From positions 62,001 through 126,000 of the forward strand of contig NZ_SELQ01000003.1 in assembly GCF_004145405.1 (NCBI RefSeq): a stretch of 64,000 nt of DNA. The letters are read 5' to 3'. This DNA is from Salipiger sp. IMCC34102. Lineage in GTDB: Bacteria > Pseudomonadota > Alphaproteobacteria > Rhodobacterales > Rhodobacteraceae. This document shows positions 1 to 64,000 of the stretch, piece by piece; position 1 is the first letter of the stretch; every line of letters starts with the position of its first letter. The position numbers and the translations under genes were made by a program. The notes below the pieces were generated by a model, which worked only from the letters and a program-made list of their open reading frames with translations, did no database searches and was not told where the DNA came from.

Positions 1-46
1 CGGCGACCAGGAGGACGCCGATCAGGAACTTGAACAGCTTCGACAC
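1..46 (-). CDS. 5' end of a leftward membrane or exported protein (partial)
   Basis: Reading leftward from a GTG at 46 gives MSKLFKFLIGVLLVA, a positively charged start followed by a hydrophobic stretch, which is typical of a signal anchor or first membrane helix. A purine-rich GGGGAAG lies a few bases upstream of the GTG. The gene runs off the left edge, so neither length nor family can be judged; AsmA-like or other inner-membrane proteins often begin this way, but that is only a guess. Confidence 0.45.
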   Translation of the reverse strand, partial: MSKLFKFLIGVLLVA

Positions 47-469
47 CGCAGCTTCCCCGTTTCAGTTCGTTCTTTCGATCCCAGCAGGGCCGGATGCAAG
101 ATTGCTTCAGTCCGACCACCTAGGTCCAAAGCGCTCGATTGGCAGGGACGCGTCAAAGGGTCGCTGCGCGCATGGATCGCACGGAGCCGCGATCGCAAGC
201 CTGGTCGACCGGATACGGTGCGGCTTTGATACGGGAAGAATGGAGGAGACGCGGCGCCATGCGCGGCGAGATTTCAAGACAAAGACGGAAAGACGGGACG
301 GGATAGGGTCTCGCCCGCATATTTCGATGGGCACATGCGGACCCCCGGCAACACAGCCTCGATGAAGATGTTAATACCATCTCTCGCATACATATCATAA
401 CTTTCAAGCCAGCGACGGAATTGGAGGCTCGGGACATGGCGCAGGGAAGATCCGGGCGGCGGGGGGACG
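47..469. other. Divergent intergenic region, no gene seen
   Basis: This stretch separates the leftward gene at the edge from the rightward GntR-type regulator. The reading frames here overlap one another and resemble no family. An AT-rich patch at about 361-408 stands out in GC-rich surroundings and is the likeliest place for the regulator's promoter or its own operator, but I cannot define boxes. Confidence 0.4.
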
Positions 470-1174
470 ATGGTGATGGACATCGTGGAAACCTTGCAGA
501 AGCGCATCACCTCCGGTGAATTTCCGGTCGGAGGTCGACTGCCGAGCGAGGCGAAGCTTTGCGAGGAGGCGGGCGTAAGCCGGACAGTCGTGCGGGAGGC
601 CGTGGCGGCGTTGCGCGCCGACGGACTGCTGGAGCCGCGCCAAGGGTCGGGTGTCTACGTGACCGAACCGCCCACAAGCCCCGCCGTCCCGTTTCGCGAC
701 ATCGACCCGTCGAGAGTGTCGTCGGTCATCGAGGTGCTGGAACTGCGCACCGCGCTGGAAGTCGAGGCCGCGTCCCTGGCGGCGCGACGTCGGTCGGCGC
801 AACAGGAGGAAGATATCGTCGCGAGCTTCGACGAGATGGAACGGGTCATCGCGAGAGGCGAAACTTCTGTCGAGGCGGATTTCGCTTTGCATGTCGCCAT
901 CGCGCGCGCCTCTAACAACACGCGGTTCGAGGAATATCTGCAGCTGATCGGACCCAGCGTGATACCACGTCGCGGTGTCCGCGAAGGCGAAGGCGATACT
1001 CCCGTCGATCCGGCTTATCTTCAGCTTCTGTCGCAGGAGCATCGCGAAATCGTGTCTGCCATCCTGGCCAACGATGCGGATGGGGCGTCGGATGCCATGC
1101 GAAAGCACCTTCAGGGCAGTTTGGCACGCTATCGTGGGCTTCTCGAATGCGGATCTTCAATGAGGCGCTTGTAA
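470..1174 (+). CDS. FadR-type GntR family transcriptional regulator
   Basis: A 234-residue DNA-binding regulator. Residues 1-65 form the GntR winged helix (GRLPSEAKLCEEAGVSRTVV, then a wing ending GSGVYV). The rest is an FCD effector domain with DFALHVAIARASNN and a later EHREIV segment, which supply the metal- and ligand-contacting Asp/His residues of this subfamily. Such proteins usually sense small organic acids and repress a nearby catabolic or transport operon. The start has a G-rich ribosome site just upstream; an earlier start is not supported. Its probable target, a peptide-type ABC importer directly downstream, is now only a fragment, so the regulator may be an orphan. Confidence 0.88.
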   Translation: MVMDIVETLQKRITSGEFPVGGRLPSEAKLCEEAGVSRTVVREAVAALRADGLLEPRQGSGVYVTEPPTSPAVPFRDIDPSRVSSVIEVLELRTALEVEAASLAARRRSAQQEEDIVASFDEMERVIARGETSVEADFALHVAIARASNNTRFEEYLQLIGPSVIPRRGVREGEGDTPVDPAYLQLLSQEHREIVSAILANDADGASDAMRKHLQGSLARYRGLLECGSSMRRL

Positions 1175-1247
1175 TATCAATTCTGCAAGCCGTACTGCGA
1201 AAGGGTTCATCGGGAAGAATGTCAGGCAGCGCAGCGCTTTATCGGGC

Positions 1248-1724
1248 ATGGCGGGACAGGCCGGGGCGATCTTCGTCACGCTGGCCTGCCTGCTGATCCT
1301 GACCTTCGTCATCGGGCGGATCATGCCGACGGACCCCGTGCGCACCATTGCGGGAGAGGACGCGACCCGCGAAGCCTACGAGAATGTCTACCATCAGCTG
1401 TGGCTCGACCGGCCGCTCTGGCAGCAGTTTACGATGCGCCTGCGCGACGTAGCGACCTTCGATTTCGGAACCTCCATCCGGACCGGGCAGCCCGTCCTGC
1501 ATGACGTTGCCCACGCGTTGCCCGCGACGATCGAGCTTGCGACCTTCGTCGACATCATCGGCGCGGTCCTCGGGCCGCCGATGGGGGTGGCCGCCGCCGT
1601 GTACAAGGGCCGCTGGCCCGGCCACGTGATACGCGTGGTCAGCCTGATGGGGCATTCGATGCCGATCTTCTGGACCGGGTGGATCGCGGTCCTGAACGTC
1701 GACGGCGGCTGGCTAGCCCGCTGA
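1248..1724 (+). pseudogene. Truncated DppB-type ABC permease
   Basis: The 158 residues match the N-terminal half of DppB/OppB-family permeases: a first membrane helix ending FVIGRIMPTDPVRTIAGEDA, the segment LDRPLWQQF, then ATIELATF and the start of the membrane core. The family is normally about 310-350 residues with six helices; here the frame stops after IFWTGWIAVL plus nine unrelated residues. It is visibly related to the intact permease at 53198-54265, sharing the patterns IGRxxPxDPV and LDRPL. No partner permease, ATPase or binding protein follows. I infer a deletion, possibly IS-mediated, since an IS3 relic lies about 150 bp downstream. Confidence 0.8.
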
Positions 1725-1872
1725 CCCCTCCTCCCCAACCGCAGCCCCCGCGCGGGGATCATCTTGCGATCCACGCCGCCGATCGGGCAGGTTCGCCTCT
1801 CCGATAGGCCGTGCGCGGCCAAAAACAAGCGGCGGTGGCGCGATTCACGGAAGGCCCGTCACTTTCCTTGGC

Positions 1873-1965
1873 TCATGCCTTCGGCGCGGCATGATCTTGC
1901 ACCGGCCGGGACAGACGCTGCTTCACCCTGGCGTTCTCGTCCGAAAGCGCCGTGAAGTGCTTGGC
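1873..1965 (-). mobile_element. Relic of an IS3-family orfA (C-terminal leucine-zipper region)
   Basis: Read leftward, the last 30 residues before a TGA at 1873-1875 contain ALSDENARVKQRLSRPVQDH. This follows the conserved end of IS3-family OrfA proteins, where a form like LEDENAKLKRLLAE-MLDNAALK is usual. Ala, Leu, Asp-Glu-Asn, Lys and the final Asp-x-Ala positions are kept, while others are decayed. No helix-turn-helix, orfB, or terminal inverted repeats were seen, so only a fragment remains. Confidence 0.55.
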
Positions 1966-2339
1966 CTTCGGCGCGGCCTTGCAGCAAGACCCGGCATTCC
2001 CCCTGATTGATCTGCCTTTCGACCTGTTGGCCGGCGCCGTATGTCGCCGTCCTGGCCCATTGCTACGCGTTTGAATTGCAACTGGCGTCTGCGCAGTCCG
2101 TCCCGGCCCCAGGGGCAGTGGGCATCGCGACAATTTGCCCTGACGGCAAACTGGTTTGATTCCATTTCTGTCCGCAATCCGGCCACTGTGCTCACCGGAC
2201 CGTCAGCCAATCATCCGCTCTGAAAGCATCTCGATCCTCGGGCCGAGCCTGCCGAGTTACACGCAAAGCGCGAATCACGGTGGTGGAATCACGTCCGAGT
2301 GGCCGGCAGCCAAGAGGATCCGCGATCACGAATGTCGAG

Positions 2340-2395
2340 TGGATGGAATCAATCGGTGGTTCGGGGCGTCATTTGCGCTTGGATGGAATCAATCG
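2340..2395. repeat. 16-bp direct repeat, 40-bp period
   Basis: TGGATGGAATCAATCG occurs exactly at 2340-2355 and again at 2380-2395. The core ATGGAATCAA also occurs inverted at 2156-2165. The copies lie upstream of the seven-gene operon starting at 2555, so they could be regulator sites or debris of a mobile element. Confidence 0.7.
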
Positions 2396-2554
2396 CCGAG
2401 CGTTTCGGCTGAGAATCGCAATTCTTGGCGGGAAAGCTTGTCTATTGCCTGAAAATTCCCAATGCTCGGACTCGGTATCTTGAGCGTTACGATCTGCGGC
2501 TGATTGTGGTCGCCGAGGAGCTTTAATCCGAACCTCTGAATAGGTATTCGCCCA

Positions 2555-3766
2555 GTGATTATCGCAGCTACCGGGATTCTCCTGGTTGGAATCGTTTTGC
2601 TCGATATCTTTCTGACCGTGCTCGACGCCAATGGGTTGAGCATGATCTCCAGCCGCATCTACAGAGGATTCTGGTGGGTATGGAGGCATTTTTCCCTGCT
2701 TCTTCCGCCCATTGCGCGACACCAGATGCTGGCGCTCGGGGCCCCGCTGATGATTCCGGTCATGATTTTCATTTGGCTGATCGGCATCGTGGTGGGCTTC
2801 ACGTTGATCTATTACGGCGGCCTCTTGCCGGGAAACTTGAGCCACGTCGTATCAGGGGAGCATTCTCGACCTGAATTGCCCGATGCTTTTCGGTTGAGCG
2901 TGGTTTCCATTTCGACGATCGGTTTCGTGGAAATCAGTCCATCGAATATGCCATATTCGCTGACTGTCGCATTCGAGGCAATTCTCGGAAATCTGATCTT
3001 GACGCTCGTCTTGACTTATTTCCTGAGCGTTCACGGAGCGGTTCTCAGCTACAACGTGTTCGTTGCTTACCTGCGGGCGCGCATTCCACGCAGCGGAGAG
3101 CCCATCGACGCGCTCAAAAGGCATTTCGACAAGGGCGAAGCGCGCGAACTGGAACCCTGGCTCGATCGGTTGGATTCCGGGCTGTCTGCGCTTCACGAAG
3201 GGCTGCGGCGCTACCCGATCCTCTACTATTTCCGGCCCCTGCACATCGAGCGCGGGCTGCCGGATACGTTGTCGGCGCTCAGACGCGTCGTGACCGGGTT
3301 GAACTGGGGGCTTCCCGGGGACCATCCGGCCCGCCGAAGCGCCAACTTGGGCGCGTTGGAAGCAACGCTGGAGGACCTGATCGAGGATCTGCAGGATCGC
3401 TACGTTCCGATCCACCGCCGAACCGTGATCGCGCCGATGTCGGCCCGGGCCTTCGCGACGGCCTGCGCCTCTCGCCGGGCCCTTCGCGATCCCTGGCTGG
3501 ACGAGTTCCTCGCCGAATGTCGCGCGGTGCAGATCGCGACGGGCGTGGAGGATACCGATGACGTCGAGCAACTGTATGACCGCTACCTCTCCTGGTTGCC
3601 GATCACGCTCAGGCTTCATGACTTCAAGCGCGCCGTACGGGACGACCTGGGCTACTCCGAACGGGTTCGCCCGGGTCGCAGGTCTGTCTGGGCGGTTCTG
3701 GCCAGCGGACCGCGTGAGCGTCCGCAATCCCTGCAGTCGACCTCTTCCGAGAGTGCCGAGCAATGA
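2555..3766 (+). CDS. K+-channel-like two-helix membrane protein
   Basis: A 403-residue protein with an N-terminal hydrophobic segment (about 1-22), a helix at about 62-90, a pore-like loop and another helix at about 135-160. The loop carries STIGFVEISP (residues 119-128), laid out like the selectivity filter of two-TM potassium channels, but the canonical T-V-G-Y/F-G is changed to T-I-G-F-V, so ion selectivity is uncertain. The C-terminal 230 residues are soluble and probably cytoplasmic, and I do not recognise them as RCK or TrkA domains. Start is GTG at 2555. It overlaps the next gene by 4 bases and heads a seven-gene run, suggesting a role in the same envelope system. Confidence 0.72.
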   Translation: MIIAATGILLVGIVLLDIFLTVLDANGLSMISSRIYRGFWWVWRHFSLLLPPIARHQMLALGAPLMIPVMIFIWLIGIVVGFTLIYYGGLLPGNLSHVVSGEHSRPELPDAFRLSVVSISTIGFVEISPSNMPYSLTVAFEAILGNLILTLVLTYFLSVHGAVLSYNVFVAYLRARIPRSGEPIDALKRHFDKGEARELEPWLDRLDSGLSALHEGLRRYPILYYFRPLHIERGLPDTLSALRRVVTGLNWGLPGDHPARRSANLGALEATLEDLIEDLQDRYVPIHRRTVIAPMSARAFATACASRRALRDPWLDEFLAECRAVQIATGVEDTDDVEQLYDRYLSWLPITLRLHDFKRAVRDDLGYSERVRPGRRSVWAVLASGPRERPQSLQSTSSESAEQ

Positions 3767-5103
3767 TCGGGTCGTCGTTTCATATCCCGACGGTGCTCGG
3801 CCGGATCCGGGTGTTCCTGCTGGATGCCTTCTGGATCGTGCCGGCCTTGGCGACAATCGCCGCATTGCTCCTGGCGCGCTGGACCAGCACCCTGGATTAC
3901 ACGACGCCCATCCGTTTCGGCGGACTGCTGACGACGTCGGGGCCATCGGGCGCGCGCGACATGGTGCAGACCGTCGCCAACAGTTCGCTGTCGGTCGTCA
4001 CGTTGGTCTTCTCGATCATGATCGTGGTGCTCCAGGTCGCGGGGTCGCAGTACTCGCCCCGTCTGCCCGCGCAGTTCCTGCGCGACATGACGACCCAGGT
4101 GGTTTTGGGGATCTTCGTGTTCACCTTCGTGTTCAGCCTGTCGATCGTCCGGTCGATCGGCGCGGCGAGCGACTTCGTCCCCACCTTCGCGGTCACGGCC
4201 TGCTTTCTTGCCGCCATCTTCTGCGTCGCGGCGTTCATCCATTTCATCCATCACACCGTTCACTCGATGCGGGTTGAAATGGTGCTCGACCACATCCGTG
4301 AGGAAACCGTCAGCACGTTGCGCAGGCGGCAGCGACGCCACGATCCCTCGGTCGAGTTCGCCGAGATGCCGATCATTCCCGATCACGCGGCGCCATTGTT
4401 CTGCCCGGTCGTGGGCACCTTGCAGAACCTCGACGGCAGCGGGTTGGTCGAGACGGCGAAATCCGAAGGGGTGGTGGTCTGCTTCGTCGTGCTGAATGGC
4501 GATACCCTTGCTGCGGGAACGCCCATCGCCTGGATCTGGAAAGGGGACGCCAAGCCCAGATCGGATTGCATGGAGCGCCTGGACAAGAGGATCCGGAAGA
4601 TCATTCAACTTGGCAACGAGCGAACCTTCCGAAGCGATTTCGGGTTCGGCATCATCCAGTTGATCGACATTGCCCTGCGATCGCTGTCGACGGCCGTCAA
4701 CGATCCCACGACGGCCTGCATGTCGATCCGGGCGATCGAGGGCGTGATGAGCGAACTGGCCCGCGGAAACCCCCGCACACGACACTTCTGCGACGACGAT
4801 GGCGAACTCAGGGTCGTCGTGCCGGAAAGAAGTTTTGCGGACTACCTCGGCGATGCCGTGGGATCGATCAGCCGCGCCGCGCCGGACGACGTCATGGTGG
4901 GCAAGGCCCTGCTGGGGCTGCTACACGACCTAGCCTATGCCGCCCGGTCGGTCCGGCACAAGAGCGCGGTCGCAGCGCAGGTCACGCGGGTCGAGCAGCT
5001 TTGCCTGAACGCCATGACCGACGACTGCGATCGCTCGGAGATCAGGGTCTCGGTCATGAGATCGCGGCGGGCCCTGCGTGGCGAACCACCGGTGTACCTA
5101 TGA
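3763..5103 (+). CDS. DUF2254 family predicted membrane protein
   Basis: 446 residues. N-terminal helices at about 20-40, 75-100, 105-130 and 145-165 surround the family hallmark LVFSIMIVVLQVAGSQYSPR, followed by a long soluble C-terminal region (about 170-446). DUF2254 proteins are widespread inner-membrane proteins without an agreed function. The gene starts in an ATGA overlap with the channel-like gene and ends in an ATGA overlap with the UPF0182 gene, so translation of the three is probably coupled. I infer that they form one membrane assembly or act in one envelope process. Confidence 0.85.
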   Translation: MIGSSFHIPTVLGRIRVFLLDAFWIVPALATIAALLLARWTSTLDYTTPIRFGGLLTTSGPSGARDMVQTVANSSLSVVTLVFSIMIVVLQVAGSQYSPRLPAQFLRDMTTQVVLGIFVFTFVFSLSIVRSIGAASDFVPTFAVTACFLAAIFCVAAFIHFIHHTVHSMRVEMVLDHIREETVSTLRRRQRRHDPSVEFAEMPIIPDHAAPLFCPVVGTLQNLDGSGLVETAKSEGVVVCFVVLNGDTLAAGTPIAWIWKGDAKPRSDCMERLDKRIRKIIQLGNERTFRSDFGFGIIQLIDIALRSLSTAVNDPTTACMSIRAIEGVMSELARGNPRTRHFCDDDGELRVVVPERSFADYLGDAVGSISRAAPDDVMVGKALLGLLHDLAYAARSVRHKSAVAAQVTRVEQLCLNAMTDDCDRSEIRVSVMRSRRALRGEPPVYL

Positions 5104-8039
5104 GCACGGTCATCGGATTCTTCACCTGGCTCATAGCCGGCCTGAGCCGCAAGGTTCTGTTCTACATCGTGGGTTCGATCTTGGCGGTCATCGCGTTCCT
5201 GTTGTCGATCTGGGCCTATACCGAGATCCTCTGGTATCGGGCGATCGGGTATTTCGACGTCCTGTTCACCATGTACACGACGATGTTCTGGATGGGGATG
5301 TTCCCTTTCCTGACCATGACGCTCTTCGTCGTCGCCAACATGTCGCTGGCGCGCATTCTCGCGCCGGCCGATCGCGTGATCTCGGACGACGAGCGGACCG
5401 TCGATCGGTGGCGTCGGGCGATCACGCCTTTCTTCAAGCCTCTCACGGTGATCGTGGGGATCGTTTGCGGTCTTCTGATCGCGCTGCAGACCTATATCCA
5501 CTGGCAGACCTACCTCCTTTGGGCCAACGGGGTGGAATGGGGCCGGGTCGATCCGCAGTTCGATCGCGACCTGAGCTATTTCATGTTCGATCTGCCGTTC
5601 TACGCCCTGATCAACCGCTGGGCCTTCATCGGGCTGCTGGTCACGCTGGTTCTGTGCGCGATCACCAGCTACATTTTCGGCGGTATCCGCCCCCAGGCCC
5701 CTGGCAGCAAGTTGCCGGTTCCGGTCAACATCCACTTCTCGCTGATGCTGATGATGCTGATGGCGATGCTGGGATGGCGGCTGCTGATCGAGCTTCACAT
5801 GCTCAGTTACTCCGACCGCGGCGTGATCACCGGACTGGGGTTCACGGATTCCAACGCAAGCCTCGTGGCCTACAAGTTCGTCGCTTCCGGCGTGGTCACG
5901 GGCTTCGTGCTGTTCCAGGTCAACATCCGAAAGCCCGGCTGGATTTTGCCCACGATCGCGCTGGTCTGGTTGTTCCTGATCGGCCTCGCGGCGGCGCGCT
6001 TCTATCCCAACATCTACCAGCTTCTGATCGTGGAGCCGCAGGAGCTGGAGCGGGAGTCCTCCTTCATCGAGGATCACCTGGAGTTCACGCGCTACGGGTT
6101 CGGGCTGGACAGCGTGGATCGGCGGACGATCACCGGTCGGTCGCCTGTCCCGGGAGATCTCGAGGAGTACCGCGACGATTTCGCGAACCTGCGGCTTTGG
6201 GACTCCGACACGATCCAGATCAACTTCGAGGAAATGCAGGCGCTGCGCAGCTACTACGAGTTTCCGAACATCGACTTCGACCGATACGTCATCGACGGCA
6301 GGCAGACGCCCGTCCTCGTCGGCGCACGCGAGGTCAACATCGCGCGGCTTCCCGAAGGATCGCGCCGCTGGCAGACGCAACGGATGATCCTGAGCCACGG
6401 ATCGGGAGTGGTGGCCGCGGACGTGACGGCCTCTACCGCGGCGGGAATGCCGGTTTTTCTGACCTACGACATGCCGGTGCAGGGCGTGCCCGAACTGGTC
6501 GCGCGCAACCCGCGCATCTACTACGGGGAGCGGACGACGGGCTTCGCCTTCGTCGATACCGACACGCTGGAACTCGACCGTCCCCTGCCGCCGAATGCGC
6601 GCAACGAGAAACTGACGCCGGTCGTGCCGGATGACAACGCCGCCAACGCCCAGGCCAACGACCGGCGCTGCCCGGAGGATTACATCGACGATCCCTCGGA
6701 CCCGAACCCGATCGTCGACGCCTTGAGCCCGGCGGGGACGGGCCCCGAAGCCAGCCCCGAGAACACTTCGGAGGAATGCGCGCGCGACCGGGTCGGATTC
6801 CGTTTCAACAACTACAGCGGAGAAGGGGGCGTGGTCATGCGCAACGTCTTTCACCGCCTGTCGTTCGCGCTGCGCCTTTGGGATCTTCGGCTGGGTTTGA
6901 CCCGTCTTCTCGATGCCGACAACAAGGTGCTTTTCCACCGCAACGTGCGGGACCGGATCGCCCGGGTCGCGCCTTACCTGAAAGTCGACAGAGATCCTTA
7001 CCCCGTGGTCCTCGATGGCCGCATCAAATGGATCGTGGACTGCTACACGGTTTCGGACATGATGCCCTACTCGCGGCGGGTGAACCTGACGTCCCTGACG
7101 CAGGTGACGCAACCCAAGCAGGACGGCGGGCTTCTGCCCGACGAATTCCTTGCCGACGACGCGGGCCTCGCCGGCACGGCCAACTACCTGCGCGGCAGCG
7201 TGAAGGCTGTGGTGGACGCCTACGACGGCACCGTCACACTTTACGTGGTCGATCCCGACGATCGCGTCCTGCAAAGCTGGAAGAAGGTCTTTCCGGATAG
7301 CTACGTGCCGATGTCCGAGGCAAGCGAGACACTGCGGGCGCATTTTCGCTATCCTCAGGACCTTTTCCGTATCCAGGCCACGATCTGGTCCGATTACCAC
7401 ATGATCACGCCGGAAGCCTATTACTCTCGCGAGGCCGCTTGGCGGATCCCGCCCGACACCTCGTTCATCTCGGACCGCGCCGAGCGCCAGACCGGTCACG
7501 AAGACCAGCGCCGCGCCGATATGCGGCCCTATTGGCTGCAGACGCGGTTCCCCGGCGATGACGAAGAGCAGTTCGCGATTGTCCAGACCTTCAGCCCGGA
7601 GAACCGCAACCTACTGACCGGCTACCTAGCGGGATTGAGCGACGGCGATCGCATGGGGGAGCTGATATCCTATGCACTCCCCCCGACGAAGACGGTCCTC
7701 GGTCCGGCGCAGGCACAGGCGCGCATCGACCAGGACACGGAGATTTCCGCCTGGATCACCTTGCGGATGCAGTCGGGGTCGCGCGTCTCCCGCGGTCGCC
7801 TGATCACACTGCCGCTCGGTGATACCGTGCTCTACGTGCAGCCGCTCTTCGTGCAGGCGGACAAGTCCGAGGTTTCGACCCTGCTGGGCGCACAGCTCGC
7901 CAGCCTGCCGGAGCTCAAGAAGGTGGTCCTGGTAATGGGCGACCGCGTCCTGATGCGCGACAGCCTTCAGGAGGCGGTCGAAGCCATCCTGGGAACGTCG
8001 GCGACCGCCACGACCCCGCCGCCAAGTCCCGACAACTGA
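5100..8039 (+). CDS. UPF0182 family large membrane protein
   Basis: 979 residues, a normal size for UPF0182. The first 300 or so residues hold about seven hydrophobic helices. The remainder is a large domain, probably outside the membrane, with an acidic Pro/Glu/Asp-rich linker at about 520-560, as usual for the family. No enzymatic motif can be assigned. The ATG at 5100 was chosen because it forms a 4-base overlap with the DUF2254 stop; the open frame extends upstream to 4566 but is only a shadow of that gene. UPF0182 is best known from actinobacteria and cyanobacteria, so its place beside DUF2254 and a curlin-repeat protein is notable. Confidence 0.88.
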   Translation: MSTVIGFFTWLIAGLSRKVLFYIVGSILAVIAFLLSIWAYTEILWYRAIGYFDVLFTMYTTMFWMGMFPFLTMTLFVVANMSLARILAPADRVISDDERTVDRWRRAITPFFKPLTVIVGIVCGLLIALQTYIHWQTYLLWANGVEWGRVDPQFDRDLSYFMFDLPFYALINRWAFIGLLVTLVLCAITSYIFGGIRPQAPGSKLPVPVNIHFSLMLMMLMAMLGWRLLIELHMLSYSDRGVITGLGFTDSNASLVAYKFVASGVVTGFVLFQVNIRKPGWILPTIALVWLFLIGLAAARFYPNIYQLLIVEPQELERESSFIEDHLEFTRYGFGLDSVDRRTITGRSPVPGDLEEYRDDFANLRLWDSDTIQINFEEMQALRSYYEFPNIDFDRYVIDGRQTPVLVGAREVNIARLPEGSRRWQTQRMILSHGSGVVAADVTASTAAGMPVFLTYDMPVQGVPELVARNPRIYYGERTTGFAFVDTDTLELDRPLPPNARNEKLTPVVPDDNAANAQANDRRCPEDYIDDPSDPNPIVDALSPAGTGPEASPENTSEECARDRVGFRFNNYSGEGGVVMRNVFHRLSFALRLWDLRLGLTRLLDADNKVLFHRNVRDRIARVAPYLKVDRDPYPVVLDGRIKWIVDCYTVSDMMPYSRRVNLTSLTQVTQPKQDGGLLPDEFLADDAGLAGTANYLRGSVKAVVDAYDGTVTLYVVDPDDRVLQSWKKVFPDSYVPMSEASETLRAHFRYPQDLFRIQATIWSDYHMITPEAYYSREAAWRIPPDTSFISDRAERQTGHEDQRRADMRPYWLQTRFPGDDEEQFAIVQTFSPENRNLLTGYLAGLSDGDRMGELISYALPPTKTVLGPAQAQARIDQDTEISAWITLRMQSGSRVSRGRLITLPLGDTVLYVQPLFVQADKSEVSTLLGAQLASLPELKKVVLVMGDRVLMRDSLQEAVEAILGTSATATTPPPSPDN

Positions 8040-8054
8040 ACGGAAAGGTTCTTC

Positions 8055-8600
8055 ATGCTCGATATCATCCTTATCGTGGGGCTCGTCATCCTGCTGGCCA
8101 GCGTGCTGATCGCGGCCCTGCGCAGGTTTGATGCGAACTCGTACTTCGACCAGGACCGGCAGCCCTTCTATTCCGAACCCGACGAGCTGGTGAAAGCCGG
8201 GCTCATCTTCTCTCAGCGAGACCGCAGCGGGGAGGAAAAGCACACCTATACCGTCACCCCGGCGGGAGAGGCCGGTTTGCGCGCCTGGTTGCGCGAGCCC
8301 ACCAACGATCCGGGGTTTCTCTCGGCGCATTTCGGCGGGCTGGTGAAGACGTTCGACGCCGATCAGATCGTCGATGGCCGCACCAGCCAGCACCGGTCGC
8401 GCCTGGCCGAATACGAGCGGATCGAGGAGCTGGTCGTGAACCGGCCCGAGTGGCGCTACGCGCTTGCGGCCACGCGCGTCGGGATCGAGTTCGAGCGCGC
8501 CTGCCTGGAGTTCTGGGACGAGATCGCGACCGACCAAAAGATCAACGCCGAACGCGCGGAGACCCAGAAAGAGAAATACTTCAAGGAGATCGCCACATGA
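8055..8600 (+). CDS. Membrane-anchored PadR-like protein without a usable HTH (1 of 2)
   Basis: 181 residues. Residues 2-22 form a membrane helix. Then come DANSYFDQDRQPFYSE (26-41), a wing-like YTVTPAGEAGLRAWLREP (65-82), and a helical region with FGGL, RSRLAEYERIEE and TRVGIEFERACLEFWDE (140-156). The second half follows the wing and C-terminal dimerisation helices (Vir_act_alpha_C type) of PadR regulators closely, but the helix-turn-helix that should precede the wing is missing and a membrane anchor takes its place. I infer a PadR-derived oligomerisation or scaffold module rather than a DNA-binding protein. It has a paralogue at 8762 and overlaps the next small gene by 4 bases. Confidence 0.65.
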   Translation: MLDIILIVGLVILLASVLIAALRRFDANSYFDQDRQPFYSEPDELVKAGLIFSQRDRSGEEKHTYTVTPAGEAGLRAWLREPTNDPGFLSAHFGGLVKTFDADQIVDGRTSQHRSRLAEYERIEELVVNRPEWRYALAATRVGIEFERACLEFWDEIATDQKINAERAETQKEKYFKEIAT

Positions 8601-8749
8601 AAATCCGCAACCAGGGCTTCATCGGCCTGCTACTGCTCGCCCTCCTGTTCGGCTGGATCTGCGTCGCGCTGGTTTGGCCCTGGCTCAGTCGGACGTTCTC
8701 TGAACCCGAACTCAGCCAGCTGATCTCGACCGTCGCGATCGCCGTCTAG
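8597..8749 (+). CDS. Small single-pass membrane peptide (50 aa)
   Basis: A 50-residue ORF, MKIRNQGFIG followed by a strongly hydrophobic helix (about 10-31) and a short tail ending STVAIAV. Its ATG lies in an ATGA overlap with the upstream PadR-like gene, and it stops 12 bases before the next gene. This packing and the clean positive-inside N-terminus support a real gene. No family recognised. It probably partners the two membrane-anchored PadR-like proteins that flank it. Confidence 0.65.
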   Translation: MKIRNQGFIGLLLLALLFGWICVALVWPWLSRTFSEPELSQLISTVAIAV

Positions 8750-8761
8750 GGAGCCCCGCAC

Positions 8762-9607
8762 ATGCTTGTCCTCATTCTTATCGTCGCGATAATCGCCCTG
8801 TTGATCATCTACATGGTCGCATCCGTGCGCCAACACGATGCCGACAGCTACGCGGACCAGGATCGCGACCCGTTCTATTCCGAAAGCACGCGACTGGCGG
8901 CAGCCGGATTGCTTTACGAGCAGCCCGAGCGCACGCACGGACGTCCGCGAAAATCCTTTACCATCACGCCCGCCGGGGAAGCGGCCCTGCGCACATGGCT
9001 GCGCGATCCCATGAGCGATCCCGGTATGCTGCGCCTTTACTTCGCGGGCATCGTGACCCCTTCCGACGTGCTCGATCTGGTGCGGGCGCAACGCGAGCGT
9101 CATGCCGAACGGATCGCGCAATACGAGCGCATTCAGACGTTGCTCGGTCCCACCGCGGATACGCAGGACGACGAGGACGGCCAGGGTGGGAGTGGCAAGA
9201 GCAAGGCCGAGCAGGACGACGACGCGGAGGAGAATGAGAACGACGACAAGAAAGGCAAGAACGACGGCAAAAAGGGCAAGGAGGACGACAAGAAAGGCAA
9301 GGAGGACGGCGAGAAGAGCGAGGGCGACGACAAGAAAGACAAGAAGACAAAGGAGAGTGACGACGAGGAGGAGGACGGCGCCGAGGAGGACGATGACGAG
9401 GACAATTCCGACGAGAACGAGGACGCCGAAGGTCGCGACGCGGAAGACGGTGCCGATGACGACGACGCGCCGCGCGACGAATGGGCCGACGCGCGCGACT
9501 TCCATGCCCTCGGCCTGCGCTTCGAGACGTTCTGCCGCGATTTCTGGGACAGGAAACTCGACGGTCCGATCGGCAATTTCGCCCCCAGCAAGTCCAGTTC
9601 GGAGTAA
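8762..9607 (+). CDS. Membrane-anchored PadR-like protein with K/D/E-rich insertion (2 of 2)
   Basis: 281 residues, a paralogue of the protein at 8055: membrane helix at 2-21, shared DADSYADQDRDPFYSE (26-41), wing ITPAGEAALRTWLRDP (68-83), then LRLYFAGIVTPSDVLDLV and ERIAQYERIQ. At about residue 131 the PadR-like C-terminal helices are interrupted by some 110 residues almost entirely of Asp, Glu, Lys and Gly, first lysine-acid mixed and then mostly acidic. The closing helix resumes at 246-266 (FHALGLRFETFCRDFWDR) and matches the end of the 8055 protein. The charged insert is probably disordered and may bind cations or the downstream fibre protein. It stops four bases before the curlin-repeat gene. 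Confidence 0.65.
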   Translation: MLVLILIVAIIALLIIYMVASVRQHDADSYADQDRDPFYSESTRLAAAGLLYEQPERTHGRPRKSFTITPAGEAALRTWLRDPMSDPGMLRLYFAGIVTPSDVLDLVRAQRERHAERIAQYERIQTLLGPTADTQDDEDGQGGSGKSKAEQDDDAEENENDDKKGKNDGKKGKEDDKKGKEDGEKSEGDDKKDKKTKESDDEEEDGAEEDDDEDNSDENEDAEGRDAEDGADDDDAPRDEWADARDFHALGLRFETFCRDFWDRKLDGPIGNFAPSKSSSE

Positions 9608-9611
9608 ATCG

Positions 9612-12011
9612 ATGTACAAGCTTGCTTTCGTCGCCTTTGCCCTGTCCGCCGCCACGGGCGCCCGGGCCCAGGGCCTTCCGGTCGTGCAGGCCGACGAGGA
9701 GACCCGCAACAACAGCACCGTGAGCGTCCAGCAGGACCCCGATGCGAGAAACGGACCCTTGTCCAATTTCGATGGCGCGGCAAACTACACGTTCTTCGAC
9801 GGCAGCGAAATCTACATAGAGCCCGACGGTGCGGCCATCTACCAGGACGGCAGTGGGTCCGAAGCGCACCTGTCGCAGGCGGGCAGGGACAACCGTGCGG
9901 CGATCCGGCAGGCCACGGGCGAAGACGCCGGGACGAACGATGCCACCGCGCGCATCTTGCAAGGGGAAAGCGGCGCCGAGGCGAACCACGCCGAAGCGCT
10001 GATCGTCCAGCGCGGCGATGGCGGCACGGCCGTCATCGAGCAGAATGGATCAAGCCTGCGCTCGATCGGGCTGCAGGTAACGGAGGCCTCCGGAGGGAGG
10101 AACCGGGACGAAGACCAGGAAACCCCTACCCAGTCCGACCAGGGGACGAACGAACAGACCCAGAAGCTGTCGGGCGAGGCGTTGCAGAGCGAGGTTTCGC
10201 AAACCGGCCTTCGACTTGCCGCCGAGGTGTCCTTGATGGACGCCCGCGACGACGATGGCCGGATCAGCCAGACGGGCGCTGGCCACAAGGCCTCCTATTC
10301 GGCGAAATCGGGCGAGGGCCGCTCCGGTCGGATTCTGCAGGATGGCGACCAACCGAGCGAAGCCGACGTCGATGTCACGGGATCCGGGCACCGCGCGACG
10401 ATCGAGCAAGGCGGCGTGGGCGGAAGGCATGCCGCGACCGTCGCGCAGTCCGGGGCTGATCATCGCGTCGAACTTCAACAACGGCGCGACACCACGGACG
10501 GTGAAGGGCAGTCCGCCACGGCCGACCAGAGCGGCTCCGGGAATGTCGTTAATGGCAACCAGTCGGGCGCGGGTGGGAACATCCTGCAAGTCGGACAGGA
10601 AGGCGAGGACTCGACCGCCCTCGAGGCCAATGTGCAACAAGACGGCTCCGGAGGCGGCAACAAGGCGGACGTCGATCAAACGGGCGAGAACCAACTGGCC
10701 GATCTGGTCCAAGGCGGATCGGGCGGCGGCAGCGTGGCGGCTGTCGACCAGTCGACCGACGACAGTCATGGCAACACGGCCAGGCTTGAGCAGGCGATCG
10801 AGGCAGGCACCGGAACCGACGAAATCGACGTCGACCAAAGCGGGAATTCCAATACGGCAGACATCCTTCAGACCCGCAATGCGGGCGGTACGGGACATCT
10901 GGTCACCATCGCGCAACCGGGCACATCGAACGAGACCGGCGTCGAGCAGGAGGGCGTTGCCCAGAAGGCCGCCGTGGATCAGGATGGTCGCACCAATCTT
11001 GCAAAGGTGGGCCAAACCGGCACCGGCGGCCACGAAGCCGATATCGATCAGGCCGGACGCGACAATGTGGCAACGCTCGACCAGTCCGGCAGCGGCGGCG
11101 CAAACATCGGGTCCATCGATCAGTCGGCTTCCGAAGGCAAGAACGAGGCCCAGCTTCGTCAAGGTGGTGAGCGGGGGCTGAACACGGCCGACATCGATCA
11201 GGCCCAGACTGGCAACAATGGTGTCATCGAGCAAAGCGGTGACACCGGAAGCACGGGGAGCACCGCCAGTCTCGCGCAACCGGGCCGCATGACCGAGGGG
11301 CGCATTTCTCAATCCGGCGCGGCACTGGAAGCCTCCCTCACGCTCAACGGCGAGGAGAATCTTGCCGAGATCGTGCAAAGCGGCGAGGAGGCTTCCGGCA
11401 AGTCTCAGATATCGACCGGATCGGATGCTTCGGGAAACGATGCGCGCATTCTCGCGCGAACCGGTGGAAGCGTGGGGTCCATCGATCAGACGTCCAGCGA
11501 CAACACGGCACGGATCGAGATGTCCAACGGAAGCCCCACCGACGGCACGGACGAGGCTGACATAGATCAGGGGGGCGCAGGGGGGCACGAGGCGCGGATC
11601 CTGATCGAGGGGGCCGGCACATCGCGCACCGCACAGATTGCGCAAGATGGCGAAACCTCGGTGGCCGAATTGACCTTCTCCGGGCCCGGACCCAATACGA
11701 AAGCCAGTATTCGGCAAGTCGGGGCGGACAATTCAAGCAGAATCGAAAGCACGGCGCGTGATAACGGCGGGCTGACCGTGACCCAAAAGCAAGATGGCCA
11801 GGGCAACGAAACCGTCCTGAAACAGGAGGGGCGGAATCTTGAGGTGACCATCAACCAGGTCGGCGAGAACAATACCGTCGATCTAACGCAAACGGGCGAA
11901 GGCTATGCCGTCACGATCACGCAAAGAGGCAACGGACAGCATCTGTCGTTGACGCTCGATGGGCCGAAAGAGGGGGGTGGCGACTATACCTATACCCAGA
12001 CCGAAGAATAG
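9612..12011 (+). CDS. Large exported curlin-repeat protein (putative functional amyloid)
   Basis: 799 residues with a signal peptide (1-19, cleavage after ARA). From about residue 75 to the end it is a run of imperfect 20-25-residue units of the curlin type, with Gln, Gly, Asn, Ala, Gln spaced as in CsgA/CsgB. Examples are INQVGENNTVDLTQTGEG and IDQAGRDNVATLDQSGSGG. It is much longer than CsgA or CsgB (about 150 residues) and rich in Asp/Glu. I infer a secreted beta-solenoid or amyloid fibre subunit. No csgE, csgF or csgG is in the window, so its export route is unknown. The ATG at 9612 is chosen because the signal peptide begins there; the longer frame from 9102 reads through the charged insert of the previous gene. 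Confidence 0.83.
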   Translation: MYKLAFVAFALSAATGARAQGLPVVQADEETRNNSTVSVQQDPDARNGPLSNFDGAANYTFFDGSEIYIEPDGAAIYQDGSGSEAHLSQAGRDNRAAIRQATGEDAGTNDATARILQGESGAEANHAEALIVQRGDGGTAVIEQNGSSLRSIGLQVTEASGGRNRDEDQETPTQSDQGTNEQTQKLSGEALQSEVSQTGLRLAAEVSLMDARDDDGRISQTGAGHKASYSAKSGEGRSGRILQDGDQPSEADVDVTGSGHRATIEQGGVGGRHAATVAQSGADHRVELQQRRDTTDGEGQSATADQSGSGNVVNGNQSGAGGNILQVGQEGEDSTALEANVQQDGSGGGNKADVDQTGENQLADLVQGGSGGGSVAAVDQSTDDSHGNTARLEQAIEAGTGTDEIDVDQSGNSNTADILQTRNAGGTGHLVTIAQPGTSNETGVEQEGVAQKAAVDQDGRTNLAKVGQTGTGGHEADIDQAGRDNVATLDQSGSGGANIGSIDQSASEGKNEAQLRQGGERGLNTADIDQAQTGNNGVIEQSGDTGSTGSTASLAQPGRMTEGRISQSGAALEASLTLNGEENLAEIVQSGEEASGKSQISTGSDASGNDARILARTGGSVGSIDQTSSDNTARIEMSNGSPTDGTDEADIDQGGAGGHEARILIEGAGTSRTAQIAQDGETSVAELTFSGPGPNTKASIRQVGADNSSRIESTARDNGGLTVTQKQDGQGNETVLKQEGRNLEVTINQVGENNTVDLTQTGEGYAVTITQRGNGQHLSLTLDGPKEGGGDYTYTQTEE

Positions 12012-12436
12012 ATACCCGAAAGGCTTACCATCCGCCCGACAGCCCCGGATAACGCGTCCAGTATGGTGTTTGCCGAAGTCTCTCGCCGATATTCGTCCGT
12101 GCCCGCGCCCCGGCGATCGACCCCGCGCGATACGACCGTCCGAGGGGTGGAGAAGCCGTCGGATCAGGAAATGCCGGTCCGCAGAACACCTAGTGTCATG
12201 TCCGATGCCCCAAGCCCGCCCACACGAGGATGAGGCCCGACCGGAAAGGTCGAACACTCCGGAATGACACGCTCGGCAACGCGGTCCGTTATTCTTCATG
12301 CAACCGATGGACTCGCACCTTGGAGGGCGCAATACTCCCTTAGGTTGCTAAATGGTCATCCACTTCAAGTTTGCTGTACCGTTTCCCTGTTGTCTTCCGC
12401 TTTTGGTCAATTCCATTTGCCCTCGAGGTCCCCCAA
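12012..12436. other. Intergenic region upstream of the autotransporter
   Basis: About 425 bases without a credible gene. A 7-base inverted pair, GTGTCAT near 12194 and ATGACAC near 12264, is present but too far apart for a terminator. The last 100 bases are AT-richer and probably carry the autotransporter promoter, separating it from the curlin operon. Confidence 0.4.
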
Positions 12437-15352
12437 ATGTCCCGTAATTCGCTACTTTCCCATGTGTCTGCCTTGGCACTGGCCTGTGTCGCCCCGTCCT
12501 TCGCGACAGCGCAATGTGTCGTCACAACCGGAACGGGCACCGCGTCGAGTCCCGATGCAGGCGACGTCATCGACTGCGACAGCAATCTCGAAACGGATTC
12601 GATCCTCGGTCCGGATGCCGCCGGCGTGACGCTGAATATCAACGCGCCGTCGGGTGGCATCTCGGTGACGGGCGACGAAGCGGTGCTTTTGGGCAACGGT
12701 GCCATCATCGACATCGACAGTGCCTCCAACCGTCCCGTGCAGACCTCGGGCGATAGCGCGGCGGCGATCACGGTCGGCAACAACGCGCAGATCACGGTCG
12801 GCGGTCGGGTCGCGACCTCGGGCGAGGCATCGAACGCGATCGACACCGGACGCCGCGCCACGGTCGACGTGCTGGGAACGGTGACCACCGGCGGCGGCGG
12901 CTCGAACGCGATCTCCGTCGGGGCGGGCAGCACCGTGACGGTCGGGCCGCGTGCCAACGTCAACACCCAGAATTCCAAGTCGACCGCCGTCCTGCTGCGC
13001 GGCGACAACGCGACGCTGACGATCGAGGCCTTGCAGACCGAGCAGAACGGCCTTCAGCAAGGGCTCGTGACGACCTCATCGGGCAATTCCAATCCGGTTC
13101 TGATCCGCGGCAATGGCGGCACGGTGAACGTCTCGGGTGAAGTGAGATCCTCTTCCGGGGCCGCCACGGCAATCCTCGCCGCCGGGGATGAAGCCGAAAT
13201 CACGGTGCGGGACATGGGCTTCGTCAGCGCGACCTCCTCGAATTCCAACGCCATCGAATCCACCGGAACCGGCGCGTCGATCCTGGTGGAGGCCGGCGGC
13301 GAGATCGCCATCTCATCGGGAAATTCCGCAGGCATCGTTGCCGGTCCCCAAGGCACGGTCGAGATCGCCGGCACCGTCGGGGCAAGTTCCTCCAACAGCC
13401 AAGGCGTCGTGCTGGGCAACCGGGGTGAGCTTACGATCCGCACCGGCGGTTTGATCGAAACCTCCTCTTCGGAATCGCAGGCCGTGCTGATCGGCGAAGA
13501 CGCCACCACCGCCACGATCCTGGTCGAAGAAGGCGGCGACATCGACGCGGTCGGGGCGCAGGCGATCGTCGACCGGGGCACGACCCGCACCGAAGTCACG
13601 GTGAACGGCGTTGTCTTCGGCGGCTCCTCCGAGCCGGTCATTTCGCTTGGGGGCGGGAACGACACCCTGGTCGTCAACGGCACGGTCCGGGGCTCCTCGG
13701 CCGACCCGGTGATCGACATGGGCGCGGGCGACGATTCGACGACGATCAATTCGTCCACCACCGTCGAAGGGCCCGGGGTCCTTGTCGACGGCGGATCGGG
13801 CAACGACGAGCTGACCCTTGCATCGGGGCAGAACTTCGACGCCAACCAGTTCACCGGGGTCGAACAGACCACGACGCGGCGCAACACCACGCCGGGCGAT
13901 CCGAACGAGGGCGGATCGACCTCGGTCAACGTATCGGATGACCAATCCGGCAACAGTTTCTCTGCCGGGGAAGGTGGGAACGTTACCGTCGAAAACGGCG
14001 GACGCGCGGGGCGGGTCTCGACCAACGACGGCGGGCAGGCCACGGTTCGCGAAGGTGGAACGGCCGGAGTGGATGCCGACTCGGGCGGTGACGGCACCGG
14101 GCGGCTGACTTTCGAGCGCGGCTCGACCGCCGACGTGGAAGGCAAGGCGCAGTCCGGCGATCAAAGCTTCGATGTCGCCGGGGCCAATTTCCAGGACGGG
14201 ACGAACGTATCCATCAACAATTCCGGCGTGCTGCAAGGATCCGCCTCCGGTGGCCGGGTTTCGGTCTCCTTGCCCACGGATGCCTTCGAGGCGGCCAGTG
14301 ACAGCGCCTCGACGGCCTCTTTCGGGGCGGCCATCGATGCCGCGATCGCCGCTGACGACGTCGATGCGACGCAGTTGATCCTCACCGATGCAGAGTCGCT
14401 TCCGGCCATTCTGCGCGACGGGGCCGGCGAGGATCGGGCACAGGTTGCCGCAGGTGCGGTGGCCACGACTCTGGCCTTCGGTGACCTGCTGTCGGCGCGC
14501 GGCCAGACCGGCCCCGCCGCCGCGGCTGCGAGTGGTGTCGTGGTGTCGTCGAAGAACCCGATCGGTGCGGCGACCGGCGCCTGGGTCGATCTCTTCGGTG
14601 GAGAGATCGAAAGCGAGACTGACCTGACCAGCGACTTCGACGCAAGCTTCGCGGGCCTCGCAGCCGGGGTCGAACAGGACATGGCGTTTGGCGGCCTGGG
14701 CTTCGGCCAGGTGGGCTTGGCCGTGGGCGTCTCGCGGGGCAACACCGACGGTATCGCGGGCGACGGCGACTTCGACGCGCTCTCGATCGGTGTCTACGCA
14801 AACTCCGTCAACGGTCCGTCGCAGGTGACGGGACATCTGGCCTACACCGGACTGGACTTCGATCTGGGCGGTGACGACGCGGGCGACGGCCACCTCTTCT
14901 CGGGCCGCGCCGAATATGCCCATGATCTTCGCGGCGAGTATGCGGATGCGATCCTGCTGGCCCCCTATGCGGCGCTCGGCTTCGTCTCTGGCGAGATCGA
15001 CGGCGGGGCGACGCCGCTCGCCTCGCTGGACGAGGGGGAGATCGATCAGGGTATTGCCGAGATCGGCATGCGCGTCGGTCGCACTTTCGACGTCGGAAAA
15101 CAGACCGTCAGCGCCGTTGTCGAGGCGGCCTACGAGCGTACCTTCGGCGACGAAGGCGTGACGTTCGCAGGCACCGCGTTCGGCCAGGACTTCTCGACGG
15201 TGGCTTCGGCTCTCGAAGACGAGCGGTTCAAGCTGGGCGTGGGGCTCGAGACGCGTTTGTCCCCCGCGGCGACCCTGTCGGTGCGGTACGACGGGCGGTT
15301 TGGCGGCAGTGACGACCATCGCCTTGGCCTGGGGGTCAACTTCGCGTTTTGA
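12437..15352 (+). CDS. Autotransporter (type Va) with beta-helix passenger
   Basis: 971 residues. Signal peptide 1-25 (cleavage after ATA). A long passenger (about 26-690) is rich in Thr, Ser, Gly, Asn and Val, with repeated strand-turn units such as SNSQGVVLGNRGELTIRTGG and GGGNDTLVVNGTV, expected to form a beta-helix. The C-terminal 280 residues are an outer-membrane beta-barrel starting near GAWVDLFGGEIESE and ending in Phe (GLGVNFAF), the usual signal for Bam recognition. The barrel would export the passenger to the cell surface for adhesion or matrix building. The ATG at 12437 has GAGG 8 bases upstream and gives the signal peptide directly. No protease motif was seen. Lying next to the curlin-repeat gene, it may act in the same surface layer. 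Confidence 0.88.
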   Translation: MSRNSLLSHVSALALACVAPSFATAQCVVTTGTGTASSPDAGDVIDCDSNLETDSILGPDAAGVTLNINAPSGGISVTGDEAVLLGNGAIIDIDSASNRPVQTSGDSAAAITVGNNAQITVGGRVATSGEASNAIDTGRRATVDVLGTVTTGGGGSNAISVGAGSTVTVGPRANVNTQNSKSTAVLLRGDNATLTIEALQTEQNGLQQGLVTTSSGNSNPVLIRGNGGTVNVSGEVRSSSGAATAILAAGDEAEITVRDMGFVSATSSNSNAIESTGTGASILVEAGGEIAISSGNSAGIVAGPQGTVEIAGTVGASSSNSQGVVLGNRGELTIRTGGLIETSSSESQAVLIGEDATTATILVEEGGDIDAVGAQAIVDRGTTRTEVTVNGVVFGGSSEPVISLGGGNDTLVVNGTVRGSSADPVIDMGAGDDSTTINSSTTVEGPGVLVDGGSGNDELTLASGQNFDANQFTGVEQTTTRRNTTPGDPNEGGSTSVNVSDDQSGNSFSAGEGGNVTVENGGRAGRVSTNDGGQATVREGGTAGVDADSGGDGTGRLTFERGSTADVEGKAQSGDQSFDVAGANFQDGTNVSINNSGVLQGSASGGRVSVSLPTDAFEAASDSASTASFGAAIDAAIAADDVDATQLILTDAESLPAILRDGAGEDRAQVAAGAVATTLAFGDLLSARGQTGPAAAAASGVVVSSKNPIGAATGAWVDLFGGEIESETDLTSDFDASFAGLAAGVEQDMAFGGLGFGQVGLAVGVSRGNTDGIAGDGDFDALSIGVYANSVNGPSQVTGHLAYTGLDFDLGGDDAGDGHLFSGRAEYAHDLRGEYADAILLAPYAALGFVSGEIDGGATPLASLDEGEIDQGIAEIGMRVGRTFDVGKQTVSAVVEAAYERTFGDEGVTFAGTAFGQDFSTVASALEDERFKLGVGLETRLSPAATLSVRYDGRFGGSDDHRLGLGVNFAF

Positions 15353-15660
15353 TCGCTCGCAGCGCGGTTGATCGGATCAACCTAGCGCAGGAGCCCGTGC
15401 CGGTGTCGACCGTTCGACTTCATGGCGCGGGCTCCACCCCACGGCATTCCATATGGGCGCCGTCGGTTCCGGCGGGCAGGCTGCCTTCGACACATGCCTG
15501 CCCGGGCCGCGCGCCGGCAGATCGCCTTTCGATACGTCCTGCTTGATCCTGTCCCCGGACGGGTCGTGATCGAGTGGGACGCCGTGCACCTTCCGTCGCT
15601 TCCATGCGGCGCCCGTCCGGCCGATGGCTTCCACGTGTGCCTTGCCGGCAAGGTCTGCCC
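15353..15660. other. Convergent intergenic region
   Basis: About 310 bases between the autotransporter and the leftward LacI gene. It contains the perfect palindrome GTTGATC-G-GATCAAC at 15367-15381, just after the autotransporter stop. There is no T-run to make it a standard terminator. No gene seen. Confidence 0.45.
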
Positions 15661-16680
15661 TCAGCAGCTCGATCGCAGCACGAGGTGCGGTGTGACCACG
15701 TCGTGGCGCGCCTCGCGCCGGCCCTCCAGCCGCGAGAGCAGGGCGGCGGCGGCGCGGCAGCCGATCTCCTCTCCGTGCTGGTCCACGCTGGACAGATCCA
15801 CCATCGGCAGGCGCGCCATGGCGTTATTGTCGTAGGAGACGAGCGCCAGATCCTCGGGCACGCGCAACCCGCGCTTGCGGGCAGCCCCCAGCAGATCGAC
15901 GCCGTCCAGATCGCTCCAGACGAAGGCGGCGGTGGGGCGGGGAGAGAGATCGAGGACCCCTTCGAGCGGCCCGTCCCCCCGTCCGGTCGAGCCTTCGTTG
16001 TACCAGACCCGGATCATGTCGCCCAATCCGAGATCCTCCATCGCGCGACGATAGCCTGCCTCGCGGGTGGCCCCCACGTCGGTCTTGGGATTGAGGGACG
16101 GGTGGCTGACCATGCAGATGTCGCGGTGACCTTTCGCGACCAGCGCCTCGACCGCCAGCCGCGCACCGGCCGCATCGTCGGAGTTCACGGTGTCGAAGGC
16201 GGTCGAAGAAGGCTCGTGGTGACCCACGACGGCCAGCGGAATCTGCCGGGCATAGGGGGCCAGCTTTTCGCCGCTGAGGCGCGGAGCGACGAGCACCACG
16301 CCGTCGATCTGCATGTCGATCATCGAATCGACGAGATCGCGCTCGATGGTGGCCTGCGACCGCCCCACGCCGATCAGCAGCTTGTACCCGGAGTCTTTCA
16401 GCGCGGCCTGCAAGCCATCGACCACCTGCGCCAGGAAGGGGTTCGACATCTCCAGCAGCAGGACGCCGATGGTATAGGTGCGCCCGCGCATGCCGCGGGC
16501 CGCGGTGCTGGGGCGATACCCCAGAGTATCGATGGATTTCAGCACCTTGGCCCGCAGTCCGTCGCTGACGCCGTAGGCGTTGCGCATCACCTTCGACACC
16601 GCGGCGGTGGACACGCCGGCATCCTCGGCCACATGCCGGATCGTGACCTTGCCACGCGGTTTCTGCGATCCGTCAGCCAT
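15661..16680 (-). CDS. LacI family regulator, probably of the rhamnosidase operon
   Basis: 339 residues from the ATG at 16680, chosen for its GGAAGG ribosome site; an ATG at 16713 would add 11 residues. The N-terminus carries the LacI helix-turn-helix and hinge (VTIRHVAEDAGVSTAAVSKV, then RNAYGVSDGLRAKV). The rest is a periplasmic-binding-protein fold (TYTIGVLLLEMSNPFLAQVV near residue 60, later DICMVSHPSL, AAFVWSDLDG). It should repress until a sugar binds. The divergent arrangement with the GH78 gene at 16822 and the palindrome between them point to control of the rhamnoside operon and itself. Confidence 0.9.
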   Translation of the reverse strand: MADGSQKPRGKVTIRHVAEDAGVSTAAVSKVMRNAYGVSDGLRAKVLKSIDTLGYRPSTAARGMRGRTYTIGVLLLEMSNPFLAQVVDGLQAALKDSGYKLLIGVGRSQATIERDLVDSMIDMQIDGVVLVAPRLSGEKLAPYARQIPLAVVGHHEPSSTAFDTVNSDDAAGARLAVEALVAKGHRDICMVSHPSLNPKTDVGATREAGYRRAMEDLGLGDMIRVWYNEGSTGRGDGPLEGVLDLSPRPTAAFVWSDLDGVDLLGAARKRGLRVPEDLALVSYDNNAMARLPMVDLSSVDQHGEEIGCRAAAALLSRLEGRREARHDVVTPHLVLRSSC

Positions 16681-16749
16681 GCTGCTGGCCTTCCAAGCAA
16701 AGATTTTGGGCATCTTACGAAAATTTCCCCTTGATCCGCAATCGCGCTT

Positions 16750-16777
16750 GTAGAACAGTTTACGTATAACGGTCTAC
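16750..16777. promoter_or_regulatory. Candidate LacI-family operator
   Basis: A 28-base imperfect palindrome centred on TACGTA, with outer arms GTAGA and TCTAC; 20 of 28 positions are symmetric. It lies between the divergent LacI-type regulator and the rhamnosidase gene, where an operator for both promoters would be expected. Confidence 0.6.
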
Positions 16778-16821
16778 GAAGCCCCTCGGGAGGAGGGGCC
16801 GACCGGAGCGGAGGAAGTTTC

Positions 16822-19104
16822 ATGGCGCTGGACACGGGCACCAAGGTCGTACGCGCGGACGGGTTGGCGGGGCGCGACTGGACGGGGCGGCTCATCGCGC
16901 CCGAGGTCGATGGCGGTGTCGGATCGCAGGCCTGCTTCGTCGCCCGGACCTTTACCTGCAAGGCGGACGCCCGCCCAGTGCTGCACGTGACGGCGCAGGG
17001 GCTCTACCTGGCTTTCGTGAACGGCCAGCGGGTCGGCGAAGACTGCCTGACCCCCGGCTGGACCTGCTACGACAACCGGATCGCGTTCCAGAGCTACGAC
17101 ATCTCGGACCTCGTGACCGAAGGCGAGAACCGGATCGAGATCTGGCTGGGCGACGGCTGGTATCGCTCGCCGCTGATGTGGCGCTTCATCCAGATCGAGA
17201 ATACCTGGGGCGACCGGATCGCGGCGCTGGCGGAGATCGTCGAGGGCGACTCCGTTCTGCTCGCCACGGACGCGAGTTGGGAGAGCGGTCTGCTGCCGAT
17301 CACCAAGTCGGGGATTTACTGGGGCGAGGACCACGACGCCCGCATCGCGGCAAAGGCCAGCGGCGGCGTGTCGGAACTGGCGACCGATCCGGCTCTCTTC
17401 GTGGCGCACGAGACGACCGGCGTGAAGGAGCTGGCGCCCATCGCCCCGGTCGAGGACTGGGATCTGGACGGCGCGCGTGTCTACGACTTCGGCCAGAACG
17501 TCGCGGGCTACCCACGCATCGAGGTCACGGGCGCGGCGGGGGCCAAGGTCACCATCGACTTCGGAGAGGTGCTGGCGCAGGACGGATCCTGGGACAACCG
17601 CAACTACCGCCTGGCCCGTGCCACGCTGACCTACACGCTGGCGGGCGAGGGGGCGGAGACCTGGTCCCCCGTATTCACCTTCCAGGGCTATCGCTACGCG
17701 CGGGTCCGCATCGAGGGCGAGGCCACCCTCACCGACATCGTCTCGGTGCCCGTAAGCTCGGTGCCGGACCTCGCGGGCGGCTTCGAGTGCGCCATACCGG
17801 AGGTGAACCGGCTGGTGCTCAACACGATCTGGTCGCAGCGCGGCAACTTCATCGAGGTGCCGACCGACTGCCCGCAGCGCGACGAGCGCCTGGGCTGGAC
17901 CGGGGATGCGCAGGTCTTCGCGGGTACCGCCTGCTGGCTTGCCGACAGCGAGACCTTCCTGCGCAAGTACCTGCGCGACGTGATGCACGACCAGCGCGAG
18001 GACGGCGCCGTGCCGCACTTCACGCCGGACCCGACGCACCGCGATCATTCCAAGGCCCCCGGCGACTGGGCCGGATCGACCGGCTGGGGTGACGTGATCA
18101 CGGTCATGCCCTGGCAGCTTTACCTGCATTACGGCGACGAGGCGGTGCTGCGCGAATGCTTCCCGGCAATGGTGAAATGGCTCGATTACCTGTGGTCGAT
18201 CTCTGACGGTCCGATCATCCGGCCCCATTCGACCTGGGGCGAGAAGGGGTTCACCTTCGGCGACTGGCTTCAGCCCACGGGCGACAGCCGCAAGCCGCGG
18301 CCTACCATCGCCGACGATTGCGCGGCCACGATCTACCACGCGATCTCGACCGATCTGGCCGCCCGCATAGCGCGCATCATCGGCGAGGACGACGAGGCTA
18401 TGCGGCTCGACGCCCGCGGAGACCAGATCCGCGAGGCCTTTGCCGCGGAATACATCTCGGCCAGCGGTCGGCTGGCGCACAACGACCAGACCTCCTACGC
18501 GCTGGCGTTCCTCTATGACCTGATCCCGGGCGCGCATCTCGACGCGGCGAAGGGCTACTTCCGCCGGGTGATCGAGGACGCCGACTACCTCATCGGGACC
18601 GGCTTCATCGGCACGCCGGCGCTTCTGCCCGCCCTTGCCAAACTGGGCATGACGGATCTGGCGGAAAAGGTGTTCCTCAACCGCAAGGTGCCCGGCTGGC
18701 TCTATCAGGTGGAACAGGGCGCCACGACGATCTGGGAGCGCTGGGACGCCCTGGGCCCGGACGGCGAGATCTTCTCGCCCGAGATGAACAGCTACAACCA
18801 CTATGCCTACGGGGCCGTCTGCCAGTTCCTCTTCGAGGACGTGGCGGGCGTGCATCCCGTGGCCGATGCGCCAGGCTTTGCCCGCGTGCGGCTTGCCCCC
18901 ACCGTGATGCCCGGGCTCGGTCACGTCGCCATGTGGCACGACTGCCGCCTGGGCCGGATCGAGGCGGGTTGGACGCTCGACGGCCGTACCGTCACCTATA
19001 CCGTGACTTTGCCGGAGGGCTGCGAAGGCCTCCTCGACGGACCGCTGGGAGACGGTGTCGTCGGGGCGGGCACCCACGAGTTCGCGTTCGATCTGACCGA
19101 TTGA
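16822..19104 (+). CDS. Alpha-L-rhamnosidase (glycoside hydrolase family 78)
   Basis: 760 residues. The N-terminal beta domain includes LYLAFVNGQRVGEDCLTPGW and WLGDGWYRSP. A second beta domain follows (VYDFGQNVAGYPRIEV, about 215-320), then the (alpha/alpha)6 catalytic barrel with the acidic motif PTDCPQRDERLGWTGDAQ (about 348-365), where the conserved Asp and Glu act, and the later EMNSYNHYAYGAV. GH78 enzymes release terminal L-rhamnose from glycosides by inversion. There is no signal peptide, so the enzyme acts in the cytoplasm on rhamnosides brought in by the ABC importer encoded directly downstream. First gene after the LacI operator. Confidence 0.9.
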   Translation: MALDTGTKVVRADGLAGRDWTGRLIAPEVDGGVGSQACFVARTFTCKADARPVLHVTAQGLYLAFVNGQRVGEDCLTPGWTCYDNRIAFQSYDISDLVTEGENRIEIWLGDGWYRSPLMWRFIQIENTWGDRIAALAEIVEGDSVLLATDASWESGLLPITKSGIYWGEDHDARIAAKASGGVSELATDPALFVAHETTGVKELAPIAPVEDWDLDGARVYDFGQNVAGYPRIEVTGAAGAKVTIDFGEVLAQDGSWDNRNYRLARATLTYTLAGEGAETWSPVFTFQGYRYARVRIEGEATLTDIVSVPVSSVPDLAGGFECAIPEVNRLVLNTIWSQRGNFIEVPTDCPQRDERLGWTGDAQVFAGTACWLADSETFLRKYLRDVMHDQREDGAVPHFTPDPTHRDHSKAPGDWAGSTGWGDVITVMPWQLYLHYGDEAVLRECFPAMVKWLDYLWSISDGPIIRPHSTWGEKGFTFGDWLQPTGDSRKPRPTIADDCAATIYHAISTDLAARIARIIGEDDEAMRLDARGDQIREAFAAEYISASGRLAHNDQTSYALAFLYDLIPGAHLDAAKGYFRRVIEDADYLIGTGFIGTPALLPALAKLGMTDLAEKVFLNRKVPGWLYQVEQGATTIWERWDALGPDGEIFSPEMNSYNHYAYGAVCQFLFEDVAGVHPVADAPGFARVRLAPTVMPGLGHVAMWHDCRLGRIEAGWTLDGRTVTYTVTLPEGCEGLLDGPLGDGVVGAGTHEFAFDLTD

Positions 19105-19153
19105 TCGCGCGAAAAGGACCGGCCCCGCGCCGGGAAACAAGGGAGAGAGACCA

Positions 19154-20428
19154 ATGACGACACGTTTGATATCCACCACCGCCATGTTGCTTGCATTGGG
19201 TGCAAGCGGTGCGGCGGCTCAGGAGCTGACGCTTCTGGTCGACAACAGCGCCGACACGGTCGCGATCGCCGAGGCCCTGACCGCAGCCTATACCGAACAG
19301 AACCCCGATGTGAGCTTCTCAATCGAGGTACGGCCCGGCGGGTCCGAAGGCGACAACATCGTCAAGACGCGCCTTGCGACGGGCGAGATGACGGATGTCT
19401 TCCTCTATAATTCTGGCTCGCTTCTGCAGGCGCTGCGGCCCGATCGCACCCTGGTGCCGATCAATGATATCGCGAACTTCGATCAGATCCTCGACAGTTT
19501 CACGCAGACCGTGTCGGACGATCAGCAAAACGTCTACGGCGTGCCCGCGCAGACCGCGATGGGCGGCGGGATGCTGTATCACGTGCCGACCTACGAAGAG
19601 CTTGGCTTGGAGGTGCCCACAAACTGGGACGACTTCATGGCGAACAATGCCGCGATCGCCGAACAAACCGACAAGGCGCCAATCATCCAGACCTATCAGG
19701 ATACCTGGACGAGCCAGCTTCTCGTGCTCGCGGATTACTACAACGTCCAGGCCGAAGAGCCCGGCTTCGCCGATGCCTACACCGCGAACGAGGCAAAGTA
19801 CGCCTCGACGCCGGCGGCCATGGAAGGGTTCGGACGCCTGCAGGAGGCCTACGAGTCGGGCTACTTCAACGAGGATTTCGGCGCGGCGAACTACGATGAC
19901 GGTTTGCGCATGGTCGCCAACGGCGAGGGCGTGCATTATCCGATGCTGACCTTCGCAATTCCCGCGATCCAACAGAACTACCCCGACAAGCTCGATGACG
20001 TCGGCTTCTTCGCGCAGCCGGGCGACAGCAGCGACGAAAACGGGCTGACCGTCTGGATGCCGGCCGCCTATTACATCGCGCGTGGCGGCGACAACATAGA
20101 TATCGCCAAGGACTTTCTGAACTTCGTTGCGACGACAGAAGGCTGCGACATCATTACCGAGGCGGTAGGCGCGACGGGACCCTACCTGATCGATGGCTGC
20201 ACCTTGCCGGACAGCGTTCCGACCTCGGTTGCGGACATGATGCCGTACTTCCAGAGGGAAGGCGGCACGGCGCCCGCGCTTGAATATCTGTCACCGATCA
20301 AGGGACCCGCACTGGAGCAATTGACCGTCGAAGTCGGCTCCGGCATCCGCGATGCCCAGTCGGCGGCAGAGCTCTACGATGCCGACGTCTCCAAGCAGGC
20401 ACGCCAGCTCGGCTTGCCGAACTGGTAA
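19154..20428 (+). CDS. Carbohydrate ABC importer, periplasmic binding protein
   Basis: 424 residues with a signal peptide (about 1-22, ending GAAAQ). It has the fold and motifs of family 1 extracellular sugar-binding proteins: PGGSEGDNIVKTRLATGEMTDVF early, YGVPAQTAMGGGMLYH in the middle, and a KDFLNFVATTEGC segment late. It would capture the glycoside in the periplasm and hand it to the permeases that follow. It sits 49 bases after the rhamnosidase gene, with a GGGAGAGA ribosome site, so the substrate is probably a rhamnose-containing oligosaccharide or glycoside. Confidence 0.9.
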   Translation: MTTRLISTTAMLLALGASGAAAQELTLLVDNSADTVAIAEALTAAYTEQNPDVSFSIEVRPGGSEGDNIVKTRLATGEMTDVFLYNSGSLLQALRPDRTLVPINDIANFDQILDSFTQTVSDDQQNVYGVPAQTAMGGGMLYHVPTYEELGLEVPTNWDDFMANNAAIAEQTDKAPIIQTYQDTWTSQLLVLADYYNVQAEEPGFADAYTANEAKYASTPAAMEGFGRLQEAYESGYFNEDFGAANYDDGLRMVANGEGVHYPMLTFAIPAIQQNYPDKLDDVGFFAQPGDSSDENGLTVWMPAAYYIARGGDNIDIAKDFLNFVATTEGCDIITEAVGATGPYLIDGCTLPDSVPTSVADMMPYFQREGGTAPALEYLSPIKGPALEQLTVEVGSGIRDAQSAAELYDADVSKQARQLGLPNW

Positions 20429-20476
20429 GTTTTCCCTCCCAGGAAAACCCCGGCGCGGCGGCGACGTCGCGCCGGG
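20429..20476. terminator. Two intercistronic hairpins after the binding-protein gene
   Basis: GTTTTCC/GGAAAAC (20429-20435 with 20442-20448) is followed at once by CCCGGCGCG/CGCGCCGGG (20449-20457 with 20468-20476). No T-run follows. Such hairpins between binding-protein and permease genes usually protect the upstream mRNA or reduce read-through, giving more binding protein than permease. Confidence 0.65.
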
Positions 20477-20497
20477 ATCTTAGACGGAGCCCCGGTC

Positions 20498-21358
20498 ATG
20501 CGCGCCAAATCCCCCTATCCCTACTGGTTCTTCCTGCCGGCGGCGGTGATCTTCGTGGGGCTGTTCCTCGTGCCCACGGTGGCCTCGTTCTACTTCAGCC
20601 TGACTTACTGGGACCCGTTCGAAGCACGGTTCGCGGGATGGGACAATTACGTCCAGTTCTTCTCGGAGCCGTTCCTCGTGCGGGGCACGTTGAACACGCT
20701 GATGTTCGCCTTCGTGACTTCGCTTCTGAAGACGGTTCTGGGCCTCTTGCTTGCGGTCCTGTTGACCTCGGGGATGTTCGCGCAGGGCTTCCTGCGGTCG
20801 GTGGTCTTCTTTCCGGTGCTCGTTTCCACCATCGGCGTGGGCATCCTGTTCCAGGAGTTGATGCATCCCACCCAGGGCGCGATCAACGTAGGGCTGGAGG
20901 CCATCGGCATCGACGGCCCCGGCTGGCTGACGAACCCGTCGCTTGCGCTCTTCTCGGTCGCGCTGGTCGATGTCTGGCGCGGCGTGGGTCTGGCCACGCT
21001 GATCTACATCGCGGGGCTGTCGACCATCGCGCCCGACTATTACGAGGCCGCACGGATCGACGGCGCGACCCGCTGGCAGCTGTTCTGGCGCGTGACCGTG
21101 CCGCTGGTGCGGCCCGCCACGACGACCGTGGTGATCCTGTCGCTGATCGGCGGCTTGCGGCTCTTCGATCTGGTCTGGGCGATGACGCGGGGCGGGCCGG
21201 GGTTCTCCTCGGACGTGCTCGCGAGCGTCATCTACAAGCAGTACCAGGCCGGGTTCTGGGGCCTGTCCACCGCGGGCAACGTCATCCTGTTCCTGCTGAT
21301 CGCGCTGATCGTGGCGCCGCTGGCCTGGTGGCTGAACCGCAAGGAGCTTGACGCATGA
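20498..21358 (+). CDS. Sugar ABC importer permease (MalF/UgpA type)
   Basis: 286 residues with about six membrane helices. Residues 7-29 are the first helix. The cytoplasmic coupling motif for the ATPase is visible as YYEAARIDGATRWQLFWRVTVP (about 184-205), the EAA loop of this family. It pairs with the permease encoded next, whose ATG overlaps this stop by 4 bases. Confidence 0.92.
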   Translation: MRAKSPYPYWFFLPAAVIFVGLFLVPTVASFYFSLTYWDPFEARFAGWDNYVQFFSEPFLVRGTLNTLMFAFVTSLLKTVLGLLLAVLLTSGMFAQGFLRSVVFFPVLVSTIGVGILFQELMHPTQGAINVGLEAIGIDGPGWLTNPSLALFSVALVDVWRGVGLATLIYIAGLSTIAPDYYEAARIDGATRWQLFWRVTVPLVRPATTTVVILSLIGGLRLFDLVWAMTRGGPGFSSDVLASVIYKQYQAGFWGLSTAGNVILFLLIALIVAPLAWWLNRKELDA

Positions 21359-22179
21359 CCCGCCGCCAGCTTCTCACCGGCCTCGCCTCGCTCGCCGTGG
21401 CAACGGTTGTCTTCATCCTGCCGTTCCTCTTCGTGCTGATCAACGCGGCCAAGACCCCCGCCGAGGCAAGCCAGCCCAGCTTCGCCTGGCCCAGCGAGTG
21501 GCACCTGTGGTCGAACCTGGTCGAGGTCGTGCAGGTGCGCGACTACGCGCTGCTGCTGGCCTACTTCAATTCCATCGTCATCACCGTGGGGGCGATGACG
21601 CTTCTGGTGATCTTCGCCGCCATGGTGGGCTACGTGCTGCAACGCAGGCCCACGCGGTTCAGCAAGTTCGTCGAGTTCACGGCCCTCGCCGGCCTGATGA
21701 TCCCGCCCGCGGTGGTGCCGACGATCTGGGTGCTGCAGCAGGTGAACCTCTTCAAGACGATCCACGGGATGATCCTGATCCAGGTGGCCTATGGTCTGTC
21801 GTTCTGCATCCTGCTGTTCCGGGCCTTCATCTCGTCGATCCCGCGGGACCTGGACGAGGCGGCCATCGTCGACGGGGCCACGCCGCTGCAGGTCTTCTTC
21901 CGGGTGATCCTGCCGCTGCTGAAGCCGGTGACGCTGACCGTGATCGTCGTGCAGTCGATCACCATCTTCAATGACTTCACCCACCCGCTCTACTACCTGC
22001 CGGGGGCCGAGAACATCACGGTGCAGCTCACGCTCTACAACTTCCAGAGCCAGTTCACCTCTCAGCTCAACCTGCTGTTCATGAACATCCTGCTCATCAC
22101 GATCCCGCCCTTGCTGGTGTTCGTCTTCTTCAACCGTCAGATCGTCGCGGGCATGACCTCCGGCGCCGTGAAAGGATAA
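21355..22179 (+). CDS. Sugar ABC importer permease (MalG/UgpE type)
   Basis: 274 residues and six helices, the second half of the membrane channel. The EAA coupling loop reads LDEAAIVDGATPLQVFFRVI (about 165-184). Overlaps the upstream permease by 4 bases and lies 3 bases before the ATPase gene, so the three are translated together. Confidence 0.92.
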   Translation: MTRRQLLTGLASLAVATVVFILPFLFVLINAAKTPAEASQPSFAWPSEWHLWSNLVEVVQVRDYALLLAYFNSIVITVGAMTLLVIFAAMVGYVLQRRPTRFSKFVEFTALAGLMIPPAVVPTIWVLQQVNLFKTIHGMILIQVAYGLSFCILLFRAFISSIPRDLDEAAIVDGATPLQVFFRVILPLLKPVTLTVIVVQSITIFNDFTHPLYYLPGAENITVQLTLYNFQSQFTSQLNLLFMNILLITIPPLLVFVFFNRQIVAGMTSGAVKG

Positions 22180-22182
22180 CCC

Positions 22183-23181
22183 ATGGCACGCGTGGCCCTG
22201 AACGCATTGCGCAAGAGTTTCGGCGCGGTCGAGGTCATCAAGGGCGTCGACCTCGATGTCGAGGACGGCGAGTTCTGCGTCTTCGTCGGCCCTTCGGGCT
22301 GCGGCAAGTCCACGCTGCTGCGGATGATCTCCGGGCTGGAGGAGGTCACCTCCGGCACGATCGAGATCGGCGGGGCGGACGTGACCCGGGCCGAGCCGTC
22401 CAAGCGCGGCATCGCGATGGTGTTCCAGTCCTACGCGCTCTACCCCCACCTCACCGTGCGCGAGAACATGGGCTTCGGCCTCAGCCTGGCACGGATGCCC
22501 AAGGACCAGATCGCGGCGGAGGTCGACAAGGTCGCGGCGATCCTGCAGCTCGAACCGCTCCTGGACCGCAAGCCCAAGGCCCTGTCGGGCGGGCAACGCC
22601 AGCGGGTCGCGATCGGCCGGGCCATCGTGCGCGATCCGGGCGTGTTCCTCTTCGACGAGCCCCTGTCGAACCTCGATGCCGCCCTGCGCAGCCAGATGCG
22701 GCTGGAACTGACGGACCTGCACGCGCGGCTGGGGGCCACGATGATCTACGTGACCCACGACCAGGTCGAGGCGATGACCATGGCCGACAAGATCGTCGTG
22801 CTGAACGCCGGCCGGATCGAGCAGGTGGGCACCCCGATGGACCTTTACGAACGCCCCGCGACCCCCTTCGTGGCGGGCTTCATCGGCTCGCCCAAGATGA
22901 ACCTCTTCGAAGGCGAGGTGGCCCGGCGGATGGGCGCATCGGTCTACGGCATCCGGCCCGAACATCTGAAGGTCTCCGACGATGACGGAACCTGGCAGGG
23001 CACCGTGCGTCATGTCGAGCGGCTAGGCGCGGACACGATCCTGCACGTGGAGGTCCCCGACCTCGGCCCGGTGCTGGCCCGGATCGAAGGACATCGCACC
23101 TATGCCCATGGCGCGCGCGTCTACCTGACGCCGGATCCCGAACGCGAGTTCCGGTATCAGGATGGCGCTGCGGCAAGCTGA
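22183..23181 (+). CDS. Sugar ABC importer ATPase (MalK/UgpC type)
   Basis: 332 residues. Walker [10 protein letters not shown] (about 37-45), signature [14 protein letters not shown] (about 134-147), Walker [13 protein letters not shown] and switch His in YVTHDQVEA. The C-terminal part has the TOBE/OB-fold typical of MalK-like ATPases that serve CUT1 sugar importers ([11 protein letters not shown]). It would power the importer made of the two preceding permeases. Last gene of the rhamnosidase-importer operon; a short hairpin follows at 23190-23210. Confidence 0.92.
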
Positions 23182-23189
23182 AGCCGAAA

Positions 23190-23210
23190 GACCGGAGGGC
23201 GGATCCGGTC
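23190..23210. terminator. Short hairpin between convergent genes
   Basis: GACCGGA/TCCGGTC with a 7-base loop lies 9 bases after the ATPase stop and before the leftward LacI gene. There is no T-run, so it is at best a weak terminator. Confidence 0.4.
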
Positions 23211-23291
23211 ACTGACCTTGCCGGCCCGGTCGGGAGAGGTTCTCTCAGGTGACGATCACCGCAAAGGAACCCTCGCACGCGTCACCGAACC

Positions 23292-24299
23292 TCATTGCGT
23301 GGGAATGTTCTCGCGAAAGACGACCTGAAGCCGAGGCAGGTACTCGGGCTCCGTCGAGCCCTTCACGGAGGAGGCGAGCAGGCGGACGATCTCCCGCGCC
23401 TCGACCCTGGGGTTCTGGTCGACGACGGCATCCATCGTCCGGTCGAGCAGCATCAACCGTGTCGCGTCGGTCAGGTCATGGCCGATGAAGACGACCTCCC
23501 GTTCCACTTTCGCCTCGCGCAGGGCGCGCGCGATGCCCTGGTTGCCCGACCCGATGCTGTAGATACCCGAGATGTCGCCACGCTGAAGGAAGCGCATCGT
23601 CTCCGAGTAGGCAAGATCGCGGTCGTCGCTGACCTCTGCGGTGCCGGCGATCCGCATGTCGGGGAATTCCTCCGACAGGATCGAGCGGACGCCCATCTCG
23701 CGCTCTTCATGGCCGCGATAGGCGAGCGAGCCGATGAAAACCGCCACGTTGTGGCGACCCGGGGGCAGGAACCGCCCCAGCAGCAATCCCGCCAAGCGTC
23801 CCGCCGCGCGGTTGTCGACACCGACGTAGCCAACCTTGTCGACCGTCGGGATGTCGGAGACGAGCGTCGCGATCCGCACCCCGGATTTGGCGAGGTCGTT
23901 GATCGCTTCGCGCACCTGCGGATGGTCGAGCGCCACCAGCCCGACCGCGTCCGTCCGCCCACGCAGATCGTGCAGCTTCGCCGACAGCCGCTCGGGATTG
24001 AAGCCCTCGATCTCGTGGATGGTGGCACTGATTTCGGGCCGGGCATGGGCCTCTTCCAGAAGAAACTTGCGCAACGACCGCATGAACGAGTTGCTGCCCG
24101 CGGGCAGGACGAAATCCATCCGCATCTTCATCGTGGTCCCGGTGCCGGTTGGTGGACCGAAATAACCAAGCGCCCGTGCGACCTGCAGAACGATATCGCG
24201 CGTACGCGGTCGCACCCCGTCCCGATCGTTCAGGACCCGGTCCACCGTCGCGGGCGATACGCCGGCCTCGCGGGCAATCTGGGAAACGGTGGTGCGCAT
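23292..24299 (-). CDS. LacI family regulator (second)
   Basis: 335 residues. Helix-turn-helix VSQIAREAGVSPATVDRVLN at residues 4-23 with the hinge DGVRPRTRDIV, then a sugar-binding-protein fold (KMRMDFVLPAGSNSFMRSL; later GIYSIGSGNQGIARAL). The end matches the RbsB/LacI subgroup used by D-ribose- or inositol-like regulators, so the effector is probably a monosaccharide or polyol. It is divergent from the dehydrogenase operon starting at 24880 and convergent with the importer operon; I infer that it controls the former. Confidence 0.88.
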   Translation of the reverse strand: MRTTVSQIAREAGVSPATVDRVLNDRDGVRPRTRDIVLQVARALGYFGPPTGTGTTMKMRMDFVLPAGSNSFMRSLRKFLLEEAHARPEISATIHEIEGFNPERLSAKLHDLRGRTDAVGLVALDHPQVREAINDLAKSGVRIATLVSDIPTVDKVGYVGVDNRAAGRLAGLLLGRFLPPGRHNVAVFIGSLAYRGHEEREMGVRSILSEEFPDMRIAGTAEVSDDRDLAYSETMRFLQRGDISGIYSIGSGNQGIARALREAKVEREVVFIGHDLTDATRLMLLDRTMDAVVDQNPRVEAREIVRLLASSVKGSTEPEYLPRLQVVFRENIPTQ

Positions 24300-24879
24300 C
24301 GTGATTTCTCCGCTCGGCGATCACGTCATTTAACATCATAAAGCCGTGGCAAAGCAATCATTTCCGCCGGGTATGGACCTCTCGTATGCATTAGAAGTCC
24401 ATATCTGGATTGGATCAGCGAAAATGATGTCTTTTGATGTGTCATGATGATTGCGCACTGATGGCCCGCGCCAGATGCTGTGTTTCATAGAGAAACCCCG
24501 GAAGACGCACGACCGGGAGAGGGGAGAGTGACATGTCGACGCGTTTCCCGTGGCCCCGTGTCCGCCTCCGGGACGCTGTCGATCTCGCAGGTGGCGCGAT
24601 CAGCGGACGGATCGGCTTCGCCGGAGCCAGACGCCGCGGATCTGTCGCGGGCAATCGTGGCGACCGGACAATCGGGCACCCCGAGATGCCGACGGCTTTC
24701 GGTCAGGAGCCTTGGCGCATCACTTCGGCCTTACGGACGGGGCGAGCGATCGGATGACCGGCTGTCTTCGGAGGGCGCCTCCCGGGTCAAGGATCCGTGG
24801 GAGCGGATGATGGCGAGCACGCGTGACGCAGGGAGTGCCGCCCGGGCGGCAAACGGGAAGAAGGGAGAGGGAGGAAAGT
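24300..24879. other. Divergent control region plus unassigned sequence
   Basis: About 580 bases. Near the LacI gene there is AT-rich sequence with AACATCAT (24332-24339) and its near-mirror ATGATGT (24424-24430), which may be halves of regulator sites. From about 24480 the sequence is GC-rich. A 74-codon frame at 24533-24757 has a good ribosome site (GGGAGAGGGGAGAG) but no recognisable product, and I do not call it a gene. Confidence 0.45.
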
Positions 24880-25965
24880 ATGAAGGATGTCGCCTACACG
24901 CCGGACCCGGAGGTCCGGGTACGCAAGTACAAGATCGGCGCTATCGGGGCGGGCATGATCATGTCCGATTGTCACCTGGCCGCCTACACCGAAGCCGGGT
25001 TCACGGTTCATGCCATCGCGTCCCGTACCACGTCCAATGCCCGGACGGTCGCAGAACGCTGGAACATCGGCACGGTGCACGACACGCCGGAGGCGCTGAT
25101 CGCTGACCCGGACGTCGAGATCGTGGACATCGCCTACCCGCCGGACCAACAACCGGCCCTGATCCGCAAGGCGCTGGCCGCGCCGCACGTGAAGGCGATC
25201 CTCGCGCAGAAACCACTGGCGCTCTCGCTCGAGGAGGCGCGCAAATTGCGCGACGAGGCCGAGGCCGCCGGCAAGCCGCTCTCTGTCAACCAGAACATGC
25301 GCTACGATCAGTCGATCCGCGTCCTCAAGCAGATCCTCGATCGCGGTGCACTTGGAGAGCCGGTCTTCGCGCAGATCGACATGCACGCCATTCCGCACTG
25401 GCAGGAGTTCCTGAAGGATTACGACCGGCTGACGCTTTCTAACATGAGCGTGCACCACCTGGATGCCTTTCGCTTCCTCTTCGGCGATCCCGAGGAGGTC
25501 ACCAGCGTCACCCGTACCGATCCGCGCACCACCTTCGCGCATACCGACGGGATCGTCGTGACGACCCTGCGCTTTCCCGGCGGTCTTCTGGCGCTGTCGA
25601 CCGAGGATGTCTGGTCCGGCCCGCGAGAGGAGGGCTACGCCGACGATCAGCACATTACCTGGCGCGTCGAAGGCACCCGCGGTGCGGCGAAGGGCACGAT
25701 CGGCTGGCCGACCGGTGCGGCCTCGACACTGTCCTACAACGCGATCGACGAGACGGGCGGCGAATGGGTGAGCCCCGAATGGGACACCATGTGGTTCCCG
25801 CACGCCTTCATCGGCGTGATGGAGCAACTTCAGCACGCCGTCGCCACCGGCACCCCGCCGGTTCTGAGCGTCGCCGACAACGTCCGCACGATGGCGCTTG
25901 TCGAAGGCGCTTACCAATCGATCCAGGAAGGCCGGACGGTCCGACTGGACATGACCAGAGACTGA
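24880..25965 (+). CDS. Gfo/Idh/MocA family NAD(P)-dependent oxidoreductase
   Basis: 361 residues from the ATG at 24880, placed by a strong GGGAGGAAA site; the frame is open further upstream. The Rossmann motif is IGAIGAGMIMSDCHL (about 19-33), with the Gfo/Idh motif AILAQKPLALSLEEA (about 105-119) giving the conserved Lys-Pro. The C-terminal alpha/beta domain follows (HHLDAFRFLFGDPEEV). These enzymes oxidise or reduce a hydroxyl of a sugar or polyol. First gene of an eight-gene run, followed 15 bases later by a TIM-barrel isomerase, a pairing typical of inositol- or uncommon-sugar catabolism. Confidence 0.9.
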   Translation: MKDVAYTPDPEVRVRKYKIGAIGAGMIMSDCHLAAYTEAGFTVHAIASRTTSNARTVAERWNIGTVHDTPEALIADPDVEIVDIAYPPDQQPALIRKALAAPHVKAILAQKPLALSLEEARKLRDEAEAAGKPLSVNQNMRYDQSIRVLKQILDRGALGEPVFAQIDMHAIPHWQEFLKDYDRLTLSNMSVHHLDAFRFLFGDPEEVTSVTRTDPRTTFAHTDGIVVTTLRFPGGLLALSTEDVWSGPREEGYADDQHITWRVEGTRGAAKGTIGWPTGAASTLSYNAIDETGGEWVSPEWDTMWFPHAFIGVMEQLQHAVATGTPPVLSVADNVRTMALVEGAYQSIQEGRTVRLDMTRD

Positions 25966-25980
25966 GGGAGGAGACACATC

Positions 25981-26895
25981 ATGATGCACACCGGCATTTT
26001 CTCGGGATATTTCCCGTATGATCTGAAAAAGACCTGCGAGGTCATCAAGGGCCACGGCTTCACCACCGTCCAGCTCGACCTTCACTTCAAGGATATCGAC
26101 GTCGGCGACGGCCAGATGACACCGGACAAGTGCCGCACGATCCGCGACACGTTCCGCGATCACGACCTGCCGGCCTGTTGCATCTCGGGCTATACCAACA
26201 TCGTGCATCCCGACGCCGACACCCGCAAGGTGCGCCTGGCGCGCCTGAAAGAGTTGATCTCGCACGCGCAGTACCTCGGCACTCCTTACGTGATTTCGGA
26301 AACCGGGACCTTCGACACCGACTCGGACTGGGTGCACCACCCCAAAAACAAGACCGAGGAAGGCTGGGACGACTGCCGGGCGGTGATCGCCGATCTGGCG
26401 CAATATGCCTTTGATCATGGCGCGGTCTTCCTGCTGGAGACCTACGTGAACAACGTGGTGGGCTCGGTCGAGGAAACCCTTCGCATGTTCGCCGAGGTGG
26501 ATCACCCCGGCCTTGGCCTGCTGATGGACCCGACGAATTACTTCGAGGGGCACAACATCGACAAGATGGACGAGACCCTGAACCACGTGTTCGACGCGCT
26601 GTCGGACAAGATCAAGATTGCCCACGCCAAGGACGTGAAGCGGTCCGGGGACGACAAGGGCGAGAAACACTCGAACATCGGCGACGACACCGCCGCGGAA
26701 AGCCACACCTTCCGCGGCGTGGGCGAGATCGAACTGCCGGCCCCGGGCCTGGGGGAGCTGAACTACGATCTCTACTTCCAGCGCCTCGCCAGGAAGCATC
26801 CCAACATTCCGATGATCATCGAACACCTTGACGAGGCCGACGTGCCGCGCGCGAAAAAGTTCATCGACGGCAAGTTGCGCGCCAACGGCTGCTGA
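25981..26895 (+). CDS. Sugar phosphate isomerase/epimerase-like TIM-barrel protein
   Basis: 304 residues of the xylose-isomerase-like TIM-barrel (AP_endonuc_2) family. Metal-site candidates follow the family order: Glu in FLLETYVNN, Asp in LLMDPTNYFE, His in KIAHAKDVK and Glu in MIIEHLDEAD. Likely isomerises or epimerises a keto sugar made by the preceding dehydrogenase. Start at 25981 follows GGGAGGAGA; a second ATG directly after is equally possible. Confidence 0.87.
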   Translation: MMHTGIFSGYFPYDLKKTCEVIKGHGFTTVQLDLHFKDIDVGDGQMTPDKCRTIRDTFRDHDLPACCISGYTNIVHPDADTRKVRLARLKELISHAQYLGTPYVISETGTFDTDSDWVHHPKNKTEEGWDDCRAVIADLAQYAFDHGAVFLLETYVNNVVGSVEETLRMFAEVDHPGLGLLMDPTNYFEGHNIDKMDETLNHVFDALSDKIKIAHAKDVKRSGDDKGEKHSNIGDDTAAESHTFRGVGEIELPAPGLGELNYDLYFQRLARKHPNIPMIIEHLDEADVPRAKKFIDGKLRANGC

Positions 26896-26987
26896 ACCAC
26901 CCCGGCGGGCCGATTCCTTCAGGCTCGCCGACGACGAAAACCAATACGGGAAGGCGCCTCCGGTCAGCGGCGGCGGACGAAGAAACA

Positions 26988-28166
26988 ATGGTAAAGCTTT
27001 ACGGCAAGACCTTGAGCAGGCCTCAGGCTGAGGCGCTGAGCGGATCTCTCGGACATGCAGCGGGCGTGCGGCTGATGACCCTGGGCGACGGGCTGGAGCG
27101 CGGCATCCGGATGCTGGAGTTCCGCACCGGCTCCGGCCTGCGGTTCACGGTGCTGGTCGATCGCGCGATGGACATCGCCGATTGCGAACACAACGGCCGC
27201 GCCATCGGCTGGCACTCTCCCGCGGGCTTCCGCCACCCCGGCCTGCACGACTACGAAGGCGAAGGCGGGCTGGGCTGGATGCGAAGCTTTTCGGGGTTGA
27301 TGATCACCTGCGGGCTGGATCACATCCTCTTCATGGCCGAACCGGAAACGCCGGAATACGTCTACGGACCGCGCGGCACTGCGAAACACTCGCTTCATGG
27401 CCGGGTCGGGACGATCCCGGCGCGCCTGACCGGGTACGGCGAGGCCTGGAACGGCGACCGCTGCACGCTGTGGGCGGAGGGTGTCGTGACCCAGGGCACG
27501 GTATTCGGCGAGCATCTGGAACTGCACCGGCGGATCGAGGTCGAGGTGGGATCCGACGAGATCCGGCTTTCGGACCGGGTCGTGAACCGGGGCTTCTACG
27601 CGACGCCGCACATGTTCTGCTACCATATCAACCTGGGTCATCCGGTGGTGGAGGACGGTGCGCGCTATCTTGCGCCGATCCGCGACGTGGTCTGGGCCGC
27701 CCACGCGGAGGACTACGAGCGCCAGGGGGTCGGCTACCGCACCCTGCCGGAGCCGCAGATGAACTTCCACGAGCAGGTCTGGCAGCACGAGATGGGGACG
27801 GATGCCTCCGGCGAGGTTCCCGTGGCACTGGTCAACGATCGGCTGGGGCTGGGCTTCATGGTGACGACCCGCAAGGACCAGTTTCCCTGCATGTACGAAT
27901 GGCAGAACCTCCAGGCCGGCCAGTATGCCCTGGGGATAGAGCCGTCCTCGAACCATGTCACCGGCAACATGGGCGCACGCGAACGGGGCGAGTTGATCCG
28001 GCTCGACCATGCAGAGGAACGGCGCTACGACAGCCGTTTCACGATCCTGCCCGATGCCGCCGCCATCGCAGGGGCCGAGGCGCGGATCACGGCCATCGCA
28101 AACCAGCCGGACCAGGATTTTCCCGCCCCCTCGGGAAACTTCACACCGATCGGAGGCCGGTCATGA
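26988..28166 (+). CDS. DUF4432 / aldose 1-epimerase-like protein
   Basis: 392 residues. The sequence matches DUF4432 proteins, which share the galactose-mutarotase beta-sandwich: RFTVLVDRAMDIADCEHNGR (about 54-73), GLMITCGLDHIL (about 104-115), HGRVGTIPAR, and ALGIEPSSNHV near the end. It would bind a sugar and may change its anomeric or epimeric form. Its stop overlaps the SDR start by 4 bases. Confidence 0.85.
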   Translation: MVKLYGKTLSRPQAEALSGSLGHAAGVRLMTLGDGLERGIRMLEFRTGSGLRFTVLVDRAMDIADCEHNGRAIGWHSPAGFRHPGLHDYEGEGGLGWMRSFSGLMITCGLDHILFMAEPETPEYVYGPRGTAKHSLHGRVGTIPARLTGYGEAWNGDRCTLWAEGVVTQGTVFGEHLELHRRIEVEVGSDEIRLSDRVVNRGFYATPHMFCYHINLGHPVVEDGARYLAPIRDVVWAAHAEDYERQGVGYRTLPEPQMNFHEQVWQHEMGTDASGEVPVALVNDRLGLGFMVTTRKDQFPCMYEWQNLQAGQYALGIEPSSNHVTGNMGARERGELIRLDHAEERRYDSRFTILPDAAAIAGAEARITAIANQPDQDFPAPSGNFTPIGGRS

Positions 28167-28951
28167 ACCGCGAGACCGCACTTGCGGCGCAGGCCGGGCA
28201 GGGGGCACTCACCGGGCGGCGGGTGCTCTATACCGGCGCATCCGGCGGATTGGGACATCAGACGACGCTCGATCTCTTGGCGGCGGGGGCCGATGTCTTC
28301 GCCCTCGACCGGGATCACTCGAAGAACGAAAGCCTCCTGGCGGACGTGCCGCCGGACCAGACCGGGCGTCTTCACCTGCTGGAGATGGACCTGACCGATC
28401 AGGACAGGCTTGAGGCGAGGCTCGGCGAGATCGCTGCCGAAGGTCCAATCGACGTCGTGATCAACAATGCGGCGATCTACCCGTCGAAACCCTTCGAGGA
28501 GTTCTCGATGGAGGAACTGCGCCACGTCCACCAGGTCAACGTGGAAGCGGCGCTGATCTGCACCCGCGCGGCACTGCCGGGGATGCGGGACCAGGGCTGG
28601 GGCCGGATCGTGAACGTGACCTCGATTACCCTGACGGGGGGGTGGGAGAACCTCGTGCCCTACGTCCAGTCAAAGGGGTCGCTCCTCGGCCTGACGCGGG
28701 CCTGGGCGCGGGAGTTCGGCAAGTGGGGCATCACCTGCAACGCCATCGCACCGGGGGCCTTCCCGACGGATGCCGAGAAGATCCACCCCGATCCGGAGGG
28801 CTACACCCGCTTCGTGCTGGATCACCAGGCGGTGAAGCGGCGCGGCACGCCGCATGACATCGCGGCCACCATCCTCTTTCTGACGTCGGAGGGGGCCGGT
28901 TTCATCACCGGCCAGAACATCGCCGTCGACGGCGGGTGGAACATGACCTGA
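28163..28951 (+). CDS. Short-chain dehydrogenase/reductase (sugar or polyol)
   Basis: 262 residues. Cofactor motif YTGASGGLGHQT (about 24-35), NNAAIY (about 100), and catalytic Ser with YVQSKGS (Tyr-x-x-x-Lys, about 170-174). The product fits classical SDR enzymes of 250-260 residues. With the upstream epimerase-like protein it probably oxidises a sugar to a lactone or keto sugar. ATG at 28163 gives a 4-base overlap with DUF4432. Confidence 0.9.
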   Translation: MNRETALAAQAGQGALTGRRVLYTGASGGLGHQTTLDLLAAGADVFALDRDHSKNESLLADVPPDQTGRLHLLEMDLTDQDRLEARLGEIAAEGPIDVVINNAAIYPSKPFEEFSMEELRHVHQVNVEAALICTRAALPGMRDQGWGRIVNVTSITLTGGWENLVPYVQSKGSLLGLTRAWAREFGKWGITCNAIAPGAFPTDAEKIHPDPEGYTRFVLDHQAVKRRGTPHDIAATILFLTSEGAGFITGQNIAVDGGWNMT

Positions 28952-29018
28952 CCGGCTCTTCCGTCCTTCCGGACGGCTTCGCACATGCACTGACCCAACC
29001 CCAACGGGAAGAAAGAAC

Positions 29019-30212
29019 ATGGGAATTCTCGACGGCTACACCGTTCTCGACTGCTCCATCGCCATGGCCGGGCCCTTCGCGGCGCAGCGCCTGGGCGATC
29101 TTGGCGCGGATGTCATCAAGGTCGAACCGATTACCGGCGAATGGCAGCGACACGCCCCCGCGGGCGGCATCACCGGGAACAAGATCAATGTCTCCTTCCT
29201 TTCGCTGAACCGCAACAAGCGGTCGCTCGCGGTGGACCTGAAGTCCGACGGGGGGCAGAAGATCATCCGCAAGCTCGTCGAGAAAGCCGACGTCTTCATC
29301 CAGAACTACCGGGCCGGAGTGGCCGGTCGGCTCGGCGTCGATTACGAAACGCTTTCGGCGATCAACCCGGGCCTCGTCTACGTCTCGATGACCGGTTACG
29401 GCGAGGATGGCCCGCACGCGCAACGTCCCGGGCAGGATCTGCTTTTGCAGGCCATGTCGGGCGCCATGATGTCGACCGGCCGCAAGGGAGAGCCGCCGCA
29501 GGCCGCGGGCCAATACCTCGTGGATGCCGTCACCGCCTATACCGCCTTCGAGGGCGCGTTGGCCGCCCTATTGCACCGCGAGCGGACGGGCGAGGGCCAG
29601 AAGGTCGAGGTCAACATGCTCGATGCGATCACCACGCTGCAGATGCAGGAACTCTCGGTCTTTACCGTGGGCAACAAGCCGCAAGCGCGCAGCGCCGAGC
29701 CGCATGCACATGTCTACATCCGCGCGCCCTACGGCACCTTTGCCACGACCGACGGTTACATCGCCCTCGCGATGCCGAATTTTCCCGGCCTCGCAAGGGC
29801 GCTCGACGCCCCCGCCCTGGCCGATCTCGACGAGACCAGGGCAGGCTGGGACGACCGTGACACCACCTTCGCCACGGTCCGCGACGCCGTCGCGAAGTTC
29901 TCGACGCAAGACTGCCTCGACCGACTGGGGGCCGAGGGCATCTGGGCCGGTCCGGTCTACGGCTACGCCGATCTCGTGGCCGATCCGCAGATCGCCCATA
30001 ACGGCACGTTCATCGAGTACGACCACCCGACCGAAGGCCACGTGAAGACGCCGGGCTTCCCGATCCGCTTCTCTCGCAGCCCGTCGGAGTTGCGACGTGG
30101 CGCACCGCTCACCGGCGAGCATACCGACGAGATCCTGGGCGCGGCCGGGTTTGCCGATGACGAGATCGCGGCACTTGCGGCCTCCGGCGCCATCGGGCGG
30201 GGACAAGAATGA
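29019..30212 (+). CDS. CaiB/BaiF-type (family III) CoA transferase
   Basis: 397 residues. Family III hallmarks are present: LDCSIAMAGPFAAQRLGDLG (about 10-29), VDLKSDGGQ, NYRAGVAGRLGVDYETLSA, and GYGEDGPHAQRPGQDLLLQA, in which the Asp of GQD corresponds to the residue that forms the acyl-aspartyl intermediate. It would move CoA between carboxylic acids. Preceded by GGGAAGAAAG. It overlaps the next gene by 4 bases and lies in a run with a crotonase, which suggests that a sugar-derived acid is processed as a CoA thioester. Confidence 0.9.
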   Translation: MGILDGYTVLDCSIAMAGPFAAQRLGDLGADVIKVEPITGEWQRHAPAGGITGNKINVSFLSLNRNKRSLAVDLKSDGGQKIIRKLVEKADVFIQNYRAGVAGRLGVDYETLSAINPGLVYVSMTGYGEDGPHAQRPGQDLLLQAMSGAMMSTGRKGEPPQAAGQYLVDAVTAYTAFEGALAALLHRERTGEGQKVEVNMLDAITTLQMQELSVFTVGNKPQARSAEPHAHVYIRAPYGTFATTDGYIALAMPNFPGLARALDAPALADLDETRAGWDDRDTTFATVRDAVAKFSTQDCLDRLGAEGIWAGPVYGYADLVADPQIAHNGTFIEYDHPTEGHVKTPGFPIRFSRSPSELRRGAPLTGEHTDEILGAAGFADDEIAALAASGAIGRGQE

Positions 30213-31306
30213 GCTTTCGCGGCCTGACCTGGGATCACCCGCGGGGCTACAACGCGCTCGCCGCGGCGGACGGTCCGGTGCACTGGGAAACGCAGCCGCT
30301 GGAAGGCTTCGAATCCGCCCCGATCGCCGATCTCTGTGCGGAATACGACCTCGTCGTACTCGACCACCCGCACCTGGGCGAGGCGCTGGCACAGGACTGC
30401 CTTACCCCGCTCGACGACGTCTTCACGGCCCAAGCTCTTGCCGGCATAGCGTCCGCGGCCATCGGTCCCGCCTATTCGAGCTACACGATGGCGGGCCGTC
30501 AATGGGCCCTGCCGCTCGACGCCGCAACGCAGGTCATGGCACTGCGCCCGGACCTGACCCAAGAGCGCCCCTCGACCTGGGACGAGGTCGAGGCGATGTC
30601 GCGGAATGGCCATGTCGCGCTTTCACTTGCGGGACCCCATGCGGTGCTCTCGTTCCTGTCGGTCTGCGCGGCGCTCGACCCGGCCCTCGACTTGCGCGAC
30701 GCGGGCTGGCCCGCGGACGACATCGCCGGGCAGGCCCTCGAGATCCTGACCCCGCTCGCGGCCAGGACGCCGCCACGGACACGGCACCTCAATCCCATTG
30801 GCCTGCTGGACCTGATGGGAACGGAGGACGAGATACATCTCGTCCCGCTCGTCTACGGCTACGTGAATTATACCCGCGCCTCGCGCCCGGTGCTGTTTGC
30901 CGATGCGCCCATCGCAGGCCATCGGCCCGGCTCGATCCTCGGCGGGACCGGCATCGCGGTATCGCACCGGGCGCGGGTGGACGCGGACCTGCGCGACCAT
31001 CTTCTCTGGCTCATGTCCGAGCGGACGCAGCGGGGTTTCATTCCCGCGCACGACGGCCAGCCCGGCTTGCGCGCGGCCTGGGCCGATCCGAAGGTGAACG
31101 CCTCTTGGGGCAATTTCTACGCCAATACGGCCGCAACGCTCGAAGCCGCCGCCATCCGACCCCGCCACGACGGCTACATCGCCTTCCAGACCCGCGCCTC
31201 CGCCTTTCTGCGAGAGAGCTTCGAGGCGCGCGACCCGTTACCCGCGACCGTCCGCCGCCTGCGCGAGATGTACGCGGCCAGCCGACACGAAAGGACCTTT
31301 GCATGA
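30209..31306 (+). CDS. Solute-binding-protein-like protein without signal peptide
   Basis: 365 residues. The body resembles family 1 extracellular sugar-binding proteins: DLVVLDHPHLGEAL, YTMAGRQWALPLDAATQVM (about 92-110), RPSTWDEVEAM and GGTGIAVS. However, it begins MSFRGLTWDHPRGYNAL with no signal peptide, and there are no permease genes beside it. It sits with 4-base overlaps between a CoA transferase and a crotonase. I infer a cytoplasmic ligand-binding or chaperone-like partner of the CoA enzymes, not a transporter subunit. The function is unproven. Confidence 0.72.
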   Translation: MSFRGLTWDHPRGYNALAAADGPVHWETQPLEGFESAPIADLCAEYDLVVLDHPHLGEALAQDCLTPLDDVFTAQALAGIASAAIGPAYSSYTMAGRQWALPLDAATQVMALRPDLTQERPSTWDEVEAMSRNGHVALSLAGPHAVLSFLSVCAALDPALDLRDAGWPADDIAGQALEILTPLAARTPPRTRHLNPIGLLDLMGTEDEIHLVPLVYGYVNYTRASRPVLFADAPIAGHRPGSILGGTGIAVSHRARVDADLRDHLLWLMSERTQRGFIPAHDGQPGLRAAWADPKVNASWGNFYANTAATLEAAAIRPRHDGYIAFQTRASAFLRESFEARDPLPATVRRLREMYAASRHERTFA

Positions 31307-32070
31307 GCACGCCGCTCACCCTCGAGATCGAGAACCGGATCGCCACGATCACGTACAACCGGCCCGAAAAGCTGAACGCGATGACGCCGGAGATGGCGCA
31401 GCTGATGTGGGACGCCGTGCGCCGCATCAATGCCTCCGACGAGGTGCGCGCGGTGGTCCTGACCGGCACCGGCAAGGCGTTCTGTGCGGGCTCCGATATC
31501 TCTGATCTCGATCGTTACGCCACGGCATGGGATTTCCGCAACCGTCCCGAATACTGCGATGCGCTGCGGGCACTGCTGAAGCCTTCGATCGCGGCAATCA
31601 ATGGCTACGCCATGGGTGGCGGGCTGGAGATGGCGCTGTCCTGCGACATTCGGATCGCCGCGCAGACCGCAAGGCTCGCCGCGCCGGAGATCAAGCTGGG
31701 CTGGATTGGCGGCGGCGGGATGACCGCCTTGCTGGCGCATTCCATCGGGCCGTCGAACGCCGCGATGATGGTGATGACCGGCGATCCGGTGCCCGCGGAA
31801 AAAGCTCTTTCCTGGGGCCTCGTGTCGGAGGTCGTTCCGCTCGACACGCTCCGGCCGCGCGCGACGGAGATCGCTGCGACCATTGCCGGTCGGGCGCCCA
31901 TAGCGGCCGAGACCGCCCGGGTGAACCTGCAGGCGGCCTACAACATGCCGCTCGAAAAGGCCGTGGCCTACGAGCGCGACTTGCAGGCGATCTGCTTTGC
32001 GACAGAGGATGCGGCCGAGGGTCGCGCCGCCTTCGCAGAGAAGCGCGCGCCCCTGTTCAACCGCCGCTGA
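31303..32070 (+). CDS. Enoyl-CoA hydratase/isomerase (crotonase family)
   Basis: 255 residues. The oxyanion hole segments are AFCAGSDIS (about 57-65) and NGYAMGGGLEMALSCD (about 97-112). The two glutamates used by true hydratases are kept, in GGLEMA and APEIKLG. Likely hydrates or rearranges a CoA thioester produced by the CoA transferase two genes upstream. Start is in an ATGA overlap with the binding-protein-like gene. Confidence 0.9.
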   Translation: MSTPLTLEIENRIATITYNRPEKLNAMTPEMAQLMWDAVRRINASDEVRAVVLTGTGKAFCAGSDISDLDRYATAWDFRNRPEYCDALRALLKPSIAAINGYAMGGGLEMALSCDIRIAAQTARLAAPEIKLGWIGGGGMTALLAHSIGPSNAAMMVMTGDPVPAEKALSWGLVSEVVPLDTLRPRATEIAATIAGRAPIAAETARVNLQAAYNMPLEKAVAYERDLQAICFATEDAAEGRAAFAEKRAPLFNRR

Positions 32071-32083
32071 AGGAACCCGGACC

Positions 32084-33244
32084 ATGACCATCATCGACAC
32101 CCCCGAGGGCCTCTGGCTTGGCCGCTGCTGGCTGCCTTCCGTCCAGGGGCCCGCCGTCGTGACGCTGCGCGATGGCCAGCTCGTGGACATCACCACGGCC
32201 AAGGCGCCGACGGTGAGCGATGTGCTCGATCTGGACGATTGCGCAACCCACGTCCGATCCACGACCGGCACCGTCCTAGGCCCGTTCGACCGGATTTCGT
32301 CCACTCCGCCCGATGCCGAACGGATGCATCTTCTGGCCCCCTGCGATCTGCAGGCGGTGAAGGCCTGCGGCGTGACCTTCGCGCGCTCCATGGTGGAGCG
32401 GGTGATCGAGGAGAAGGCCGCCGGCGACCCCGCCCGGGCAGAAGCGATCCGTGCGCGGGTCGGCCAGGCCATCGGCGACAGCCTGCGCAACCTGCGCGCG
32501 GGCTCTCCCGAGGCGGCCGACGTCAAGCGTGCCCTGATCGAGGAGGGGCTCTGGTCGCAATATCTCGAGGTCGGGATCGGACCCGATGCAGAGGTCTTCA
32601 CCAAGTGCCCGCCGATGGCATCGGTGGGACCCGGTGCCGCCATCGGCCTGCACCCGGTCTCGCGCTGGAACAACCCGGAGCCGGAGATCGTCCTCGCCGT
32701 GTCTTCGTCGGGCCGCATCCTGGGCGCCACCTTGGGCAACGACGTGAACCTGCGCGACGTGGAAGGGCGTTCGGCGCTGTTGCTGGGCAAGGCCAAGGAC
32801 AACAACGCGTCCTGCGCGATCGGGCCGATGATCCGGCTGTTCGACGGGGACTGGACGCTCGACGATGTCCGCCTGGCGGAACTGACCCTGACCGTCGAGG
32901 GTGAGGACGGCTACCGCCTGACCGGGCATTCCTCCATGTCCGAGATCAGCCGCGATCCGCAGGATCTCGTCGCACAGACACTCGGGCGGCATCACCAGTA
33001 TCCCGACGGGATCGTGCTGTTCCTCGGGACGCTCTTCGCTCCGACGGAGGACCGCGACCACCCCGGCGAGGGTTTCACCCACAAACTGGGGGACAGGGTC
33101 ACCATCTCGGCCCCCGGACTTGGCACGCTGACGAACGTCGTCCAGCTTTCGACCGAGGCCGCCGAATGGACCTTCGGGACGCGTGCGCTCATGCAGAACC
33201 TCGCGGTCCGCGACCTTCTCCCTGGCAAGCCGGCCGATGGCTGA
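32084..33244 (+). CDS. FAH-fold 2-keto-3-deoxy acid dehydratase/hydrolase (XylX-like)
   Basis: 386 residues of the fumarylacetoacetate-hydrolase superfamily. Signature segments are VGIGPDAEVFTKCPPMAS, RWNNPEPEIVLAVSSSG, GNDVNLRDVEGRSALLLGKA and GFTHKLGD. This combination fits the 385-residue subgroup that includes 2-keto-3-deoxy-pentonate dehydratases, rather than the shorter catechol-pathway hydrolases. It would turn a 2-keto-3-deoxy sugar acid into a semialdehyde or related acid. Last gene of the run, with 13 bases to the crotonase; a weak hairpin follows. The assignment to subgroup is from memory of the family pattern, so the substrate is open. Confidence 0.82.
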   Translation: MTIIDTPEGLWLGRCWLPSVQGPAVVTLRDGQLVDITTAKAPTVSDVLDLDDCATHVRSTTGTVLGPFDRISSTPPDAERMHLLAPCDLQAVKACGVTFARSMVERVIEEKAAGDPARAEAIRARVGQAIGDSLRNLRAGSPEAADVKRALIEEGLWSQYLEVGIGPDAEVFTKCPPMASVGPGAAIGLHPVSRWNNPEPEIVLAVSSSGRILGATLGNDVNLRDVEGRSALLLGKAKDNNASCAIGPMIRLFDGDWTLDDVRLAELTLTVEGEDGYRLTGHSSMSEISRDPQDLVAQTLGRHHQYPDGIVLFLGTLFAPTEDRDHPGEGFTHKLGDRVTISAPGLGTLTNVVQLSTEAAEWTFGTRALMQNLAVRDLLPGKPADG

Positions 33245-33313
33245 GATGCCGACAAGATCCGTTTTGCTCTGACATCGATGCGGCCTTGCGTTGGACATCG
33301 ATAGCATACCCTG

Positions 33314-33343
33314 CTCCGCCCCCGACCAAAGTAGGGGCAGGAG
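33314..33343. terminator. Hairpin between convergent genes
   Basis: CTCCGCCCC pairs with GGGGCAGGAG with one bulged A, between the FAH-fold gene and the leftward malQ gene. It has no T-run. Two copies of GACATCGAT lie just upstream (about 33268 and 33293). Confidence 0.4.
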
Positions 33344-33358
33344 GGCGTCACGCAAGGA

Positions 33359-35188
33359 TCAGTCGGGCGTGTCACGGATTTCGGAGCGTGGGCGTTCCGC
33401 GCGCATCAATCCGGTGATCGTGACGAACCCGGGATGGTCGGCGATGCGCGACAGGTCGGTCGGGCTGCGGGGCTGCCAGTTCGGGTGTTCGTCCGTTGTC
33501 CCCGGCACATTGGTCTGGATCGCTGGCCCGACGAGATCGGCCAGGCGGACGGCGGTCAGCAAACTGGGCGTGCGGGCCAGGAACCGATGCGCCGCCTCGA
33601 GCACCGCGTCCGGCATTTGGGGGGCATCCGCCGCGGCGGGCCCCCGCAAGGTGCCCGACTGCCGAAGCCGTTTGAGAAGCGCCTTTCGCTCCTCTCGCCG
33701 GTGGGCTGCGGCATCGTCGGATTGTTCGGCGTCGACGAGCCCATGCGCGCGGCGCACCTCCACGTCGGAGCCCTTCCACCATTCGCTCAAGACGGGCAGG
33801 TCATGGGTCGACAGGCACGCCAGCGCCAGTTCGGGGTAGGCGCTGCGGGGCTTGAATCCACCCTCTTCCTGCTCGAACACGAGGATGCGGTAGGACAGCA
33901 CGTTCGCCGAGGCCATGGCCTTGCGGAACCCTTTGGGCACGAAGCCCAGATCCTCGCCGATCACCACCGCCTCGTGCTGTTGCGACAACTCGGCCAGGGC
34001 TGCGACCATGTCGGGGAAGGGGTAGCGCAGGTGCGTCCCCTCCGCCGGGCTTTCGCCCTCGGGGATGAGGAAGAGTTGCCAGAGCGCCATCGCGTGGTCG
34101 ATCCGCAAGGCGCCCGCGTCGCGCAGTTGTGCGCCGATCATCTCTTTGAACGGGGCGAAATCGGTGCGGGCGAGTTCGGTCGGGGAGGGCGCGGCCAACG
34201 CCCAGTTCTGCCCCTTGGCGGCGAACATGTCGGGTGGCGCACCGACGGTGACCCCAGGCAAAGCCGCAGCGGCGCCCGACCACGTCGAAGAGCCGTCCGG
34301 CGCCTCGCCCACGGCAAGGTCGAGGTAGAGGCCGATCCGCATGCCCGCGCCCGTTGCGGCCTGCGCCGCCTTCGACAACTGCTGGCGGGCAATCATCTGA
34401 AGCCAGATCTGAAAGTCGATTTCCTCTGCAAGGTCTTCGGCCAGCCTGCCGACCTCGGCGCTGTCGGGATCGCGCAACGCTTCGGGCCAGTCGCGCCACC
34501 CTGCGCCATGTCCCGCGGCGACCATGCGCTGCGAGATCGCCTCGGACAGGGCATGAAGGCGCAGCGCGTTACCGCCTTCACGGGCGAAGGTCTCTTGCGC
34601 CGACGTCCGGGGGGCGCGGTCGTATGCACGTTGCAAGGCACCGATCTTCACCTCGGCTATGGCCCGGTAATCCACCATCTCGGCCGCGCGCAGGTTCGCG
34701 ACGCCTTCGGGCGTCTCCACCCCCTCGATCAGGTCCGGGGCGATGTAGAGCGGGTTGAGAAAGCGCCGGTTCGACGGGGAGAACGGGCTGCGGCGGTCCG
34801 GGTCGGCCCCGAAAAGCGCGTGGACGGGATTGATGCCCAGGAAGTCGGCCCCCGCCGTCCCGCAGATGCCTGCCAGTTCCGCAAGATCCGCGAAGTCGCC
34901 GATCCCCCAGTTCCGATCCGAACGCAACTCGTAAAGCTGGCAGAACACGCCCCAGCCCGGTGCCTCGTGCAGATCGGGCGGCAACCAGCACCGGGTCCCG
35001 TGCGGGACCGTCATCCGCTGGACGGCACCTTTCCCTTCAGGCGCGGCGTCCGGATCGACGCCAAGCCCGCGAAGGACGAGGCGCAGCGTGTCGTCCGGCA
35101 CCGGGCGGGGTTCGGTCTGACCGAACGGGTCTTCGTAGGAAAGTGTCAGCCCGTGATGTTCGGCAAGACCGTGCAGATCGGATGCCAT
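33359..35188 (-). CDS. malQ: 4-alpha-glucanotransferase (amylomaltase)
   Basis: 609 residues from the ATG at 35188, set by a strong GGGAGGA site. GH77 features: WGVFCQLYELRSDRNWGIGD (about 130-149), FLGINPVHALF, ALRIDHAMALWQLF with the nucleophile Asp, VVIGEDLGFVPKG with the acid Glu, and LSTHDLPV. It transfers glucan chains between maltodextrins in the cytoplasm. No other glycogen or maltose genes are nearby, so it stands alone, convergent with the catabolic run. Confidence 0.92.
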   Translation of the reverse strand: MASDLHGLAEHHGLTLSYEDPFGQTEPRPVPDDTLRLVLRGLGVDPDAAPEGKGAVQRMTVPHGTRCWLPPDLHEAPGWGVFCQLYELRSDRNWGIGDFADLAELAGICGTAGADFLGINPVHALFGADPDRRSPFSPSNRRFLNPLYIAPDLIEGVETPEGVANLRAAEMVDYRAIAEVKIGALQRAYDRAPRTSAQETFAREGGNALRLHALSEAISQRMVAAGHGAGWRDWPEALRDPDSAEVGRLAEDLAEEIDFQIWLQMIARQQLSKAAQAATGAGMRIGLYLDLAVGEAPDGSSTWSGAAAALPGVTVGAPPDMFAAKGQNWALAAPSPTELARTDFAPFKEMIGAQLRDAGALRIDHAMALWQLFLIPEGESPAEGTHLRYPFPDMVAALAELSQQHEAVVIGEDLGFVPKGFRKAMASANVLSYRILVFEQEEGGFKPRSAYPELALACLSTHDLPVLSEWWKGSDVEVRRAHGLVDAEQSDDAAAHRREERKALLKRLRQSGTLRGPAAADAPQMPDAVLEAAHRFLARTPSLLTAVRLADLVGPAIQTNVPGTTDEHPNWQPRSPTDLSRIADHPGFVTITGLMRAERPRSEIRDTPD

Positions 35189-35758
35189 GTTCCGTCCTCC
35201 CTTGGATGATCGAAGACTTAGCGCATCGCGTGGCGCGCCAAGGGGAGCGGGCGCATTCGCGTGATCGCGGGCGCGTGTCATCGGGCGGACGCACCGGGCG
35301 TGCAAGGTCCGGGGGAGGCCGTGTCCAGGCTGACGCGCGGCGCGACTGTGGTCCACGACTGAATCCCGAACCGGCCGTGGCGCTGCCGTCCTGTCTCGGC
35401 CCCGACGTCTCGGGCTTGCCTGTCGGTCGCGGCGGGAAGAATCGGTTCAGCGAAAACCCTCCGGTAATGGTTCTAAATGGCAGTCGGTCGGACCATCCTC
35501 ATGTCATTTGACGTCGAAAGGACAGCGTCCTTGCTGCCGAAAACCCGCCCGGAACCCGTGGCAGGCAAGGCTTTCGTAGCCTTCCACGCCAAGCCCGCGG
35601 TGACCCGTTTGCGGTCCGGCGACGCCCCTGTTACCCACCCCGCGATGATGAATGAAATTGACAACCCCGACGCGTCGCTGGTCCTCGACCCGCCGCGTTC
35701 CCCGAACCGGGCGTTTTCATTTTTTCAAATCGAATCAAATACCAAAAAGGAGAACTTC
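35189..35758. other. Divergent intergenic region upstream of the betaine importer
   Basis: About 570 bases between malQ and proX. A TTGACA at 35658-35663 could be a -35 box, but no convincing -10 follows at normal spacing. The last 50 bases are AT-rich and end in AAGGAG. The frame open from 35477 into proX is not a plausible N-terminus. No other gene seen. Confidence 0.45.
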
Positions 35759-36745
35759 ATGCGCTCTATGAAGCTTGCATCGACCGCGCTCGTCGCCACG
35801 CTCACCCTTCCTCTCGCCGCGCAGGCGCAGGACGACGCTGGCCAGTGCGGGGAAGTTTCCATCGCTCAGATGGGCTGGGCCGCCGCCGAAGTGACCACCA
35901 ACATCGCCAAGTTCCTGCTGGAGCAAGGCTACGGTTGCGATGTCAGCCTCGTGCAATCCGACACCATCCCCGCGATCACCTCGGTCGCCGAGAACGGCGA
36001 ACCGGACGTGGTCACCAACCTGTGGCTGAACTCGGCCGGAGAGGCCTACACCAAGCTCGAAGAAGGCGGCACCATCACGCGCCTGACGTCCGTTCTCGAG
36101 CCGGGCGGAGTCGAAGGCTGGTGGATTCCCACCGCGCTTGCCGAAGAGCACCCCGAGCTCACGACCATCGAGGGTATCCTCGAAAACCCCGAACTGGTCG
36201 GCGGTCGCTTCAACAACTGCCCCGACGGCTGGGGCTGTCGGGTCGTGTCCGACAACCTGGCACGCGCGCTGGATCTTGAAGGCAACGGCATCGAAGTCTT
36301 CAACCACGGTTCCGGCGAGACGCTCGCGACCTCCATGGGGGCGGCCGTCACCGGCGGCGAGCCCTGGTTCGGCTACTACTGGGGTCCGACCGTGCCGCTT
36401 GGCAAGTACGACATGACCAAGGTGGACATGGGCGGCTACGACGAGGCGGCCTTCGCGCCCCTTCAGAACCCCGACGCCACCGATCCGCAGGTCTCGGACT
36501 TCCCCGCGGCCCCGATCCTGACGGCCGTGACCACCGAGTTCACCGAAGAGCAGCCCGAGGTGACCGCGTTCTTCACCAACATGACCTTCGCGACCGACGA
36601 CATGTCCGGCCTGCTGGCATGGAAGGACGAGAACAACGCCTCGAACGAGGAAGTCGCCGTCTACTTCCTGTCGACTGCCTCGGACACCTGGACCAACTGG
36701 GTCAACGACGATGCGCGCGAGAGGCTCTCCGCCCTCGTCGAGTGA
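35759..36745 (+). CDS. proX: Glycine betaine/proline-type ABC importer, binding protein
   Basis: 328 residues. Signal peptide about 1-23 (cleavage after AQA). It belongs to the OpuAC/ProX family: QMGWAAAEVTTNIAKFLLEQ early, GEPDVVTNLWLN, and GEPWFGYYWGPTVPLGKYDM with aromatic residues that usually form the cage for the trimethylammonium group. It would bring in a quaternary amine osmolyte. AAAAAGGAGAA precedes the ATG at 35759. Downstream is a strong terminator before the permease gene, so the binding protein should be made in excess. Confidence 0.9.
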   Translation: MRSMKLASTALVATLTLPLAAQAQDDAGQCGEVSIAQMGWAAAEVTTNIAKFLLEQGYGCDVSLVQSDTIPAITSVAENGEPDVVTNLWLNSAGEAYTKLEEGGTITRLTSVLEPGGVEGWWIPTALAEEHPELTTIEGILENPELVGGRFNNCPDGWGCRVVSDNLARALDLEGNGIEVFNHGSGETLATSMGAAVTGGEPWFGYYWGPTVPLGKYDMTKVDMGGYDEAAFAPLQNPDATDPQVSDFPAAPILTAVTTEFTEEQPEVTAFFTNMTFATDDMSGLLAWKDENNASNEEVAVYFLSTASDTWTNWVNDDARERLSALVE

Positions 36746-36780
36746 TCCGGCGGAGCGCCCGTCGCGGCGTTGACATTCAA

Positions 36781-36806
36781 CGGGGCCGGACAGCCGGCCC
36801 CGTTTT
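36781..36806 (+). terminator. Rho-independent (partial) terminator between proX and proW
   Basis: CGGGGCCGG (36781-36789), loop ACAG, CCGGCCCCG (36794-36802), then TTTTT. A perfect 9-base stem. Since proW and proV follow in the same direction without an obvious promoter, it probably acts as a partial terminator that sets the binding protein to permease ratio. Confidence 0.85.
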
Positions 36807-36844
36807 TACGTTTCGAAACAAGGAAGGGCCCAGCCGGGTCCAAG

Positions 36845-37885
36845 ATGCATATGGCAACCTATGATGGTCTGTTCGACACCCTGGGCTTGAGGGATTGGTG
36901 CGGCGCGCAAGAGGCCGGCGGGCCCTTGTCGATGGCCGACCTGCTGGCCCGGACCAGCGGAAGCGACGCGGCCACCTCGTGGCGCGATCTCCCCTTTCCC
37001 TCGCTCGACGCGTTGCACGATGCCTGCGCGGCCATACCGCAATCGCGCGACCTGACGCGCGGTCTGGAGGCAGGTTTCCTCGGTATTCGTGACGCGCTGC
37101 GCGTGGTCGTCGACCCCTTGACCCAGCCGCTGAGCTGGGCGCTGGAGAACATGCTCTGGCTGATGACCGAGACGCCCTGGTGGGTGATGGGACCTCTCCT
37201 CTTGCTGATCACCTGGGCCGTGGCGCGGTCGTGGAAGGTCGTGGGTTTCGTGGCGCTGGTGCTGGCCAGCCTGGCGTTCGTCGACCATTACGAGGTGGCG
37301 ATGCAGACCCTCGCGATCATTTTCGTCTGCGCCTTCATATGCGTGCTGATCGGGGTGCCCATAGGGATTGCCATGTCGCGCAGTGCGCGCCTGCAGGGGA
37401 TACTGACCCCCGTGCTGGACATGCTGCAGACACTCCCGCCCTTCGTCTACCTGATCCCCCTGATCTTCCTGTTCTCGGTGACCGAGCCCAAGCTCTACGG
37501 CATCGCCGTCATTCTCTATGCCATCGTGCCGGTGGTGCGCCTGACCAACCTCGGGATCCGTCTTGTCGATCCCGACGTGATCGAGGCCGCCGACGCCTTC
37601 GGCATGACCAAGCGCCAGAAGCTTTTCGGCGTGCAGATCCCGCTGGCGCTTCCCAACATCATGGCGGGCGTGAACCAGACGATCATGATGAGCCTCGCGA
37701 TGGTGGTCATCGCCTCTATGGTCTCGGCCCCCGGCCTGGGGATCCTGGTGCTGCGCGGCATCCGCAACCTCGAACTGGGCGTCGGCCTGATCGCGGGGCT
37801 TGGCATCGTGGTGCTGGCCATCGCGCTGGACCGTGTGACCAAGGCCGCGTTGGCCCGGATCGACGCCAGCCAGACCAGCCGTTGA
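36845..37885 (+). CDS. proW: Glycine betaine/proline-type ABC importer, permease
   Basis: 346 residues from the ATG at 36845. A longer frame from 36770 would be read through the terminator stem and is rejected; an ATG at 36851 is also possible. After about 110 soluble residues come 5-6 helices. The coupling motif is EAADAFGMTKRQKLFGVQIP (about 238-257). Typical of ProW/OpuAB, with the usual N-terminal extension. It stops 10 bases before the ATPase start. Confidence 0.9.
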   Translation: MHMATYDGLFDTLGLRDWCGAQEAGGPLSMADLLARTSGSDAATSWRDLPFPSLDALHDACAAIPQSRDLTRGLEAGFLGIRDALRVVVDPLTQPLSWALENMLWLMTETPWWVMGPLLLLITWAVARSWKVVGFVALVLASLAFVDHYEVAMQTLAIIFVCAFICVLIGVPIGIAMSRSARLQGILTPVLDMLQTLPPFVYLIPLIFLFSVTEPKLYGIAVILYAIVPVVRLTNLGIRLVDPDVIEAADAFGMTKRQKLFGVQIPLALPNIMAGVNQTIMMSLAMVVIASMVSAPGLGILVLRGIRNLELGVGLIAGLGIVVLAIALDRVTKAALARIDASQTSR

Positions 37886-37895
37886 GGAGATGGAC

Positions 37896-38939
37896 ATGAC
37901 CAAGAAGAACGTGAAGATCTCGATCCGCAACCTCTACAAGATCTTCGGTGAGGACCCCCAGGGGGCCCTTGCCGAGGTCCGCAAGGGAATGAGCAAGCCC
38001 GAGCTTCTGGAAAAGACGAACCACGTGCTGGGCCTGCAGGACATCAACGTTGACATGCGAGAAGGCGAGATCACGGTCATCATGGGCCTTTCGGGCTCAG
38101 GCAAGTCGACCCTGATCCGTCACCTCAACCGGCTGATAGAACCCACCGCGGGTGAGCTTCTGGTCAACGGCGAAGATATCCTGTCGTGGAACGAGGCGCA
38201 GCTGCGCACCCTGCGGCGCGAGTCCATGTCGATGGTCTTCCAGAACTTCGCGCTGCTGCCGCACCGCACGGTCCTGGAAAACGCCGGCATGGCGCTGGCC
38301 ACGCGGGGACAGGCGCGCCGCGACTACGAGGGCGAGGCCAACAAGTGGCTCGATCGCGTGGGGCTGGAAGGTCAGGGCGAGCAATACCCGCACCAGCTTT
38401 CGGGTGGCATGCAGCAGCGCGTCGGCATCGCGCGCGCCTTGGCCTCGAACTCGGACATCATGCTGATGGACGAGGCATTCTCGGCACTCGATCCGCTGAT
38501 CCGGACGGACATGCAGAACCTTCTGCTGGAGTTGCAGGACGAGTTGCACAAGACGATCATCTTCATCACCCACGATCTCGATGAAGCCCTGAAGCTCGCC
38601 GATCATCTGGTGATCCTCAAGGACGGTGCGGTCGTGCAGCAGGGCCAGCCGCAGGACATCCTGCTGAACCCGGCGGATCCCTACATCGAGGACTTCGTCG
38701 CCGACATCAATCGTGCGCGCGTGTTGCGGGTCCGGTCGGTCATGACGGACCGGGTGCCGGAGGGACCGCTCGACGGAGAGGTCGGGCCGAACGACAACCT
38801 CGAAAGCGTCATCGGGCAGGCGGAAGGCAACCTGTCCCGGGTCTTCAGCGTGACGAAGAAGGGCGAGACGTTGGGCTACATCGACATGGAAACCGTCGTT
38901 CAGGCGCTGGTGCCGCGGCAGGTCGATACCGCGGCCTGA
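37896..38939 (+). CDS. proV: Glycine betaine/proline-type ABC importer, ATPase
   Basis: 347 residues from the ATG at 37896, chosen because GAGGAG lies 6 bases before it; ATG at 37890 would be too close to that site. Walker A GLSGSGKST, signature LSGGMQQRVGIARA, Walker B IMLMDEAFSALDP, His-loop FITHDLDEAL. The C-terminal 80 residues resemble a reduced CBS region; E. coli ProV is about 400 residues with two CBS domains, so osmotic gating may be simpler here. Confidence 0.92.
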   Translation: MTKKNVKISIRNLYKIFGEDPQGALAEVRKGMSKPELLEKTNHVLGLQDINVDMREGEITVIMGLSGSGKSTLIRHLNRLIEPTAGELLVNGEDILSWNEAQLRTLRRESMSMVFQNFALLPHRTVLENAGMALATRGQARRDYEGEANKWLDRVGLEGQGEQYPHQLSGGMQQRVGIARALASNSDIMLMDEAFSALDPLIRTDMQNLLLELQDELHKTIIFITHDLDEALKLADHLVILKDGAVVQQGQPQDILLNPADPYIEDFVADINRARVLRVRSVMTDRVPEGPLDGEVGPNDNLESVIGQAEGNLSRVFSVTKKGETLGYIDMETVVQALVPRQVDTAA

Positions 38940-38955
38940 GCCTTGAACCAACGAC

Positions 38956-38986
38956 GCCCCCGCGCCGATCCGATCGGCGCGGGGGC
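38956..38986. terminator. Strong hairpin after proV
   Basis: GCCCCCGCGCCGATC and its exact complement GATCGGCGCGGGGGC, one base apart, follow the proV stop by 16 bases. The T-run is weak. Lying between convergent operons (proV rightward, arsC leftward), it may serve both. Confidence 0.7.
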
Positions 38987-39065
38987 ATTGCCGTCAATCC
39001 AGTGCCGTGTTTTGGGCGCTGTCCGCGGGCGTTTCGTCCGGTATTCGTGCAAAGCGGCGGCCGGG

Positions 39066-39488
39066 TCAGGCGACGCGGTTTCCCTCCGCGTCGATCAGCG
39101 GCGTTCCGTCTTCCTTGTTCATCGGCCCCGGCGGAATGGTGTCGAGCAGGTCCAGCACCGCCTCGCTCGGCCGGCAGAGCCGCACGCCCTTGGGGGCGCA
39201 GACGATGGGGCGGTTCACCAGGACCGGGTGTTCCAGCATCGCGTCGAGGATGGCCTCGTCCGTCACGCTGTCGTCAAGCAGGCCCAGCTCCTTCGCCGGC
39301 GATTTCGAGGTGCGCAGAGCGGTGTGCGGCGTGAGATCCGCCGCGGCAAAGAGCGCCAGAAGTTGCGGGCGTGTCCAGCCGGCCGCGAGGTAGTCGATGA
39401 CCACCGGGGTCTCTCCGGACGCTTCGATGAGGGCAAGGACATTGCGGGACGTGCCGCAATCGGGGTTGTGATGGATGACGATGGTCAT
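39066..39488 (-). CDS. arsC: Arsenate reductase (glutaredoxin-type ArsC)
   Basis: 140 residues. Catalytic Cys in [13 protein letters not shown] (residue 11), then the arginines that bind arsenate in [27 protein letters not shown]. Length and motifs match E. coli-type ArsC, which uses glutathione and glutaredoxin to reduce arsenate to arsenite. Its ATG overlaps the acr3 stop by 4 bases, so the arsenite made is handed to the exporter encoded beside it. Confidence 0.93.
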
Positions 39489-40552
39489 GATGCGCTTTCC
39501 GTTTTCGGGAACCAATGTTGTGTGCGGTTGGCGAAGGCGACGAGCGAAAGCATCACCGGCACCTCGACCAGGACGCCGACGACGGTGGCCAATGCGGCCC
39601 CGGACCCCAGTCCGAACAGGCTGATTGCGACGGCGACGGCCAGTTCGAAGAAGTTCGACGTACCGATGAGCGCGCAGGGGGCCGCGACGTTGAACGGAAT
39701 GCCCCAGGCCCGTGCGGCGCCGTAGGCCACGAAGAAGATGCCGTAGGACTGGATCAGCAAGGGCACGGCGATCAGCGCGATGACGCCGGGACGATCGAGG
39801 ATGACCTCGCCCTGGAAGCCGAAGAGCAGCACGACCGTCACCAGAAGGCCCATGATCGAGAAGGGTTGCACGCGGGACTTGAAATCATCGACCGCCGCTT
39901 CGCCGCCCTTGCGCACGAGGGCACGTCGGGTGAAATACCCCGCCAGCAGCGGAAGCATCACGTAAAGGCCGACCGACAGCAAAAGCGTGTCCCAAGGGAC
40001 CACGATGTCCGTGACCCCCAGCAGGAAGGCGACGATGGGCGCGAAGGCGAAGACCATGATCACGTCGTTCACGCTGACCTGGACCAGCGTATAGGTCGCG
40101 TCCCCCCGCGTGAGGTTCGACCAGACGAAGACCATCGCCGTGCAGGGCGCAGCCCCCAGCAGGATCACGCCCGCCAGGTAGGCCTGCGCGTCGTCGGGGG
40201 GGATGAGACCCGCGAAGACATGGTTGAAGAACAACACGCCGAGGGCGGCCATCGTGAAGGGTTTCACCAGCCAGTTGACCACGATGGTGACCACCAGCCC
40301 CTTGGGCTTGTCGCCGACGCGTGCCAAGGCGCCGAAGTCCACGCCGACCATCATCGGGAACACCATCGCCCAGATCAGCACCGCCACCGGCAGGTTGACC
40401 GAGGCGACCTCGAGTCCTGCGAGCGCGCCGAAGAGACCGGGAAAGAGATTGCCGAGCAAAAGCCCCGCGCCGATGGCGAGCGCCACCCAGACGGAGAGCC
40501 AGCGCTCGAAAGTGCCAAGGCCCGCGGCGGCGGGAAGCGATGTATCGGTCAT
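39485..40552 (-). CDS. acr3: ACR3 family arsenite exporter
   Basis: 355 residues with about ten helices. Recognised by family segments such as [34 protein letters not shown] (with the conserved Cys) and [18 protein letters not shown]. It exports arsenite across the inner membrane using the proton motive force. The ATG at 40552 gives the usual short N-terminus; it lies 10 bases after arsR. Confidence 0.93.
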
Positions 40553-40562
40553 GGTCGTTGTC

Positions 40563-40898
40563 CTATCGTGGAGGGCAGGCAAGTTCGTCGAGGACGGGTT
40601 GGCACAGCTCCGGGCGCCCGGCGCAGCAGTCTTCCATCAGGAAACCCAGCAGCCCCCGCACGCCGTCCATGTCGGCGAAGTAGCGGATGCTGCGGCCTTC
40701 CCGGACGTTCCGGATCAGCCCCGCGCGCAACAGGATCGCGAGGTTCGCCGACATCGTGTTCTGCCGCACGCCCAGCGTGTCGCTGATCTCGCCGGCCGAC
40801 ATGCCGTCGTCGCCGGCCCTGATCAGCAGGCGGAACACGTCGAGCCGGGTCGATTGACTGAGGGCTGCGAAAGCTTCGAGAGCGGTTGTATTATCCAT
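40563..40898 (-). CDS. arsR: ArsR/SmtB family arsenic-responsive repressor
   Basis: 111 residues. Winged helix with recognition helix [18 protein letters not shown] (about 45-62). It lacks the ELCVC motif of the classical R773 ArsR. Instead Cys91-Cys92 and Cys99 near the C-terminus ([12 protein letters not shown]) are placed like the arsenite site of the Acidithiobacillus-type ArsR. Binding of arsenite would release it from its operator and induce acr3 and arsC directly downstream. Confidence 0.9.
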
Positions 40899-40923
40899 AT
40901 ATCCGGAAATATCGAAATGATAT
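40899..40923. promoter_or_regulatory. Candidate ArsR operator
   Basis: An AT-rich island directly before arsR with the inverted pair ATATC (40899-40903) and GATAT (40919-40923), with an inner AATATCG. It overlaps where the arsR promoter or leader should be. Confidence 0.5.
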
Positions 40924-41050
40924 GCAATTGTCAAGCGGTTCGATCGGGCGTCGCAGGGGGCAGGGCGCGTTGTTTCCATCCTGCCAGTGTGACTGAGCGC
41001 TGCTACAGGAAGATAGGGGCCCCGGCGCGGGCCGATGGCCTGGGCCGCGC

Positions 41051-41782
41051 TTACGCGAAAAGAAGCAACGTGGCGTAGCCGACCAGCCCGATGGCGAAGG
41101 GCAGGAAGCGGCTTTTCCGTTCTTCCGGCAGTTCTTCCTTCAGGACGTTCAGCACGACGCCGCCGGCGAGGAAGGCGAAGAGAAATCCGATGACGATCTC
41201 GGAGACGCTGATCGTCACGCCGAGCGTCCAGCCGATCAGGACGGCGGCGGCGATGAACCAGCGTCCGCGGCGGTCGTAAAGGTCCCGGTGATCGTCCCGC
41301 ATGCCGAAATCGTTGGTCACGAAATGCAGACCCATGGCCACGAAGTAGATGAAGAGCGACCACAATCCCGTCTCTTCGCGGTGCAGCAAGAGGTAGCCGA
41401 TGAGCACGTTGTAGAAGCTGAACGAGACGATGTGCAGCCAGAAGACCTTCGCCTCAACGGCGTCCCCGCCGCCTTCGCTGCGCGAGCGGCTGCGCGACAG
41501 CTTGGCCGCGCGTTCGAGACCGTAGAAGATTCCGAGCCCTGCCAGTGCCACGAGATAGACCCACATCTCGGCCGTGCGTTCGTCGAGGCCCAGGCCGTCC
41601 GCGAAGGTCTGCTGATGGCTGCTCAGTTCGGGCAGGATGTGCAGGAACACATAGGCGACGGCCACCCCGCCCGCGGCGGACAGCCAGCGGCTGCGCGGCA
41701 CCGCGTCGAGGAATCGCAACTTGTCGATGAAAAGGTGAATTGCCGCGAAGGCTCCGGCGAGAAAGGCAGTAAGAAGGATCAT
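41051..41782 (-). CDS. ZIP-like integral membrane protein
   Basis: 243 residues with 7-8 helices. AGGVAVAYVFLHILPELSSH (about 38-57) resembles the first ZIP motif (a His followed by PE), and FAFLAGGVVLNVLKEELPEE (about 204-223) resembles the last. The central helices lack the usual HxxxE metal-site pair of ZIP transporters and instead carry WLHIVSFSFYNVLIGYLL. It could be a divergent metal carrier or a ZIP-fold protein of other function. It lies behind arsR with a 150-base gap and may or may not belong to the arsenic genes. Confidence 0.6.
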   Translation of the reverse strand: MILLTAFLAGAFAAIHLFIDKLRFLDAVPRSRWLSAAGGVAVAYVFLHILPELSSHQQTFADGLGLDERTAEMWVYLVALAGLGIFYGLERAAKLSRSRSRSEGGGDAVEAKVFWLHIVSFSFYNVLIGYLLLHREETGLWSLFIYFVAMGLHFVTNDFGMRDDHRDLYDRRGRWFIAAAVLIGWTLGVTISVSEIVIGFLFAFLAGGVVLNVLKEELPEERKSRFLPFAIGLVGYATLLLFA

Positions 41783-42166
41783 CGTTGAAAACCGGCCGGG
41801 GTGCTGGCGAGGATGCTAATTGCAAACCGCCCCGAAAGAAACCCGGCGGACGGGTGCCGCGGGACGTCACCGGGTCGGGGTCGACCTTTCTGCCATACCG
41901 GGCGCTTGTCGGCGCTCGGCCGTCTCCCGCCGCCGCCTGTTGCGTCGTCGACCGTAGGTAAGGGGAATCTGACGACGCACAACCGTCCGGAAGCATCTCG
42001 GATGATGCCGGACCGCACCGGGGTATTTAGGCGGCACGCGTGTCACGCCACGGTTGTGTCGACGGACCGGGGAAGGGCGCCTTGCCCGCGACCGACTATG
42101 CACCACCTTCGAGTGACGGGTCGCGCATTGGGCGGATCCTCAGGCACCGCGGGGGGCGGAACCGAA
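41783..42166. other. Divergent intergenic region
   Basis: About 380 bases between the leftward ZIP-like gene and the rightward ASRT-like gene. An imperfect hairpin, GTCCGGAAGCATC (41985-41997) with GATGATGCCGGAC (42001-42013), lies in the middle. No gene recognised. Confidence 0.4.
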
Positions 42167-42541
42167 ATGAGTTTTGCGATAGGCAAGAGATGCTGGGTGC
42201 TGGCCGACGGCTATATCCCCGCGGACAGCACCGGCGCACCGCCGGAAATGCTGAGCCACGAGGCGCTATGCATCCTCAATACCGGGTCCGATCCCGTTCG
42301 GGTCGTCCTGACACTTTACTTCGAGGACCGCGATCCAGTCGGTCCCTACGAGTTCCGGGTGGAGGGCAGGCGCACGCGGCACCAGCGGTTCAACGATCTC
42401 AGCGATCCCGCACCGGTGCCCAAGGGGATCGGCTATGCCTGCGTCCTGGAAGCCGATGCGCCGGTGGTCGTGCAACAGACGCGGCTCGATTCCCGGCAAT
42501 CGGAAAACGCGCTTCTGAGTACGCTGGCGTACCCGGCCTGA
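42167..42541 (+). CDS. Sensory rhodopsin transducer (ASRT) family protein
   Basis: 124 residues matching the whole length of the Anabaena sensory rhodopsin transducer family: IGKRCWVLADGYIPADS at the start, SHEALCILNTGSDPVRVVLT, then DPVGPYEFRVEGRRTRHQRF, and VVQQTRLDSRQSENALLST at the end. ASRT is a small soluble beta-sandwich that forms tetramers and in Anabaena signals from a rhodopsin. No rhodopsin or retinal gene is in the window; other members of the family occur in sugar-related contexts, so light sensing cannot be assumed here. GGGGCGGAA precedes the ATG. Confidence 0.87.
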   Translation: MSFAIGKRCWVLADGYIPADSTGAPPEMLSHEALCILNTGSDPVRVVLTLYFEDRDPVGPYEFRVEGRRTRHQRFNDLSDPAPVPKGIGYACVLEADAPVVVQQTRLDSRQSENALLSTLAYPA

Positions 42542-42703
42542 CGCGGGCACGCTTACCGCCTTCGGAAACGGGAGGGGCGTGTGGGGTCCCATTCAGCGAC
42601 ATGCGATATGCGCCAACCTGGCCCCGCTCCACGACCCGATCGAGAAAATCGGGAACTGTGACGCGCGCCTGCTGTTCACTTCCTGGATACTGAAGGAACA
42701 ATC

Positions 42704-43819
42704 ATGATGAAGCGCCCCACACTCCTCGCCACGGCTGCAGCCGTTCTGCCCATGGCCGCCTTTGCGCAGGACGCCTCCGGGCTCGACATGGCCGCTGTCG
42801 CCTACGACGGCGGCTCGTTGGAAAGCAGCCAGACCGAAGTCATCGCGGCCCTGCAGATCCTTCTGGACCGCAAGGGGATCAGTCCCGGTGTCATCGACGG
42901 GACGGACAACCCGCTGACCGAACGTGCGCTTGCGGCCTTCGAAGCGCAGCAGGGGCTCAAGGTCGATGGCGCCCTGGACAGCGGGGTCTGGTCGGCGCTG
43001 GGCGGCGAGGATGCCGAGCCTTACGTGCAGGACTACACCATCACCGCTCAGGATACTGACGTGCGGGGAGAGCCTTTCCCGGATGACTACGCGGAACTGG
43101 CGGAACTGGACTACATGGGGTTCGTCACCACGCGGGAGAAGCTCGCCGAAGAGTTTCATATGAGCGAGGATTTCCTGCAGCAGCTCAATCCCGACGCCGC
43201 CTTCTCGGAAGGGGAGACGATCCGCGTCGTGGCCCCGGGCGAGCCCGTGACCGGTTCCGTCGCGCGGATCGAGGTCCGCAAGGCGGTGGAACGCGTGGTG
43301 GCCCTGGACGAGAACGACACGGTGATCGCGAGTTACCCGGCAGTCATCGGTTCCGAGGAAAACCCGTCGCCCTCCGGCGATGTCGAAGTCACGGCGGTCG
43401 CGATCGAGCCTACCTACAGCTACCGCCCCGACGAGAACTTCCAGCAAGGCGACAACACCGAGCCGTTGACCCTGCCGCCGGGCCCGAACGGACCGGTCGG
43501 CATCGTCTGGATCGACTTGGACCAGCCCACCTATGGCATTCACGGCGCGAACGATCCGGCCCAGATCGCCGAGATGACATCGCACGGCTGCGTCCGCCTG
43601 CTGAACTGGGACGCGATGGAACTGGCCGAGATGACGCAAGCCGGCGTTCAGGTCAGCTTCGTCGAAGGGGACGGCTCCATCTCGGCGGAATCGAACGGTG
43701 CGGACCGCGAGGACAGCGGCGGCCAGACAGGCGACGCGCAACCCGGTGATGCCGATAGCTCGGACGGGTCCGACAGCGGCGATCAGTCGGACGACACCGA
43801 CACTACGTCGAACGATTGA
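42704..43819 (+). CDS. L,D-transpeptidase (YkuD) with peptidoglycan-binding domain
   Basis: 371 residues. Signal peptide about 1-21 (cleavage near AFA). A peptidoglycan-binding-like helical domain lies at about 40-105 (ERALAAFEAQQGLKVDGALD). The catalytic domain at about 185-330 contains IHGANDPAQI and SHGCVRLLNWDAMEL, with catalytic His and Cys. The tail is a long Asp/Ser/Gly-rich stretch. It would form 3-3 crosslinks or attach proteins to peptidoglycan in the periplasm. A strong hairpin follows at 43829-43864. Confidence 0.92.
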   Translation: MMKRPTLLATAAAVLPMAAFAQDASGLDMAAVAYDGGSLESSQTEVIAALQILLDRKGISPGVIDGTDNPLTERALAAFEAQQGLKVDGALDSGVWSALGGEDAEPYVQDYTITAQDTDVRGEPFPDDYAELAELDYMGFVTTREKLAEEFHMSEDFLQQLNPDAAFSEGETIRVVAPGEPVTGSVARIEVRKAVERVVALDENDTVIASYPAVIGSEENPSPSGDVEVTAVAIEPTYSYRPDENFQQGDNTEPLTLPPGPNGPVGIVWIDLDQPTYGIHGANDPAQIAEMTSHGCVRLLNWDAMELAEMTQAGVQVSFVEGDGSISAESNGADREDSGGQTGDAQPGDADSSDGSDSGDQSDDTDTTSND

Positions 43820-43828
43820 GCGTGACCG

Positions 43829-43864
43829 CGCCACCGGTTCATGCAGATGCAGGAACCGGTGGCG
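43829..43864. terminator. Strong hairpin after the L,D-transpeptidase gene
   Basis: CGCCACCGGTTC pairs exactly with GAACCGGTGGCG around a 12-base loop, starting 9 bases after the stop codon. No T-run follows, but the position fits a terminator. Confidence 0.6.
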
Positions 43865-44100
43865 GCCATGAAATGGGGATGATTCCCCCCAAAGGCGAAA
43901 ACGGTCTCGCCCGACTGTTGATGAGTGATCTGTTTGCCGATCGCGCTCGCGCCGGACGCGAGTTACCTGCCGTGCCCGGTCGGCGGGTCGCGGGACCATC
44001 TGCGATCGGCTGGCGCGGCATTGGTTGACCTTGCAAGGCAAGCCATGTTTGTCGATCGACGACCATTTCACCAGCCCGAGAGACATTCGCGGAGAACGAG

Positions 44101-45666
44101 ATGACCCTGGACAACACATCGACCGCGCGGGACGCGCCGCGGAAGAAAGCACAGGCCGCTGACGAAGAGGATCCGTTGTTCCAACCCGGCGAGACCTGCT
44201 GGCGGATCGCGCGGGCCGACCGGATGTCCGTCATCATCGATGCGGAAACCTACTTCCGCATGTTGCGCAAGATCTTCATCCTGGCCGAAAAAGAGCTTCT
44301 GCTCATCGGCTGGGACTTCGACTTCGAGATCGAGATGCTGCCCGGGGAAAGCGACGCCGACGGCAATGCGCCGGATGGCTATCCCAACATGCTGGGGGCC
44401 TTCATCGTCAAGATCGTGGAGGAAAAGCCCGATCTGCGCGCCTACCTGCTGAAGTGGAACGGTGCCGTGCTCGCGGCGCCCGGTGCCGTCTTGCCGTCGC
44501 TCGCGCTGGACCTGTTCAGCGGTGATCACGTTCATTTTGCGCTCGACGGGCATCATCCCTTCGGGGCCTGTCATCACCAGAAGATCGTCGTGGCGGACGA
44601 CACGTTCGCCTTCTGCGGCGGCATCGACATGACCGAGGACCGCTGGGATACCGCCAAGCACAAGCCGGGCGATCCGCGCCGGACCCGCAAGGACGGGACC
44701 ATCGCGGGGCCGTGGCACGATGCGACCTCGGCGCTGACCGGCCCCGTGGCTGCCGCCTTGGGGGAATTGTCGCGCATGCGGTGGCACCGCGCGACCGGCG
44801 AGGAACTGACACCGCCCAAGGACACCCGCAGGATCGAGTGGCCCGACACGCTCGATATCGGGGCCGAGAACATCGACGTGGCGATCGCCCGGACGGAGCC
44901 GCCCTACAACGAAGAGCCCCTCGTCGACGAGATCGAACAGCTCTACCTGCGCAGCATCCAGGCGGCCGAGAAGAGCATCTACATCGAGTCGCAGTATTTC
45001 GCGGCCGAGAATATATGCGAGGCGCTGAACGCACGCCTGAAGGAAAAGAACGGGCCGGAGATCGTCGTCATCAACCCGCGCGAGGCCAAGTCGCAACTGG
45101 AAGACGACGCGATGCATGTCCTGCGTGGCCGCATGATCGACCGGTTGAGCGCCTCGGATCACGAGGACCGGTTCCGGATCTACTATCCCGCCAACGACGC
45201 CGACGAGCCGATCTACGTCCATGCCAAGATCTTGATCATCGACGACCGGGTGCTGCGGCTGGGGTCGAGCAACATCAACAACCGGTCCATGGGTTTCGAT
45301 ACCGAATGCGACGTGGCGGTCGAAGAACGCCCCGGGTTCATCGCGGGCCTGCGTCGGCAACTGCTGGCCGAACACCTGGGCATCTCGGAGGAGGTCTTCG
45401 ATGCGACGTTGGCGGAAGAGGGGTCCCTGATCGGCGTGATCGAGCGGGTGAACACCTCCCGGGGCCGCGGGCTGCGCCAGATCGTGCGCAATGCCGAGAC
45501 GGGCGCAGGCAGTTTCCTGGCCGATACCCGTCTTCTCGATCCACGTTACCTGCCGGGACAGGTGGCGGCCGCCGGGCGGGGATTGCGCCCGCGTCACCTT
45601 GTCGTCGGCGCAGGCCTCGCGGCACTGGCCTATCTGGGCTGGAAAGCCTGGTCGGCCCGGAAGTAA
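44101..45666 (+). CDS. Phospholipase D / cardiolipin synthase-like protein
   Basis: 521 residues with two HKD motifs: HHQKIVVADDTFAFCGG (about 158-174) and HAKILIIDDRVLRLGSSNIN (about 375-394). The two together form the active site of the PLD superfamily. The N-terminus is soluble, and a hydrophobic helix lies at the very C-terminus (LVVGAGLAALAYLGWKAW). Acts on phospholipid headgroups, by hydrolysis or transfer. Compared with cardiolipin synthases it lacks N-terminal membrane helices, so a phospholipase D role is more likely. Confidence 0.88.
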   Translation: MTLDNTSTARDAPRKKAQAADEEDPLFQPGETCWRIARADRMSVIIDAETYFRMLRKIFILAEKELLLIGWDFDFEIEMLPGESDADGNAPDGYPNMLGAFIVKIVEEKPDLRAYLLKWNGAVLAAPGAVLPSLALDLFSGDHVHFALDGHHPFGACHHQKIVVADDTFAFCGGIDMTEDRWDTAKHKPGDPRRTRKDGTIAGPWHDATSALTGPVAAALGELSRMRWHRATGEELTPPKDTRRIEWPDTLDIGAENIDVAIARTEPPYNEEPLVDEIEQLYLRSIQAAEKSIYIESQYFAAENICEALNARLKEKNGPEIVVINPREAKSQLEDDAMHVLRGRMIDRLSASDHEDRFRIYYPANDADEPIYVHAKILIIDDRVLRLGSSNINNRSMGFDTECDVAVEERPGFIAGLRRQLLAEHLGISEEVFDATLAEEGSLIGVIERVNTSRGRGLRQIVRNAETGAGSFLADTRLLDPRYLPGQVAAAGRGLRPRHLVVGAGLAALAYLGWKAWSARK

Positions 45667-45721
45667 CGGCGCCCGACAGGATGTCCCGGCACATGGGATG
45701 AAGGTCCGGGAAGGAGGCGCC

Positions 45722-46075
45722 ATGACGAACGATCCACACCCGTCCGGGCGGATGGGCTGCCCATTTTCGAAGGTCGATGCGAAAGCGCGCGCGTTCGATC
45801 CGTTCGACGCGGCCGACTAGGCCGATCCCACCGAGATCCCGGGCTGGGCGCAGGCGCAGGAACCGGTCTTCTCCGCGCCGAAACTGGGTTACTGGGCCGT
45901 CACCCGCTACGATGACTTCAAGGCGGTGTTCCGCGATCCGGTGCTTGTCTCGCCGCGCAACGTGCTAAAGAAGATCTCGCCCCCCAAGTACGAGGCGCTC
46001 CACTTCCTCGGCGTGCCGGAGGACGAGATCGAGACCTCGCGGAGATTCTCGCTCGCGCATTCGGTGAACACCTGA
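45722..46075 (+). pseudogene. Relic of a CYP116B-like self-sufficient P450 (N-terminal part)
   Basis: An ATG at 45722 opens a frame with CPFSKVDAKARAFDPFDAAD, then a TAG at 45818-45820, then in the same frame DPTEIPGWAQAQEPVFSAPK, LGYWAVTRYDDFKAVFRDPV and SPRNVLKKISPPKYEA. This is the start of P450-reductase fusions of the CYP116B type. The frame then jumps to a segment (LHFLGVPEDEIETSRRFS) that fits the reductase part rather than the P450 core, and ends at 46073. So the haem domain is deleted and an early stop is present. Confidence 0.8.
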
Positions 46076-46131
46076 GGGCGGCCCGTCGAACCTGTTCCGG
46101 TTGGACGGGGGGGGCGTCGCTTGACACGCGC

Positions 46132-46287
46132 GTCGCGGGCGGCATCGGGATCACGCCGATCCTGGCCATGACGGACCGCCTGACGGCAATCGGGGCCCGC
46201 TACGCGCTGAATGACGCGGGACGTGCGCGCCGGTCGATGGCGTTCCTGGACCGCCTGAAGCGTGACCGCGGCGCGGTCAGGACGTGA
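46132..46287 (+). pseudogene. Relic of the reductase part of the same P450 fusion
   Basis: The frame VAGGIGITPILAMTDRL, then GARYALNDAGRARRSMAFLD and RLKRDRGAVRT before a TGA at 46285 matches the NAD-binding segment of phthalate-dioxygenase-reductase-type domains (usual form AGGIGITPIL...YxLHYAGRSR). It lies 56 bases after the P450 fragment. The 2Fe-2S domain and everything else are gone. The last 11 bases overlap the end of the leftward pit gene. Confidence 0.78.
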
Positions 46288-47761
46288 ACGACATCACGAC
46301 GAACAGGATTGTCCCGGACAGGATCGCGGCGGTCGGCACGGTAATGACCCAGGCCGCGATGATCGTCATGAAATGCGAGCGACGCACCAGCTTGCGGCGG
46401 CGGCGTTCCTCGGGGGCGAATTGCGGCCGGTCCGGCATGGCGAGGCGGGCCTTGCGGATCCGGCGCTCGGCGTCCCATTCGCGGTAGAAACCCACGCCGA
46501 AGACCGCCCCCACCGCGATATGCGTCGACGAGACGGGCAGGCCCAGCGCGCTTGCGACGATCACGGTGATCGCGGCCGACAGAGCCACGCAATAGGCCCG
46601 CATCGGGTTCAGCTTGGTGATCTGGCTGCCGACCATGCGGATCAGTTTCGGCCCGAACAGAAACAACCCGAACGAGATCCCGAACGCCCCGATGATCATG
46701 ACCCAGAACGGAATGCTGAACGCGCTAGTGAAATCGCCCGACTGCGAAACCTGCACGATTGCCGCCAGCGGTCCCACGGCATTCGCCACGTCGTTTGCCC
46801 CGTGCGCGAAGCTCAGCAATGCCGCCGAGACGATCAGCGGAATGCCGAACAGCACCTTGAGCGACTTGTTCCTGTTTTCGAGACCCGCCGATTGACGGCG
46901 GATCACCGGGATCATGACGAGCCAGACGACGATCGCGATGAAAAGACCCATCAGCAGGGCCATCGGCAAGTCGATCTCGACGAGTTGCTTGAGACCCTTC
47001 AGCGCGAGGTAGGTCCCGAAGGCCCCCGCCATGATGCCGACGAGGATCGGGACCCAGGTGCGCGCGGCGGCGATCTTGTCGTCGCGGTAGGTGATCCGGG
47101 ATTCGATCACGAAGAGAAAGAATGCCGCGATCGCCCCGCCCAGCACGGGGGAGATGACCCAGGATGCCGCGATCCCGGACATCGTGCCCCAGGACACGGC
47201 AGAGATCCCGGCGGCCGCGATTCCGGCGCCCATCACGCCGCCCACGACCGAATGGGTGGTGGACACCGGTGCGCCGATCCAGGTGGCGAGATTGACCCAG
47301 AGTGCTGCGGACAACAGCGCCGCCATCATCGCCCAGACGAAGACGTTCGCGGTGCCCATGCGCTCGGGTTCGATGATGCCCTTGGCGATGGTGGAGACGA
47401 CATCGCCGCCCGCGACGAGCGCGCCAGCACTTTCGAAGATGACGGCGATCGCGATGGCCCCGCCCATCGACAGGGCGTTGGCACCGACGGCGGGTCCCAT
47501 GTTGTTGGCCACGTCGTTCGCACCGATGTTAAGTGCCATGTAGGCCCCGAGGCAGGCCGCGATCACGACGATGTAGAGGTTGTTCGCCTCACCGAAGAGG
47601 AGCATCGCGGCAAGCCCCGCGACCACCACGAAGAGAACCGAGACGCCGACGCCGATCATCGGGCGGCCGACACGGCTGGTGGCCGTCTCGAGGTTGGAAT
47701 ACCGGGCCAGGTCACGATCCAGCGTGTCGAGGTGGCGCGGATCGCCGTCGGCGTTGGTCAT
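46277..47761 (-). CDS. pit: PiT family inorganic phosphate transporter
   Basis: 494 residues, about ten helices in two inverted halves. Each half carries the family signature: GANDVANNMGPAVGANALS (about 100-118) and GANDVANAVGPLA (about 333-345). A low-affinity, cation-coupled phosphate importer. The N-terminal 45 residues are soluble. It ends inside the P450 relic, whose decay may have been allowed or caused by rearrangement at this junction. Confidence 0.93.
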   Translation of the reverse strand: MTNADGDPRHLDTLDRDLARYSNLETATSRVGRPMIGVGVSVLFVVVAGLAAMLLFGEANNLYIVVIAACLGAYMALNIGANDVANNMGPAVGANALSMGGAIAIAVIFESAGALVAGGDVVSTIAKGIIEPERMGTANVFVWAMMAALLSAALWVNLATWIGAPVSTTHSVVGGVMGAGIAAAGISAVSWGTMSGIAASWVISPVLGGAIAAFFLFVIESRITYRDDKIAAARTWVPILVGIMAGAFGTYLALKGLKQLVEIDLPMALLMGLFIAIVVWLVMIPVIRRQSAGLENRNKSLKVLFGIPLIVSAALLSFAHGANDVANAVGPLAAIVQVSQSGDFTSAFSIPFWVMIIGAFGISFGLFLFGPKLIRMVGSQITKLNPMRAYCVALSAAITVIVASALGLPVSSTHIAVGAVFGVGFYREWDAERRIRKARLAMPDRPQFAPEERRRRKLVRRSHFMTIIAAWVITVPTAAILSGTILFVVMSFTS

Positions 47762-47839
47762 CTGATGTCCCCTTGTCTGGCGGTCAGCCTTGTCGAGCTT
47801 GTTTGCGGATGCATGGTGCGCGCCTTCGTGTCCAGACCG

Positions 47840-48298
47840 CTACTGGTCGCGAATGATCGCCTTGAGTTCCGGTTCCTGCACCATTTCGGCGGCCTGTTCG
47901 GCGCTCACCCATGTGCGCTTGCGTTCGACGGCTTCGGGAAATTCGTCGGCCATGCGGTCCACGGCGACGGAATAGACGAGCGTCTCCACCGGAAAGGCAA
48001 ATCCGTGATCGCGATACTTGTCGTAAGTATAGCTGCCGATCGGCTGGTCGGAGGCGCGGCCCGCCCTCACGCCGGCTTCCTCCCAGGCTTCGCGCAGGGC
48101 GGTCTGGTTGGAGCTCAATCCCCGGATCGGCCAGCCTTTGGGGATGATCCACCGACCCGTGCCGCGGCTTGTGACGAGCAGATACTCGCGCGCCGCGCCC
48201 TCGCCGCGGTGGCACAGGGCGGCCATCTGCAGACGCTTGGGCCTGCGGAAGAAAAGCGCCAGGAATGCGCCAAGGGTCGACAGCTTGGGGAAGCGCAT
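47840..48298 (-). CDS. Nudix hydrolase (DIPP-like) with altered Nudix box
   Basis: 152 residues. The region WIIPKGWPIRGLSSNQTALR and EAWEEAGVRAG corresponds to the Nudix box Gx5Ex7REUxEExGU, as in diphosphoinositol-polyphosphate-type hydrolases, where PKGWPxxGE is usual. The first Glu of the box is Leu here, while REAWEEAG is intact. The catalytic EExG helix is kept, so some activity is plausible. Substrates of this group include nucleoside or inositol polyphosphates. Lies 78 bases beyond pit in the same direction. Confidence 0.82.
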   Translation of the reverse strand: MRFPKLSTLGAFLALFFRRPKRLQMAALCHRGEGAAREYLLVTSRGTGRWIIPKGWPIRGLSSNQTALREAWEEAGVRAGRASDQPIGSYTYDKYRDHGFAFPVETLVYSVAVDRMADEFPEAVERKRTWVSAEQAAEMVQEPELKAIIRDQ

Positions 48299-48741
48299 CT
48301 CGAAAATCGCTCGCCGTTCATTCTCTTGAGTGACACGTCCTTAGTGCAAAGGCGCAAGGGGTTCAATTCCGCGACCCGCGCCCGCGCGCAAGCGTGACGG
48401 GTCGCGAACCAGCACTCTTGTCGCGGCGGTAGCCCCCGGACCCGCCGCCATTCTTGCGGAAGCGTATGCGCTCGTGCCGCACTACCTCGCTGATCGCGAT
48501 CTGCCGGAGCCCCCGCATGATCGAGGCAGCAAGCCAACCAAGGGATCGCCAGCTGAAGCGCTCGCGCCATCTTCTCCGCCTCTCCCTTCGAAAATTCCGT
48601 CAATCGGGTCGATGTGCGAAAAACGCGATCCGGGTGTTCGACTTTGGGGGTTAGGTCATCGGCCGACGTGATTAGTTGCAAGGTATCGGCGCGGACGTGG
48701 TCCTCGCGGACAAGCCCAGGAATAAAGAAGGAATGAGCATC
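48299..48741. other. Divergent intergenic region, no gene recognised
   Basis: About 440 bases between the leftward Nudix gene and the rightward SDR gene. Overlapping open frames exist on both strands, but none resembles a family. The promoters of both genes must lie here. Confidence 0.4.
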
Positions 48742-49509
48742 ATGAAGCGTTTTGAAGACAAGGTCGTGATCGTCACGGGCGCAGCTTCGGGTCTCGGTGA
48801 GGCGACGGCGGAGCGTCTGTCGCAGGAGGGCGCGAAACTTGCTCTCGTGGATCTCAACGAAGAGGCGCTGACCGCTCTGGCGGACAAGCTGGGCGGCGAC
48901 GTCCTGACGGTGAAGGCAGACGTGGCCTCGCTCGACGATGTGAAATCCTACGTGGCCAAGACGATGGACAAGTTCGGTCGCATCGACGGCTTCTTCAACA
49001 ATGCCGGGATCGAGGGAAAGCAGAACCTGACCGAGGATTTCGGCGCCGACGAGTTCGAGAAGGTCGTCTCGATCAACCTAGATGGCGTGTTCTACGGCAT
49101 GGCGGAAGTCCTGAAGGTGATGCGTGAACAAGGCTCCGGCGCGATCGTGAACACCGCCTCCGTCGGTGGCATTCGCGGGGTCGGCAACCAGTCCGGCTAC
49201 GCGGCCAGCAAGCACGGCGTCGTGGGGCTGACCCGCAACAGCGCGGTCGAATACGGCCAGTACGGCATCCAGATCAACGCCATCGCGCCCGGTGCGATCA
49301 TGACGTCCATGGTCGAAGGGTCGCTGCGCCAGATGGGCGGCGACGATTGGGAGAAGGCGGGGGAGGAACTGGTCTCCGCCAACCCGATGAAGCGGTTCGG
49401 CAAGCCCGAGGAAGTCGCGGCCCTGACGGCCTTCCTGCTGTCCGGCGAAGCCCCCTTCGTCAACGGGGCCGTGGTCAACATCGACGGCGGACAGTCCTAC
49501 AAGTACTGA
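48742..49509 (+). CDS. Short-chain dehydrogenase/reductase
   Basis: 255 residues. Cofactor motif TGAASGLGEA (about 12-21), NNAGIEG, catalytic Ser in VNTASVGGI and Tyr-x-x-x-Lys in YAASKHG. Close in pattern to 3-oxoacyl-ACP-reductase-like or cyclopentanol/glucose dehydrogenase SDRs; the substrate cannot be read. The ATG at 48742 is preferred since AAGAAGGA is 9 bases before it; the ATG at 48733 touches that site. Followed by terminator hairpins. Confidence 0.9.
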   Translation: MKRFEDKVVIVTGAASGLGEATAERLSQEGAKLALVDLNEEALTALADKLGGDVLTVKADVASLDDVKSYVAKTMDKFGRIDGFFNNAGIEGKQNLTEDFGADEFEKVVSINLDGVFYGMAEVLKVMREQGSGAIVNTASVGGIRGVGNQSGYAASKHGVVGLTRNSAVEYGQYGIQINAIAPGAIMTSMVEGSLRQMGGDDWEKAGEELVSANPMKRFGKPEEVAALTAFLLSGEAPFVNGAVVNIDGGQSYKY

Positions 49510-49561
49510 CGCGCTCCGATCGGCGAAGAGACGCGTATTCAGGACACGTCCTGCCGAGGGG

Positions 49562-49586
49562 GCAGGCCCGAGCATTTCGGGCCTGC
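49562..49586. terminator. Hairpin after the SDR gene
   Basis: GCAGGCCCGA and TCGGGCCTGC around a 5-base loop, about 50 bases after the stop. No clear T-run. Confidence 0.6.
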
Positions 49587-49627
49587 TCTCGTCCCGGGGC
49601 CCGATCTCCGCGTCAACCGAAAGCACG

Positions 49628-49656
49628 AAACGCGCGCCGGGGTCCGGCGCGCGTTT
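49628..49656. terminator. Bidirectional terminator between SDR and M24 genes
   Basis: AAACGCGCGCCGG and CCGGCGCGCGTTT form a perfect 13-base stem with a 3-base loop between converging genes. The A and T ends make it work in either direction. Confidence 0.8.
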
Positions 49657-49681
49657 GCGTTCAGTCGAGCGGGGCTTCGGC

Positions 49682-50776
49682 TTAAATCCGCGGCAGTTCG
49701 GAGAAGATCTCCGGCCCGTCCTCGCGCAGGATGACGATCTCTTCCAGTCGCAGGCCGAACTTGCCGTCGAGGTAGATGCCCGGCTCGATCGAGAAGACGT
49801 TGCCTGCCTCCAGCGCCACGTCGGAGGTGCCGGTGATGTATGGCGGTTCGTGCAGGTCGATCCCCAGGCCGTGACCGACCCGGTGGGGGAAGTGATCGCC
49901 GTAGCCGCCTTTGGTGATGACGTCGCGCGCGGCGGCATCGACGGCGCGGGCCGGGGCGCCGACCTTCGCCGCGGACAGCGCGGCCTGCACCGCCATCTCG
50001 ACCAGGTCGCGGACCTTCAGGAACTCCGGGTCCGGGTCGGATCCGAACCAGCGGCAGCGCGTCATGTCCGAGGGGTATCCGTTCAGCACGCAGCCGGTGT
50101 CGATGAGCACCGCCATGTTCTCGGCCAAGGCGGTCTGGCCGGGGTGGTGGTGCGGGAAGGCCCCGTTCTCGCCGAAGCAGACGGAGCAGAACGCGGTGCC
50201 GGCACCGTTGGCCTTGTAGTGCTGCGCGATCAGGTCGACGACCTCGACCTCTGTCATGCCAGGGGTGAGGGCGGCGAAGGCCGCCTCCACCGCGGCGTCG
50301 TTGAGCAGATGGGACGCCTTGATGCGCGCGGCCTCCTCGTCGTCCTTGCGGGTCCGCAGAAGGCCGACAGTGTCTCCGGTGAAACGTCGGCGCGGCGCCT
50401 CGAGGCTGTCCAGCAGCAGCAGCGCGAAGTCGGCGCGCATCGTCTCGTCGATGACGACGGACAGGCCGGGGCGGCGGGCGTCGCTGGCGTCCAGCAGCGC
50501 GTCGAGTGCGGCCCGGGGGCCATCGGCATCGCTCCAGGTGAAGAGGGGCAGGGAGGTGACCTGGCCCGCCATGGCCGCGTTCAGCGCGGGCATGAGGATG
50601 CCCGCGTGATCAGCACCGATCACCAGCATGACGGGCCGCTCGTCGCCGTGCGGGTTCAACCCGGTCAGCCAGGTCATGTGGCTGGACGGCCCCAGCACCA
50701 CCAGGTCGGTATCGGTCTCCTTCATACGGGCGCGCAGTCGGGACAGCCGCGTTTCGGCCTGCATCGGATCGGACAT
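49682..50776 (-). CDS. M24 family metallopeptidase (Xaa-Pro peptidase/creatinase-like)
   Basis: 364 residues from the ATG at 50776 (GAAGGAG upstream). An N-terminal creatinase domain (1-150) precedes the pita-bread domain with metal ligands in order: Asp in VLIDTGCVLNGYPSDMTR (two), His in GHGLGIDLHE, Glu in FSIEPGIY and Glu in LRLEEIVIL. It would cleave dipeptides or similar amide bonds in the cytoplasm. Its pairing with a dpp-type importer suggests that it processes the imported compound. Confidence 0.9.
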   Translation of the reverse strand: MSDPMQAETRLSRLRARMKETDTDLVVLGPSSHMTWLTGLNPHGDERPVMLVIGADHAGILMPALNAAMAGQVTSLPLFTWSDADGPRAALDALLDASDARRPGLSVVIDETMRADFALLLLDSLEAPRRRFTGDTVGLLRTRKDDEEAARIKASHLLNDAAVEAAFAALTPGMTEVEVVDLIAQHYKANGAGTAFCSVCFGENGAFPHHHPGQTALAENMAVLIDTGCVLNGYPSDMTRCRWFGSDPDPEFLKVRDLVEMAVQAALSAAKVGAPARAVDAAARDVITKGGYGDHFPHRVGHGLGIDLHEPPYITGTSDVALEAGNVFSIEPGIYLDGKFGLRLEEIVILREDGPEIFSELPRI

Positions 50777-50846
50777 GTCGGTCTCCTTCAAAGAAACGGG
50801 CCGCCGGCGCACCGGCGACCCCATGGTCTTGCGGATGGTGGGCGGA

Positions 50847-52436
50847 TTATTCCTTCTCGACCAACCGGTAGTAGACGAAGTCGGACGTGGCCCCATTCAC
50901 GTAGCCCGAAACATCGGCGCCCATCGCCACCTCGTAGGAGGCCTGGAACATGATCACGATGGGAGAGCTTTCCTGCACCTTGGCCTGCAGGTCACGATAC
51001 ATGTCGAGGCGCGCCTCGGGATCGCTTTCCGACAAGGCGGCCATGGTCTGCTCGTTCATCTCGTCCGGCACGGCCCAGGCGTTCCGCCACGTGGTCGTGG
51101 CCTGGTAGTTCTCGTCCGAGTTGTCGGAGTTGTAGGCGAAGGCCTTGGCGTTGGAATGCGGGTCCATGAAGTCCGGGCCCCAATAGAGCAGCATCGCCTC
51201 GTGGGTCCGCTCGCGGTACTTGGTGATGACCTGCGCGCCGGTGCCTGGCAAGATCTCGAACTCGATGCCTGCGTCCGCGAAGCTCGCCTGCAGCGATTGC
51301 GCCATGTCGGTGAAGGGGGCCGCGTTGATCACGTCGAGCGTCACCTCGATCGGGGTCTCGACACCGGCTTCCTCGAGGATCTGGCGTGCCCGCTCGGGAT
51401 CGTAGGTGAAGGGCGTCTCGTCGTAGGAGCCGGGGAAACCCTTCGGCCAGAAGGCCTGGTGGACCTCCATCTGGCCGTTGATGATCGTGTCGGTCATCCC
51501 GGTGTAGTCGACGAGGTAGCGCGCGGCCTCCCAGACGGCCGGGTCGGTCAGGCTGTCCGTCTTCTGGTTGAACGACAAGAAGTGCACGGCAGCCTGCGGG
51601 AAGGTCTCGACCTTCACGTCATCGCCCGAAAGCGACGCGATCTGATCGGGCGTCAGGTTGCGCGCCATGTCGATGTCGCCCTGTTCCAGCAAAAGCTGCT
51701 GGGTGGCGGCTTCGGCCACGTGGCGGATGATCACCTGCGACATCTCGGGCGCGCCCTTGAAGTAATCCGCGTTCGCGGCCATGCGCACCATCTGGCCCGG
51801 CGTGTAGGCGGTCAGCTCGAACGGGCCGGAGCCCGCCGAATTGGCGTTCAGCCAGGCGTTGCCCATGTCGCCGTCGACCTCGTTCTCCATCACGAGCGCC
51901 TTGTCGACGATGGAGGCCGGGCGCGCGGCCAGCACGTTCAGCACGAAGGCGGGCGAGAAGTCGCCTTCGTAGCGCACCGTGACCGTGTTGCCCTCGGCGG
52001 TGATCATGTCGTCCACGTTCTCGGGCGTCCAGCCAAGCTGCGCCAGGATGAAGGCCGGCGTCAGGTTCAGCTTGATGACCCGCGACAAAGAGAAAAGCAC
52101 GTCCTCGGCCCGGACGGGGTTGCCGGAGGTGAAGACCGCGTCGTCGCGCAGGGTGAAGGTGATCGTCTTCGCCTCGGCGTCGGTGGTCCAGTCGGTCGCG
52201 ATGCCGGGGGCCAGCACGGTGGGGTCTTCCGCGTCGTACTGCACGAGGCGGTCGTAGAGGTTGGTGACCAGTTCGCCAGAGGTGAACTCGTAGGCTTGCG
52301 CGGGGTCGATCGCGACGATGTCGTCGATGTTCTGCGCGATGACGAGCGCGTCGTCCGGCGTGTCGGCCAGGGCGCCCGTGCCCATCATGGGCCAGGCGAG
52401 CGCCGATGCGAGCAGCGCGGGTTTCAACATGTTCAT
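50847..52436 (-). CDS. Dipeptide/oligopeptide-type ABC importer, binding protein
   Basis: 529 residues. Signal peptide about 1-24 (ending GTGALA). Family 5 solute-binding protein pattern: DPAQAYEFTSGELVTNLYDR (about 44-63), RDDAVFTSGNPVRAEDVLFS (about 98-117), TPEQ-like and FDPHSN-like motifs near the C-terminus (GPDFMDPHSNAKAF). Binds peptides, opines or similar compounds in the periplasm. It is leftward with the peptidase gene, whereas its permeases and ATPases lie to the right of the regulator, so the importer is split around a shared control region. Confidence 0.92.
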   Translation of the reverse strand: MNMLKPALLASALAWPMMGTGALADTPDDALVIAQNIDDIVAIDPAQAYEFTSGELVTNLYDRLVQYDAEDPTVLAPGIATDWTTDAEAKTITFTLRDDAVFTSGNPVRAEDVLFSLSRVIKLNLTPAFILAQLGWTPENVDDMITAEGNTVTVRYEGDFSPAFVLNVLAARPASIVDKALVMENEVDGDMGNAWLNANSAGSGPFELTAYTPGQMVRMAANADYFKGAPEMSQVIIRHVAEAATQQLLLEQGDIDMARNLTPDQIASLSGDDVKVETFPQAAVHFLSFNQKTDSLTDPAVWEAARYLVDYTGMTDTIINGQMEVHQAFWPKGFPGSYDETPFTYDPERARQILEEAGVETPIEVTLDVINAAPFTDMAQSLQASFADAGIEFEILPGTGAQVITKYRERTHEAMLLYWGPDFMDPHSNAKAFAYNSDNSDENYQATTTWRNAWAVPDEMNEQTMAALSESDPEARLDMYRDLQAKVQESSPIVIMFQASYEVAMGADVSGYVNGATSDFVYYRLVEKE

Positions 52437-52478
52437 GGGACTCTCCTTGTTGGTTTCGTTGCACCGGGATGGCGTGGA

Positions 52479-53102
52479 TCAGCTGTCCAGCTGCGCCATT
52501 TCCGGCAGTCTTATCCCGCCCTTGCGATTCAGCACGGCCAGGGTTCCCGTCCAGAGGATCCGGACGGGCTTGTCGGTGGGGTTGGTCCAGGAATGCGGTC
52601 GCAGCCCGCTGTAGTGCAGGCTGTCGCCCGCCTTCATCGTGATGACCTCTCCGTCGAGCATCTGTTCGATCTCGCCGTCGAGGATGTAGATGATCTCTTC
52701 GCCGTCGTGGCTGACCACTTCGGAGACGTATCCGACGGGCACATGCAGGATATAGCTCGACAGTTCGGCGCCGGGGAAATCCGCGGCCAGGTTCTCGTAG
52801 CCGATGGAAGAGTCGTTCAGCGAGAACTGCGGCCGGGTGTCCGCCCGGGTCAGGCTGTCGGCGGGGACGGGGGTGGCGACGAAATATTCCAGCGTCACGT
52901 CGAGTGCCGCCGCGATCTGCGCCAGCGTTCCCAAGGAGGGGGTGGCATTGTCGCGTTCCACTTGGCTGAGGTAGCCGACGGACACGCCCGCCGTGTCGCA
53001 AAGCGCCTGCAGCGTCAGCCCCAGCTGCTTGCGCCGCTTGCGGATCAGCGGCCCGAGCGGACGGTCGGCCTTGTGTCTGCCCTGTCTTTCACCCTGCGCC
53101 AT
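52479..53102 (-). CDS. XRE-cupin transcriptional regulator
   Basis: 207 residues from the ATG at 53102 (GGAAGGA upstream). N-terminal helix-turn-helix TLQALCDTAGVSVGYLSQVE (about 30-49) and C-terminal cupin (about 110-200: GEEIIYILDGEIEQMLDGEV, then GDSLHYSGLRPHSWTN). Regulators of this architecture, like PuuR, sense a small metabolite through the cupin. Positioned between the binding-protein gene and the permease genes, with a long palindrome beside it, it very likely controls the whole split operon and itself. Confidence 0.92.
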   Translation of the reverse strand: MAQGERQGRHKADRPLGPLIRKRRKQLGLTLQALCDTAGVSVGYLSQVERDNATPSLGTLAQIAAALDVTLEYFVATPVPADSLTRADTRPQFSLNDSSIGYENLAADFPGAELSSYILHVPVGYVSEVVSHDGEEIIYILDGEIEQMLDGEVITMKAGDSLHYSGLRPHSWTNPTDKPVRILWTGTLAVLNRKGGIRLPEMAQLDS

Positions 53103-53135
53103 CGCGCGTCCTTCCTGCGGCTGTCCAGGCAAGGC

Positions 53136-53172
53136 TACAAAAAAATTTTTACTATGGCAAAAATTTTTTGTA
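53136..53172. promoter_or_regulatory. Candidate operator of the XRE-cupin regulator
   Basis: TACAAAAAAATTTTT (53136-53150), 8 bases, then AAAAATTTTTTGTA (53159-53172): a nearly perfect A/T-only palindrome between the divergent regulator and permease genes, standing out in about 65% GC DNA. It sits 34 bases from the regulator start and 26 from the permease start, where it would block both promoters. Confidence 0.75.
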
Positions 53173-53197
53173 AGACGGGGGAACGCAAGGCGCTCGA

Positions 53198-54265
53198 ATG
53201 ATGCCGAAGGAGGCGGAAACCTTGGCGACAGAAGCTAAAATGGCCGTCCGGACGGTGCGTACGATGCGGGGCCTGGGTGGTTTCGCCGTGGTCACCGCGC
53301 TGACCTTTCTGGGCCTTCTGGCCATCACCTTCTTCATCGGCCGCGTGGTGCCCATCGACCCCGTCCTTTCGGTGGTCGGGGATCGCGCGACACAGGCCCA
53401 ATACGATGCCGCTCGCGTGGCCATGGGGCTCGACCGGCCGCTGATCGTGCAGTTCTTCGACTACGTCTGGTCGGTGATGCAGGGCGACCTGGGCCGCTCG
53501 ATCTCGACCAATCGCCCCGTGGCCGAGGATCTGTTGCGGGTGTTCCCCGCGACGCTGGAGATGGCCACGCTGGGCATCCTCATCGGGATCGTGCTGGGCG
53601 TGCCGGCGGGGGTCTGGGCCGCGACGCGGCGCGGAGAATGGGTAGACCAGGTGATGCGCGTCTTCGCGCTGCTGGGCTATTCGGTGCCGGCCTTCTGGCT
53701 GGGCCTCGTGGGCCTTGCCTTCTTCTACGCGGGCCTTGGCTGGGTCGCGGGGCCGGGGCGGCTCGACATCTTCTACCAGGGGCTGGTGCCGGCGCGCACG
53801 AACGTCATGCTGATCGACGCCGCCCTGGCGGGTGACTGGGACGTCTTTCGAAACGCGCTGTCGCACCTCGTGCTGCCGGCCACGATCCTGGGCTTCTTCT
53901 CGCTCGCCTTCATCGCGCGGATGACACGCAGCTTCATGCTGGATCAGTTGAGCCAGGAGTTCGTCACCACCGCGCGGGTGAAGGGCGTCCCCGAATGGCG
54001 GGTGATCTGGGTGCATGCCTTCAAGCCGATCCGCGTGCCGCTGATCACCGTGATCGGCCTGTCCTACGCCGCACTGCTCGAAGGCTCCGTCATGATCGAG
54101 ACGGTCTTCAGCTGGCCCGGCATCGGCAACTACCTCACCGTCGCTTTGCTCAACGCCGACATGAACGCCGTGCTGGGGGCCACGCTGGTCATCGGCGCGG
54201 TCTTCATCCTGATCAACAAGATATCCGACGTGCTCTACCGCGTCCTCGACCCCAGGAGCCGCTGA
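53198..54265 (+). CDS. Peptide-type ABC importer permease (DppB type)
   Basis: 355 residues and six helices. The N-terminal helix ends FFIGRVVPIDPVLSVVGDRA. The coupling loop is FVTTARVKGVPEWRVIWVHA (about 262-281). GSVMIETVFSWPGIG near the end is a hallmark of the DppB family. Forms a heterodimer with the permease encoded next, whose ATG overlaps this stop (TGATG). Intact relative of the fragment at 1248. Confidence 0.92.
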   Translation: MMPKEAETLATEAKMAVRTVRTMRGLGGFAVVTALTFLGLLAITFFIGRVVPIDPVLSVVGDRATQAQYDAARVAMGLDRPLIVQFFDYVWSVMQGDLGRSISTNRPVAEDLLRVFPATLEMATLGILIGIVLGVPAGVWAATRRGEWVDQVMRVFALLGYSVPAFWLGLVGLAFFYAGLGWVAGPGRLDIFYQGLVPARTNVMLIDAALAGDWDVFRNALSHLVLPATILGFFSLAFIARMTRSFMLDQLSQEFVTTARVKGVPEWRVIWVHAFKPIRVPLITVIGLSYAALLEGSVMIETVFSWPGIGNYLTVALLNADMNAVLGATLVIGAVFILINKISDVLYRVLDPRSR

Positions 54266-55167
54266 TGCTGACCCGAGACTGGCTTCTGGACGACAGCCCC
54301 GCCACGCTCATGCAGGCCAACCTGGGCCGCGCCTGGCGGATGACGACGGCGCTGCTGCGCAATCCGCTGGCGGTGGCGGGGCTGCTGATCGTGCTGCTGC
54401 TGCTCGCGACCGCGCTCTTCGCGCCTTGGATCGCACCGGAAAGCCCCGTGGGACAGAACCTGTCCGCGCGCCTGCTGCCGCCATCCGCCGCGCATTGGAT
54501 GGGCACCGACGAGCTGGGACGCGACATCTTCAGCCGCGTCGTCTATGGCGCACGCATCACGCTGCTGATCGTGGCACTGGTGGCCGTGATCTCGGCCCCG
54601 CTGGGTCTGATCATCGGGGCGGTGGCCGGCTATTTCGGCGGCTGGATCGACCGGATCCTCATGGGATTGACGGACGTCTTTCTCTCGCTGCCCAAGCTCA
54701 TCCTGGCGCTGGCCTTCGTCGCCGCACTCGGCCCGGGGATCGAGAATGCGATCATCGCCATCGCGATCACCGCCTGGCCCGCCTATGCGCGCATTGCCCG
54801 GGCCGAGACGCTGACCTTCCGCAATTCGGAATACATCCAGGCCGTCCGCCTCGTCGGCGGCTCGCACGGGCGGATCATCTTCCGCCACGTGCTGCCGCTG
54901 TGCACGTCGTCGATGATCGTCCGGGTCACGCTGGACATGGCGGGCATCATCCTGACCGCCGCGGGACTGGGCTTTCTGGGCCTGGGCGCGCAACCGCCGC
55001 TGCCCGAATGGGGGGCGATGATCTCCCGCGGGCGGACGTTCATCCTCGACCAATGGTGGGTCGCGACGATGCCGGGCTTTGCGATCATCCTCGTTTCCCT
55101 GGGATTCTGTTTCCTGGGCGACGGCTTGCGCGACGTGCTGGACCCCAAGCAGGGAGGCGAGAAATGA
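54265..55167 (+). CDS. Peptide-type ABC importer permease (DppC type)
   Basis: 300 residues. N-terminal cytoplasmic tail, a helix at about 32-52, then WMGTDELGRDIFSRVVYGAR (about 80-99), the DppC hallmark, five more helices and the coupling loop YIQAVRLVGGSHGRIIFRHV (about 190-209). Second half of the channel. Overlaps the ATPase gene by 4 bases. Confidence 0.92.
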   Translation: MLTRDWLLDDSPATLMQANLGRAWRMTTALLRNPLAVAGLLIVLLLLATALFAPWIAPESPVGQNLSARLLPPSAAHWMGTDELGRDIFSRVVYGARITLLIVALVAVISAPLGLIIGAVAGYFGGWIDRILMGLTDVFLSLPKLILALAFVAALGPGIENAIIAIAITAWPAYARIARAETLTFRNSEYIQAVRLVGGSHGRIIFRHVLPLCTSSMIVRVTLDMAGIILTAAGLGFLGLGAQPPLPEWGAMISRGRTFILDQWWVATMPGFAIILVSLGFCFLGDGLRDVLDPKQGGEK

Positions 55168-56006
55168 CCCGCGCACCGCTTCTGGAGATCGAGGACCTGC
55201 GCGTCAGCTTCGCCACCCCCACGGGGCCGGTGGAGGTCGTGAAGGGCCTGTCCCTGACGCTGGGACGCGAGGAACGGCTGGGCATCGTGGGCGAAAGCGG
55301 ATCCGGCAAGTCGATGACCGGCCGTTCGATCCTGCGCCTGATCCGCGCGCCCGGACGTCAGACAGCGAAGACCCTGCGCTTCGACGGTCTCGACCTCATG
55401 GCACAGGGGAACCGCCAGATGCGCGCGATCCGCGGGGCGCGGATCTCGATGATCATGCAGGATCCGAAGTTCTCGCTCCACCCGGTGATGACCATCGGCC
55501 AGCAGATCGCCGAGGCGCTTCGGGTGCACGAGAAACTGCCCCGGCGCGACCTGAACGCCCGGGTAATCGAGATGCTGACGAGCGTGCGCATCAACGACCC
55601 CGAGCGGGTGGCGAAGATGTATCCGCACGAGGTTTCGGGCGGCATGGGCCAGCGGGTGATGATCGCCATGATGCTGATCCCGCGGCCGCAGCTTCTGATC
55701 GCGGACGAGCCGACCTCGGCACTGGACGTCTCGGTGCAGGCGCAGGTTCTGGACCTGATCCAGGAACTGGTGACCGGCAACGGCATGGGCCTGATCCTGA
55801 TCAGCCACGACCTGAACCTCGTGTCGCGCTACTGCGACCGCATCGTGGTGATGAACGGCGGCGAGGTGGTCGAGACCTGCGCGGCGCGCGATCTGCACGA
55901 GGCGACCCATCCCTACACCCGCGGACTGCTGGCGGCGCAGCCCCGGATGCAGGAAACCCGCGCGACGCTGCCGGTGCTGGACCGGACCGAAGGAGCGGGC
56001 ACATGA
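55164..56006 (+). CDS. Peptide-type ABC importer ATPase (DppD type)
   Basis: 280 residues. Walker A GESGSGKSM (the last Ser/Thr position before Met is as usual for DppD), signature VSGGMGQRVMIAMMLI, Walker B LLIADEPTSALDV, switch LISHDLNLV. The final 30 residues are the short DppD-like tail, without the CxxxC-type iron-sulphur cysteines of some family members. Works as a pair with the following ATPase. Confidence 0.92.
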   Translation: MTRAPLLEIEDLRVSFATPTGPVEVVKGLSLTLGREERLGIVGESGSGKSMTGRSILRLIRAPGRQTAKTLRFDGLDLMAQGNRQMRAIRGARISMIMQDPKFSLHPVMTIGQQIAEALRVHEKLPRRDLNARVIEMLTSVRINDPERVAKMYPHEVSGGMGQRVMIAMMLIPRPQLLIADEPTSALDVSVQAQVLDLIQELVTGNGMGLILISHDLNLVSRYCDRIVVMNGGEVVETCAARDLHEATHPYTRGLLAAQPRMQETRATLPVLDRTEGAGT

Positions 56007-56794
56007 GCACACCGGCCATCTCTTTGCAGGATCTCGACATCTCCTACGGCGACACGAAGGTGGTGCGGGGCGCGACCTTCGACGTCGCCCGCGGCGAGAG
56101 CTTCGCCTTGGTCGGCGAAAGCGGGTCCGGCAAATCGACCGTCCTGAAGGCGATCGCGGGGCTCGCGCCCGAGTGGACCGGGGAGATCTCCGTGCTGGGC
56201 AAACCGCGTGGGCATGGAACCGACCGGGCCTTTTCGGAGGTCTGCCAGATGGTCTTCCAGGATCCCTATGCCTCCTTGCACCCGCGCAAGACCGTCGACA
56301 CCGTCCTGAGCGAGCCGCTGGCGATCCACGGGATCGGCAACCGCGGCGCGCGGGTGGTCGAGATGCTGGGGGCCGTGGGCCTCGACCGCCGGTTCCGCTT
56401 CCGCTTTCCGCACCAGCTCTCCGGCGGACAGCGCCAGCGCGTCGCCATCGCCCGCGCCCTGATGCTGGAGCCGCAGGTGATGCTGCTGGACGAGCCCACC
56501 TCGGCACTCGACGTGTCGGTTCAGGCCGAGATCCTGAACCTGCTGAAACGATTGCGCCGCGAGCAGGGGCTGACCTACCTGATGGTCACCCACAACCTGC
56601 CGGTGGTCAGCTTCATGTGCGACCGCATGGCGGTGATGAACAAGGGCCGCATCGTCGAGATCGCCCCGAAGACAGCCCTCTATGACGGCAGTTTCGCCGA
56701 TCCCTACACACGCGACCTCTACGCCGCCTCCGGCGGGAACCCCGATGCCGATCCCGCCGTGGCGGCTGCACTGAAGACCAAGGACACTGCATGA
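56003..56794 (+). CDS. Peptide-type ABC importer ATPase (DppF type)
   Basis: 263 residues. Walker A GESGSGKST, signature [14 protein letters not shown], Walker B VMLLDEPTSALDV, switch VTHNLPVV. Slightly shorter than typical DppF (about 320 residues), lacking most of the C-terminal extension. Start is in an ATGA overlap with the partner ATPase, and its own stop overlaps the GAF gene by 4 bases. Confidence 0.92.
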   Translation: MSTPAISLQDLDISYGDTKVVRGATFDVARGESFALVGESGSGKSTVLKAIAGLAPEWTGEISVLGKPRGHGTDRAFSEVCQMVFQDPYASLHPRKTVDTVLSEPLAIHGIGNRGARVVEMLGAVGLDRRFRFRFPHQLSGGQRQRVAIARALMLEPQVMLLDEPTSALDVSVQAEILNLLKRLRREQGLTYLMVTHNLPVVSFMCDRMAVMNKGRIVEIAPKTALYDGSFADPYTRDLYAASGGNPDADPAVAAALKTKDTA

Positions 56795-57291
56795 CCGATA
56801 GAACCGCCACGCTCGCCGATTTCAACGCGGCCCTGTCCTCCGCCACGACCGAGAAGGGTGCCTTCGACGCGCTGTGCGCTCTGGTGAAAGCCACGGTTGG
56901 CGCGAAGCTGTTCACCGTGATGACAGCCGATACCCATGCCATGGTGGCCCGCCGCGCCTATACCGACGACGCCGAGCACTACCCGACGTCCGGCGAGAAG
57001 CCGATCGAACCGAACCGCTGGTTCGAGCAGGTGCTGACACGGCAGGAACCTTTCGTATCCAACACCTTGGCCGACATCGACACGGTCTTTCCCGACGCCG
57101 AACTCATCGGCAAGCTGGGCTGTGGATCGGTCGTGAACCTGCCGCTCATCCTGGGCGGGCGCGTGATCGCCACCATGAACATCCTGCACGAGGAGGGGTA
57201 CTACACCCCCGCACGCGTGGCCCTTATCCACGATCATTTGCGCCTGCCGGCCACGGCTGCCTGCGCCGTGGCCATGGTCCTGCGCGGCTGA
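56791..57291 (+). CDS. GAF domain protein
   Basis: 166 residues, a single GAF-like domain: FDALCALVKATVGAKLFTVM at the start, IEPNRWFEQVLTRQEPF in the middle, CGSVVNLPLILGGRVIATMN toward the end. Free-standing GAF proteins bind small molecules. Translationally coupled to the last ATPase of the dpp-type operon, so it may sense or modify the imported compound. No catalytic motif assigned. Confidence 0.8.
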   Translation: MTDRTATLADFNAALSSATTEKGAFDALCALVKATVGAKLFTVMTADTHAMVARRAYTDDAEHYPTSGEKPIEPNRWFEQVLTRQEPFVSNTLADIDTVFPDAELIGKLGCGSVVNLPLILGGRVIATMNILHEEGYYTPARVALIHDHLRLPATAACAVAMVLRG

Positions 57292-57300
57292 TCTCTATCG

Positions 57301-57319
57301 CAGCGCAATTCGTGCGCTG
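57301..57319. terminator. Hairpin between convergent operons
   Basis: CAGCGCA and TGCGCTG around a 5-base loop, directly after the GAF stop and before ccoS read from the other side. No T-run. Confidence 0.45.
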
Positions 57320-57370
57320 GGGAACGAGCGGAGGACCGGTCTTGCTCGCGACAAGTCGGTGGGCAGACGC

Positions 57371-57568
57371 TCAGATGCGGGGCCGGTGCGTTTCGTCTTC
57401 GTCCTCCGGGCCCGGATCGGGGGGCGGCGCCTCGTCATCCAGCAGGATGCGGGCCGCGTCCCCTTCGAGGTCCTCGTACTGGCCGTGCCGCAGGGTCCAC
57501 AGGCAGGCCGCAAGGCCTGCCGCGCCCAGGGCGATCGACACGGGGATGAGGACGACCAGCACGTTCAT
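57371..57568 (-). CDS. ccoS: cbb3 oxidase maturation protein CcoS
   Basis: 65 residues: one N-terminal membrane helix (about 4-24), then LRHGQYEDLEGDAARILLDD, the conserved motif of CcoS/FixS, and an acidic Pro-rich tail. Needed for putting haem and copper into the cbb3 oxidase. It overlaps the ccoI stop by 4 bases. Last gene of the cco cluster. Confidence 0.93.
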   Translation of the reverse strand: MNVLVVLIPVSIALGAAGLAACLWTLRHGQYEDLEGDAARILLDDEAPPPDPGPEDEDETHRPRI

Positions 57569-59673
57569 CGCCGCACCGCGTTCAGCACGACCACGATGGA
57601 CGACGACGACATGATCACCGCGGCCATGAGCGGCGTGGCCAGCCCCGCGATGGCGACGGGGATCGCGATCGCGTTGTAGGCGGCTGCGAACCACAGGTTC
57701 TGGTAGATCCGCCGCCGCGCGCGGCGCGCCAGCCGCAGCGAGTCCGACACGGCCCCCAGATCGGCGCCCAGCATCACGCCGTCTGCCGCCACCCGTGCGG
57801 CGTCGAGCGCGGTCGATGGCGCGAGCGAGGCATGGGCACCCGCCAGCGCCGCGACGTCGTTCAGGCCGTCGCCCACCATCAGGATGCGCGCGCCTCGTTC
57901 CGACAGGGCGCGCACGAGCTTCGTCTTCCCGTCGGGCCGGATCCCGGAATGAACCCTTTCGATGCCCAGGCGCGCCGCGAGGTCGGCGGCCCGCGCGGGC
58001 GTGTCGCCGGTCACCATCTCGACGGTGATCCCGCGCCGCTTGAGTTCGGTGATGACCGCGGCCGCCCCCGGTCGCACGGTTTCGTCGAAGGTCAATGGAA
58101 AGCGCTCGGCGCCGATGTCCAGAACCGCCCCGTCCGGCCCACGTCCCAACCGCACGGGCGCCCCGTTCCAAAGCGCGCGAACCCCGTCACCGGCCTTGTC
58201 CCGCACCTGCGTCAGCCGCGCGGGACGGTGGTCCGACAGGGCCGCCGCCAACGCGCGGGAGGTCGGGTGATCCGATGCCAGCGCCAGCGCCAGCGCGACG
58301 GACGCCGCCGCAGGATCCAGCGGGGGCAGGCGGGCGACACCATCGGTCAGCGTCCCGGTCTTGTCGAAGAGCACCGTGTCGACTTCGGCCAGACGCTCCA
58401 AGGCTGTCGGCGACTTCAGCAGCACGCCCTGCCGGAACAGGCGCCCGGTCATCGCGGCGGTCACCGCCGGGATTGCAAGCGCCAGGGCGCAGGGACAGGT
58501 GATGATCAGCGTCGCTGTCGCCACGGCGATCGCCTGGTGCAGGTCCTGCGTCGCGATCCACCAACCCGCAAAAGCGATTGCGGCCAGACCATGCACGACC
58601 GGCGCGTAAAGTCGCGCGGCCCGGTCCGCGATCCCGCTGTAGCGATGACGCCCGGTCTCGGCGATTTCCACCAGGGCGGCGAGGCGGCGCAGGGTGCTGT
58701 CCTCGGCACGCGCGGTGACCTGCAGCCGCAGTGGCGCGCCCATTACAAGCTCGCCCGCGCAGAGGGGATCGCCCGCCGCGATCTCCACCGGGGTGGATTC
58801 CCCGGTCAGGGCGGAGCGATCGAGCGTGGCGGGGCCTTCGGCGATTCCGTCCACGGGCAGGCGCGCGCCTGCCGCCAGGGCAATCCGGTCGCCCGCGTTC
58901 AAACGCGCCACGTCGACGGTCTCGCGCCCCTCCGCCGTCAGCCGCGTGGCGCGCGGCAGTTCCAGCGCCGTCAGTTCCGCGGCGGCGGAGCGGGCAGAGG
59001 CCCGCGCGCGGTGATCGAGGTAACGTCCGACCAGCAAAAAGAAGGTCAGCGACAGGGCCGCGTCGAACCAGGTGTGCGCGCCTTGCGAGAAGGCGGTCTC
59101 GACCAGAGAGGTGCCGGCCGCCAGCGTGATCGCCAGCGCGATGGGCACGTCCATGTTCAGCCGCCCCGCCCGCAAGGCGTTGGCGGCGGAGGCAAAGAAG
59201 GGCACCGCCGAGAAGGCGAGGGCGGGCAGGGCGATGCTCGCCGCGATCCAGTGGAACAAGCCGCGCGTGGCATCCCCCGCGCCGGACCAGACCGCCACCG
59301 AAAGCGCCATGACGTTCATCATCGCGAAACCCGCGATCGCCGCACGGGCCAGCAACTGCCGCCCTTCCGCGTCGCCCGCGGGGCCGAGCGCCGTGGTGTC
59401 GAGTTCCTGCGCGTCGTAACCGGCACCGGCCAGCGCATCGAGTGCCGCGCCGATGTCGTGGCCGGGGGCGAGCACGACGCGCACCCGTTTGGCGCCGAGG
59501 TTGACCCGCGCCGAGACGACGGAGGGCAGGGCCGCCAGGGTGCGCTCGACGCCCGCGATGCAATGCGCGCAGTGGATGCCGGGCAGGGCGAGGTGAACCG
59601 GCTCTCCGGCGGCGGGGGCACCGCTGGCGATCGGGGCCGCGCCGACGCAGCCCGGGCAGGCCGCGACACTCAT
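57565..59673 (-). CDS. ccoI: Copper-transporting P1B-type ATPase CcoI (FixI)
   Basis: 702 residues. Cys-containing N-terminal tail, metal-binding domain with HCAHCIAGVE-like motif (GIHCAHCIAGVERTL, about 32-46), eight helices with the intramembrane CPC (ITCPCALALAIPA), phosphorylation site FDKTGTLTDG, and hinge MVGDGLNDVAAL. It sends copper out to the periplasm for building the CuB site of cbb3 oxidase. Overlaps ccoH by 4 bases. Confidence 0.94.
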   Translation of the reverse strand: MSVAACPGCVGAAPIASGAPAAGEPVHLALPGIHCAHCIAGVERTLAALPSVVSARVNLGAKRVRVVLAPGHDIGAALDALAGAGYDAQELDTTALGPAGDAEGRQLLARAAIAGFAMMNVMALSVAVWSGAGDATRGLFHWIAASIALPALAFSAVPFFASAANALRAGRLNMDVPIALAITLAAGTSLVETAFSQGAHTWFDAALSLTFFLLVGRYLDHRARASARSAAAELTALELPRATRLTAEGRETVDVARLNAGDRIALAAGARLPVDGIAEGPATLDRSALTGESTPVEIAAGDPLCAGELVMGAPLRLQVTARAEDSTLRRLAALVEIAETGRHRYSGIADRAARLYAPVVHGLAAIAFAGWWIATQDLHQAIAVATATLIITCPCALALAIPAVTAAMTGRLFRQGVLLKSPTALERLAEVDTVLFDKTGTLTDGVARLPPLDPAAASVALALALASDHPTSRALAAALSDHRPARLTQVRDKAGDGVRALWNGAPVRLGRGPDGAVLDIGAERFPLTFDETVRPGAAAVITELKRRGITVEMVTGDTPARAADLAARLGIERVHSGIRPDGKTKLVRALSERGARILMVGDGLNDVAALAGAHASLAPSTALDAARVAADGVMLGADLGAVSDSLRLARRARRRIYQNLWFAAAYNAIAIPVAIAGLATPLMAAVIMSSSSIVVVLNAVRR

Positions 59674-60146
59674 CCCGGCGCCCTCAAAGCGATGCGGCGC
59701 CGGAAGATGGTCCCGTCGTCGCTGCGCAGCGTGATCCGCAGGTTCCAGTTGCCCGGGCCGATCGAGACGGGGGCGACCCAGGCGGTTCCGTCCCAGTGGA
59801 AGGCGGGCGTGGTGTCATCCGCCACCGTGGTCGCCCGTCCGAGCGTGGCCTTCAGGATCTCGGGGCGCACCGGCTCGCCCTGCGGCCCGGTCACGGCCAG
59901 GTGCAGCGCGTCCACCCAAAGCGTCGTGTCCACGTCCCACCCCAGCGCGTCCTGTGCGGCGCGGTCGACATCGAAGGTCTGCGAGGCGACGTAGCTCGAC
60001 TCGGTCTCCTTGCCGGGGAAGGTGCGCACGGCGCCCACGGCCAGCACCATGTTGACGGTGATGATGATCGAGAAGCCGCCGACGAACATGGCCGCCACGT
60101 GCCATCCCTTGAGCGGCCGCCCCGTCTGCGTGTCCATGGCGCTCAT
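59670..60146 (-). CDS. ccoH: cbb3 oxidase assembly protein CcoH (FixH)
   Basis: 158 residues. One membrane helix (about 17-40: VAAMFVGGFSIIITVNMVLA) and a periplasmic FixH domain with SSYVASQTFDVDRAAQDALG. Supports assembly of the oxidase together with CcoI. An ATG three codons inside (60137) is an alternative start. Overlaps ccoG by 4 bases. Confidence 0.92.
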   Translation of the reverse strand: MSAMDTQTGRPLKGWHVAAMFVGGFSIIITVNMVLAVGAVRTFPGKETESSYVASQTFDVDRAAQDALGWDVDTTLWVDALHLAVTGPQGEPVRPEILKATLGRATTVADDTTPAFHWDGTAWVAPVSIGPGNWNLRITLRSDDGTIFRRRIALRAPG

Positions 60147-61735
60147 TTCGGCTCTCCCGTTCCATTGAAGATCGTGTCGTCGTGGGCCCGTTCGCCCGAG
60201 ATCGTGTCGCGGACCCAGATGCGCAGGTCGGTATGGGCGGCACCGGCGGCGACCGCGCCTGGGGCCGCGGTCACGTAGACCCGTTGCAGGCGCGTGCTGT
60301 CGGCCGGCACGGTCACGCGCGCGTCGTCAGCGCCTTCCAGCGCGAGCCGAAGCGGGGTGCCCTGCGCCAGCGACAGGGCGAAGGGACGCGCGTCCCCGTG
60401 TTTGTTGCGCAGGCGAATGTCGTAGGCGTTGCGGGTCGACCCGTCCGACAGCGTCACGAAGGTCGGGTTGCGCACCGGGGCCACGGTCATGTCGATCTCG
60501 GGCCGGATGAAGAGGGCCACGACGAGTGCGACGCCGATGGCGGCCCAAGCGGCCGTATAGACCAGCGTGCGGGGGCGGAAGACGTGCCGCCACAGGGGCT
60601 TGGGCTGCCAGTGGGGACGCGCGGCGCCCGCGACCTCTCCCGCCGGGTGTTCGGCCAGGCCTGCGACCTCTGCGGTGGCGCCGGGCACCACGGGGGGCTC
60701 GTCGTCCAGGGCAAGGTAGTCGATCAGCCCGCGGGGGCGGCCAAGCTTGGCCATCACGTCGTCGCATGCGTCGATGCATAGGGCACAGGTGATGCACTCC
60801 ATCTGCTGGCCTTCGCGGATGTCGATGCCCATGGGGCAGACGGCGACGCAGGCGTGACAGTCGACGCAATCGCCCAAGGTCGCGCCGTCGCGCGACAGGC
60901 GCGGGGCGGCCAGATCCTTGCCCGCGGCGGCCCCGTATCGCGCCACGGCGTCGCCGCCGCCAACCGCCTGTGCTGCGGCCTGGCGGCGTTTCACGCCGCC
61001 CTTGCCCCGCGGTTCGCCGCGCCAGTCGCGGTAGCCGACGGTCAAGGTGCCGGGGTCGATCATCGCGCCCTGGATGCGTGGCCAGGGGCACATGTAAATG
61101 CAGATCTGTTCGCGCAGGAAGCCGCCGAAGAGGAAAGTCGTGGCAGTGAGGATGCCGATGGTCGCGTAGGCCACCGGGGCCGCCTGCAAGTGGACCAGAT
61201 CACGCAACAGCGTCGGCGCATCTGCGAAGTAGAACACCCAGGCCCCGCCGGTCGCGACCGAGATCAGCAGCCAGACCGCCCATTTCGTCAGGCGCAGTCG
61301 CGCCTTGCGCAGGCTCATGGGGGCGCGGTGCAGGCGCAGGCGCGCGTTCCGGTCGCCCTCGATCCAGCGCTCGACGGTCAGGAAGAGGTCGGTCCAGACG
61401 GTCTGCGGGCAGGCGTAGCCGCACCAGACGCGACCCAGCGCCGAGGTGAAGAGGAACAACCCCAGTCCCGCCATGATCAGAAGGCCCGCGACGAAGTAGA
61501 ATTCGTGCGGCCAGATCTCGATCCAGAAGAAATGGAAGCGGCGGTTGGCAAGATCCACCAGAACCGCCTGATCGGGCAGGGCGGGGCCACGGTCCCAGCG
61601 GATCCACGGCACGATGTAGTAGATCCCCAACGTCAGGATCAGGATCGCCCATTTCAGACGCCGGAAGAAGCCGCTCACCCGTCGCGGAAAGATCGGTTCG
61701 CGCGCGGCGAAGAGCGGAGTGGCATCACTTGGCAT
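60143..61735 (-). CDS. ccoG: cbb3 oxidase accessory iron-sulphur protein CcoG (RdxA/FixG)
   Basis: 530 residues. Several helices in the first half and a YACPQTVWTDLFLTVERWIE motif, then two [4Fe-4S] cysteine sets at about residues 280-330 (CVDCHACVAVCPMGIDIR; CITCALCIDACD), and a C-terminal periplasmic beta domain. Known as a cupric reductase that provides Cu(I) for the oxidase. Followed upstream in the cluster by an 86-base gap to ccoP. Confidence 0.94.
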   Translation of the reverse strand: MPSDATPLFAAREPIFPRRVSGFFRRLKWAILILTLGIYYIVPWIRWDRGPALPDQAVLVDLANRRFHFFWIEIWPHEFYFVAGLLIMAGLGLFLFTSALGRVWCGYACPQTVWTDLFLTVERWIEGDRNARLRLHRAPMSLRKARLRLTKWAVWLLISVATGGAWVFYFADAPTLLRDLVHLQAAPVAYATIGILTATTFLFGGFLREQICIYMCPWPRIQGAMIDPGTLTVGYRDWRGEPRGKGGVKRRQAAAQAVGGGDAVARYGAAAGKDLAAPRLSRDGATLGDCVDCHACVAVCPMGIDIREGQQMECITCALCIDACDDVMAKLGRPRGLIDYLALDDEPPVVPGATAEVAGLAEHPAGEVAGAARPHWQPKPLWRHVFRPRTLVYTAAWAAIGVALVVALFIRPEIDMTVAPVRNPTFVTLSDGSTRNAYDIRLRNKHGDARPFALSLAQGTPLRLALEGADDARVTVPADSTRLQRVYVTAAPGAVAAGAAHTDLRIWVRDTISGERAHDDTIFNGTGEPK

Positions 61736-61821
61736 GGAAGGCGTTCTGCTTTGGAAACCGATGCCCCCGCCCTAGACGGATCGGGCGGGGGGCGCCTTGA
61801 TCTGCATCAACGCGGCGCCGA

Positions 61822-62820
61822 TCACTCGACCGGCTGAACGTCCGGCTCACCGGTTTGCGAGGGCGTCTCCTCGGCCCCGGCGGGAAAGCTCGCGTCGGGC
61901 ACCGTGGCCGCCTCGGTGGCCTGGGCGTCGGTCACCTCCTCCGCGACCTGGCGTTCGCCGCCGCCCAGGCCGTGGACATAGGCCGCCACCGCACGCACTT
62001 CGGCCTCGCCTAGGCGGTCGCCCCAGGGGGGCATCACGCCGTGGCGTGGGGCCCGCATCTGGCGCACGATGTCCTCGTGCAGGCCGCCCCGCAGCCAGAT
62101 CGCGTCGGCGAGGTTGGGCGCCCCCAAGGTCCGATCGCCGCGCCCGTCGCCGCCGTGGCAGGCCGCGCAGTTGTCCGCGAAGATCCGGGCCCCCGCCTGT
62201 GCCGCCTCGGCGTCGTGATCGAGGCCCGACAGGCTGCGCACGTAATCCGCGGTGGCCGAAATCTCTTCCCGTTCGAGCCAGTCGAAGGACGGCATCATCG
62301 AGAAACGCGCCTCCGCATCCTCTTCGTTGCGGATGCCGTGGCGCACGGTATGGGCGATATCCTCCAGCGTGCCGCCCCAGAGCCAGTCATCGTCCAGCAG
62401 GTTCGGATAGCCCGAGGCGACAACCCCCGCGGCCCCCGCGCCGTGGCACTGGGAGCAGTTCGCGGCAAAGACCGACCGGCCCGCCTGTATCGCGAAACGG
62501 TGCAGGTCCTCGTTCGCCTCGAGCACGCCCAGATCGACCGTCGCCAGGCTTTCGGTCAGTTTCGCGTTGGACAGATCGACCCGGTCGATCTCGGCCTGCA
62601 CCTCGCCGCGCGTGGAATAACCCAGAAGCCCCGCCGTCGCCCCAGACAGAAGCGGCCAGGCGGGGAACAGGATCGTGTAGATCACGCCCCAGACGATGGT
62701 GGCGTAGAAGGTCCAGAGCCACCAGCGCGGAAGGGGGGTGTTCAACTCCTCGATGCCATCCCAGGAATGGCCGGTCGTCTCGGTCCCGGTCTCTGTATCG
62801 ATGCGTCGGTCGTCACTCAT
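61822..62820 (-). CDS. ccoP: cbb3 oxidase dihaem subunit CcoP
   Basis: 332 residues from the ATG at 62820. A conserved N-terminus (GIEELNTPLPRWWLWTFYAT), one or two helices, then two cytochrome c domains with CSQCH (about 160) and CAACH (about 256). The last 45 residues are an Ala/Glu/Thr-rich tail beyond the normal end, making it longer than usual (about 290-300). It passes electrons from cytochrome c to CcoO. Confidence 0.94.
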   Translation of the reverse strand: MSDDRRIDTETGTETTGHSWDGIEELNTPLPRWWLWTFYATIVWGVIYTILFPAWPLLSGATAGLLGYSTRGEVQAEIDRVDLSNAKLTESLATVDLGVLEANEDLHRFAIQAGRSVFAANCSQCHGAGAAGVVASGYPNLLDDDWLWGGTLEDIAHTVRHGIRNEEDAEARFSMMPSFDWLEREEISATADYVRSLSGLDHDAEAAQAGARIFADNCAACHGGDGRGDRTLGAPNLADAIWLRGGLHEDIVRQMRAPRHGVMPPWGDRLGEAEVRAVAAYVHGLGGGERQVAEEVTDAQATEAATVPDASFPAGAEETPSQTGEPDVQPVE

Positions 62821-62950
62821 GGCGGTGGCTTTCAGAAAAATCGGGAAGGCGGCAACAGGTGCAGCCGGGGCAAGCCTTGGCGCAGTCGGCAGCGGTCTTC
62901 GCATCCGGCGCCGGGGCCGCGGGCTGCGGGCGAGACGCTTCAACGGTCAT
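62813..62950 (-). CDS. Cysteine-rich small ORF between ccoQ and ccoP
   Basis: A 45-codon frame starting at an ATG inside the ccoQ end (11-base overlap) and ending inside the ccoP start (8-base overlap). It reads MTVEASRPQPAAPAPD, then a cluster of five Cys: ADCAKACPGCTCCRLPD. It fills the otherwise unexplained 119-base gap in a cluster where all other genes are tightly packed. Possibly a metal-handling peptide for the oxidase, but no family is known to me and it could be chance. No strong ribosome site; coupling to ccoQ would be needed. Confidence 0.4.
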   Translation of the reverse strand: MTVEASRPQPAAPAPDAKTAADCAKACPGCTCCRLPDFSESHRHE

Positions 62951-63122
62951 GGCGTGTCTCCTCTTCGGGGGTGTCGTGGCGGAAGGGGATCTCCGCCGCG
63001 TCGTCGTGCAGGCGGCGGGAGCCGGGACGGAACGCCCACAGGATCACGCCCAGAAAGATCAGCGTCAGCACGAGCAGCACCCAGCTGTCGGCCAGGTGTC
63101 GCAACAGGGAATAGGTATCCAT
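62940..63122 (-). CDS. ccoQ: cbb3 oxidase subunit CcoQ
   Basis: 60 residues: helix at about 12-33 (SWVLLVLTLIFLGVILWAF) and a charged tail ending EEETRHDR. Length, fold and place between ccoO and ccoP identify CcoQ, a small subunit that stabilises the complex. Confidence 0.9.
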   Translation of the reverse strand: MDTYSLLRHLADSWVLLVLTLIFLGVILWAFRPGSRRLHDDAAEIPFRHDTPEEETRHDR

Positions 63123-63132
63123 GCGGACCTCC

Positions 63133-63969
63133 TCAGCGGGTGTCGTCGGGGACGAAGGTCGAGAAATCGACCAGCGTGCCCAGCATCTGCAGGTAGGCGA
63201 TCAGGGCATCCATCTCGCTGATCCCCGGCAGCCCGTCGAAGCTGCGGACCTGCGCGCCGGGGTAACGCTCCAGCAGGCCGTCCCAGTCGCCGTCGGGATC
63301 GACCTGCACGCGCAGGTCGGCCACCGCGTTGTCGATCATCTCGTCGGTGTAGGGGACGCCCACGAAGCGGTGGGTCTCCAGCAGGTCAGTGATGTGATCC
63401 TCGTCGACCCGCACCTCCGACAGGAAGGCGTATTTCGGCATCACGCTCTCCGGCACGACCGATTGCGGATCCGACATGTGATCCACGTGCCATTCGTCCG
63501 AGTAGCGCCCGCCCACGCGGGCCAGGTCCGGCCCCGTGCGTTTCGAGCCCCACTGGAACGGGTGGTCGTACATCGATTCCGCGGCGAGGCTGTAGTGGCC
63601 GTAGCGCTCTGTCTCGTCGCGCATGGGGCGGATCATCTGGCTGTGGCAGTTGTAGCAGCCCTCGCGCACGTAGATGTCGCGCCCCACCAGTTCGAGCGGC
63701 GAATAGGGGCGCATGCCCTCGACGCTCTCGATGGTGTTTTCCAGCCAGAAGAGGGGGGCGATCTCGACTGCGCCGCCCACGGTCACCACCGCGAAGGAGG
63801 CGGCCAGCAACAGCGTGGCGTTGCGTTCCAGTCGCTGGTGAAAGGAGATCGTCGCCGTCTCGGGCGGCAATTCGTTGGGCACTTCGCCGGTGTCCAGCGC
63901 ATCCCGCGCGGTGACGACCTTGGGGTCGTCCTGCGGATCGTAGCTCGGGTCCTTGGGGTTCTTGCTCAT
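63133..63969 (-). CDS. ccoO: cbb3 oxidase monohaem subunit CcoO
   Basis: 278 residues. N-terminal charged stretch, one helix (about 50-70), then the haem site CYNCH in [20 protein letters not shown] and the axial Met region. The tail returns to the family end [10 protein letters not shown]. Transfers electrons from CcoP to the catalytic subunit CcoN. The N-terminus is about 40 residues longer than in many homologues. Confidence 0.94.
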
Positions 63970-63973
63970 GAGT

Positions 63974-64000
63974 TCACTCCGCAGGTGTCGCGACGGTGAC
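63974..64000 (-). CDS. ccoN: C-terminal end of cbb3 oxidase subunit CcoN (partial)
   Basis: The eight codons before a TGA at 63974-63976 read VTVATPAE. They lie 4 bases before ccoO in the same direction, where ccoN always sits in this cluster. Identification is by position only, since the catalytic domain is beyond the edge. Confidence 0.65.

Follow-up and report, generated by a model that had tools for sequence, protein, structure and literature searches.

What does a giant curlin-repeat protein do at the end of a run of six membrane-protein genes? Curlin proteins are known as secreted fibre subunits, and the locus raises the question of whether this one is released as a fibre or kept by the proteins encoded beside it. 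It lies in a 64,000-nt stretch of Salipiger sp. IMCC34102 contig NZ_SELQ01000003.1 (the window; all coordinates are positions in it), where an ORF check of positions 2555-12011 gave seven co-directional, tightly coupled genes:

g1, 2555-3766, forward strand: 403 aa, GTG start, K+-channel-like membrane protein
g2, 3763-5103, forward strand: 446 aa, DUF2254 membrane protein
g3, 5100-8039, forward strand: 979 aa, UPF0182 protein
g4, 8055-8600, forward strand: 181 aa, half-PadR protein tethered by a transmembrane (TM) segment
g5, 8597-8749, forward strand: 50 aa, single-TM protein
g6, 8762-9607, forward strand: 281 aa, paralogue of g4
g7, 9612-12011, forward strand: 799 aa, curlin-repeat protein with a signal peptide

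Neighbouring genes overlap by 4 bases at 3763, 5100 and 8597 and are separated by 15, 12 and 4 bases at the remaining junctions; an earlier note, which had described these seven same-strand coupled genes, was correct to the base. Hydropathy analysis found at least one TM segment in each of g1-g6 and none in g7, in line with the noted succession of six membrane proteins and a signal-peptide-bearing curlin-repeat protein. The family names given there were likewise confirmed for g2 (DUF2254, E 6.9e-98, 328 bits, cut-off 28.8), g3 (UPF0182, E 1.4e-215, 718 bits, cut-off 27) and g7 (Curlin_rpt, E 2.3e-35). Our analysis adds that g1 resembles a 2TM channel, that g5 is not universal, that g4 and g6 are paralogues with half a winged helix, and that five relatives have an extra gene after g7. 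A promoter and terminator scan was uninformative (2 promoter-like sites against 2.2 expected, 4 terminator-like sites against 9.8 expected), Rfam gave no match in positions 1-20000, and no tRNA genes were found in the window. PADLOC returned 0 matches for the six proteins other than g5, and there is therefore no support for a defence system.

The gene order is kept in all eight loci analysed (the window and seven relatives), which come from four alphaproteobacterial orders. The relatives were located via a g4 or g4/g6 profile, a search that loci without g4 and g6 would escape. The cassette is rare: among 292 genomes of its own order, only its own matched g4 strongly, and six of the seven relatives are in, or group with, other orders. 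The Rhodobacterales search proposed in the earlier note would thus have yielded little, and the conservation that the note had set beforehand as the test of its single unit was found in seven relatives, mostly elsewhere. Trees of g1, g2, g3, g4 and g6 give the same groups, and g5 is present in four of the eight cassettes. The six genes other than g5 are under purifying selection (dN/dS 0.09-0.31 in all 12 comparisons). When flanking ORFs were compared all against all, no outer-membrane gene proved to be conserved around the cassette; the only sharing between loci was a small secreted gene after g7 and one RND-pump match (L012 versus L015, 24-33% identity, opposite strands). Taken as observed, the seven genes are supported as one unit. 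Recent spread of the cassette left no sign: g3, 58-87% identical among cassettes, diverges more between orders (58-68% identity) than RpoB does (70-73%).

The first three proteins combine membrane segments with large C-terminal domains. g1 has an extra N-terminal TM segment, then a putative TM-pore loop-TM arrangement of the K+-channel type, and a C-terminal domain of ~250 aa. The usual K+-channel selectivity filter is TVGYG; a filter of this type is missing from g1, which has STIGFVE instead, invariant in all eight loci. Ion_trans_2 scored 20 bits in the window g1, just below the curated cut-off of 22.5, and was detected at E<=0.01 in six of seven g1 proteins; comparison of g1 with KirBac3.1 gave E 0.0021. 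g2 consists of ~4 N-terminal TM segments and a C-terminal domain of ~285 aa; PDB searches by sequence or profile found nothing credible for DUF2254. g3 has 7 TM segments followed by a domain of ~680 aa. Its loop 2 is the most basic (5-9 Lys/Arg), and therefore an N-in orientation with the C-terminal domain outside is favoured, which would make that domain periplasmic. For UPF0182 the same kinds of PDB search yielded nothing beyond one chance match (E 1.3). An AlphaFold2 model of g3, built on 7 alignment rows, was useless (pLDDT 41.5, a point that also weighs against retention of g7 in the envelope), and the role of UPF0182 therefore rests on topology.

In g4, an N-terminal TM segment replaces the first half of the PadR winged helix, while the region of the recognition helix and wing and the Vir_act_alpha_C helices are kept, presumably in the cytoplasm. 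Its paralogue g6 contains an acidic/lysine-rich insert, the long form of which occurs in the window and L010 only. The match to PadR begins at position 36-39 of 75, preceded by the TM helix, and the g4/g6 profile aligns to AphA from residue 37 onward only. The PadR-associated dimerisation helices Vir_act_alpha_C are found in 14 of 14 g4/g6 proteins (E 2.8e-5 in g4 and 2.3e-7 in g6 of the window), PadR at E<=0.01 in 6 of 14. The label PadR-like, applied to these genes earlier, is upheld by Vir_act_alpha_C, but PadR itself falls below the cut-off in both. Unlike PadR regulators with Vir_act_alpha_C, g4 and g6 have neither a complete winged helix nor a soluble form, and they are tethered and paired in all eight loci. 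By Pfam, none of the cassette proteins is a regulator whose DNA-binding domain is intact, and none matches HAAS, PspC or Toastrack. Among the papers listed by literature searches, none described an operon that joins curlin to PadR, and none a tethered PadR.

Curlin repeats (PF07012) are present in all seven g7 proteins scored (L038 left out), with signal peptides recognized by inspection. A structural model of g7 (mean pLDDT 81.9, pTM 0.76) predicts one long beta-solenoid; the 17 PDB structures that Foldseek aligned with the model offered no helpful relative, as all stayed above E 0.001 (lowest 0.72) and the rmsd was at least 13.9 A. All curlin repeats of the source genome are in g7, and a search at E<=0.001 gave no other curlin gene there. 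A lipobox, LAAC, is found in two of the eight g7 proteins and a weaker one, YAAC, in a third; the window and L010 proteins contain no cysteine, which tells against retention. PMC10192328 reports curlins with 4 to 62 repeats, and there as in PMC3521004 curlin proteins are treated as secreted fibre subunits, the role for which they are known and one that speaks against retention.

The source genome gave no match to CsgG (the control was positive in E. coli and three others), and CsgE, CsgF and CsgH had no Pfam match among the seven window proteins, in agreement with the earlier note, which had found none of the known curli export genes in the run. Altogether, CsgG went unmatched in five of seven genomes (the source and four of six others; the eighth, G808, was left out). 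The two relatives with matches (E 2.6e-49 and 6.7e-6) count against retention, the strong match being in L011, whose g7 has a lipobox. A gene for a small secreted protein follows g7 in five of the eight loci and is absent from the window, L014 and L015. One of these five proteins has a sub-threshold likeness to the C-terminal end of CsgF (Pfam E 0.045, 14.4 bits against a cut-off of 25.8), as a surface system might show, and the presence of the gene itself favours the surface view; a PDB profile search with the small protein matched no CsgF or CsgH structure. The autotransporter gene downstream of the cassette (12416-15352) was rejected as the exporter: in L010 a gene on the upstream side of the cassette, for an RTX-repeat protein, matches it weakly (E 0.003), and the six remaining relatives gave no match. 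A gene away from the cassette could still supply an outer-membrane exporter, which would weigh against retention.

We tentatively read the cassette as one inner-membrane machine with a dedicated periplasmic client, g7, held in the envelope. After export by Sec, g7 would be met by the large, putatively periplasmic C-terminal domain of g3, and folded and held as an envelope-anchored solenoid rather than released as curli, the anchor being a lipid in some species and partner proteins in others. Where present, the small secreted protein may prevent aggregation of g7. g4 and g6 would form a membrane-bound heterodimer on the cytoplasmic face, probably not DNA-binding, which with the channel-like g1 and the DUF2254 protein g2 would gate or sense the complex; the physical contacts in this scheme are hypothetical. 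We count in its favour the conserved order, congruent trees, purifying selection and absence of a conserved outer-membrane gene, the missing CsgG match in five of seven genomes and the lipobox in some g7 proteins, and the half winged helix, g3 topology and g7 solenoid model.

Level with retention, and just as tentative, is a CsgG-independent surface amyloid, in which g7, with the membrane proteins as its secretors, anchors or regulators, would cross the outer membrane through an exporter encoded elsewhere and form polymers outside the cell. Among solved curlins, 8c50 (E 2.9e-29) and CsgA 8enq (E 0.0025) are matched by the g7 profile, curlins with as few as 4 and as many as 62 repeats are reported (PMC10192328), and the small secreted gene, with a weak CsgF match in one locus, fits as well. 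Furthermore, according to PMC3521004, curlin subunits are all that could be identified in many Alphaproteobacteria; the operons concerned hold an additional gene, csgH, and an alternative biogenesis is inferred there. The likeness to curli comprises the repeats, the signal peptide, the predicted solenoid, the small gene that follows in five of eight loci and the precedent for missing csg genes. However, the set has no outer-membrane component conserved alongside it, a lipobox occurs in two g7 proteins, the source genome has g7 as its single curlin gene at E<=0.001, and the small gene is missing from three loci and matches no CsgF or CsgH structure. The cassette also differs from csg systems in its mostly absent CsgG, in a single giant curlin in place of small A/B subunits, and in six inner-membrane partners, which we found described in no csg operon. 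Of the surface-fibre or matrix system proposed in the earlier note, the single unit and new gene set stand, whereas g7 as a surface fibre is unproven (no conserved outer-membrane part, CsgG unmatched in five of seven genomes, lipobox in two).

An envelope-stress or ion-homeostasis sensor, in which g1, DUF2254 and UPF0182 signal via membrane-bound g4/g6 while g7 serves in the periplasm as a mechanical or ligand-related part, is unlikely. The invariant STIGFVE and the tethered pair in every locus agree with it, as does PMC11237479, where PadR-type proteins, encoded with membrane proteins in HAAS-PadR and Lia/PSP modules, are put forward as working together with membrane stress modules. But a regulator whose DNA-binding domain is intact is missing from the cassette, and the HAAS-PadR pair described there uses a standalone wHTH PadR beside the HAAS domain, not a tethered paralogue with a TM segment in place of the first wHTH half. 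Slightly more doubtful still is an unexported g7 that acts as a strut or tether across the periplasm, with a length put at ~12-18 nm from the size of the protein. It would connect the UPF0182/DUF2254/channel complex and its membrane-bound PadR-derived switch with the outer membrane, and envelope tension or spacing would then gate the channel-like g1. Such a g7, working as a component of an envelope machine, would have no precedent among the curlins that we know of. Chance co-location of unrelated co-directional genes has practically no probability left, since the order is conserved in all eight loci despite otherwise different neighbours, even though UPF0182 proteins of the same family outside the cassette (27-33% identical to g3 in the 30 plasmid entries listed, of 36 records) had no cassette partner listed in five plasmid neighbourhoods (PLSDB gene tables incomplete).

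Our literature search found no paper combining any two of curlin, DUF2254 and UPF0182, and no earlier description of the gene set; the claim of a new system holds. A long curlin alone is a known kind of protein; what is new is the assembly. The recurrence of the cassette suggests that amyloid-type proteins can be handled in the cell envelope in a manner not yet described, and, if g7 stays there, an amyloid-type solenoid would have a role that we have not met before. The cassette bears on a question raised in 2012 (PMC3521004) of how Alphaproteobacteria with curlin but few csg genes handle their curlins. It also gives UPF0182 and DUF2254, large families without known function, a putative client and a fixed set of partner genes with which their function can be tested.

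The seven coupled, co-directional genes at 2555-12011 (+) encode a K+-channel-like protein (g1), DUF2254 (g2), UPF0182 (g3), two half-PadR paralogues with a transmembrane (TM) helix (g4 and g6), a 50 aa single-TM protein (g5) and a 799 aa curlin-repeat protein with a signal peptide (g7). The genes, coordinates, overlaps and gaps of the earlier note proved exact, and Pfam backs DUF2254, UPF0182, curlin repeats and C-terminal helices of PadR type. The note had proposed looking for the same neighbour set in other Rhodobacterales. Within that order g4 matched only 2 of 292 genomes, strongly its own and weakly one other (24% identity, E 5.8e-4). A scan of contigs with g4 as query found six further loci, and the g4/g6 profile a seventh:

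L010: uncultured Rhodobacteraceae, found with g4
L011: Qipengyuania aestuarii, found with g4
L012: Algimonas, found with g4
L013: Q. citrea, found with g4
L014: Aurantimonas, found with g4
L015: Jiella, found with g4
L038: genome in the family of L011, found with the g4/g6 profile

The named genera (L011-L015) belong to Sphingomonadales, Maricaulales and Hyphomicrobiales. All seven relatives have the order g1-g2-g3-g4-(g5)-g6-g7, so that the neighbour set is conserved in eight of eight loci including the window, in a search that is blind to variants lacking both g4 and g6. Four loci have g5, namely the window, L010, L014 and L015; where it was not found (L011, L012, L013 and L038), just 4-11 bases separate g4 from g6.

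At E<=0.001 the g4/g6 profile matched 12 of 385 genomes of the class (nine first-look candidates scored per genome), strongly in the own genome only. The other 11 matches (E 7.5e-9 to 8.4e-4) align from profile position 25-39 and thus contain little or nothing of the TM part; taken as a group, they look like ordinary PadR proteins. Known carriers counted, this profile matched 2 of 149 genomes in the family of L011 and 2 of 199 in that of L014. UPF0182 was found in 2 of 289 class genomes, the own among them, and the g1 profile matched a single one of 249 phylum genomes, again the own (seven candidates scored per genome). Counted by themselves, curlin repeats occur in 18 of 244 genomes of the order (E<=1e-5, own included). 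Among plasmids g4 matched six records, all at <60% identity and <80% coverage. A DNA search of the eight other genomes of the genus, which distant copies would escape, found no match across the cassette except 66 bases at 9359-9424, a low-complexity part of g6. Given the few matches in all these surveys, the cassette is rare and patchy.

Trees of g1, g2, g3, g4 and g6 recover the same groups (window with L010, L014 with L015, and L011 with L013 and L038), and L012 falls between the last of these and all others. The g7 tree deviates: there the window joins L014/L015 (support 0.98). The cassette has travelled or been inherited as one unit. Identities of RpoB (window-L010 90%, between orders 70-73%) and g3 (69% and 58-68%) gave no sign of recent spread. 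dN/dS (Nei-Gojobori) was 0.09-0.31 in all 12 comparisons (six genes, g5 left out, in two pairs). Together the data establish the cassette as a unit, its parts and its selection.

The pore domain of g1 shows kinship with K+ channels (KirBac3.1, E 0.0021), but its filter is STIGFVE in all eight proteins. Sequence searches gave no credible relative of known structure for g2 or g3. In seven of eight loci g3 has 7 predicted TM helices and a C-terminal part of 623-696 aa, which we infer to be periplasmic; the L012 protein has an additional eighth hydrophobic stretch. Both g4 and g6 have an N-terminal TM helix with basic residues after it, and their alignment to PadR/AphA sets in only at the recognition-helix region, so that both lack the initial helices of the winged helix. 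From these two features we infer that g4 and g6 pair as a heterodimer tethered to the membrane, with no DNA binding of the usual kind. In four of the eight g6 proteins a further, weak hydrophobic stretch (89-107) was called. At 9237-9402 of the window, tandem units of 21 and 15 bases code for a part of g6 rich in lysine and acidic residues, inside the Vir_act_alpha_C region; the long insert occurs only in the window and L010.

The eight g7 proteins (664-938 aa, some starts guessed) contain 23-40 curlin-type motifs by our own pattern, and acidic residues outnumber basic ones in each. Against solved structures the g7 profile matched curlin 8c50 (E 2.9e-29), and the g7 model is a long succession of beta strands (pLDDT 81.9). 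From this strand pattern and published curlin models, we take g7 to be a probable solenoid. A curlin solenoid rises by 0.48 nm per layer. With this rise and the 23-residue repeat described in PMC10192328, the length of g7 is estimated at 12-18 nm. The signal peptides of L011 and L038 contain a lipobox, LAAC, and that of L013 a weaker one, YAAC; the window and L010 proteins contain no cysteine.

An all-against-all comparison of the flanking ORFs of the eight loci (E<=1e-5) gave six matching pairs in total. Three reflect RND efflux pumps (24-33% identity), on opposite strands downstream of both cassettes:

L012 14413-19936: RND efflux pump genes
L015 15253-18432: RND efflux pump genes

The other three join a small ORF directly 3' of g7 in L011, L013 and L038. 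The same kind of gene follows g7 in L012 (tblastn E 1.2e-6) and in L010, where the ORF starts one base past g7; it was looked for and is absent in the window, L014 and L015:

L010 14270-14500: small secreted gene
L011 13267-13575: small secreted gene
L012 about 13080-13376 (start guessed): small secreted gene
L013 13163-13468: small secreted gene
L038 6123-6368 (-): small secreted gene

These genes start inside the final bases of g7 or one base beyond, the L012 start being guessed. Their products (76-102 aa, signal peptide by inspection) end in a motif like LRLTVxDxxSxAxTVLDLP. One of the five resembles the C-terminal end of CsgF at E 0.045, below the cut-off, and a PDB search with the profile turned up neither CsgF nor CsgH; the likeness to CsgF is a possible lead only.

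The neighbours otherwise differ between loci, as Pfam showed for 26 ORFs beside the cassettes of the seven relatives and for 7 beside that of the window. In Jiella (L015) a tyrosine integrase (2224-3468, -) lies about 0.9 kb upstream, and in L010 an RTX-repeat protein (3025-4020, +) lies just upstream. Around the window cassette are:

1248-1985: upstream, a short piece of an ABC permease (158 aa); another own-genome contig matches 1685-1757 at 97% identity, and 1756-1985 has 68-69% matches to places in congeners and the own genome
12416-15352 (+): downstream autotransporter on the same strand, its passenger rich in repeats; not conserved with the cassette
15658-15920: end of the LacI-type regulator region, with a second copy (93% identity) on another own-genome contig
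15661-28166: LacI regulator, sugar-type ABC transporter, GFO/IDH/MocA oxidoreductase, xylose-isomerase-like and DUF4432 genes, which look like an ordinary sugar-use cluster

The matches of 1685-1757 and 1756-1985 suggest a mosaic edge left of the cassette.

No paper was found joining any two of curlin, DUF2254 and UPF0182, or combining curli, periplasmic and curlin repeat protein, in a search outside which lay most subscription papers and all bioRxiv preprints; nor was one found with four of six cassette components together, which does not prove absence from print. Among the DUF2254 literature, passages of PMC11184937 concern knotted folds.

In the host genome (3.58 Mb, 46 contigs) all six curlin-repeat matches at E<=0.001 fall in g7, and CsgG had no match, in a search whose control did detect it in E. 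coli and three further genomes. Whether g7 is retained in the envelope or exported is a choice between two readings that stand almost level. Retention is favoured by the inner-membrane location predicted for the products of six of the seven window genes, by the lack of any outer-membrane gene conserved with the cassette, by the absence of a CsgG match in five of seven genomes and by two g7 proteins that look lipid-anchored. Export is favoured by the known curlins as precedent, by the two genomes that match CsgG (strongly L011, E 2.6e-49; weakly L013, E 6.7e-6) and by the small secreted protein encoded 3' of g7 in five loci. L011 combines the strong CsgG match with a g7 lipobox. The cassette would encode a complex in the inner membrane together with a periplasmic solenoid dedicated to it, g7.
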